The notes beneath the pieces are model-generated. The model was not told the DNA's origin. It saw nothing but the letters and a program-made list of their open reading frames with translations, and made no database searches. From assembly GCA_025463055.1 (NCBI GenBank), contig JAOAPV010000001.1, positions 1 through 33,833 of the forward strand: a stretch of 33,833 nt of DNA. Direction: 5' to 3'. This document shows positions 1 to 33,833 of this stretch, in pieces; position 1 is the first letter of the stretch; each line of letters opens with the position of its first letter. Made by a program: the position numbers and the translations under genes. Source of the stretch: Candidatus Acidiferrum typicum. Lineage in GTDB: Bacteria; Acidobacteriota; Terriglobia; Acidiferrales; UBA7541.

Positions 1-1243
1 ACCCGCTGATCGTGAAGCCGGCGCCAGAAACGCTATCTGAGGAAACGCTCACGTTCGTGTTGCCTGTGTTGGTCAACGTAACCGTATGGGTGCTGCTGCT
101 ACCCACGTTCACGTTTCCAAAACTCAAACTGCTGGGGCTGGCCGTAACTTGTACAGCCGCAACCACACCCGTACCGCTGAGCGCGATGCTGGTCGGCGAA
201 TTAGAAGCATTGCTGATCAGCGAAAGGTTCCCCGTCGCGCCGCTGTCCGCCGAAGGTGCGAAACTCACCGTAAACGCTGCAGTCTTACCGGGCGCCACAG
301 TCAGCGGCAGGGTGAGCCCGCTAAAACCAAAGCCGCTTCCGGAAACCGTCGCCTGCGAGATCACTAGGTTGGCGGTGCCTGAGTTTGCCAAGGTGATAGC
401 CTGCGTGTTCTTGGTTCCGACGACCACACTTCCAAAATTGGCACTGCTTGGCGTTGCCGCAAGAGTGCCTGAAGCAGAGGGGGAAGTTATAGTCACGATT
501 GCGGAGGCTGACTTGGTTGGATCGGCATTGCTCGTCGCTGTCACCAAAGCGGTTCCAGGACGCGAAGGAGCCGTATAGAACCCTGACGAGGTGATGGCTC
601 CTGAGGGAGCCTTCCAGTTGACTGATCGATCGGAGGCGGAGCCCTGAACCGTTGCGGCGAACTGAATGGTTTCACCCGTAGCCACAGAGGCGGTGGAAGG
701 AACAACCTCCACCGAAGTAACGGCGCTGGGCTGCGTTGCACCGATCCCGACTAGAGAAACCACCGTGGGTGAGGCGTGAGCGCTATCGACGAAAGAGGCG
801 CTTCCGGAAGCGCTACCCGCTGACGTAGGCGCAAACCGCACGGCGAAGACGACGTTTTGGCCAGACGCTAGGGTCGATGGAAGAGATGTCCCGCTGATGC
901 TGAAGCCGCTGCCGGAGACGGTCGCGCTCGTGATTGTGAGGCTACCCGTACCCGTGTTGCGGACCAAAAGCTTCTGCGTACTGTCGCTCCCGACCTGCAC
1001 ACTACCAAAGGAGAGTTGGGCAGTGTTGACAGCGAGCTGAGGGGAAGTCTGTGCGGAAACCTTTGAATTGGCACCCGTTACTCCGGCGCACCCGGTAGTC
1101 CAGAGCGCAGCGGCAAACGCCAAGATGAGGAACACAGACTTGAAACTTGCGTCCCTTACCCCGAAATCATGTCGCTTACGCTCTCTGTGCCCTGCAAGAT
1201 AGCAATAGAACGCACAGTACTTCAGATTCCCTGTCTTCCCCAC
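1..1243 (-). CDS. Choice-of-anchor-D / Ig-like repeat lipoprotein (3' end beyond window)
   Basis: The minus frame is open from a GTG at 1243 to the window edge, so the C-terminus is missing. A GAGGGG ribosome site lies just upstream of the GTG. After a basic leader comes a hydrophobic stretch (SVFLILAFAAALW) ending in a lipobox, TTGC, which suggests lipid anchoring and surface or periplasmic location. The rest is a series of beta-rich repeats. Each begins with a phrase such as LSFGSVQVGSDSTQ, NFGSVVVGTKNTQ or SFGNVGSSSTH, followed by an LTNTGT-like strand and VSGSGFSISG. This is the ASH/choice-of-anchor-D type found in large Acidobacteria surface proteins. A bacterial Ig-like segment (ATGETIQFAATV) lies between the first and second repeats. 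The partner or ligand is unknown. Apparent plus-strand ORFs here are repeat-driven shadows. Confidence 0.85.
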   Translation of the reverse strand, partial: MGKTGNLKYCAFYCYLAGHRERKRHDFGVRDASFKSVFLILAFAAALWTTGCAGVTGANSKVSAQTSPQLAVNTAQLSFGSVQVGSDSTQKLLVRNTGTGSLTITSATVSGSGFSISGTSLPSTLASGQNVVFAVRFAPTSAGSASGSASFVDSAHASPTVVSLVGIGATQPSAVTSVEVVPSTASVATGETIQFAATVQGSASDRSVNWKAPSGAITSSGFYTAPSRPGTALVTATSNADPTKSASAIVTITSPSASGTLAATPSSANFGSVVVGTKNTQAITLANSGTANLVISQATVSGSGFGFSGLTLPLTVAPGKTAAFTVSFAPSADSGATGNLSLISNASNSPTSIALSGTGVVAAVQVTASPSSLSFGNVNVGSSSTHTVTLTNTGNTNVSVSSDSVSGAGFTISG

Positions 1244-1270
1244 TGTTCCCCTCAACTAACCAGCTGAAAA

Positions 1271-1410
1271 TAGGCTAGTAAGGTCTTAGGCTAGTAAGGC
1301 TTGGCGAAGATGAATAGCTGGACAGTAGGACAATTGAAGGCCCCCTGACGTACCTGGTTCCTCGTACAGGACAGTCACGTACGCACATAGACCGCACATA
1401 GACATATGTC
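1271..1410. promoter_or_regulatory. Repeat- and palindrome-rich intergenic regulatory candidate
   Basis: This lies between the divergent lipoprotein and glycosyltransferase genes. Three elements are visible. A 16-nt unit (taggctagtaagg plus three bases) occurs twice head to tail at 1271-1286 and 1287-1302, with two mismatches. A perfect 11-nt tandem repeat, cgcacatagac, lies at 1382-1392 and 1393-1403. A perfect 10-bp palindrome, gacatatgtc, lies at 1401-1410. Such clusters between divergent genes often bind regulators, but no known operator was recognised and no clear -35/-10 pair was assigned. Confidence 0.4.
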
Positions 1411-1508
1411 CTACCGTCCAAGGTGGTGTTTCCGCTGTCCTTGGGTAATTACGGAAATGGCGAAAATCGATCAATAACCCTTCAATATTGGCCGTCGATT
1501 CGATATCA

Positions 1509-2714
1509 ATGACCCCAACAATCACTGCAACAATGCACGACGCTCCCCTGGGCGTTAAAGCCGGCAATGAAATAGATGTTTCTGTCGTAATGCCGTGCTT
1601 AAACGAAAGTGCGACGATCGGCACCTGCGTCAGTAAGGCCATCGAAGCGATGCAAAGACGCGGTATTCGAGGGGAAGTGGTCGTAGCGGATAACGGCAGC
1701 ACAGACGGCTCGCAACTGATCGCGGCGAACAGCGGTGCCCGCGTCGTTCCAATTGAAACGCGAGGCTATGGCAGCGCATTGCGCGGAGGTATTGCCGCTG
1801 CGCACGGGCGATTTATCCTCATGGGCGATGCTGATGACAGTTACGACTTTACTCAACTTCCAGCTTTCCTCGGGAAACTGCAGGAAGGCTACGACCTAGT
1901 GATGGGGAATCGGTTCCGAGGCGGAATCATGCCTGGCGCAATGCCCCCTCTGCACCGCTACGTGGGGAATCCCGTCCTTACTGGGATCGGCCGCCTATTC
2001 TTCAAGAGCCCCGTAAGGGATTTTCATTGTGGCCTGCGTGCCTTCCGCAAGGACAAGATCCAAGGACTTCAATTGCGGACTCTGGGCATGGAATTCGCAA
2101 GCGAAATGATTGTCAAGGCAACCATATTTGGGCTCCGCGTGACAGAAATCCCAACGACTCTTTCCCCCGATGGCCGGAACCGGGCTCCTCACCTGCGTAC
2201 ATGGCGGGACGGCTGGCGACATCTGCGATTTCTGCTGTTGTACAGCCCACGATGGCTATTTCTTTATCCCGGCGTAGTCTTGTTTTTGTTGGGAATAGTG
2301 ACCAGCGCATGGTTGCTGCCCGGTCCACGGATGGTCGGGGCGATCGGGTTCGATATCCACACGCTGCTGTTTGCGGCCATGACAGTCTTGATTGGGTTTC
2401 AATCCATGCTTTTCGCCACGTTCAGCAAGGTGTTCGCAATCTCCGAAGGGTTGCTTCCGGAAGACGCACGCCTCAATCGTCTTTTCACCTATATCGGTCT
2501 TGAAGTCGGGCTCGCAGTCGGCATCCTGCTAGCGGTCGCCGGGACCTCAGCGTGGGTGGTAGGCCTCGAATATTGGCGAAACCACCATTTCGGACCTCTT
2601 GATCCAGAAAAAACGCTTCGCATCGTCATTCCCGGCGTTGTGCTATTTACCCTTGGATTTCAGATTATCCTTTCGAGCTTCTTCCTCAGCGTTCTGGGAA
2701 TGAAGCGCCAATGA
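1509..2714 (+). CDS. GT2-family glycosyltransferase with C-terminal membrane helices
   Basis: This is a GT-A fold family 2 transferase of the dolichol-phosphate-sugar synthase-like type. It probably transfers a sugar from a nucleotide donor to a polyprenyl phosphate at the inner membrane. Visible features are the start of the fold (DVSVVMPCLNESATIG), the donor-site VVADNGSTDGS, the metal-binding acidic stretch MGDADDSYDF, and the conserved MGNRF and FHCGLRAF segments. Four hydrophobic segments follow in the last 150 residues or so (WLFLYPGVVLFLLGIV, TLLFAAMTVLIGF, VGLAVGILLAVAG, VVLFTLGFQIILSSFF). ATG 1509 was chosen. A TTG at 1488 and an ATG at 1533 are in frame, and none has a strong ribosome site. 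It is the first gene of the plus-strand polysaccharide locus. Confidence 0.88.
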   Translation: MTPTITATMHDAPLGVKAGNEIDVSVVMPCLNESATIGTCVSKAIEAMQRRGIRGEVVVADNGSTDGSQLIAANSGARVVPIETRGYGSALRGGIAAAHGRFILMGDADDSYDFTQLPAFLGKLQEGYDLVMGNRFRGGIMPGAMPPLHRYVGNPVLTGIGRLFFKSPVRDFHCGLRAFRKDKIQGLQLRTLGMEFASEMIVKATIFGLRVTEIPTTLSPDGRNRAPHLRTWRDGWRHLRFLLLYSPRWLFLYPGVVLFLLGIVTSAWLLPGPRMVGAIGFDIHTLLFAAMTVLIGFQSMLFATFSKVFAISEGLLPEDARLNRLFTYIGLEVGLAVGILLAVAGTSAWVVGLEYWRNHHFGPLDPEKTLRIVIPGVVLFTLGFQIILSSFFLSVLGMKRQ

Positions 2715-2805
2715 ATGACGTCGGCAACCTATTTGACCGGTGTTCTGCAGCTTACGAGAAGATTTAATCATGCGATTGCGCCATCGCAGGTAACTGGCAG
2801 GAGCG

Positions 2806-4383
2806 ATGAAGTGCCTGTTGATGCCTAGGCGGTCAAGAAATAAGGAGATGAAGCAGTTGCCACGCATGTGCACGAGCGGAAGGGTAAGACTGGCCTCTGC
2901 GGTCCTGTTTGTGATCGTTGTACGCATCGTTCTGATTGCTGGTGTGGTGAGAAGCACAGGGGTTCACTCGTTGTATGCACCGGATACCCAGAGCTACCTC
3001 GATTCAGCGCGTGCGATGCTGCATGGGACCTTCAGCGATGGTGAGCAGCGACCGGAAATCACTCGCACCCCGGGGTTCCCCGCGTTGCTGATGTTCGGAT
3101 TGACAGTCAGGCACGTCGCAATCACGACCATTGGCCTACATTTACTCTTAGTCGGCGCGTGCACCTGCGCAATCTATCATCTCGCAAAACGGATACTCTC
3201 GTCCGCAACGGTGGCGTTTTGCGCCGCGGTTCTTTATGGCCTTGAACCCGTTTCGGTAATTTATTCCTGCACATTGCTTTCGGAAACTCTATTTACAACT
3301 CTCGTCCTATTTTTCGTCGTCGCGTGTTTCAGGTATTTTGACCAGCCATCATCGTACAAGGTGGTTGTCGCGGCATTGTTTATAACGGGAGCTACATTCA
3401 CACGCCCGGTAACGTATTACTTTCCAGCAGTAGTCGTGGCGTTTCTCCTTGTCTTCCCGCGTACGATGAACATTTCGCGCAGACTGTGTTCCGCTGTTAC
3501 CTTTTTTGTCATCTCCGCCTTCGCCTTTGGCGGGTGGCAGTACCGCAATCACGCGAAATCGGGGTACGGTGGATTTTCGGCGATCCAAGAGCTCACACTC
3601 TACTTCTACTCGGCTGCGGCAGTCGAAGCACATGAGCAACAAGTCAGTTTTTCGGCAATGCAGCAGCAACTCGGCTTTAACAACCCATCCATTTATTTCT
3701 CACAACATCCTGAACAACAGTCGGAACGAGACGGTGAGATATTTACATACATGCGACGAACGGCCATTCACACAATCGCCGCTCACCCGCTAGTTTACTT
3801 GCGACTCCACCTTCTCGGTGTTCTCGTCGAACTGGGCGATCCCGGGGCAACGGACCTATTGCGCATGTTTGGACGCTATCCTGAGGGTGGTCTGCTTTCT
3901 CGCATTGTATCAGGTGACTTTCTCGCACCGATCCACGCGGCTGCTCAGAGCCCGCTTCTGGCGCTGGTAATGGTAGGGCTCGCCTCCTTTTCAGCCGTGC
4001 TGTACGTCTGCGCCATTGCTGGCGCTTCCTACCTTCCTTTCAAAGATACGACATTCCTGTGCGCCTCCCTGATCGCGTACTTGCTTTTCGCCTCTGCGGG
4101 CCCGGCATCTGTCGCGCGCTATCGCCATCCCATCATGCCGTTTATTTGTATCTTGGCGGCTCAGGGGTTCTTCGCCGTGAGCCGCAAACTACGCAGCCTA
4201 ATCGTTAGTTTTCGCCTTCTGCCCGCGCGCTCACCCGCTTGCAACACGTCAGCCTGTAGTAACGCTAAATCGTCGGTGCCTCGCGAATCGGAGGGCCAAA
4301 CGCGAGCATCCCAAATGAACGAAGGTCGCGGACATGTCACTGCTTCTCGGAACCTTGTTGTTGACTTCATGGAGCGCTATTAG
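2806..4383 (+). CDS. GT39-like (ArnT/PMT-type) multi-spanning glycosyltransferase
   Basis: A polytopic membrane protein of about 525 aa. The N-terminal helix (VLFVIVVRIVLIAGVV) is followed by a periplasmic loop with APDTQSYLDSARAML and TRTPGFPALL. In the GT39/ArnT superfamily the acidic residue of this first loop is catalytic and the TPG-FP stretch is conserved. About eight further hydrophobic segments run to residue ~450, and the tail is polar. It would use a lipid-linked sugar donor to glycosylate a glycan or protein outside the cytoplasm. ATG 2806 has a GGCAGGAG-like site very close upstream, and ATG 2848 is an alternative. The last 50 nt overlap the next gene in another frame. Assignment to the superfamily is firm; substrate is unknown. 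Confidence 0.8.
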   Translation: MKCLLMPRRSRNKEMKQLPRMCTSGRVRLASAVLFVIVVRIVLIAGVVRSTGVHSLYAPDTQSYLDSARAMLHGTFSDGEQRPEITRTPGFPALLMFGLTVRHVAITTIGLHLLLVGACTCAIYHLAKRILSSATVAFCAAVLYGLEPVSVIYSCTLLSETLFTTLVLFFVVACFRYFDQPSSYKVVVAALFITGATFTRPVTYYFPAVVVAFLLVFPRTMNISRRLCSAVTFFVISAFAFGGWQYRNHAKSGYGGFSAIQELTLYFYSAAAVEAHEQQVSFSAMQQQLGFNNPSIYFSQHPEQQSERDGEIFTYMRRTAIHTIAAHPLVYLRLHLLGVLVELGDPGATDLLRMFGRYPEGGLLSRIVSGDFLAPIHAAAQSPLLALVMVGLASFSAVLYVCAIAGASYLPFKDTTFLCASLIAYLLFASAGPASVARYRHPIMPFICILAAQGFFAVSRKLRSLIVSFRLLPARSPACNTSACSNAKSSVPRESEGQTRASQMNEGRGHVTASRNLVVDFMERY

Positions 4384-5809
4384 CACCAGCGCGACACCCG
4401 CTGCTTTCCCGGGTGCGCAAGGGGGTGGCGCCGCCGCGGCAGGCGGACGTGGGGGCTTCGTTTGTGAAGTGACCAATCTGGACGACGGTGGTCCCAAAAG
4501 TTTTCGCGACTGCCTCACGCGCAGTGGTCCTAGAACGGTGGTCTTCCGAGTGGCTGGCATCATTTGGCTCAAAACCGGGATTCGCATCACCGAGCCGTAC
4601 ATCACCATCGCCGGTCAGACTGCTCCAGGTGGAGGCATTCTTTTATCGGGCAAGCAGATGGGTCCTGATTCAATGATCTTTGTTGGGACTCACGATGTAA
4701 TCATGCGATACATTCGCATCCGCGTAGGAAGTGGCTCCAGTCGTAATCCAGGCCCAGCCAGCGGTGTCGTAGGTGTTGCGATCATGAATTACGATATTTA
4801 TAACGTGATAGTTGACCATGTCTCGATCAGTTGGACCGACAACAAGCCCTTCGTCGTCCATGCCAACTACGGGCCAGGAATCCACAACGTCACGATGCAA
4901 TGGACGATGACCAACGAAGGGCTACTTGGTCACTCGGTTGGTCCGGGCGTGGGGAACCAAAACGGCACCTATAACGCCTTTACCGATATCGACTTCCATC
5001 ACAACTTGTGGACAGACTACAGCCATCGGCTACCGTTAACCGGGCAGAAAACCATGCATATGGTTAACAACATCATCTACAATTGGGGCTTCTACGCCAC
5101 AGGGACCGAAGGCCCCCAGAGTTCGGACATCATCGGTAACTTATATAAAGCTGGTCCTTACAGACCTAGAGCTTACAAATACGAAATGCTTTTCAATACG
5201 ACAGGCGGATCATCCGGCTTCACAGGAAATCCTAGCATCTATCTCGTGGGCAACAAGGGGCCGAACCAGCCGAATTCCTCGGGAGATCAATGGGCGATGG
5301 CAAACATGAATACTGTTGAGAATGGCGCTCCGGCAGGTCCCGTCCCTGCCAGTTGGCGACGCAGCGCACCCTTGCCCACACAGCCGTTTCCCATCACGCC
5401 TGACGATGTGAACAATCTCGAGAATGTCCTGTTGCCGACGGTCGGTGCGTCACAGAGGCGGGACTGCAACGGCAACTGGGTGCTCAACCGCGACGCAGTC
5501 GACACCAGGCTCATCAACGAGTACAAGGCGGGAACCGGCATCATACCAGCATCAGAGACCGACGTTGGCGGCTTTCCGATCATTGCTCCTGGCACGCCCT
5601 GCGCTGACTCCGACCACGACGGGATGCCTGATGCCTGGGAAATCGCGCATGGCCTTAACCCTAAGGACCCATCTGACGGACCCAAACTGAACAGAGATGG
5701 ATACACCAATCTCGAACATTTCTTGAATGGCGGACATCGCGTCCGAACCGATCATTCCAAGGGAGCCCGCAGCGCAATGAGCTCCCGTGCGGGGAGCCAT
5801 GTTCGTTAG
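4334..5809 (+). CDS. Secreted pectate-lyase-like (PL1-type) beta-helix protein
   Basis: A signal peptide (MSLLLGTLLLTSWSAISTSA) precedes PAAFPGAQGGG, the usual opening of PL1-type pectate lyase proteins. The parallel beta-helix carries YITIAGQTAPGGGILL, VIVDHVSISWTDN and DIDFHHNLWTDYSHRLP, which match the core PL1 turns. The last of these corresponds to the region with the catalytic basic residue. The C-terminus ends in a thrombospondin-3-like calcium motif, DSDHDGMPDAWEIAHGLNP, then LNRDGYTNLEHFLNG. It probably cleaves an acidic polysaccharide, perhaps the polymer made by this locus, in the periplasm or outside. It overlaps the preceding glycosyltransferase gene by 50 nt. Substrate and catalytic competence are not proven by the sequence. 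Confidence 0.85.
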   Translation: MSLLLGTLLLTSWSAISTSATPAAFPGAQGGGAAAAGGRGGFVCEVTNLDDGGPKSFRDCLTRSGPRTVVFRVAGIIWLKTGIRITEPYITIAGQTAPGGGILLSGKQMGPDSMIFVGTHDVIMRYIRIRVGSGSSRNPGPASGVVGVAIMNYDIYNVIVDHVSISWTDNKPFVVHANYGPGIHNVTMQWTMTNEGLLGHSVGPGVGNQNGTYNAFTDIDFHHNLWTDYSHRLPLTGQKTMHMVNNIIYNWGFYATGTEGPQSSDIIGNLYKAGPYRPRAYKYEMLFNTTGGSSGFTGNPSIYLVGNKGPNQPNSSGDQWAMANMNTVENGAPAGPVPASWRRSAPLPTQPFPITPDDVNNLENVLLPTVGASQRRDCNGNWVLNRDAVDTRLINEYKAGTGIIPASETDVGGFPIIAPGTPCADSDHDGMPDAWEIAHGLNPKDPSDGPKLNRDGYTNLEHFLNGGHRVRTDHSKGARSAMSSRAGSHVR

Positions 5810-6012
5810 GTTCAGTTAGGTCCTGCGGCCATAGCGGCACGCCTCCATAGAAGAAGTTCTTGGCCGCCGCGCAGTCGGCGCTGCGGCGCCTAACCGACCG
5901 ACCCAGCCCGAAATCCACGTTTGCGTTTCACACCCGTCAGTGAGACGCGCGCCAAAACTCTCGACTAAAAACCCGCAATGGCTCTTCAGAGCAATTCGTA
6001 AAAGAAAATCGT

Positions 6013-7560
6013 ATGCCGTGGCCGCCTTCGCAAGGAAAACCTACGTCTTCAAAACTGTGCTGCACGGGTCAACTCACTGCGTGTCAGCAATCTAGCCTCG
6101 TCGATCTTCCACCGCTCGGCAAATGGCCTTCCTGGACCCACCACCTCTTGCTCATATTTCTTCTAGTTGCCTTCTTGCTTCGCGTCGGAATCGCTACTCG
6201 GTTTCCTAGCATCGATTACCCGGATGAGACATTCCAAACCCGCGAACCGGCACACCACATTGCTTATGGAAATTGGGTCGTTACATGGGAATACAGGCGA
6301 GGTGTTCGATCATGGGTGTTTCCCGCCTTCCTGGCTGCGGTAATGCGGGCAACCGCATGGATGGGCGACGGATCCGAAGGCTACTTGCTAGGCATTGCTA
6401 TCGTCCTCTCTGCGCTTTCACTCCCAACCATTTGGTCGGGCATGCTTTGGTCTTACCGGGTCAGCGGATGTTTGGCGGCTGTATTAACAGGATGTATCTC
6501 TGTCTTCTGGTACGAGCTAATCTATTACGATCCTAGGGCGCTGTCCGAGGTCGTGGCAGGCCATCTGCTCCTTCCGGGATTGTACTTGGGAGCATTCGAT
6601 GGAGAGGTTTCCTCGCAAAGGAAGCGTCTTTTCACAGCCGGCCTTTTGTGTGGTCTTGCGGGTGCGCTGAGGTTTCATCTAGCGCCCGCTATTTTTCTGG
6701 CGACCGTCTATTTCTGCAAGCGCAACTGGAGAGAACGGCTTCCTGCCGTCCTACTTGGAGTTTGCACGCCGATTTTGGTCTTCGGTTTTGTGGATGCTGT
6801 TACGTGGTCCTATCCCTTCCACTCCTACGTCGAGAATTTTCGCTACAACATCGTCGAGGATAAGGCCGCGGTCGTCCACGGCGTACGCCCGTGGTATTGG
6901 TATTTCGAGTATCTCACTCTGCATATCGGGCCGATGCTGCCACTGGCGGTTCTAGGTGCAATTTGGCGCGCCCGCTTCTTGGGCTGTGTAGCGTTGGCAA
7001 TCCTCATTCCTCACACCTTGTTGCAACACAAGGAATTCCGATTTTTATTTCCACTCTTGCCCATCCTGCTGACCCTCGCAGGCATCGGCCTGGCAGATCT
7101 CGTCGCCACGTGGAACGCTCAACTGTCAACGCGACGCGCTAGAGCCAGCATCGTTGCGGGCGCTCTGATGTTTGTTGTCATCACGTCGGTGTCATTGGCC
7201 AGGGTTTATCCGAGGTGGAAAAAGGCGCGTGAGAACAGCCTTGCCTTCGAGGAACTCAGCCACAGCCCTACTCTGTGTGGCGTGGCGATCGTGGGCGATT
7301 CCTATTCTTGGGCCGACTACGGAGGATATACGTACCTGCATAGAAGCGTGCCAATATACCTGGTTCCAAACAAAGATCAGATCGGAAAGCTTTCACCGAG
7401 TTTCAACACTCTTGTTATCTCGGAACGTCTTTCCGAGCAGGCCGGGGATTTCGTCCCGGCGAAGTGCTGGGGTCTGGTTTGTCTATATACGAGGCCGGGA
7501 ACATGCTCGCCTGGGCCCGCCGAGGAAATCAACGACGCGCTCCGAAGAAGAAATCGGTGA
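6013..7560 (+). CDS. GT22-like (ALG9/PIG-B type) mannosyltransferase
   Basis: A polytopic membrane protein of about 515 aa. After the first helix (LLLIFLLVAFLLRVGI) comes DYPDETFQTREPAHH, then VTWEYRRGVRSWVFPAF. The PDE-x-FQ, TWE and RS-x-x-P pattern is the signature of the Alg9/PIG-M mannosyltransferase superfamily, where the acidic pair in the first outer loop is catalytic. About eight more hydrophobic stretches follow, including HKEFRFLFPLLPILLTLAG, which carries the family's HKE-RF motif. It likely adds a mannose-type residue from a polyprenyl-phosphate donor to the lipid-linked glycan. The ATG at 6013 has no clear ribosome site. About 200 nt without a gene separates it from the lyase gene. 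Family call is strong; donor sugar is inferred. Confidence 0.85.
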   Translation: MPWPPSQGKPTSSKLCCTGQLTACQQSSLVDLPPLGKWPSWTHHLLLIFLLVAFLLRVGIATRFPSIDYPDETFQTREPAHHIAYGNWVVTWEYRRGVRSWVFPAFLAAVMRATAWMGDGSEGYLLGIAIVLSALSLPTIWSGMLWSYRVSGCLAAVLTGCISVFWYELIYYDPRALSEVVAGHLLLPGLYLGAFDGEVSSQRKRLFTAGLLCGLAGALRFHLAPAIFLATVYFCKRNWRERLPAVLLGVCTPILVFGFVDAVTWSYPFHSYVENFRYNIVEDKAAVVHGVRPWYWYFEYLTLHIGPMLPLAVLGAIWRARFLGCVALAILIPHTLLQHKEFRFLFPLLPILLTLAGIGLADLVATWNAQLSTRRARASIVAGALMFVVITSVSLARVYPRWKKARENSLAFEELSHSPTLCGVAIVGDSYSWADYGGYTYLHRSVPIYLVPNKDQIGKLSPSFNTLVISERLSEQAGDFVPAKCWGLVCLYTRPGTCSPGPAEEINDALRRRNR

Positions 7561-7585
7561 CGCACTACCTCGCGAGAGAGCCGAA

Positions 7586-8860
7586 ATGCAAACCTGCGTT
7601 GGAACGGCAAGAAAATGTGCGTTGGTGCCACCCAACGTCGACATATCACGACGGCCCCGCGTCGTCCACGTTGTGACATCGGACCTCGCAGTTAAGCTCA
7701 TGCGAGGTCAGCTGCAGTACCTTGAGCACAACGGCTTTGACGTCACCGTCATCTGTTCGCCGGGAAAATGGGTCGAAGCAGTGGGCCGAAGGGAGGGTGT
7801 GCAGATCATAGAACTGCCCATGGCCCGAGAGATTGCTCCCTTGCGGGATCTTATGTCCCTGTGTCGCTTATGCCGAATCATACGTACGCTTCGCCCCGCT
7901 GTCACCAATGTCGGGACTCCCAAGGCAGGGTTGCTGGCGGGCTTTGCAGCCTGGATGAACCGCGTCCCTTGTCGGGTTTACACTCTGCGCGGCTTGCGAT
8001 TTGAGACTATGAACGGGTTGAAGCGGCGTCTCCTAGTGTGTACGGAGCGCTTGGCTTGTCATTTTGCCGATCGCGTCATATGTGTCAGCCCGAGCCTACG
8101 TGAGAAGGCAATCGCGTTTGGGCTCACAGGCCGGGACCGAACAGTAGTTTTCGGATCTGGCAGCAGCAATGGAGTGGATGCATCGCGCTTCGCGTCAACA
8201 CCGGAGAGGGTGAGGCAAGCAGCCGAGTTGCGATGTAAATTGGGCATCCCTCCGCAAGCACCTGTCCTAGGCTTTGTTGGGCGTCTGACCCGCGACAAAG
8301 GCATTTCTGAGCTGGTGGAATCTTTTCTGAGACTTGGTCATGAATTCCCAGATCTCCGGCTACTTCTGCTGGGGCTCTCCGAGGAAGAAGACCTACTTGA
8401 TCTCAGAACTCGGAGGTGTCTAAAGGCGCATCCACGTGTGGTTTTAGCGGGAGAAGTTGCGGATACCGCCCCCTATTACGCACTGATGGATGTCTTGGCC
8501 TTGCCAAGTCACCGGGAAGGCTTTCCCAATGTTGTTTTGGAGGCATATGCCGCAGGGAAACCAGTCGTGGCCGCCCGGGCTACCGGCATCGTGGACGCCG
8601 TTGTGAATGGAGAGACCGGCCTACTGTTCCCTGTAGGGGACGTAGCAGCTCTTACGAGTGCCTTACAGATGCTTCTCAGCGACAAAGCCTCGGCCCGCAA
8701 ATTTGGATGCGCTGGTCAGGAGTTGATCAAACGTGAGTTTCGACAGGAGATGATTTGGGAGGCGCTCAACGAAGAGTATAGGCGGATGCATTTGAATAAG
8801 GGGTCTGTCACTGCCGCTGGCGCCGACGACGGCGGTGTCCGATTTGAATCTGGTAATTAA
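7586..8860 (+). CDS. GT4-family glycosyltransferase
   Basis: A GT-B fold family 4 transferase of about 424 aa in the cytoplasm. The N-terminal domain begins RVVHVVTSDLAVKLMRGQ and continues with VTVICSPGKW and GTPKAGLLAGFAA. The C-terminal domain has VLGFVGRLTRDKGISELV and the donor-binding E-x7-E signature in SHREGFPNVVLEAYAAG. The upstream part of the open frame (7172-7585) overlaps the GT22 gene and reads as non-protein, so ATG 7586, 26 nt after the GT22 stop, was chosen. No strong ribosome site is visible. It overlaps the following sugar transferase by 26 nt, which indicates co-transcription and perhaps coupled translation. It resembles transferases that add the second sugar after a PglC-like enzyme. 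Confidence 0.9.
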   Translation: MQTCVGTARKCALVPPNVDISRRPRVVHVVTSDLAVKLMRGQLQYLEHNGFDVTVICSPGKWVEAVGRREGVQIIELPMAREIAPLRDLMSLCRLCRIIRTLRPAVTNVGTPKAGLLAGFAAWMNRVPCRVYTLRGLRFETMNGLKRRLLVCTERLACHFADRVICVSPSLREKAIAFGLTGRDRTVVFGSGSSNGVDASRFASTPERVRQAAELRCKLGIPPQAPVLGFVGRLTRDKGISELVESFLRLGHEFPDLRLLLLGLSEEEDLLDLRTRRCLKAHPRVVLAGEVADTAPYYALMDVLALPSHREGFPNVVLEAYAAGKPVVAARATGIVDAVVNGETGLLFPVGDVAALTSALQMLLSDKASARKFGCAGQELIKREFRQEMIWEALNEEYRRMHLNKGSVTAAGADDGGVRFESGN

Positions 8861-9452
8861 GAGAATTCTAGATCTTGCAGGCGCCATTCTCGGTTTGGCG
8901 GGTTTCGGCCTGCCAATGGTGATGATGGCAGGGCTGATTCGCCTCCGCATGGGGTCGCCAGTGCTGTATCGAGTCATTCGTCCAGGCCTGCACGCTCACC
9001 CATTTCTTTTGCATAAATTCAGGACGATGAGAGACCTTGTAGATGCAACGGGAAGATCCCTGTCGGACAAAGATCGGATCACGCCGCTCGGCCGGATCCT
9101 CCGCAAGACCAGTCTTGACGAGTTGCCGCAGCTGATCAATGTCCTAAAGGGAGACATGAGCCTTGTCGGTCCCCGCCCGCTGAAGATCGAATACTTGAGC
9201 CTCTACACTCCGCAACAGGCTCGTCGTCATGAGGTAAAGCCTGGGATTACCGGCCTGGCCCAGATCAAAGGGCGTAATTCGTTGAGCTGGGACGAGAGGT
9301 TTGCTCTGGACGTTTGGTACGTCGATCACGCGAACTTGGCTTTTGATCTGCGAATCTTGCTACAGACGGTTGTCAACCTGCTCAGACGCGACAGCGTCAG
9401 CCCAGACGGCGATCTCGACGTGCCCTCGTTCACCGGAAGTCTGTCGGACTAA
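8835..9452 (+). CDS. PglC-like polyprenyl-phosphate phosphoglycosyl transferase
   Basis: A small monotopic phosphoglycosyl transferase of 205 aa, the minimal length of the PglC type. It moves a sugar-1-phosphate from a UDP-sugar onto undecaprenyl phosphate and so starts glycan assembly. Visible features are the amphipathic or re-entrant N-terminal helix ([19 protein letters not shown]), FLLHKFRTM, and [16 protein letters not shown]. The catalytic Asp-Glu pair is at residues 95-96. MSLVGPRPL and [14 protein letters not shown] follow. The start is GTG 8835, 26 nt inside the GT4 gene. With the PglD-like gene downstream it points to a diamino- or amino-dideoxy-sugar at the reducing end, as in bacillosamine systems. 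That sugar identity is inference. Confidence 0.93.
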
Positions 9453-9528
9453 TCACGCGCAATGTGGCCTTCCTCTTGGCGTGCCCTGTCGTCCCTCTTA
9501 GCGACGGCTTCTCGTTAGACATCGAATC

Positions 9529-10614
9529 ATGAATGTCATGCTCACATGTGCTGGCCGGCGTAACTATCTGGTTCAATCGTTCCAGGAAGCGCTCAGGGGC
9601 CGCGGGCAGGTGTTTGCGGCTGACGCCTGCGCGGACGCTCCGGCCTTAAGGCAAGCCGACAAATCCTTTCTAATACCGTCCGTGGACCAGGCTGCCTACA
9701 TCGACACCGTGCTCACCATTTGCCAGCAGCACCGCGTTCTTTTGCTGATCTCGCTGAATGATCTCGAACTGCAAATTCTCGCAAAGCACATCACCCGCTT
9801 TCGTGACGTGGGAACCATTCCGGTCATCTCGTCTTCGGAGGTTGTTGATACGTGCTTCGATAAGTGGGAAGCCTTTAAGTTCCTGAAGGCTTCCGATCTC
9901 GATACGCCTAACACCTACCTATCGCTGTCGGACGCCCTCGAATCCCTCGCTCGAGGGGAGATTACTTTCCCTCTGGTGGTCAAACCTCGTTGGGGAACTG
10001 CGTCTATTGATATTCAGTACTCGGAGGATGATGAAGAGCTGGACCTAGATTATACGCGGGCAAAGAAACGTCTTTCACGGACAATCTTGCGGGACATTAG
10101 TGCGACCGATCTTGACAGATGCATCCTGATTCAGAAGCAATTGTGCGGGCCGGAATATGGACTAGATATCGTAAATGACCTCAAAGGTCATTACGTTTGT
10201 ACCTTTGTCAAACGGAAGCTCGCGATGCGGGCCGGAGAAACGGATCGCGCGATTACTGTCGAAAGTGACTGGCTCGAAGGTATCGGTGGCGTAATCGGCC
10301 GCAAGCTTGGCCACATCGGAGTTCTCGACTGCGATGCAATCGTTATCCACGATAAATGTTACGTGCTTGATATGAATCCGCGCTTTGGCGGCGGTTATCC
10401 GTTCTCGCATATAGCAGGCGCCAATTTGCCGGCAGTCTTGCTAGCGTGGGCCAATCGGGAAGAGCCTCATGCTGATTGGCTCAAAGTTCAACCCAACATC
10501 ACGGCTTCCAAGTGCGATGGGCTCGTTATGGTGGACAACAAACCACGGACACGGCAACAAGCCATGCGCCGGTTGGATTCTGTCAAGGATGATAGCGTCG
10601 TTCTGAATGATTGA
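9529..10614 (+). CDS. ATP-grasp ligase (carbamoyl-phosphate-synthase-like)
   Basis: A stand-alone ATP-grasp enzyme of 361 aa. The pre-ATP-grasp domain starts MNVMLTCAGRRNYLVQSF. The ATP-grasp fold shows FPLVVKPRWGTASIDI (ATP-contacting lysine and loop) and LDMNPRFGGGYPFSHIAGA, where the Asn and preceding acidic residue bind metal. Enzymes of this kind join a carboxylate, via an acyl phosphate, to an amine. Similar proteins are common in polysaccharide loci next to sugar transferases. Here it may couple an amino acid or other carboxylate to an amino sugar. It is not a full carB, being about one third of the length with one ATP-grasp unit. Substrates cannot be read from the sequence. Confidence 0.82.
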   Translation: MNVMLTCAGRRNYLVQSFQEALRGRGQVFAADACADAPALRQADKSFLIPSVDQAAYIDTVLTICQQHRVLLLISLNDLELQILAKHITRFRDVGTIPVISSSEVVDTCFDKWEAFKFLKASDLDTPNTYLSLSDALESLARGEITFPLVVKPRWGTASIDIQYSEDDEELDLDYTRAKKRLSRTILRDISATDLDRCILIQKQLCGPEYGLDIVNDLKGHYVCTFVKRKLAMRAGETDRAITVESDWLEGIGGVIGRKLGHIGVLDCDAIVIHDKCYVLDMNPRFGGGYPFSHIAGANLPAVLLAWANREEPHADWLKVQPNITASKCDGLVMVDNKPRTRQQAMRRLDSVKDDSVVLND

Positions 10615-10663
10615 GCCAATCGGAAGCGTATTGCCGGATCGTTAATATCGAGGAGGGCCTTCG

Positions 10664-11923
10664 ATGACAAACCTAAATAGCCAAGTAGCGATCGTTGGTG
10701 CCGGCCCGTCTGGATTGGCGGCCGCCGCGCACCTACGGTCAGCGAATGTGGACCTACGCGTGTTCGGCAAGGTGATGGAGTTCTGGGAGCGCCACATGCC
10801 GGCGGGCATGCTCCTCCGCTCGTACTGGGAGGCTTGTCACATTTCTGATCCAAATGGCGACTTGACCCTTGATCGATACGAACGAGCGCGGGGTGTTCAG
10901 TTGCCGAGGCCGGTGCGGCGGGACGATTTCATCAACTATGGGCAATGGTTTCAGCGTGAAGCGGTACCCGACGTGGACGGCCGCCGCGTCACACGAATCG
11001 AAGCCGCCTCCAAATGCTTTCGCGTGATGTTGGAGGACGGTGAGTCGGTCTGGGCGCAGCGCGTTGTCATTGCAACAGGGGTCGGCTCATTCGCCTGGCG
11101 GCCGCGCCAGTTCAACGCCGTGCCACGCACGCTCGCCTCGCACTCTTCCGACCACTGCGATCTCGGCCGGTTCGCCGGTCTGCGCGTGGTCGTAGTGGGT
11201 GGAGGGCAGAGTGCGCTCGAGTCGGCGGCGCTGCTGCACGAGTCGGGAGCCGCTGTCGAGGTCATCGTGCGGGCACCTGGAGTCCACTGGCTCCGATACG
11301 GCACGCGGCTGCACACGTGGCTGCATAATCAAGCGAATCCCCTCCGATGGATATTATATCCACCGTCCAACTCCAACATAGGCCCACCCGGTGTGAACTG
11401 GATCGTCGATACACCAGACCTGTTCAGGCGGCTACCCTTCGCGGTTCACTCCCGAATCAAACGGCGTGCGATCCGGCCGGCTGGCTCAGGCTGGTTACCG
11501 CCCCGAATGAATGGGGTAAGAATCACGACCGGCCGCGTCATCATGTCCGCTAGCCCCGTCGGCCAGCAAGTCCGGCTGAGGCTCGATGATGGGACCGAAC
11601 GCTGTGTCGACCACATTTTCCTCGCTACTGGTTACCACTTCGATATTTCTCGCTGTACGTTTCTTGCACCGAATTTGGTGCGGTCGCTGCGCCTCATCGA
11701 CGGCTACCCTGAGCTTACGGCGGGATTCGAAGCCTCACTCCCTGGGCTGCATTTTCTTGGAGCGTTCGCTGTCGGAACTTTCGGGCCGCTCATGAGCCAT
11801 GTCGCAGGCACCAAGTATGCCGCGAGCGCACTCACTCGTTGCATCCTCGAACAGCCAGCCAATTCCAGAAGCAGGGTCGCGTCGCATGAGTGGGACGGGT
11901 TAGCACAAACCCCCGATGGTTGA
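10664..11923 (+). CDS. FAD/NAD(P)H-dependent oxidoreductase, monooxygenase-like
   Basis: A two-dinucleotide-fold flavoprotein of 419 aa. The N-terminal FAD-binding loop is VAIVGAGPSGLAAAAH. A second Rossmann loop, VVVVGGGQSALESAALL at about residue 180, should bind NAD(P)H, and DHIFLATGYHFDIS is the conserved C-terminal strand. The GGGQSA type of second loop occurs in SidA-like N-hydroxylases and related urate-hydroxylase-like proteins, so hydroxylation of an amine or amino acid is possible but not shown. The start is firm: AGGAGG lies 9 nt before ATG 10664. It sits 49 nt after the ATP-grasp gene in the same operon, suggesting a part in making or modifying the glycan substituent. Confidence 0.8.
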   Translation: MTNLNSQVAIVGAGPSGLAAAAHLRSANVDLRVFGKVMEFWERHMPAGMLLRSYWEACHISDPNGDLTLDRYERARGVQLPRPVRRDDFINYGQWFQREAVPDVDGRRVTRIEAASKCFRVMLEDGESVWAQRVVIATGVGSFAWRPRQFNAVPRTLASHSSDHCDLGRFAGLRVVVVGGGQSALESAALLHESGAAVEVIVRAPGVHWLRYGTRLHTWLHNQANPLRWILYPPSNSNIGPPGVNWIVDTPDLFRRLPFAVHSRIKRRAIRPAGSGWLPPRMNGVRITTGRVIMSASPVGQQVRLRLDDGTERCVDHIFLATGYHFDISRCTFLAPNLVRSLRLIDGYPELTAGFEASLPGLHFLGAFAVGTFGPLMSHVAGTKYAASALTRCILEQPANSRSRVASHEWDGLAQTPDG

Positions 11924-11970
11924 ACGCACACGACGAATCATCAGCAGCAACGCTCTCGGTTAGATTCTAG

Positions 11971-12115
11971 GCACGTCGCACTATCTCGCCGGCGCTGCTC
12001 TTCCTTCTCGCCCAACTGGTTCTAAGGAATGGCTTCAAGCTAGTGCTGACAGGTGAAGGTGCAGACGAAATTGGGCGGATCCGACATCTTCAGACTTGGA
12101 GGCGACTTAGCACGC
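11971..12115 (+). pseudogene. Asparagine synthetase B (amidotransferase) remnant
   Basis: Reading from 11971 gives SPALLFLLAQLVLRNGFKLVLTG with GEGADE directly after it. This matches the PPi-loop region of the glutamine-hydrolysing asparagine synthase family (usually SPAPLFLLSRLVR...GFKVVLTGEGADE). Just after GADE the frame fails. If one A of the run at 12067-12070 is dropped, the sequence continues LGGSDIFRLGGDLAR, as expected for the family's LGGYDIF segment. A TAG precedes it at 11968 and another follows at 12116. Only about 50 residues of a ~600-aa enzyme remain. GTG 12043 inside it opens a frame that runs into the next gene and could mislead start calling. Confidence 0.72.
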
Positions 12116-12225
12116 TAGACCGAATGGAGGGCTCTCGAGCACCTATTCGAGAAGGATCCCAGAAACTGCCGTGCCCAATCGCATGGAGGGAGGATCGCGA
12201 CGATAACGCAACGGAGTCGGAAATC

Positions 12226-12984
12226 ATGCCAGAACCTGAAGTCCCAAAGGGAAACGCTGCAACGGAAGGCATCCTGAATGTCAGCAATGTTGCCTGCAAG
12301 CGCGAATTGGTAATCGTCGGCGCGGGCGGATACGGATCGGTGGCCGCCTCAGTCGCCGACGACATCAACGCGCTGGCATATAAGCACGATCAGGAGCCTC
12401 CTTGGGACGTGGTCGGCTATGCGGACAGCGACGCGACAAAAATAGGAAGGCGTCATGCCGGACGTGCCGTTCTCGGGACCATCGAAGAAATGGGCCGCGA
12501 TTTCCATGGACGCGACATATGGTTTTTCTGCGCGATCGGCGAAAACGATGTGCGCGCAAAAATTGTACGGATTGCGGAGGAATTTGGATGGAAACCCGCA
12601 ACGTTAGTGCACCCGACGGCCGTTCTGGCCAGCAACGTAGAAATCGGCGCCGGTAGCTACATCGGACCGGTTTCTGTCATCTCTGTCAATACAAAAATCG
12701 GCGCTCACGTCGTCGTCGACATGCACGTGTCGATTGGCCATGATGCAGTGCTAAACGATTTTTGTGCGGTTTTCCCGGGCGCCCGGATCTCCGGCTGCTG
12801 CTGCCTCGGAGAATACGCACTTGTCGGATCCAATGCGACACTATTGCCGGGAACGCGCGTGGGTGAACGCGCCGTTGTGGGAGCGAGTTCGCTAGCACAC
12901 GGCTTGGTCGAGCCAGATACCACAATTCTCGGCGTTCCTGGACGAGTCGTTCACCGACGCAGAAGTTCGTTATCTCGCCAGTAG
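12226..12984 (+). CDS. NeuD/PglD-family acyltransferase (hexapeptide), copy 1
   Basis: An acetyl- or acyltransferase of 252 aa in the sugar O/N-acetyltransferase NeuD family. The N-terminal Rossmann-like sugar-nucleotide domain has LVIVGAGGYGSVAASVADD and VVGYADSD. The C-terminal left-handed beta-helix is a series of hexapeptide repeats (VEIGAGSYIGP, TKIGAHVVVD). The active-site histidine is likely H172 in SIGHDAVLNDF, and the end is ILGVPGRVV. ATG 12226 was chosen because GGAG lies 9 nt upstream and because the longer frame from GTG 12043 begins inside an asparagine-synthetase remnant. A short extra N-terminus (about 25 residues) precedes the first strand. It may acylate an amino sugar, or transfer an activated acyl group from the carrier protein; the latter is inference. 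Confidence 0.85.
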   Translation: MPEPEVPKGNAATEGILNVSNVACKRELVIVGAGGYGSVAASVADDINALAYKHDQEPPWDVVGYADSDATKIGRRHAGRAVLGTIEEMGRDFHGRDIWFFCAIGENDVRAKIVRIAEEFGWKPATLVHPTAVLASNVEIGAGSYIGPVSVISVNTKIGAHVVVDMHVSIGHDAVLNDFCAVFPGARISGCCCLGEYALVGSNATLLPGTRVGERAVVGASSLAHGLVEPDTTILGVPGRVVHRRRSSLSRQ

Positions 12985-13093
12985 ATTCGACGGAAGGCGC
13001 CCCGGCAGCACCGGACCAATCACCTCACGTTACGCGAGATCTGCGATCGAAAAACGGCGGGCCAGGCCGGAATTTCGCGGCAGATCTAAACGC

Positions 13094-13768
13094 ATGATCA
13101 TGATGGTGAAGCTCAAGACTATCTACGTTTATGGTGCGGGCGGCCACGGGAAAGTGGTCGCCGATGTCCTGCGAGCGGCGAGACGTCCGCCCGCGGGATT
13201 TCTCGACGATTCGGCGTTCCGCTGTCGAGTGCCCCCCCTCGGTCTCCCGGTGTTGGATGCCAGGCAGTGGATGAGCAGAATCGAAGTCTGCGGTGAAATT
13301 GGCGTGGCATTGGGGATCGGTGACAACCGGGCACGCCAGGAAGTTGCAGACCTTTGTCGGTGCAGTGGGTTCAAGATTGTGACGGCTGTTCATCCAGCCG
13401 CCGTGCTTTCTACGGCCGCGAGAATTGGCGCCGGAACGGTTGTTATGCCATTGGCCGTGGTGAATGCGGATGCACGCCTCGGCGAGGGCGTCATCATCAA
13501 CACAGGTGCGGTGATCGAACACGACTGCGTCGTCGGCGACTATGCCCACATCTCCCCGAATGCCGTTCTGGGCGGCAGAGTACACGTCGGGTCTTTTTCC
13601 CACCTGGGTTTGGGAGCTGCAGTTCTTCCGGGAGTCTGCATCGGCTCACGAAGCATCATCGGCGCCGGTGCAGTGGTCGTCCGCGATATTCCGGATGATG
13701 TCGTGGCCATGGGCGTGCCCGCGCGCGTCTCGAAGAGAGTGTGCAGCAAGGTGTCCGCAAGCACATGA
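13094..13768 (+). CDS. NeuD/PglD-family acyltransferase (hexapeptide), copy 2
   Basis: A 224-aa protein very close in design to PglD, the UDP-4-amino-sugar N-acetyltransferase. IYVYGAGGHGKVVADVL and GFLDDS form the N-terminal sugar-binding fold. The hexapeptide helix includes INTGAVIEHDCVVGDYAHIS, whose H143 is the expected general base, and the end is VVVRDIPDDVVAMGVPARV. ATG 13094 was used; ATG 13100 and 13103 are in frame and equally possible. It is clearly diverged from copy 1 rather than a recent duplicate, so the two probably act on different amines or donors. With the PglC-like gene it supports an N-acylated amino-dideoxy sugar. The matching dehydratase and aminotransferase are not in this window. 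Confidence 0.9.
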   Translation: MIMMVKLKTIYVYGAGGHGKVVADVLRAARRPPAGFLDDSAFRCRVPPLGLPVLDARQWMSRIEVCGEIGVALGIGDNRARQEVADLCRCSGFKIVTAVHPAAVLSTAARIGAGTVVMPLAVVNADARLGEGVIINTGAVIEHDCVVGDYAHISPNAVLGGRVHVGSFSHLGLGAAVLPGVCIGSRSIIGAGAVVVRDIPDDVVAMGVPARVSKRVCSKVSAST

Positions 13769-13838
13769 AGTCGGGGAGCACGAAAATCCAAACTGTGCCC
13801 GGTCTCGACCATCGACAATCTGAAGAGGAGCAGTAACC

Positions 13839-14861
13839 ATGACCGTCTATGACGAATCGCCAATCGAAATCTTCTCAACGAGCCCGCAGTCGAAAGACCT
13901 CCCGCGCGAAACCTATATGCAACAGGTCATCAATGTGGCTCGTTGGAGTGAAGAGGCCGGCTGCACCGCCGTACTGGTGTACACGGATAATTCTCTCATC
14001 GACCCTTGGTTAGTGTCGCAGATCATTCTACAGAACACTGAGCGGCTCTGCCCCTTGATTGCGATTCAACCGGTTTATATGCATCCGTACACGGCAGCTA
14101 AGATGATCGCCAGCTTTGGCCACCTTTACAGACGTCGCGTTTACCTGAACATGGTTGCTGGGGGGTTTAAGAATGATCTTCTCGCCCTCAACGACACGAC
14201 GCCACACGATGACCGTTACGCCAAGCTGATCGAATACACCACGATCATTAAGCTGCTTCTCTCAAGCCAGGATCCGGTCTCCTTTGCGGGCAAGTTCTAC
14301 AAAGTGGAGAAACTCAGAATGTCACCGCCCCTGGCCACAGAATTGTTCCCCGGAATCCTGATCTCCGGTTCCTCCGACGCGGGGCTGACAGCAGCGAAAG
14401 CCATCGGTGCCGTGGCAGTCCAATATCCCAAGCCCGCGAAGGAATGCGAACACATTGGTTTCTCAGACGGCTTGCAGGCTGGAGTGCGCATCGGGATTAT
14501 CGCGCGAGAGCGCAGCGCAGGCGCCTGGGCTGTTGCGTGCGACCGATTCCCCGGCGATCGCAAAGGACAGATTGCGCATGAACTCGCCATGAAAGTCTCG
14601 GACTCGCACTGGCACATGCAGCTTTCCGAGATGGCAAAAGAAATCCGGTCGACCCAGAGCGTGTACTGGATGTGGCCCTTCGAAAACTACAAGACCTTCT
14701 GCCCCTATCTGGTCGGCAGCTATCAGGAAGTCTCGGAGGAGCTCTCTGGTTACCTGCAAATTGGCTATCGCACATTCATTTTGGATATACCACCGAACCG
14801 GGAAGAGCTCCGAAACGTTCAGATTGTTTTCCAAATGGCGTCGGAACGCGCACTCCCATGA
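13839..14861 (+). CDS. Luciferase-like (LLM) flavin-dependent oxidoreductase
   Basis: A 340-aa TIM-barrel protein of the bacterial luciferase/alkanesulfonate monooxygenase (SsuD) family, expected to use reduced FMN and O2. Visible family features are WSEEAGCTAVLVYTDNSLIDP, the RRRVYLNMVAGGFKNDL strand, HDDRYAKLIEY, VSFAGKFYKVEKL and the flavin-phosphate turn ISGSSDAG. GAGGAG upstream of ATG 13839 supports the start. Its stop overlaps the next start as ATGA, so translation with the adenylation enzyme is probably coupled. That pairing suggests it oxidises a carrier-bound or free amino acid, or the finished acyl group, rather than acting as a sulfonate monooxygenase. The substrate is unknown. 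Confidence 0.86.
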   Translation: MTVYDESPIEIFSTSPQSKDLPRETYMQQVINVARWSEEAGCTAVLVYTDNSLIDPWLVSQIILQNTERLCPLIAIQPVYMHPYTAAKMIASFGHLYRRRVYLNMVAGGFKNDLLALNDTTPHDDRYAKLIEYTTIIKLLLSSQDPVSFAGKFYKVEKLRMSPPLATELFPGILISGSSDAGLTAAKAIGAVAVQYPKPAKECEHIGFSDGLQAGVRIGIIARERSAGAWAVACDRFPGDRKGQIAHELAMKVSDSHWHMQLSEMAKEIRSTQSVYWMWPFENYKTFCPYLVGSYQEVSEELSGYLQIGYRTFILDIPPNREELRNVQIVFQMASERALP

Positions 14862-16498
14862 AGGGCTTGCTCCAAGACTGGGTCAGCCAGCAGGCCCAAT
14901 GGCGACCTGAGGCAGTCGCCGTTGTCCTGGGGACGGAAAAACTCACCTACGGTCAGTTGGAGAGGGCGAGCAATCAGCTCGCGCGACTGCTAAAAAAGGC
15001 CGGTTGCCAGACAGGCGATCGCGTGTGTTTCCTAATGCCCAAGTCACCGGTAGCTATCGTAAGCATGATCGGGATTCTGAAGGCCGGTTGCATCCACGTG
15101 CCTCTGGACCCGGCAAGCCCCTCTCTGCGGACGCGCAGGATCTTGGAATCGTGCGAAAACCGCTGGATCCTGGCAGCGGGGCAGGTCCTCCCTTTGCTCT
15201 GCGAGCTGTTAGATGACCCTTCTCTTCGTACTCGCATCTCCGTAGTATGGCTGCAACACCAGCAACCCTCGACCGCGAATTTTCCGGTGGAGTTGTCCGT
15301 GGATGATCTCGCGCTTATGGACCCAACTCCGCTCCCGCAGCAGGCCTCGAGCGCGGATCCGGCGCACATACTGTTCACGTCCGGTTCAACGGGGATGCCC
15401 AAAGGGGTCGTCATCACACACTCGAATGTGGAGCATTTTGTCGAATGGGGACTCCGGCATTTTGGGATTGACTCGTCGGACCGGCTTTCCGGCCATACGC
15501 CGCTCCATTTCGATCTTTCTACCTTTGATGTGTTTGGAACGTTCGCAGCTGGAGCCGAATTGCACATGCTGCCCCACGAGGCAGCATTGTCCCCGCTCAC
15601 GCTAGCCGAATTCATCCGCAACCAGGAACTGACGCAGTGGTTTTCTGTTCCTTCGGTATTGAATTACATGGCGAAGTTCGACGTGGTTAAATTCCGAGAC
15701 TTTCCCGGGCTGCGCCGTGTGCTGTGGTGCGGTGAAGTGCTGCCTTTGCCAGTGTTGTACTACTGGATGCGACGTTTGCCTCACGTCCGTTTCACAAATC
15801 TGTACGGCCCCACCGAGACTACCATCGCCAGCAGTTTCTACGACGTACCGGCATGCCCAACAGATGGGAGGGGCTCCATCCCCATCGGCAAAGCCTGCGA
15901 CGGCGAAGAATTGATAATTCTCAACCAAAATCTCCAGCCCGTATCTTCGGCCGAGATTGGCGATCTCTATATTGGCGGAGTTGGAGTGAGCCCCGGCTAC
16001 TGGCGTAATCCAGACAAGACAGCGGCCGCCTTCATTCACGACCCTCGCAGCGACAATCCGAATGATCGCATCTATCGGACCGGGGATCTAGCCCGGCGCG
16101 ATGAGGATGGCCTCCTGTATTTCATTGGCCGCAACGACACGCAGGTTAAGAGCCGGGGGTACCGCATCGAATTGGGCGAGATCGAGGCAGCCTTAAGCTC
16201 TTTGGCGTGCTTGCAAGAAAGTGCCGTCGTTGTGATCGACCGGGACAGCTTCGAGGGCTGTCTCATTTGCTGTGCCTACGTCCAGCAGCCTGGTTCGCAC
16301 CCCACCCCCAGCAGCCTGCGCAAGGAATTGGGAAAACAGATTCCGAGCTACATGATTCCCGTTCGATGGATGGTCTCTTCGGCGTTACCAAAGAATGCCA
16401 ACGGCAAGATCGACAGGTCGAAGCTCAAGGAGCTCTTTCTTGAAGCAGAAACGCGTGGATCGACGAAGAATGGCCGAACACGTGTAGCGCGCGCATAG
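14858..16498 (+). CDS. Stand-alone amino acid adenylation enzyme (NRPS A-domain / DltA-like)
   Basis: A 546-aa ANL-superfamily enzyme without condensation or carrier domains. Core motifs are all present: A3 LFTSGSTGMPKGV (172-184), A4 HFDLSTFDVF, A5 NLYGPTETTI (~312), A7 YRTGDLARRDEDG, A8 GRNDTQVKSRGYRIELGEIE and A10 NGKIDR with catalytic K517. D219 in A4 is at the site that holds the substrate amino group in amino-acid-activating A-domains, so the substrate is likely an amino acid. The enzyme should form aminoacyl-AMP and charge the carrier protein encoded two genes downstream, as DltA does for DltC. ATG 14858 overlaps the previous stop as ATGA; the longer frame upstream only shadows the LLM gene. 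The specificity code was not decoded. Confidence 0.93.
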   Translation: MKGLLQDWVSQQAQWRPEAVAVVLGTEKLTYGQLERASNQLARLLKKAGCQTGDRVCFLMPKSPVAIVSMIGILKAGCIHVPLDPASPSLRTRRILESCENRWILAAGQVLPLLCELLDDPSLRTRISVVWLQHQQPSTANFPVELSVDDLALMDPTPLPQQASSADPAHILFTSGSTGMPKGVVITHSNVEHFVEWGLRHFGIDSSDRLSGHTPLHFDLSTFDVFGTFAAGAELHMLPHEAALSPLTLAEFIRNQELTQWFSVPSVLNYMAKFDVVKFRDFPGLRRVLWCGEVLPLPVLYYWMRRLPHVRFTNLYGPTETTIASSFYDVPACPTDGRGSIPIGKACDGEELIILNQNLQPVSSAEIGDLYIGGVGVSPGYWRNPDKTAAAFIHDPRSDNPNDRIYRTGDLARRDEDGLLYFIGRNDTQVKSRGYRIELGEIEAALSSLACLQESAVVVIDRDSFEGCLICCAYVQQPGSHPTPSSLRKELGKQIPSYMIPVRWMVSSALPKNANGKIDRSKLKELFLEAETRGSTKNGRTRVARA

Positions 16499-16515
16499 GA
16501 AGGGTGCGGGCTGAA

Positions 16516-17451
16516 ATGAACATCCTGCTCGTAGGCGAAGAATCCGTGGGCATCCGGACACTGCGGCTGCTGGCCGGATCCCGGCATAAAGTCGTGGGCG
16601 TGCTCGCGTCGCAAAAACCCCGATTCGGCGGCCCGGCCACACTCTGGAAGACGGCCCGGGAACTCGGCTACCGCACTTGGGCGCCGGAGAACGTAAGGCA
16701 GCCGGCGTTTGCCCGGCAGGTCCGAGAAGACGAGGTGGACTTGCTTCTTAATATCCACTCTCTCTATCTCATCCATACCGACGTCCTCCGCGCTCCCAAA
16801 ATCGGCAGCTTTAACCTTCATCCTGGCCCGCTGCCCCGCTTTGCAGGCTTGAACCCGGTGTGTTGGGCCCTGTACTTCGGAGAGAAGACCCACGGAGTCA
16901 CGCTACACCGAATGACGGCTGAGATCGACGCCGGACCGATCGTGTATCAGTCCGTCTTTCCCATCACAGAAACGGACACAGGGCTCTCCGTATCCCTTCG
17001 GTGTATGCAGGAAGGACTGCTGATGGTTCCGCGACTCCTTGCGGAGCTGACAGGGAATCCGGTTACATTGCCGGAGATTCCCCAGGATCTGACGCAGCGA
17101 CGGCGGCTTGGCCGCGAAGTTCCACATCGCGGTCGCATAATCTGGTCCCTTCCTGCGCGTCAGGTGGTCAACTTCGTCCGCGCATGCAATTTTTGCCCTT
17201 TCTTGTCGCCGTGGGGTTATCCGCAGACCCGCAAGGGTAAATGCGACTTAGGCATTGCAACAGCGACACTGACTGGATGCTCAGCCAGATCTCGTCCTGG
17301 CACGGTTGGAGGTCTCGATGACGCCGGCGTCAGGATTGCTTGCTCGGACGAATGGATTTCCGTCGGCAAAGTAAGCGTACGGGAGGAATTCTTGGACGCT
17401 GTCAAAATATTCCGAGTTGGCGATCAACTGGAGAACGGCGCAGAGAGCTGA
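16516..17451 (+). CDS. Formyltransferase (Fmt/ArnA-like, 10-formyl-THF dependent)
   Basis: A 311-aa formyl transferase. The Rossmann-like N-terminal domain begins MNILLVGEESVGIRTL. The catalytic triad is readable as N100 and H102 in FNLHPGPLPRFAG and D138 in EIDAGPI, with the same His-Asp spacing as in methionyl-tRNA formyltransferase. A C-terminal domain of about 110 residues follows and is not typical of Fmt. The usual SLLPR is replaced by PGPLPR, as in sugar and amine formyltransferases. ATG 16516 begins exactly at the first strand; GTG 16504 is an alternative. Its place between an adenylation enzyme and a carrier protein suggests N-formylation of an amino acid or amino sugar, not of initiator tRNA. 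The acceptor is inferred. Confidence 0.88.
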   Translation: MNILLVGEESVGIRTLRLLAGSRHKVVGVLASQKPRFGGPATLWKTARELGYRTWAPENVRQPAFARQVREDEVDLLLNIHSLYLIHTDVLRAPKIGSFNLHPGPLPRFAGLNPVCWALYFGEKTHGVTLHRMTAEIDAGPIVYQSVFPITETDTGLSVSLRCMQEGLLMVPRLLAELTGNPVTLPEIPQDLTQRRRLGREVPHRGRIIWSLPARQVVNFVRACNFCPFLSPWGYPQTRKGKCDLGIATATLTGCSARSRPGTVGGLDDAGVRIACSDEWISVGKVSVREEFLDAVKIFRVGDQLENGAES

Positions 17452-17513
17452 ACATCCAGATCTCTCGGAATCAGACGGGCGAATTTACGTTATGCGAATT
17501 TGTGGGGAAAAAA

Positions 17514-17774
17514 GTGAAGTATTCAGAGACAGTCGCGAATGAGGTTGCGGAGATCTTCTCCCAAGACCTGCACGTCGAAGTGCCTTCTCATGACTTCGAC
17601 CTTTTCACAGCCGGCATCCTTGACTCTCTTCAGCTCGTCGAATTGATCTTTCAATTGGAGGAGCAATTTGGCATTCAAATTTCATTAGCCGAGATTGACC
17701 TGCAAAATTTCCGCAGCATCGATTGCATCGCGTTGATGCTGGTCCGCCAGAACGGCAACGTCGCGCAGGAATAA
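17514..17774 (+). CDS. Acyl/peptidyl carrier protein
   Basis: An 86-aa acidic carrier protein. The phosphopantetheine site is S38 in GILDSLQLVEL. The four-helix pattern is clear: ETVANEVAEIFSQDL, then LQLVELIFQLEEQFGIQI, then ISLAEIDLQNFRSI and a last short helix. Length matches DltC and type II carrier proteins. GTG 17514 was chosen since GGGG lies 6 nt upstream and the first helix starts right after. The frame is open further upstream to 17340, but that part overlaps the formyltransferase gene and has no carrier-protein features. It is the last gene of the plus-strand operon and the natural partner of the adenylation enzyme. A phosphopantetheinyl transferase must come from elsewhere in the genome. 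Confidence 0.88.
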   Translation: MKYSETVANEVAEIFSQDLHVEVPSHDFDLFTAGILDSLQLVELIFQLEEQFGIQISLAEIDLQNFRSIDCIALMLVRQNGNVAQE

Positions 17775-18133
17775 GCCTGCCCACTGAGGTGAGTGAAGGC
17801 CGCCGCCTTATGGCCCTCGGTAGGGCCGTTCCAACTTCATCGCGTGTGGACGAGTTAGAGCTGCTTGGTTCCGCACAGCAAGGAGACTCGCAGTCGTTCG
17901 TCAGCGATCGAGATAATTGGAAACAGTCCCACCGCATATTGTCCTCAAGACCTCAGGTCCTATCACAAGGGCTGAGAAGTACAGGTTTCGTCTGCTACGG
18001 AGCAAAGCCAAGAACAAGGTTCTAGCCGCACTCATTGGCCGGAAGTAGCCGTTGGACCTTCCAGCCTCTCCTCTAATTGTTCATATGCACAGTGGATGTT
18101 AGGCACTGCGGCTGCCAGCGTGGAGTTGCTTGC
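17775..18133. other. Intergenic, nothing recognised
   Basis: About 360 nt after the carrier-protein gene. Short open frames exist on both strands but none has a ribosome site or recognisable motif, and no clear hairpin-plus-T-run terminator was found. Confidence 0.5.
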
Positions 18134-18433
18134 ATGGCAAACCGACAGAACTTTCTCGACAATCTAAAAAACCTGGGAATGGTCATGTCCGTTGCGTTGG
18201 AGCACACTCGAGACAATCTCGACCAATTCAGGACGAATGGAACTCTGGATCAGGTGAGGCAAGCAGAGTGGTTGGTTACCAAAATCCTAACCCTTGCGGC
18301 TCAATTAGAGAAAGAATTCGATGTCCTAGAAACCTCAATCGACAAGGCGGAGTTCATCAGGAGCTACGCCCCAATAAATCAGGTTAGTGCCGGGTTTTTG
18401 GGGTCAGCCTCGTCTCTCTGTTCAGGCCAATAG
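18134..18433 (+). CDS. Small helical protein, unknown function
   Basis: A 99-aa hypothetical protein starting at ATG 18134 with GGAG 9 nt upstream. Residues 1-75 look helical and amphipathic (FLDNLKNLGMVMSVALEHTRDN, then VRQAEWLVTKILTLAAQLEKEF), and the last 25 residues are weakly structured (GFLGSASSLCSGQ). No domain was recognised. Acidic and leucine-rich composition supports a real protein, but the isolated setting, between two stretches of apparently empty DNA, lowers certainty. The frame extends upstream to 18077, but that extra part is cysteine-rich and unlike the rest. Confidence 0.55.
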   Translation: MANRQNFLDNLKNLGMVMSVALEHTRDNLDQFRTNGTLDQVRQAEWLVTKILTLAAQLEKEFDVLETSIDKAEFIRSYAPINQVSAGFLGSASSLCSGQ

Positions 18434-18865
18434 AGCGTGTCCCAAGTAGCGGAATATACACCTATATATTAATGATAGACGAAGCTGAGTGCCCTTTCGG
18501 GAGGGGGAGTGAGTCTCGAGATGATAACTACCATGTTTTCAGTGAGTTACATCGGACGAGAAGATAACGCAAGACATTCAGGAAGAACACCGGGAAGGGC
18601 GCGAAATCGGCTCTTCAGGATGATTTTCGGCCCCCAAGGCTGATCATCCATGATCCTGCAATATGGTCTTTTTCAGGAATATCTTATGCACTGTGATTAC
18701 AAAGTATTTGCAGTTCTTTGCGGGGAACCGATATTCCGACGATGTGATGCTCTCGCAACTCGGCGAGTTTCGGCTTAATGCGCCTGAAAATCTCATCGGC
18801 CATTTATGCTCTTCATCGCCGTAACTCTTCCCAACATCTGTATCGGGTAGTTTACAGCACCGTGA
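18434..18865. other. Intergenic, nothing recognised
   Basis: About 430 nt between a plus gene and the 3' end of a minus gene. It is relatively AT-rich (for example around 18460-18480) with no convincing open frame, RNA or repeat. A transcription terminator for one or both neighbours may lie here but could not be pinned down by eye. Confidence 0.45.
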
Positions 18866-19543
18866 CTATGCCCCTAGCTCTCTCTTTCCTGCGCCGGTGC
18901 CTTTTGTCGGAACCTCGAAACCTCTAGCTTCCCGAATAGCGCTGCTCTTTCCACGGATATCGCCGTAGGCGTGATAACCATTGCGCTCCCAGAACCCCAG
19001 CCGGTCGTGGTCGAGAAGCATAAATCCACGCACCCCCTTCACGCTTTTCCAAGCATAGAGATGCGGCACGACCAGCCGCACAGGCCCACCGTGTTCTGCG
19101 GCCAGCGGCTCGCCGTCGTGCTCAGAGGCGAAAAGAACATTCGACCGCTGCAAATCCGGCAGTGGCACATTCGCCGTGTAGCCTTCTTCCGCAAGCACCA
19201 GCGCGAATAGCGCTTCCGGATTTGCCTTGACCAGCATCATCACATTCGTGAACAGCATACCTTTCCATCGATTGTCCAGGCGGCTCCAGCGCGTCACGCA
19301 GTGAAAATCGGAGGTCACCTCCGTTTGCTGCAGCGCGCGAAACTCCTCCCAGGTCAGCCGGATGGGCTCTTCCACCATTCCTGAAATCTTGAAATCCCAT
19401 TTTGCCGCATCGAACCGCGGGACGCTCCCGTAGTGCAACACGGGCCACTTCAGCGTCAGCGACTGTCCGGGCGGCAAGCGCCCATCCGCTTTGGCTTTCT
19501 TCTCCAATTCCCGCCGGTCTTTCAAATCCCCGAACAATGCCAC
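18866..19543 (-). CDS. Sulfite-oxidase-like molybdopterin oxidoreductase (YuiH type)
   Basis: A 225-aa protein with the SUOX/MsrP molybdopterin fold and no extra domains. Visible signatures are PPGQSLTLKWPVLHYGSVPRFD, FKISGMVEEPIRLTWEEF, DFHCVTRWSRLDNRWKG with the molybdenum-ligand Cys82, GYTANVPLPDL, EHGGPVRLVVPHLYAWKSVK and GFWERNGYHAYGD. There is no Tat signal, so a cytoplasmic location is likely, as for the short YuiH-type members. The frame is open to ATG 19663, but the extra 40 residues do not resemble the family. GTG 19543 was chosen because GGGAG lies 7 nt upstream. The electron donor and substrate are unknown. A broken MOSC-domain gene, also linked to molybdenum cofactor, lies upstream on the same strand. 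Confidence 0.88.
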   Translation of the reverse strand: MALFGDLKDRRELEKKAKADGRLPPGQSLTLKWPVLHYGSVPRFDAAKWDFKISGMVEEPIRLTWEEFRALQQTEVTSDFHCVTRWSRLDNRWKGMLFTNVMMLVKANPEALFALVLAEEGYTANVPLPDLQRSNVLFASEHDGEPLAAEHGGPVRLVVPHLYAWKSVKGVRGFMLLDHDRLGFWERNGYHAYGDIRGKSSAIREARGFEVPTKGTGAGKRELGA

Positions 19544-20241
19544 CTTTAATCTCCCATCTCCCAAAGGATTAGATACCAAATCCCTGATATCGACTCCCAA
19601 TCTGCTGTTATGCCACGGCGGTTTGACCACTTGCCATCTCGCCGTCACCCGATGACCGAACAATCTTCAGTGATCGGCGCAAATCTCGCAATTCCACGCA
19701 AGACAAGCAGCTCTCCTTGTTCGGGTGACATCGTTCTGGGTTCTCCTATCTATTTCATTTTCTCGCAAACGCCCCCTCTCCATCGCAATCCGAATACGAC
19801 GACGTTACTGGATCTGCGTAAAAGGGCGGGCAGCAGGAAGAGCGCGAAGCATGAGCAAATCGCGACAAATCCCTGTTTTCGAATCGGAGTCGGGGACATG
19901 CTGGACGAAGGAGTTTGGGCGGAAATCAGGATTGGCTGTTACCTCCCGAATCGGCTGAACTCGCTGCCTCCCTCTGGTAAGCGCACCAATATTCGAATCG
20001 TTATCTGGCCGCAACGTCCGCCCAAGAACGGATCGTCACAGCACTAGGCGTCATCGAAAAAAGATCCAAGTGATGTCGGCGGGCCTTCAGATCGCCCAAA
20101 AAAGGAGAATGCAAGAAGACTGCCCCCCGCAGCGAATGACTTCCCGAAAGCCCGGTTCTTGGCAAATTCGATTCGCAGTTGATACCGACAGGGTTTCTCG
20201 TGAAACTGCCTTGCCTCGTACGCGGGCCAGCCGAGGAGCTG
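19544..20241. other. Long stretch without a supported gene
   Basis: About 700 nt upstream of the molybdopterin gene and downstream of the MOSC remnant. Open frames of up to about 145 codons occur on the plus strand but are arginine/proline/serine-rich, lack ribosome sites and match nothing recognisable. The region probably holds the promoter of the minus-strand oxidoreductase and decayed sequence. Confidence 0.5.
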
Positions 20242-20535
20242 CTAGATGTGAGCTGGCCGCAGCCTGACGGAATCACCACGGCGAACCGTACCACCTTCCA
20301 ACACAGAGGCGTAAATGCCCACGTTAGCCCGGTTATGCCGGGCTGCTGCGCAGGATACCTGTATCCTGCGGGAGGTCGCCCTGAGGGAGTGTTGTCATTA
20401 CGCAACGAGGACAGGGACCTGTGACGCTCAGGCGAACGGAATTCTCGATCGCGAGCACTTGCCGATCCAGGCATTCTCCCCGAAATCCCTCTCGCCGTAC
20501 GGGGTCTCCACCACGATGCGGCTCAAGATTGAGGC
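20242..20535 (-). pseudogene. MOSC-domain protein, frameshifted and 5'-truncated
   Basis: Three minus-strand frames together spell the C-terminal half of a MOSC (molybdenum cofactor sulfurase C-terminal) protein. First comes RIVVETPYGERDFGENAWIG, then, after a shift near 20462, QVLAIENSVRLSVTGPCPRC and MTTLPQGDLPQDTGILR. After a second shift near 20350 comes AAARHNRANVGIYASV followed by GGTVRRGDSVRL and a TAG at 20242. The GPCPRC cysteine motif and the D-P-G-ILRT segment are typical of the family. The N-terminal half is absent. Two independent shifts plus truncation make a pseudogene more likely than sequencing error. Confidence 0.78.
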
Positions 20536-20882
20536 GGTTTTCGAGCATTGTGCGGAGCAGTCCGAATACTACGATGACTACAACGGGGCAAACATTGCAC
20601 TGATTATCTTCGCCGTGTCCCACGCTGGCTTTGTTGTCCGCGTCTAAATTTTCACTCCCTGCGCCGATTTTTTCTTCAGCCGTTTGCCGCCCTATTGCAA
20701 CCATCTCGCGCCTGAGAGATGGCCAAGCGAACACCTGATTGTTCTTGACCCCAATAACAACCATGCTTTCGGCACGCTGACGGAAGGCTGGCTCTTGCTT
20801 TTCTTACTTTAAGACCTTTCAAGGCCCGATTCCTTCTCGAATCAGTCAGAGAAGTGCGAGCAGCCAGCAGGGACAGAACACA
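20536..20882. other. Intergenic, possible remnant
   Basis: A minus frame stays open through 20764 and joins one frame of the MOSC remnant, but its sequence does not look like the MOSC N-terminal domain. No ribosome site or motif was found. The AGGGACAG-like site just before 20883 serves the next plus gene. Confidence 0.4.
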
Positions 20883-21080
20883 ATGAAGACTCTCTTCTAT
20901 ATTTTAAGAAAATACGGCAATGGAACATTTCGGTGGGTCGAAGCAGTAAATGACGTTGACACTGCCGAGGCTCGCATGCGGCAATTATGTGCGGAATCGC
21001 AAGACGAGTTCGTTGTTTTTAGAAATATCGACTTGCGTGTAGTGGCCATGGCGAGCGAAAACACCTATAAGCGGCTTTAG
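20883..21080 (+). CDS. Small conserved-type protein, unknown function
   Basis: A 65-aa protein: FYILRKYGNGTFRWVEAVND, a short helix (AEARMRQLCAES) and a beta strand (DEFVVFRNIDLRVV). The alternation suggests a compact alpha/beta fold. An AGGGACAG-like site precedes ATG 20883. A weakly similar layout (F-x-x-VEA, basic helix, E-x-x-IF) is seen in the minus-strand gene at 27526-27891, so the two may be distant paralogues. No known domain was recognised. Confidence 0.62.
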   Translation: MKTLFYILRKYGNGTFRWVEAVNDVDTAEARMRQLCAESQDEFVVFRNIDLRVVAMASENTYKRL

Positions 21081-21217
21081 GCGGATAAAGGGTGCGTGTG
21101 TAGCGAAGAAGTTGGTGAAGAAGTTCTAAAGGGGTGGGCCGGCTAGCCTATGGGCATTATTCAAAGGATTAAAGATTTCTTGAGGGCTTCTGGGAAACCA
21201 TGGCCGCCGATCGCGAA

Positions 21218-21430
21218 ATGACGACCCCACGACGGTTTCGATGGCCAGTGTCGGAACACAACATGCGTGATGTTGCCTTGCTTGCATTAGCGGCCCTCCT
21301 GTTTTTGGCATGGGGACTAAGCTATTTGGTATTTCGGGTCGCTGGAGTTCTAATTCATCTCCTGCTGGTTCTTGCGCTCGTATCTATGATGTTTCACGCC
21401 TTCAGCGGAAAACGTACCGCTCCGCGATAG
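21218..21430 (+). CDS. Small membrane protein (lmo0937/DUF5670-like)
   Basis: A 70-aa protein with two membrane segments, DVALLALAALLFLAWGLSYLV and GVLIHLLLVLALVSMMFHAF, ending in a basic tail, SGKRTAPR. The IHLLLV-AL pattern and short C-terminal basic end fit the lmo0937-type family of tiny inner-membrane proteins, often stress-linked. The start is uncertain: ATG 21200, 21218 and 21263 are all in frame. Family members are usually about 50 aa, which favours 21263. ATG 21218 overlaps the stop of a 23-codon frame (21150-21221) as ATGA, which could be a leader peptide, but that is weak. The C-terminal two thirds of the call is the secure part. Confidence 0.65.
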   Translation: MTTPRRFRWPVSEHNMRDVALLALAALLFLAWGLSYLVFRVAGVLIHLLLVLALVSMMFHAFSGKRTAPR

Positions 21431-21994
21431 TTAGGCTATCGTTCTCTGTGAAATCGCTGTCGAGTTCCCAACAGACACCACCTTGTAGTTGTGCTACATC
21501 AAATTCAGTTTCCCGGCCTAAAGGAACCAGATTCCAGAAGTTGATATTTCTCGGATAGAGACGGACGGAAGTCTTCGCTGGATTGGAACCTCGCACACTC
21601 TTGAGTCCGCGGTTACCTGCGTCGAGATTCTGGCGGCTTCTTGATGCGGCGATGATCGTGACTCATGACGAAAAAGCAATAGAGCACGCTGAAGTGATCA
21701 TCGGAACAGTGAATAAGTCTATCGAGGCAATCGCTTCCCGGTGATTACGGAAAAAGGTAAGCCAGCGTGTGGCCGGCTCCGAACCTTGACGTGTCCGTTT
21801 CGTCAAGAGGCGAACCAGCGTTCGAGGCACAGGCCGATAAATCGAAAGATGGCTCGGAGTCATAACAGAACAGTGGCGGGAGGGCGGCTATGTCACTGAT
21901 TTCAAAGTCGGCCAGAGTTTTGGCGAACCACAGGCGAAAAACGGAATGACATCGCGGGATTCCCCGCCAGGAAGTACTTGCAAAGACAAGTTCT
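21431..21994. other. Intergenic, nothing secure
   Basis: About 560 nt between converging genes. One short plus frame near 21640-21740 (AAMIVTHDEKAIEHAEVIIG) has a protein-like look and could be a gene remnant, but it is too short to name. No terminator or RNA was identified. Confidence 0.4.
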
Positions 21995-22546
21995 CTAAGC
22001 GGTCCTGCGCCTCTTGTGCGGACGGTGTTTGATTGTTTTGTGTTTCGTTTCAGGAGCCTTCGCTTGTGATTTTACGGCTAAATCCGAGTTAAACGTATCG
22101 CCGACCATTTTCCAAGTACCATCCGACTGCTTCTTCCAAACCGCCATATCCTTACCTTGATCGGTAATCGGTTTGCCGTTGGCCCCGTCGAAGGCCGTCT
22201 GATAAGTGTAGATCGTATAAGCGAGATCGCCCGACCGAGCGACTTCCAATTTATTGATTTGCCAATCGATGGTGAACCCTGGGTTGCTCATCAGCTTGGC
22301 CCATTCTGCCCTGATCGCGGCCTTGCCGTGAACCAGCGGTGAGTTGGGTGGGAGCCAGGAGGCATCATCCGCGTAATTGGCAACCACACCGTTAACATCA
22401 TTCGCCTGCGCACCTTTAAGTGTCGCGGCATCTGCCTCTCGGATAGCACGCTCGTCTTGAGCACGCGTATCTATTGGTTCCTTTTGGCAACTGACGCAGC
22501 AACAGGCCGCGAGTGTCAGTATCAGCGCGGTTCGATAATTGGGCAT
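21995..22546 (-). CDS. SnoaL-like / DUF4440 lipoprotein
   Basis: A 183-aa secreted protein with a lipoprotein signal (ALILTLAACCCVSC) and an NTF2-like domain. The core shows RAQDERAIREADAATLKGA, VNGVVANYADDASWLPPNSP, VHGKAAIRAEWAKLM and YTYQTAFDGANGKPITDQGK with DGTWKMVGDTFNSDL. This is the pattern of the SnoaL/ketosteroid-isomerase-like DUF4440 group. The C-terminal 25 residues are a basic, lysine/arginine-rich tail. GAGGGAG precedes ATG 22546. These proteins have a small-molecule pocket, but their roles are mostly unknown. It stands alone between plus-strand neighbours. Confidence 0.85.
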   Translation of the reverse strand: MPNYRTALILTLAACCCVSCQKEPIDTRAQDERAIREADAATLKGAQANDVNGVVANYADDASWLPPNSPLVHGKAAIRAEWAKLMSNPGFTIDWQINKLEVARSGDLAYTIYTYQTAFDGANGKPITDQGKDMAVWKKQSDGTWKMVGDTFNSDLAVKSQAKAPETKHKTIKHRPHKRRRTA

Positions 22547-22743
22547 GAGACTCCCTCTGAAGTGAACATCGGCAAGGGTACACCTAGGACCAAAGTGAGG
22601 TCTAGATAGTCATGCCTTCGGCTTTGCTCCATAGCTGCCGATCCGCAGGGCTATTAGAGCGAATCGTAAATGAATTACGCGAGTCTCCTCGCCATGACCT
22701 TAACACGCTGCCCTGGACGTGAGAGCATAGGCCCGGAGGATTC

Positions 22744-23031
22744 ATGGATATCTTGGTGGCATTGAGGCAAGAAGAAGCGAAGTGGGAGAAGCAGGCGGAG
22801 GAGGCTCGACAACAATTGGAGACTGTGCGTGCAGCGATGAAGCTCTTCCGTGGCGAGACTGGCAAACGGATCAGCGGTTTGGGTCGCAGTGGCAAAGCGA
22901 CTGGCAGTAGGAGTGCTAAAACGACTAGTGGGAAGAAACGAGTGATGTCTGCCGCTGCGAGAGCGAGGATTTCGAAGGCATCAAAAGAGCGGTGGGCAAA
23001 GTTTAGAGCAGCGAAGGCTAAGGGTAAATAA
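22744..23031 (+). CDS. Small basic coiled-coil protein
   Basis: A 95-aa protein. Residues 1-37 form a likely coiled coil (LRQEEAKWEKQAEEARQQLE). The rest is a lysine/arginine/serine/alanine-rich tail ending RARISKASKERWAKFRAAKA, a motif seen in many small Acidobacteria proteins and in histone-like tails. GGAGG lies just before ATG 22744. DNA or RNA binding is plausible from the charge but is inference. Confidence 0.78.
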   Translation: MDILVALRQEEAKWEKQAEEARQQLETVRAAMKLFRGETGKRISGLGRSGKATGSRSAKTTSGKKRVMSAAARARISKASKERWAKFRAAKAKGK

Positions 23032-23171
23032 GGCCGCTAATTTTGCACAGCGCGTCCACAGATAACGGTGCCACAGTTACGACAATTCAACAACGGAACG
23101 GTTCCTTCATGGACGTTTGACCGCTCCCAATGTCGTCCGGTCCCCATTGGAAGGTTCCCCGGCGCGGCTAG

Positions 23172-23711
23172 TCAGGCCCATTTATCTAGCTTTAGCTTGA
23201 GGGCGTCCGCGATTGTTATGGCGTACATCGCAAATGCGGCCATCGCCACGATCTCTATAATTTCGCTGTCATTGATTCCATGTCGCTTCAGGGCATCGTA
23301 ATCCGCATCGGTCAAACTCTTTGGATCAGTTCCAGCCTTCACGGAGAAACGTATAATTTCCCGTGTGCGATCTGGGCGAAGGGCGTTGAGATTGTTGACC
23401 AAATTCTTACACGTCTCTACGTCTGCCTTTAGAATCCTGCAAAATGCGAGATGTGCAGCTTCGCAGTATTCACATTTCTTGGCTGCGGAAATGGCGACAA
23501 ATATCATTTCTTTAAGGACTTCGGATATCGAACCGCGTGTGCTGATATTGCGGTATACGCCCCAAGTTCCTTCCAGAACAGCGGGACTGTTCGCCAAGGT
23601 TGTGAAGAAGTTCGGAACAAAGCGAAGATGCTTTACATCCAAGATTTCTTTATAGGTGCGATTAGTTGCGTCGGAAGCAGTTTCCTCCTGGATGATGCTA
23701 AATTTGGCCAT
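23172..23711 (-). CDS. AhpD-like carboxymuconolactone decarboxylase family protein
   Basis: A 179-aa all-helical protein of the AhpD/CMD superfamily, peroxidase-related subgroup. The redox motif is readable as C80-EY-C83 with H87 (KKCEYCEAAH), and a further C91 follows. This CxxCxxxH arrangement supports a thiol peroxidase or disulfide-reductase role against peroxides. FVPNFFTTLANSPAVLEGTW and IIEIVAMAAFAMYAITIADAL are typical framing helices. AGGAGG lies upstream of ATG 23711. It appears monocistronic. The electron donor is unknown. Confidence 0.92.
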   Translation of the reverse strand: MAKFSIIQEETASDATNRTYKEILDVKHLRFVPNFFTTLANSPAVLEGTWGVYRNISTRGSISEVLKEMIFVAISAAKKCEYCEAAHLAFCRILKADVETCKNLVNNLNALRPDRTREIIRFSVKAGTDPKSLTDADYDALKRHGINDSEIIEIVAMAAFAMYAITIADALKLKLDKWA

Positions 23712-23946
23712 CGAAGTACCTCCTCAGAATGCCGAAGCGGTTCGCATGCGGATACAAACCCGGCCACAGATTTCGGCAATAGGGAATTGTTATGGACGTT
23801 GCTCTCGATGCAGTTACGACGTCAAGTAAAATACATTGAACGGCCAGTGTAGGGTGTCGAACAAAAGGTGCCCACGGCTGAAGGGTCACAAGGTCTGTAA
23901 GCTTTCGCATCGAAGCGAGCGACCGTTAGAGCCAGAGCCAACGAAT

Positions 23947-24174
23947 TCAACTTAAACGTCTTCCAAGCGCATCATGTCCGACTAGGCTTCCCGTCCAGTC
24001 GCAATCGTTCGAAGGGCATTCAAGTTTAAAGATTTTTTCATTCAATTCTTCGGCTCGGATTGGCACAGGCGAGGAAACAGAACTAGTTATCCACCAATCG
24101 CACTTTGGACATTTGAACAGCAACGTGTATGAATATTCGCTCAGCGGATCGTCTTGAGATTTTTCCCTGTCCAC
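23947..24174 (-). CDS. Small zinc-ribbon-like protein
   Basis: A 75-aa protein with two cysteine pairs, CPKCDWW and CPSNDC, spaced about 30 residues apart, which fits a zinc ribbon. The start is taken as GTG 24174, 6 nt after the stop of the upstream minus gene, so the two are probably co-transcribed. The AGGAG there touches the start codon, so the exact start is uncertain. No function can be named. Confidence 0.6.
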   Translation of the reverse strand: MDREKSQDDPLSEYSYTLLFKCPKCDWWITSSVSSPVPIRAEELNEKIFKLECPSNDCDWTGSLVGHDALGRRLS

Positions 24175-24180
24175 TCCTGC

Positions 24181-24453
24181 TTATGCCGCCTCAGCAGTTT
24201 GGCGGCTTTCAGCATCGGACCCGTGCTGTTTCACCATTTTATTGTAAACGCCCATCAACAAAAATGGCGCTGCCCACTGTCCGACAAACAGAGAAGCATC
24301 TTTCTTACCTGCCATTCTCAGTATCGCTGAAGCGGCCATTGAACCCAGTGCCGCGCCCAAATAAGCCGAGGACGGAATTTGCGAAGTCTGGGATTCAATC
24401 ATCGCAGTTACATTGTCCTCGCGTGCTCCGGCTACCTTGCTCTCGGTTTTCAT
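24181..24453 (-). CDS. Small protein with hydrophobic core, unknown function
   Basis: A 90-aa protein starting at ATG 24453 after AGGAGG. The middle has two weakly hydrophobic segments, SSAYLGAALGSMAASAILRM and ASLFVGQWAAPFLLMGVYNKM, which may be membrane-associated helices with GxxxA/SxxxS-type packing. The ends are polar. It is followed 6 nt later by the zinc-ribbon gene. No family was named. Confidence 0.75.
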   Translation of the reverse strand: MKTESKVAGAREDNVTAMIESQTSQIPSSAYLGAALGSMAASAILRMAGKKDASLFVGQWAAPFLLMGVYNKMVKQHGSDAESRQTAEAA

Positions 24454-24594
24454 ATATTCCTCCTGATTGTGAAATTATTTTCGAATGACTTTTCGCTCTT
24501 AGATGGTCACGTTGTTCACTTTCCGGACGTACCCCGCACCTCGGGAGGAAGCGGAGCGTCAATTAAGATTGGCGTTCCGCCTTCACTCAGGATC

Positions 24595-24831
24595 TTAGAC
24601 CGACCCGACTTTGACGCCCCGTGACTCGAATCTCTGCGCGGTTTCGCTCTTGCGACGAGCGAGTCCGGCCAAACCGGCAAGACCCAGCAAGCCAAGCCAG
24701 GACCAATTGCGGCGCGACTCACCGTCGTAGCGCGTTGCGGTGTTATCCCTGCTTTGCGGCTCTACGCTTTGCGCGGACGCAAGACAGCTTGAACTCAAAA
24801 CCAAGGCGAATACTACTAAGAACTTCTTCAT
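24595..24831 (-). CDS. Secreted small protein with WGxxGxxG-type C-terminal motif
   Basis: A 78-aa protein with a signal peptide (MKKFLVVFALVLSSSCLASAQ) and a short polar middle. Its C-terminal segment, NWSWLGLLGLAGLAGLARRKSE, contains the WLGLLGLAGLAGL repeat followed by arginines. This matches the WGxxGxxG-CTERM type of membrane-tethering tail. GGAGGG precedes ATG 24831; the frame is open further upstream but that part is not protein-like. Probably anchored in the inner membrane with most of its mature part outside. Function unknown. Confidence 0.8.
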   Translation of the reverse strand: MKKFLVVFALVLSSSCLASAQSVEPQSRDNTATRYDGESRRNWSWLGLLGLAGLAGLARRKSETAQRFESRGVKVGSV

Positions 24832-24956
24832 AAACCCTCCTTGACCATCCTGCGAGATAGCGCGGCCAATCACCATACCCAGAAGCAGGGGGATTGAATT
24901 TGAAGCGCGGTAGATACGTCTACGCGTGGCACCAATGTAGGGAGAAGCACGCGAGA

Positions 24957-25067
24957 TCACCAGCAGCCGATCAAGAGTAGAATCCCGATTGCGCCGAGGT
25001 GTTCGATACCGGCGACAGAACTAAAGAAAACGTGAATCCAACTAACAGTAGGAAAATGATGTTTCAT
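24957..25067 (-). CDS. Tiny hydrophobic peptide, possible membrane protein
   Basis: A 36-aa frame from ATG 25067 with an AGGAA-like site upstream. The sequence SWIHVFFSSVAGIEHLGAIG followed by ILLLIGCW would form one membrane helix. It lies between two supported minus genes on the same strand. It is too short to be certain of. Confidence 0.35.
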   Translation of the reverse strand: MKHHFPTVSWIHVFFSSVAGIEHLGAIGILLLIGCW

Positions 25068-25150
25068 AGAGTTTCCTGGAGAACTCCAGAATGCTTCAGA
25101 AAGCGGGAGAGGGAGGACACCGCCCTCTCCCACTTCCGTGCGTAGCTGAT

Positions 25151-26026
25151 TCATGCGCCGCGCTTGCGGGTCTTCGGTGTGTCGCCGCTGCCAGTCTCCT
25201 CAACATTCACGTTCTCGTCCTTGTCTACGCGAAGCTCTTCGCGTCGAACTTTCTCGGATACCTCCCGAGTGTCCTCGCGTGTTCGTTTGCCCACTTCGAC
25301 TTCTTCACGAACAGTCGATTTCTTTTCGACATTCACTCGCTCTTCGCTGAGCGGGACCCGAATTTCGGACTCCGCGCCAATTTCACCCGCTGGTGCGCCC
25401 TCTCCAGCGGGGTGCCGTTCTATGACGAGTTCTTCGCGGGAGGTGGGGACCTGAACATTCTGTGTTTCAGTCACTACTTCCTTATGCACGCGCACCTCGC
25501 CCAATGGAACACGCTCCTTGTGTACGCGGAGGACTTCTCCAAGCAGTTGTATTCTTCGCCGCTCTCCACTGGTTGACTGCGCCGATGTAGCTGGGTAGTT
25601 GAATGTCGTCGCATCGCGGCCAACATCGCCGCCGTTCTGTTCAATGACCTGCTCGGCCTCGCGCTCACGTCCGGGGGTGCTGACCGTTACGAGTGCGCCT
25701 TCGTCCCCCTGCGCCAGTTGGTGTTCAAAATACCGCGCCCGATCTTTGGTAACGCCTGCGTATTCCAAAGAACCGCGAAAGTCGTCAGGGTTATAGTCGT
25801 AGTCGCTCCTTCCTCCAAAGAAATGTACGACCTTGTCCCAAAGTGACTCCGCCTTTTCTCCGGTCGTACTTTCTCCAGTCGTGCTTGCGCCCGTGGCGTC
25901 GGAATGGGTAGCCATACCGAGCTGCTCCGAACGGAATCCTGCACTCGTGAGTTCCTCTATCGTTTTTTCTGCCTGTGATCGCGTCTCGAAGTAACCGATA
26001 ACGGTGTTTGTGCCCGAAGTTGCCAT
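25151..26026 (-). CDS. YsnF/AvaK-family stress protein (DUF2382)
   Basis: A 291-aa cytoplasmic protein. Residues 1-130 form a general-stress-protein 17M/YflT-like domain (VIGYFETRSQAEKTIEELTSAGF, later DRARYFEHQLAQGDEGALVTV). The C-terminal half is a DUF2382 domain with alternating charged strands: RIQLLGEVLRVHKERVPLGE, VRVHKEVVTETQNVQVP, REELVIERHPA, EIRVPLSEERVNVEK. It ends in a charged, repeat-like helix. ATG 26026 was chosen because the domain begins there and an AGAGAGG lies upstream; the longer frame to 26287 is not protein-like. Members are linked to general stress, but no biochemical activity is established. Confidence 0.9.
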   Translation of the reverse strand: MATSGTNTVIGYFETRSQAEKTIEELTSAGFRSEQLGMATHSDATGASTTGESTTGEKAESLWDKVVHFFGGRSDYDYNPDDFRGSLEYAGVTKDRARYFEHQLAQGDEGALVTVSTPGREREAEQVIEQNGGDVGRDATTFNYPATSAQSTSGERRRIQLLGEVLRVHKERVPLGEVRVHKEVVTETQNVQVPTSREELVIERHPAGEGAPAGEIGAESEIRVPLSEERVNVEKKSTVREEVEVGKRTREDTREVSEKVRREELRVDKDENVNVEETGSGDTPKTRKRGA

Positions 26027-26426
26027 AATAAATTTGCCTCTCTTTTGTTTTGTTGAGGGCCTCGCGCCATCGCAGAGGCAGTTGCTAGGGCGACCGACAA
26101 CGTCAAAAGCTGACGAAGCCCTCTCTCCAACGCTCAAAACTATGCACCTTCTAAGTACCTTCCCATCCAGCTGAATGTGTACCGCGGTGAGGAAAATCAT
26201 GTGAGATACGTTGGTTGAGTGCGACACATAGCGAGATGAGATTGGGAGGTACGAGTCGAGCAGACTGGGACCGATTCGAATTGCCAAGGGCTACTTTTGG
26301 TCAAGCCGTATCCCGAGATCGGGCTATCATCTCGGAACTGTGGATCACGAATCGGTTTCGAATGCTGATTACGATTCGTCGGAATCCGGACCTGTAAAGT
26401 CAGGTCCGGAGTCCAGACATCTCACA
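26027..26426. other. Intergenic with one strong hairpin
   Basis: About 400 nt between two minus-strand genes. Apart from the inverted repeat at 26385-26410 no gene or RNA was recognised. It should carry the promoter of the YsnF-like gene. Confidence 0.5.
26385..26410. terminator. Perfect 10-bp inverted repeat, possible terminator
   Basis: Arms tccggacctg (26385-26394) and caggtccgga (26401-26410) flank a 6-nt loop. It lies 16 nt beyond the stop of the minus-strand coiled-coil gene, where a terminator would be expected. There is no T-run on either strand, so it may instead be a processing or protein-binding site. Confidence 0.45.
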
Positions 26427-26936
26427 TCATTTCACCGCATCGCTCTCCGCCTGGGCCCGTTGGGCTGCGGCACGGGCCTTTTCTTCGTCTTCCTTGGCTT
26501 TCTTGAGGTCTGCTTGCTTGCGCTTGGTATTATCCTGAGCCTTGGCCCATTTTTCCTTAGCCTCCGCCGCTTTTTTCTCGGTAATAGCATCCTGCTTGAT
26601 CTCTTCGCTCGATTGGTTCGCGCTAGCTTTAGCTGACGACGGCACCGGTTTCTTCAGCTTTTCGCGTGCATCCTGCGCCTCGCGTGCCGCAATGCGCGCC
26701 TGCTCTTCCTGCTGTCTGGCCTTGGCGAGATCCGCTTGTTTGTTCTTTGTATTTTCTTGTGCATTGGTCCACTTTTCCTTTGCCTCCGCCGCCTTCTTTT
26801 CCGCCGCAGCCTTCTTCTTCATCTGATCGGTCGATTCCTGCGCCGCGCTGCCAGTGTTCTGAGCTGGAGTTGGAACATTTATCGCTAGGCTGAGCCCAAG
26901 TAGCGTGATTGGGGTGAGCATCCATCTTTTTTCCAT
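26427..26936 (-). CDS. Exported coiled-coil protein with internal duplication
   Basis: A 169-aa protein with a signal peptide (LTPITLLGLSLAINVPTPAQ) and then an almost continuous, alanine/lysine/glutamate-rich coiled coil. A unit of about 50 residues is present twice. The first copy has EKKAAEAKEKWTNAQENTKN and the second EKKAAEAKEKWAKAQDNTKR, each followed by KQADL-x-KA-x-x-x-EE-x-AR. GAGGTG precedes ATG 26936. The coding strand is confirmed by the conserved protein repeat. It may be a periplasmic structural or spacer protein; no enzyme motif is present. Confidence 0.82.
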   Translation of the reverse strand: MEKRWMLTPITLLGLSLAINVPTPAQNTGSAAQESTDQMKKKAAAEKKAAEAKEKWTNAQENTKNKQADLAKARQQEEQARIAAREAQDAREKLKKPVPSSAKASANQSSEEIKQDAITEKKAAEAKEKWAKAQDNTKRKQADLKKAKEDEEKARAAAQRAQAESDAVK

Positions 26937-27262
26937 TTAGCACCTCATTCGGCATGATCGTTTTTCAGCCACGGACGCTAGGGAAGGAATCATGCTAAAT
27001 CCTCCCCACAGCAGTTGGTTGGAAACTGGATGAGTCGCTTCCGTTGGCGTTTTCAGACGAGGGTCAGGGGCGGCCTTGGTGTTTAGAAGGACCATCGTCA
27101 TGGAGTATTTAGAAGGAACTAGGAGGATAGCCACCTGATTAAGGTTCGCATGGATTTATGAAGCTGTGAATACCGTCCTAACTGGAGTGGGTCTCAGTTT
27201 GGTTCCTTACGCAGCTTTCAACCACTTAGGAATGTAACAAGTCGCACCCCGCGGCGATGTAC
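26937..27262. other. Intergenic, nothing recognised
   Basis: About 325 nt between two minus-strand genes, with no supported open frame. A short direct repeat (tagaagga at about 27085 and again about 25 nt on) is visible. The promoter of the coiled-coil gene should be here. Confidence 0.4.
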
Positions 27263-27463
27263 CTATCTTGGAGCATCGTCGTCAACGCGACGGAGCAGCA
27301 GCTTTTCGCCGACAATGAATCCGAGGATGGCGACTACAGTCCACCCAGCACCGAATTTCCAGCTAAGAGAGAAGGCAACGGCGATGAGCAACAAATTCCC
27401 GACGACCCAAAAAGCCAAGAGGCGCGACCGTTTCCGCGTATACCACTCAGAGCACTGGTCCAT
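27263..27463 (-). CDS. Small two-helix membrane protein
   Basis: A 66-aa protein with a basic N-terminus (YTRKRSR) and two membrane helices (LLAFWVVGNLLLIAVAFSLSW and AGWTVVAILGFIVGEKLLL) ending in an acidic/basic tail (RRVDDDAPR). AGGA lies 8 nt before ATG 27463. Positive-inside charge distribution puts both ends in the cytoplasm. No family was recognised. Confidence 0.65.
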   Translation of the reverse strand: MDQCSEWYTRKRSRLLAFWVVGNLLLIAVAFSLSWKFGAGWTVVAILGFIVGEKLLLRRVDDDAPR

Positions 27464-27494
27464 CCGGTAGTTCCTATCAATTCAAAACTGCTCC

Positions 27495-27701
27495 GTGAAT
27501 CCCCGCGAATTGTGTACATGCACCGTCACGAGCCGCTCCGTTGCTTTCGCAAATCCTTGCAAACCCGCTGTATCCGACGCCTTAAAAAACGAGCAAATCT
27601 TAAAATGTCCTCGTTGCGACCGAACCTGTGTAAGCCACCAAACACAATTGCAACGATGGAAGGAAATACGTGTCGAGCTTCACTTGGGACGGTTCCTATG
27701 A
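27495..27701 (+). pseudogene. Degraded zinc-ribbon protein copy
   Basis: The frame contains KPAVSDALKNEQILKCPRCD, nearly the same as KPAVSDDLKNELTVKCPRCE in the intact gene at 29540-29782. After that the match is lost: the expected YRLGYSDNEWNKV is replaced by VSHQTQLQRWKEI. There is no good start codon near the homologous N-terminus (only a distant GTG 27495), and it overlaps a minus-strand frame. It is best read as a decayed paralogue. Confidence 0.6.
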
Positions 27702-27891
27702 TTTGGTTTATCGTTCTCGGGTCAAAGAAGAACTTCAGTCCGGTCATTTCATTGAAAATGATGTATTCGCGGGGCCACAGCTTTGAAAAGGTGATAGCTC
27801 GGTCTTTTGCAGCTTCAAATGTTTCCGCTGCCTCCACGAAGTGGAAGCTACTGTCATCTCGGCGGGTAAAAAGTGAAAAAGGTTTCTGCAT
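27526..27891 (-). CDS. Hypothetical protein, possibly a distant paralogue of the 20883 gene
   Basis: A 121-aa frame from ATG 27891. The N-terminal 55 residues (SLFTRRDDSSFHFVEAAETF, a basic helix, then REYIIFNEMTGLKFF) resemble in layout the 65-aa protein at 20883. The C-terminal half is arginine-rich and lies antisense to the zinc-ribbon remnant, so it may not be genuine protein. The ribosome site is weak. The N-terminal part is the more credible portion. Confidence 0.45.
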   Translation of the reverse strand: MQKPFSLFTRRDDSSFHFVEAAETFEAAKDRAITFSKLWPREYIIFNEMTGLKFFFDPRTINQIIGTVPSEARHVFPSIVAIVFGGLHRFGRNEDILRFARFLRRRIQRVCKDLRKQRSGS

Positions 27892-28110
27892 TGAATACAA
27901 TCCCCATCTACATCTACGTAACAAAACCGCCAAACACTATCTTTGGCCTTCAATCGAATGTAAATACCGGGAAATCCGCAGTCACGTGCGGTGTAAACGC
28001 GTAACCAAAACTAGAGCGGGTTAAAGCAGGCTTCTCTGAAAGCTCACGATTTTAACGGCGGCGACCGCCCACCGGAAGCCTTGCATCCAATGGACTAGGG
28101 GAGACTTCCT

Positions 28111-28296
28111 ATGTCACCAAATGCGGGGTACTGGGAAAAAGAACTCAAGGAAGCAACCGACAGTCTCAAAAAACTGGAACAAGAGCAGGATCAGATGAAT
28201 CCTCTTGTGTACGAGGATTTGCGACAAAAGCTGGAAGTGGAAATTAAAGTATTGGCGGCACAACTAGAATTGGCGCACCAAAAAGAAGCCAACTAG
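28111..28296 (+). CDS. Small coiled-coil protein
   Basis: A 61-aa, highly charged helical protein (YWEKELKEATDSLKKLEQEQ, then LRQKLEVEIKVLAAQLELAH) beginning at ATG 28111 with GGGGAGA upstream. Leucine spacing supports a coiled coil, likely self-associating. No enzyme motif is present. It precedes the response-regulator gene on the same strand with about 200 nt between. Confidence 0.72.
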   Translation: MSPNAGYWEKELKEATDSLKKLEQEQDQMNPLVYEDLRQKLEVEIKVLAAQLELAHQKEAN

Positions 28297-28503
28297 CCCC
28301 ATTCCCAGGGTCTGGTGCTACGGTTCTTCGGTGCCCAAAGATAAACCCCTACGCCCAAAATGCGGGAAAAGGTGTATTCCTTGTGTGAATCGAGAATATT
28401 AAAAACGTAAACAGAGGCAGTTAGGTCTGGAAAGTCAGATAGAGCGCCTCCCTTTCGACGGGAGAGTAATCGGCCCACGCTAGTGACCGATTCAGGAGCT
28501 TCT

Positions 28504-28878
28504 ATGACAAGGATTCTAATTGCGGACGACCGCGAATCGATGCGGATAGCTATCCGGGCTTTAATTAGGATGCGCCCGGATTGGGAGATTTGCGGTGAAG
28601 CAAATGATGGTCGTGAGGTCGTGGCGAAAGCCGCGGAACTGCAGCCCGATCTGGTCGTTTTAGATTTCAAGATGCCCGTCGCGAACGGAATCCAGGCGGG
28701 CAGTGAGATTTTTCGCTCTTCGCCTACGCTTCCGGTTGTGATGTATACCTTGTACAGAACTCCAGAAATCGAAGCAGCCGCCAAACGTGTAGGTATTCGG
28801 CAAGTAATTGCGAAGGAAGACGGCGGGAAGTACCTGCTCAGTGCGATTGAGACCGAACTACTCGCGAATAATTCCTGA
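28504..28878 (+). CDS. Single-domain response regulator (REC)
   Basis: A 124-aa CheY-like receiver with no output domain. The acidic pocket is D8-D9 in ILIADDRES, the phospho-acceptor is D54 in VVLDFKMP, the switch threonine is T82 in VVMYTLY, and the conserved lysine is K104 in VIAKEDGG. ATG 28504 follows AGGAG by 6 nt. GTG 28483 is in frame but less likely. No histidine kinase is nearby, so it probably takes phosphate from an unlinked kinase or phosphorelay. The KEDGG-KYL ending resembles NarL-type receivers without the helix-turn-helix part. Confidence 0.92.
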   Translation: MTRILIADDRESMRIAIRALIRMRPDWEICGEANDGREVVAKAAELQPDLVVLDFKMPVANGIQAGSEIFRSSPTLPVVMYTLYRTPEIEAAAKRVGIRQVIAKEDGGKYLLSAIETELLANNS

Positions 28879-28894
28879 GTGCCTCAATAGGCTT

Positions 28895-29170
28895 GCTTAG
28901 AAGCATGTCATTAGAAAACGGGCATCTTTCCGGCACTGTGAGCGCCTCAGCGATCTGCGGGAATCGTTTGTTGAAGTTTTTGTGGTTCCGTGAGTACAAA
29001 ATAGTTTCGCGGTCTCTAACGCCGATAGCGCGATAGCCGTCTAGCTTCGCTTCATACGTCCATTGCGGCCCCTCGGGGAGATTTGAGACCAGGGCACACT
29101 CCATAGGCTCGATGAATTCCGGCTTCCGGTGCGGCAAGAATCGAAGCTCACGTTTGCGGCGCCGAGGCAT
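28895..29170 (-). pseudogene. ATP-dependent DNA ligase N-terminal fragment
   Basis: From ATG 29170 the frame gives FIEPMECALVSNLPEGPQW, then TYEAKLDGYRAIGV with the nucleotidyl-lysine motif KLDG (K42), then SRNHKNFNKRFPQIAEAL. These are the first steps of the adenylation domain of LigD-like ATP-dependent ligases. Homology stops at about residue 83-92. The expected DGE motif III and the remaining two thirds of the enzyme are absent. The frame then runs into the 3' end of the converging response-regulator gene and stops at 28838. It cannot be a complete ligase, so it is called a truncated remnant. Confidence 0.7.
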
Positions 29171-29259
29171 GTATTGTGAATATCAGAATAAGACGCGAGC
29201 GTGAAGCTCACGATGGAATTACTGGGGAAGATTATTGGGCCGTTTGACGTAATGGGATC

Positions 29260-29469
29260 TCAGGACACGTATCCGACAACCAAGTCGTAATCGTCGGGAT
29301 TCTTGCTCGCCGGATCTCGACCCGGCAGAAGGCGCAACTCGACGTAGACGTCTCCCGGTTCGACGGTCGCGCCTGCGAGGAGTTCCTCTTTCATTGCCCT
29401 TTTCTTGACGTCCAGTGCTTTCTCCATGCGTCGAAGTTCATCCATTTTCTCTTTAAGATCGTCGTCCAT
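29260..29469 (-). CDS. Small charged protein, unknown function
   Basis: A 69-aa protein from ATG 29469 with GGGGAG about 8 nt upstream. It has an N-terminal charged helix (LKEKMDELRRMEKALDVKKR) and then a beta-rich part (VEPGDVYVELRLLPGRDP, YDLVVGYVS). It is divergent from the zinc-ribbon gene at 29540, with only 70 nt between the starts, so the two may share a control region. No family was recognised. Confidence 0.68.
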   Translation of the reverse strand: MDDDLKEKMDELRRMEKALDVKKRAMKEELLAGATVEPGDVYVELRLLPGRDPASKNPDDYDLVVGYVS

Positions 29470-29539
29470 TGTTACGACTCCCCTTCGGTGTGATGATACA
29501 CTGTCCTCCCGCTTCCTCTCGATCATCCACAGTAGTGAA

Positions 29540-29782
29540 ATGGCCGCGACCCTCACAAAAATCATCAACGACAAACCCGCGGTATCTGACGATCTCAAAA
29601 ACGAGCTGACCGTGAAGTGCCCGCGCTGCGAGCAAACCTATCGGCTCGGGTATTCAGACAATGAATGGAACAAAGTCAAGGACTGGCTGAGACTCGCGGA
29701 GACAGCAATCCGCACAGACCATGCCGGCCGCCATGAGGCGGGAACTATTGGGATCGATTGGCGGGGCATACGGAGACGTTGA
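29540..29782 (+). CDS. Small zinc-ribbon protein
   Basis: An 80-aa protein from ATG 29540. LTKIINDKPAVSDDLKNEL leads into VKCPRCEQTYRLGYSDNEW, which has a single CPRC pair, and then a helical C-terminus with two histidines (DHAGRHEAG) that could complete a metal site. A decayed copy lies at 27495-27701. The frame is open upstream to 29405, but that part is antisense to the neighbouring minus gene. No strong ribosome site was seen. Function unknown. Confidence 0.65.
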   Translation: MAATLTKIINDKPAVSDDLKNELTVKCPRCEQTYRLGYSDNEWNKVKDWLRLAETAIRTDHAGRHEAGTIGIDWRGIRRR

Positions 29783-29786
29783 CGAC

Positions 29787-30287
29787 CTATGCGCCCAACT
29801 TATGGCGGGGAAGGTAATCGATTGCCTTCACTTCAAAATTAGCAGCGCGAAGGCGAAACGCGAAGCTCAACATGTGAGCAATTCCGCAGATCATTAGGCC
29901 ACTATCAAAAACGCTGCCTTGTATCGTTTGCGACCAAAAACTTTCGCGCGATTCATGTGCTTCAGTTGATTGCCAATTCGCGAATCCAGCGTCAGGTGGA
30001 TTGCCAATCATGTAGGGTTGATTGCTCGGAGTGGAAATGTTCAAGTCTTTTCGTCTCAATATAGGCGGATCGATATCGAGATAGCGACCAGAACCCAGAA
30101 TCTCATTCGCGAAACGGTCGGCAGTGGTAGGACCGAAGCCGCTTGCCTCCTCAAAAACAAAATTGACTGCCTCGCTTTCAAATAGATCGCCAAGGAGGAT
30201 GCCATAAAGTGGATCGCTTACGTTCCCTAAGCGTTTTTCTGAACCTTGCAGTTCATGGTACGTCCCAAGAATGGTGATTCTCCTCAC
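29787..30287 (-). CDS. Hypothetical protein with GTYHELQ and CGIAHM motifs
   Basis: A 166-aa protein from GTG 30287; the frame is also open to a TTG at 30386. It begins with a buried strand, RRITILGTYHELQG, and contains VNFVFEEASGFGPTTADRF and LDIDPP. It ends with GLMICGIAHMLSFAFRLRAANFEVKA. The opening GT-x-H, an internal acidic EE and a closing CG-x-AH suggest an alpha/beta enzyme-like fold in which histidines and acidic residues meet. The layout recalls TraB/ChaN-type proteins, but this is only a resemblance. No ribosome site settles the start. It ends very close to the converging zinc-ribbon gene. Confidence 0.62.
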   Translation of the reverse strand: MRRITILGTYHELQGSEKRLGNVSDPLYGILLGDLFESEAVNFVFEEASGFGPTTADRFANEILGSGRYLDIDPPILRRKDLNISTPSNQPYMIGNPPDAGFANWQSTEAHESRESFWSQTIQGSVFDSGLMICGIAHMLSFAFRLRAANFEVKAIDYLPRHKLGA

Positions 30288-30583
30288 AGGGCGCGATTCT
30301 AGCGCATGTAAGTAATTCGGAAATAATAAGCTTTGTAACGACTTGCCTTGCTCGATATGTAATTGTGTTATAGCCTCGCCGCGCAAGTGGTTCGCAGCGC
30401 AAGGTGGAGTCCGGTTTAAGTATACGAATGTTGTTCCGGATTACTGATTTGAGCGAATAGCAGGATTGACCGAGTACAACAAAACTACCTAATTGCACGA
30501 AGCATTTGCGTTTGCGAGTGACTCCTGCAATGGCGACGGGACCGACGGAGAGGATGCGGGACTCGAGGGAGTTGGTGAACTGA

Positions 30584-31090
30584 ATGAACACCGATGCGAA
30601 GTACGGGTGTGTTTTAGAATGCAAGAAGCAGAGTCCAACATCGTACTTCGTTCTGGCTCGAGCTGAGTCGCAAGAAGAATGTGCTGGTCAACTAGGGTGG
30701 TCCACGGATAGGTGGCCTTTAACCGTTCTATGCGACGAGTGTTTTGGGCTGTTTGAATATTCGGAACAAGACATCCAGAAGGTGTCTGTTGATAGCATGG
30801 ACCAAGAGACACTCCAGCCCAAACGCATTTGGAATATAGAAGTTCAATGCGCCCAAGAAAATGGCGGGTTTCCAATAAGAATGCATTTCCAAGCGGGTAT
30901 CGGTTCAGTGAGAGCTGTCACGGCAGAGGTCGCGAGTTCGAGTCTCGTCGTCCCCGCCATTCATTCCAAAAGAGTTGAACGAAGTTCACTGCAACCAACC
31001 AGGGTGCAAAAGGGCACGTTTTTGCACCCTTTTTGCACCCCTTTTCGTCAATTAGAGCCGTTTTCGCGAGCTCGGTTTTCACCGGTTTGA
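30584..31090 (+). CDS. Hypothetical protein whose 3' end runs through a tRNA fragment
   Basis: From ATG 30584 the first ~105 residues look like a real small protein: YGCVLECKKQSPTSYFVLAR, CAGQLGWSTDRWPLTVLCDE with several cysteines, FEYSEQDIQKV and KRIWNIEVQCAQENGGFPIR. The last ~60 residues are translated from the tRNA-Asp 3' fragment (30913-30959) and the hairpin after it, so that tail is probably not the original C-terminus. The gene appears cut or rejoined at the attachment site. The ribosome site is weak (GGTGAAC). Function unknown. Confidence 0.55.
   Translation: MNTDAKYGCVLECKKQSPTSYFVLARAESQEECAGQLGWSTDRWPLTVLCDECFGLFEYSEQDIQKVSVDSMDQETLQPKRIWNIEVQCAQENGGFPIRMHFQAGIGSVRAVTAEVASSSLVVPAIHSKRVERSSLQPTRVQKGTFLHPFCTPFRQLEPFSRARFSPV
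30913..30959 (+). other. tRNA-Asp(GTC) 3' fragment, putative integrase attachment site
   Basis: The sequence contains an anticodon loop, ctGTCAc (anticodon GTC at 30917-30919), a variable region, a T arm (gcgag / ttcgagt / ctcgt) and a 3' acceptor half, cgtcccc, then g and an encoded CCA ending at 30959. The 5' half is missing: no ggggacg acceptor strand, D arm or matching anticodon-stem strand lies upstream. Such 3' halves are the usual product of tyrosine-recombinase integration, and an integrase gene lies 140 nt away. Confidence 0.8.
31002..31041 (+). terminator. Intrinsic terminator with a doubled 3' arm
   Basis: gggtgcaaa (31002-31010) pairs with tttgcaccc (31021-31029), giving a 9-bp stem followed by TTTTT on the plus strand. 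A second copy of the 3' arm, tttgcacccc (31032-31041), follows at once with TTTT. It lies 42 nt after the tRNA fragment and beyond the 3' end of the minus-strand integrase gene. It may have terminated the original tRNA transcript. Confidence 0.65.
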
Positions 31091-31096
31091 CCACTC

Positions 31097-32248
31097 TTAC
31101 GCGAGTGCGCTGGAGTTCGTTTCAGAAGCGAAGACCAGCGCAAGGACCGCTGCTTGCGCAGCGTGTTTTGCTGGCGAGATTGCCTGCGTGTAAACATCCA
31201 GCGTGGACCGTAACGAGGAATGCCGCAGCAACTCCTGCATCACTTTGAACTCGGTGCCGACACTTCGCAGTAGAGTCGAGTACGTGTGTCGAAATGTATA
31301 CCATCCGAATTGTTTCTCAATCCCGACGCGCTGCGCCACGGGACGGATATGCTTGCGCAAAATTGCCTGGCCCCAGATTGGTTTCGGACCACGGTGCCGT
31401 CCGCTCGCGAAAACCCAGTCGTCGGATTTAGTGTACCGGGAGCCTTCTTTCCATTTCGCGAGGGCCTCCAAAACTGTTGGATGAACCGGTACGGGCTTTT
31501 GCGATGCTTCAGTCTTGCAAGGACCCACCACTCCGTACACGATGGAGCGCGTGACGTTCATTGTGCCTTGAGCAAAGTTGATGTCTCCCCACTTCAATCC
31601 GAACAGCTCGCTCTGTCGAAGCCCGGTGGAGGCCGCAAGGAGCACTAGCGTTCGCTCACGTAAACCCAGGCCATGTATGAGCGCCTTTATTTCAGCGGGT
31701 GTCAGCACATTTGGCGTAGTGCGCCGCTTCGCACCCTGTCGAACCAAACCGATCGGGTTGCGGTCAAACAGTTCATGACGGCAAGCATGATTGAAGAGAA
31801 CCGAGAGAATGCCTCGGATTTTCGCACAGCTGCTCTTCGCCAGGGGCAAACTGCGAAGCCATAACTCTACTTCTGTCGTTCTTACTTCCGAAAGACGCAC
31901 ACTGCCCCAACATGGGATGACCCATCTGTTCAAGTACGCTTTGTACAATTTCTTTGTGGAATAGCTTCGCCAGCTATTGTCCTTAGTTAGTTCGCGCTGA
32001 ACAAAGTGATCGCACACTTCCGCAATAGTCATCGGGAGATGGCATCGCTGAAAAACATTCGCATTGATTTCTCTTAATAGTCCCGTCACTACTCTGCGGG
32101 CAGAGTCCGCATCCGTGTATTGGCAGACCGTGCCGATGACCCTCTTGCGGTAGATGCGTTTCCCATAGGGCCCTCTTTCCGCCCATCGAAATTGCCAAAC
32201 ATCTGGACCGCGCTTCCGACCACTCCTGATTAAGCTCCCCTGTTGCAT
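31097..32248 (-). CDS. Tyrosine site-specific recombinase (integrase)
   Basis: A 383-aa phage-type integrase. An N-terminal DNA-binding part (WQFRWAERGPYGKRIYRKR) and a SAM-like core-binding domain (MTIAEVCDHFVQREL, KLYKAYLNRWVIPCWG) precede the catalytic domain. Catalytic residues are the first Arg in STGLRQSEL, the beta-hairpin Lys in CKTEASQKPVP, TFRHTYSTLL with the second Arg, the His in LLRHSSLRSTLDVYTQA and the nucleophilic Tyr of DVYTQ. The box-II motif, normally H-x-x-R, reads Y-T-F-R. This substitution is known in some active family members. Its 3' end faces a tRNA-Asp fragment 140 nt away, the likely attachment site. ATG 32248 has AGGAGG-like bases upstream. Confidence 0.93.
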   Translation of the reverse strand: MQQGSLIRSGRKRGPDVWQFRWAERGPYGKRIYRKRVIGTVCQYTDADSARRVVTGLLREINANVFQRCHLPMTIAEVCDHFVQRELTKDNSWRSYSTKKLYKAYLNRWVIPCWGSVRLSEVRTTEVELWLRSLPLAKSSCAKIRGILSVLFNHACRHELFDRNPIGLVRQGAKRRTTPNVLTPAEIKALIHGLGLRERTLVLLAASTGLRQSELFGLKWGDINFAQGTMNVTRSIVYGVVGPCKTEASQKPVPVHPTVLEALAKWKEGSRYTKSDDWVFASGRHRGPKPIWGQAILRKHIRPVAQRVGIEKQFGWYTFRHTYSTLLRSVGTEFKVMQELLRHSSLRSTLDVYTQAISPAKHAAQAAVLALVFASETNSSALA

Positions 32249-32378
32249 TTGCTTCCTCCTCTATCGCAGTTGCGACGTGGAGGAATTCTTACGCAATGAG
32301 GCACAAAATTAGATCCTCTAGGCGAGGCCCGAGTGAATTGCTTTGCGGCGGCAACGTTAATTCCTCCTCTCAGGCAAC

Positions 32379-33260
32379 TCAGGAATTGATTCCGCTCTTT
32401 GCGATATGCAATCGGCTGTCGAAGCGCCCATCTTCAAAAACCGTTGAAACGGTCAGATGTCGCCACTTGTCGGCCTCGGCAGCGCGCGCGGCTTCTGCTT
32501 GCTGCACCCGTTTTTCCGCATCGACACCGAGGATCAGCCGTACCGGCACCTCGTCGCTATTTGCCAGTTGCAGAATTACGTCCGCGATCTTTCGCGGATC
32601 GCTTTCCCAACGCCCTTCGAGTCCTCGCTACATCTTCAGGAACGAACCGACCGTGGCCTCATACTCTGGCAGCAAGTCCGGCGCATTCTTAACGGCGCGC
32701 CGTGCCCAGTTTGTCCGAATACCGCCCGGATCCTGTGTGCAGACCTTTACTCCGAAGGGCGCGACTTCCATCGCCAGCGAGTCGCTGAAACCGCCCACCG
32801 CCCACTTGGCCGCGTGATACGGCGTATTGCCAGGAACCGCGTGACGGCCACCGACCGAAGACACCTGAAAGATGTGACCGCGCTTCTGCTTACGCATCAC
32901 GGGCACAGCGGCGCGCGTGGTGTACACCACGCCGTAAAAGCATGTGTCCACGATCGCCTGGAAGTCCTCCGCACTCATTTGCTCGAACGGTGCAAACTGT
33001 CCATAGCCTGCGTTATTCACCAGAACGTCCAGCCGCCCGAATGTATCCACTGCCAACTGCACGGCAGCTTTTGCGGCGGCTTCGTCGCGCACTTCCAGTT
33101 TCACGGGCTTCACCCGCTCGCCATATCGCGCCACCAGAGGAGCCAGTTCTTCCGTCCGGCGCGCCCCAGCGACCACGCTGTAACCTGTGGCCAGCGCCGC
33201 CTCGGCGATGTCCCTCCCCAACCCGTTTCCGCTTCCCGTAATCAACCAGACCTTAGACAT
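32379..33260 (-). pseudogene. Short-chain dehydrogenase/reductase interrupted by an in-frame amber codon
   Basis: From ATG 33260, with GGAGG upstream, the frame gives a classical SDR. It has the cofactor loop VWLITGSGNGLG, LDVLVNNAGYG, the catalytic Ser in IFQVSSVGGR, and YHAAK with Tyr and Lys, followed by DPGGIRTNW. At 32628-32630 there is a TAG after VGSFLKM. In the same frame the protein then goes on as GLEGRWESDPRKIADVILQL and VRLILGVDAEKRV to a TGA at 32379, just as full-length relatives of about 280-290 aa do. So a single base change breaks an otherwise intact gene. All catalytic residues lie before the stop, but the truncated form loses the C-terminal substrate lid. Confidence 0.85.
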
Positions 33261-33386
33261 GAAGATCCTCCGTTCTCCTTTTTAGATAGAAGTATGGGCG
33301 CTTAAACTCGGCCAGCTCGCCTATCGAGCGAGTCTATTGTGAGTACTTACTCATTTATGAGATGCAACGACTCGTCCCTTCCCCGC

Positions 33387-33833
33387 TCACGCCGGTGATA
33401 GGCGAATGATGGGTTTGATTGTGCCCCCTTTTTCACTGTCTTGCGCAGCTTGATTGATTTGATCGAGGCTGTAAAACTTCGTCAGTTTCTCGAACGGGAA
33501 GCGCCCCTGCGCGTTGAGTTCGATGAGTTGCGGGATAAAAATGTCGGGAACGCTCTCGCCCTCAAGAATGCCGCGTATCCCCTTACCAGATATCATCAGG
33601 TTGTTCACGTCAAAGCTCACCTCTGTGCCTAGTGGCTCTGCTCCGACGATGCCGCAGGTGCCGAGAGATCCGAGTGCTTCTATCGCCTGATGCAACGCTC
33701 TGGCATCCCCGGAGGCCTCTAGCGAATAATCGACTCCGCCACCAGTAATATCTCGGATCGCCTCAACTGGATTTGTCTGTTTACTGTTAATAGCATGCGT
33801 CGCGCCCAGTTCCTTTGCCATTTCCAGACGCGA
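33387..33833 (-). CDS. Zinc-type NAD(P)-dependent alcohol dehydrogenase (5' end beyond window)
   Basis: The C-terminal ~148 residues of a medium-chain dehydrogenase. The frame is open through the right edge, so the catalytic N-terminal domain is not seen. Visible parts belong to the Rossmann domain: MAKELGATHAINSKQTNPVE, GGGVDYSLEASGDARAL, LGTCGIVGAEPLGTEVSFD and the closing LDQINQAAQDSEKGGTIKPI. This pattern fits aryl-alcohol dehydrogenase-like enzymes, which oxidise aromatic or allylic alcohols. It lies upstream of the amber-interrupted SDR on the same strand, 126 nt away, so the two oxidoreductases may have been co-expressed. Confidence 0.88.
   Translation of the reverse strand, partial: SRLEMAKELGATHAINSKQTNPVEAIRDITGGGVDYSLEASGDARALHQAIEALGSLGTCGIVGAEPLGTEVSFDVNNLMISGKGIRGILEGESVPDIFIPQLIELNAQGRFPFEKLTKFYSLDQINQAAQDSEKGGTIKPIIRLSPA

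Follow-up and report, generated by a model that had tools for sequence, protein, structure and literature searches.

A tRNA-Asp half beside a tyrosine integrase in Candidatus Acidiferrum typicum, a probable attachment site between tandem integrative elements

The tRNA-Asp half

The window, i.e. the whole stretch of 33,833 nt that was analysed, carries the 3' half of a tRNA-Asp(GTC) gene (tRNA positions 33-77) on the plus strand at 30915-30959, and we consider this 45-nt half to be, with good probability, the attachment site between tandem integrative elements at a tRNA-Asp gene. Judged from its sequence and position, it would be common to two neighbouring elements. The half matches the intact gene at G000:C1:19671-19747 exactly, opens with the anticodon loop CTGTCAC, ends in CCA and is not preceded by a 5' half. 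The original prediction of a tRNA-Asp 3' half beside an integrase is thus confirmed with the integrase 137 bp to the right, and of the 47 nt that it claimed for the half, 45 stand while the extra bases at 30913-30914 mismatch the tRNA. Neither ARAGORN nor Rfam finds a tRNA gene inside the window, which rules out a whole gene and makes 30915-30959 a half. Three copies of the half are present in the 5.33-Mb genome at up to three mismatches against none for a reversed-pattern control, and chance is thereby excluded. The window constitutes the entire contig C112 of a draft genome of 146 contigs (5.33 Mb), and neither end of the presumed array can therefore be read from it.

The integrase

A tyrosine integrase of 383 aa is encoded on the minus strand at 31097-32248 (Pfam Phage_integrase, E=1.5e-22), with its C-terminal end facing the half and its stop codon 137 bp from it. 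The open reading frame is full length and the catalytic residues R211, K245, R320, H343 and Y353 are present, but the histidine of the HxxR motif, found in 92 of the 95 integrases compared, is replaced by Y317 (codon TAT). The enzyme may thus be impaired and its present activity is doubtful. Among PDB entries a XerC-like recombinase is closest in sequence, followed by IntI4. At a threshold of 1e-20 there was no match to the integrase among 50,697 phage records or among 72,556 plasmids, and 12 relatives were found in viral contigs, the best at 41%; an origin from a phage, a phage satellite or a plasmid is unsupported by these searches.

A scan of one genome per species gave 313 integrase relatives, and the best 79 of these 313 loci were kept, all from Acidobacteriota except one labelled Verrucomicrobia. 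Among these best 79, a tRNA match lies within 600 bp after the integrase in 77, comprising 51 intact tRNA genes, 21 clear halves of 44-51 nt and five short or contig-edge matches (L126, L132, L139, L151 and L158); within that distance none was found at the two remaining loci, L150 and L168. The tRNA is antiparallel to the integrase, i.e. tail-to-tail, in 76 of the 77 with L128 as the exception. Isolates such as Granulicella mallensis X5P3, Bryocella elongata DSM 22489 and Silvibacterium bohemicum S15 combine an integrase of this family with an intact tRNA-Asp. A larger set comprised 95 integrase ORFs with a length of 300 aa or more (the 79 loci, further relatives and one paralogue from the same genome, with four duplicate rows). 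Of these, 89 have a tRNA match within 400 bp, and 87 of the 89 are tail-to-tail. The arrangement in the window had been regarded as an unexpected geometry, and it is instead the normal layout of the family.

The integrases cluster by target tRNA on a tree of 91 rows, from which the four duplicates had been dropped and where the labels of L004, L111 and L123, chosen by bit score, were reassigned manually to the tRNA-Asp that lies nearer. The identity of the target tRNA changes 23 times, compared with a mean of 43.5 after shuffling. The window integrase belongs to a supported clade of nine (95/87), all located at tRNA-Asp or its half, and the several long branches of the tree fall outside this clade. 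From its position next to the half, and from that of its clade members, the window integrase is probably specific for tRNA-Asp.

Other tRNA-Asp sites in the genome

The intact tRNA-Asp(GTC) gene on C1, identical to the window half at 45 of 45 nt, is preceded by a tRNA-Val and followed by an integrase of its own and an HTH_17 (excisionase-like) gene. On contig C67 the third copy is a 54-nt half; three of its last 45 nt are mismatched, and it lies beside a broken integrase that is split into several open frames. Identity to the window integrase is 42% for the C1 copy and 37% for the C67 copy, which therefore look like parts of different elements and not like products of a recent duplication. Taken from the sequences, three different elements appear to have used tRNA-Asp in this genome. 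An intact tRNA-Asp with the same 3' half, which the original prediction called for, does exist, but on a contig that is not joined to the window; the prediction also held that it would be refuted if the genome had no further copy of the half, and two others are present (C1 and C67). C1, C112 and C67 are not joined in the assembly, and their physical linkage is presumed. At up to three mismatches this genome yields no half without an integrase, such as might end an array, and a search in it for the chromosomal flank downstream in G028, meant to close the array, gave a 32% match with stops on C140 and no clear orthologue.

Stacked units in related genomes

Tandem units are present on single contigs in relatives. 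On G006:C268 four halves, the first of which is cut by the contig start, and three integrases follow each other in line, and a unit at L094, in another acidobacterium of another species, shares 99.46% identity with the second of these units (11595-15135) across 3,542 nt. This unit has the layout half-integrase-cargo-half, and the alignment begins at tRNA position 33 and goes up to the terminal CCA of the half at the far end, the two copies having different flanks; the L094 copy comes after an intact tRNA-Asp and the G006 copy after the end of another unit. Both unit integrases belong to the clade of the window integrase; the one at L094 is full length, and the one in G006 has a frame break near its end. 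The pair is the best evidence for the origin of the arrangement in the window. With the C1 and C67 sites and the single-contig stacks in relatives, the suggestion that elements stand in tandem at one tRNA is well supported, with the limit that the contigs of this genome are unjoined.

Other tRNAs carry stacks too, since the pattern of a tRNA-Val(TAC) 3' half occurs twice (6592 and 14990) on G004:C10, a contig that also bears tRNA-Asp, and three tRNA-Val(GAC) halves stand in a row at L113. The tRNA-Val(TAC) pattern was meant as a control and matched only 6 of the 36 genomes, being too divergent for this use.

Small units without an integrase

The half sequence, at up to three mismatches, is found in 28 of 36 genomes of the genus with 59 copies, 40 of which are not part of an intact gene when their coordinates are compared with the full-length matches listed. 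Ten contigs with at least two copies among the matches listed gave 15 intervals bounded by halves or by the intact gene; a further one, beginning at a diverged full copy (86%) on G019:C81, is excluded from this count. No match to two integrase queries was found in 11 of the 15, and nine of these 11 are shorter than 2 kb. The unit boundaries in relatives fall exactly at the halves. The integrase-free units of relatives measure 0.8-1.7 kb and contain arr or toxin-antitoxin genes, and they would presumably be moved by the action of an integrase encoded elsewhere.

Unit A (cassette A) of about 0.8 kb lies between tRNA-Asp halves (L072:4641-5439; also L073, L075, L077 and L079) and encodes an Arr-like protein of the rifampin ADP-ribosyltransferase family (Arr-ms, E=1.3e-47). 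It measures 0.84-0.85 kb in three genomes and is extended in two others. Among 399 genomes of the class it is nearly full length (at least 775 of 799 nt) in five, all of the same genus, and a sixth genome has a partial match of 76%. The unit directly follows a half or an intact tRNA-Asp in all five genomes and has four different left neighbours, one being common to G018 and G019. Its copies are 96-99% identical, compared with 88-93% for rpoB among four of the five genomes (G001 gave no rpoB).

Unit B (cassette B) encodes a UPF0175 protein and a second protein that fell into no family and is probably DUF3368-like, the families having been run on the G001 copy only, and it is also present in the source genome on C67. 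Full copies are 88-92% identical and a partial copy in G018 shows 94%. In three pairs of genomes the identities of cassette B and rpoB are 92.3 and 89.5, 88.9 and 85.7, and 89.4 and 86.3% respectively; a difference of only about three points is weak evidence of recent transfer, unlike the case of cassette A. Since unit C opens with the 3' remnant of an integrase gene, units without an integrase may in some cases be deletion derivatives. The four integrase-free units below 2 kb and without arr (L072:5485-6477, L065:15083-16375, L078:5416-6879 and L080:5525-6622) contain cassette B DNA or a PIN-domain gene, and a HigB gene is located beside arr in G010 (L077:16416-16694). Toxin-antitoxin genes are a common cargo of the small tRNA-Asp units in relatives.

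Isolated 5' halves of tRNA-Asp were observed at L081 (G026:C14, 3611-13926), L071 and L083-L086, sometimes several on one contig. They mostly run from position 1 to a point between positions 29 and 40, and several have a common upstream stretch ending AAGTTGTTGATTCCACGG. A Phage_integrase gene in G026 has its end 30 bp upstream of the intact tRNA-Asp, and a 5' half and a partial 5' half follow 8.7 and about 10.2 kb further upstream, respectively. As read from the sequence, this arrangement suggests that further elements, forming a second set, are located 5' of tRNA-Asp.

DNA flanking the half

To the right, the 137-bp spacer between the half and the stop codon of the integrase (30960-31096) is the presumed right attachment arm; conserved columns occur in the flanks to the right of other halves. 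On C67, too, the half is followed directly by the first 13 bases of this spacer, TTCATTCCAAAAG. Beyond the integrase, a short-chain dehydrogenase (32628-33260, minus strand, Pfam adh_short) and a zinc-binding dehydrogenase that is cut by the contig end (33387-33833, minus strand, Pfam ADH_zinc_N for 33387-33821) are the presumed cargo of the element starting at the half. Similarity to G012:C133 begins at 32374, 126 bp upstream of the integrase start, and amounts to 93% around the short-chain dehydrogenase and 96% over 33399-33833; this supports mobile cargo, not a particular element. The contig stops 1.6 kb past the integrase, and the far end of the element lies outside it. For this reason, and in view of the unusual change of His to Tyr, the integrase may also be left from an earlier event, the second alternative of the original prediction.

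To the left, the small-gene region at 19664-30914, which has scattered matches in relatives only, would be the far part of the neighbouring element if the tandem reading is right. Just left of this region lies a gene for a molybdopterin oxidoreductase (18866-19663). Of the 35 other genomes of the genus at least 23 have a match to it, and the DNA on the left does not therefore have to belong to an element; in the window the gene is without the neighbours shared in G020, G021 and G024. When 19.8 kb of the window (14000-33833) were searched against 36 genomes no empty site was found, the matches being scattered. A positional arm motif is supported at 18 of 29 dissimilar half flanks and does not fit the left flank of the window half (p=0.36), for which reason it is not used as evidence for the window. 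With a junction that has no arm motif and a gene matched this widely, the suggestion that the left small-gene region is mobile was not borne out.

A few further features were observed on this side of the half. The stretch at 26414-27516 has a second copy, 88-90% identical, on C60 of the same genome, and those at 21643-21937 and 22931-23028 contain short dispersed repeats of about 100-160 bp that occur in several contigs and relatives. The run at 1488-17451 includes glycosyltransferase, sugar-transferase, hexapeptide and formyltransferase genes and looks like a surface polysaccharide cluster.

Proposed mechanism and alternative explanations

If the half is an attachment site between tandem elements, the circle formed by an element should carry a left arm, the 7-nt anticodon-loop core CTGTCAC, a 3' half and the adjoining integrase gene; the circular intermediates and the position of strand cleavage are presumed. 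The integrase would recombine the site on the circle with the core of the intact tRNA-Asp, or of any 3' half in the array. Recombination would restore the gene or half on the left and displace the old 3' half to the right end of the element, and an element would therefore start with the tRNA or a half followed by the integrase, and end with a half. Within a stack, each integrase should thus be separated from the preceding element by a half. The window integrase may have such an activity itself.

An integrase may also have inserted its element at a core-like chromosomal sequence, a secondary site, in which case the half came with the attP of the element and the DNA to the left is not mobile. 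The left flank without the arm motif and the widely matched gene to the left of the half are in line with this, and so is a junction in G006, where a copy of cassette B, whose similarity ends about 54 bp before the usual end, immediately precedes the half next to an integrase of the same clade; the same junction indicates that junctions in this clade need not look canonical. We nevertheless regard insertion at a secondary site as unlikely, because tRNA-Asp or its half is the location of all nine clade members, the unit in G006 is bounded by a half on either side, which such an insertion would not produce, and the genome has two further tRNA-Asp sites with integrases of the family. A misjoin of the assembly at the repeated 45-nt sequence, so that the left and right sides are not true neighbours, is very improbable. 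Contigs of relatives do break in tRNA-Asp sequence (G006:C268 starts and G006:C256 ends there), but the adjacency of half and integrase recurs in many independent assemblies and only the left neighbour is therefore in doubt.

It is quite possible, even if we lean against it, that the half and the integrase are remains of an old array that no longer recombines, which is compatible with a site between tandem elements and differs from it only on present activity. The change of His317 to Tyr in the window integrase would fit such a decay, as would the broken integrase on C67, the integrase stubs beside tRNA-Asp copies or halves in the relatives L081, L074 and L088, and a 110-aa ORF in the left region that matches part of a DNA ligase domain and looks like a gene fragment. 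Against this, the window integrase is full length with its other catalytic residues intact, and the nearby cargo is 93-96% identical to that of another species, suggesting recent cargo movement. An attachment site between tandem elements remains our preferred explanation.

Comparison with known systems

Islands in tandem at a tRNA and cassettes bounded by tRNA sequence have both been described before, and the stacking of mobile elements at one tRNA gene is an established route by which bacteria gather genes. Integron cassette arrays consist of small units, including resistance genes, that are moved by site-specific tyrosine recombinases. Acinetobacter dif modules are likewise described as small units, including resistance and toxin-antitoxin genes, that are moved by site-specific tyrosine recombinases; the site here is half a tRNA gene instead of attC in integrons or dif in those modules, and some of the units here contain the recombinase gene, unlike integron arrays and dif modules.

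In the Islander catalogue (PMC4383910) islands that target tDNA with tyrosine integrases restore the tRNA and displace a 3' fragment, anticodon-centred sites are common (2083 of 3919 islands), and tandem arrays are recognised (Tandems of at least two, 125, and of at least three, 4). These traits are also those of the arrays described here, but the catalogue rejects candidates below 2 kb or without an integrase, and the small units of these relatives would therefore not be listed. The tandem ssrA islands of Dehalococcoides (PMC3146451) form an array of direct repeats of the 3' end of the RNA gene as is the case here, with a serine recombinase and the tmRNA gene in place of a tyrosine integrase and tRNA-Asp; 16 of them have an integration module and 15 do not, the latter perhaps being cis-mobilizable. 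Additive flexible genomic islands at tRNAs are described for Actinomarinales (PMC7771536) and Methylophilaceae (PMC10872708, with island sizes from 330 bp), where direct repeats of part of the tRNA mark the inserted cassettes or islands as they do here. As a difference, the integrase family, the exact unit boundaries and the near-identical units in different species are documented here. A search of the literature for such arrays in Acidobacteriota, judged by titles and abstract openings with incomplete coverage, found none.

Implications

On a tentative and rather doubtful note, tRNA-Asp might serve in this acidobacterial genus as a two-sided, integron-like gene-capture hub, where one integrase family stacks 3'-half units downstream, many of them integrase-free cassettes of one or two genes with arr or toxin-antitoxin functions that would move in trans between species, and where a second tyrosine integrase stacks 5'-half units upstream, with the crossover of both in one common anticodon loop. 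The precisely bounded 3.5-kb unit that is present in two species could be tested directly. For the window, the apparent oddity is settled, since a stack of elements seen from within shows just such a 3' tRNA half next to an integrase, and a 3' half that starts in the anticodon loop and stands tail-to-tail with an integrase of this family is a marker for gene-capture sites in the poorly studied soil Acidobacteriota.
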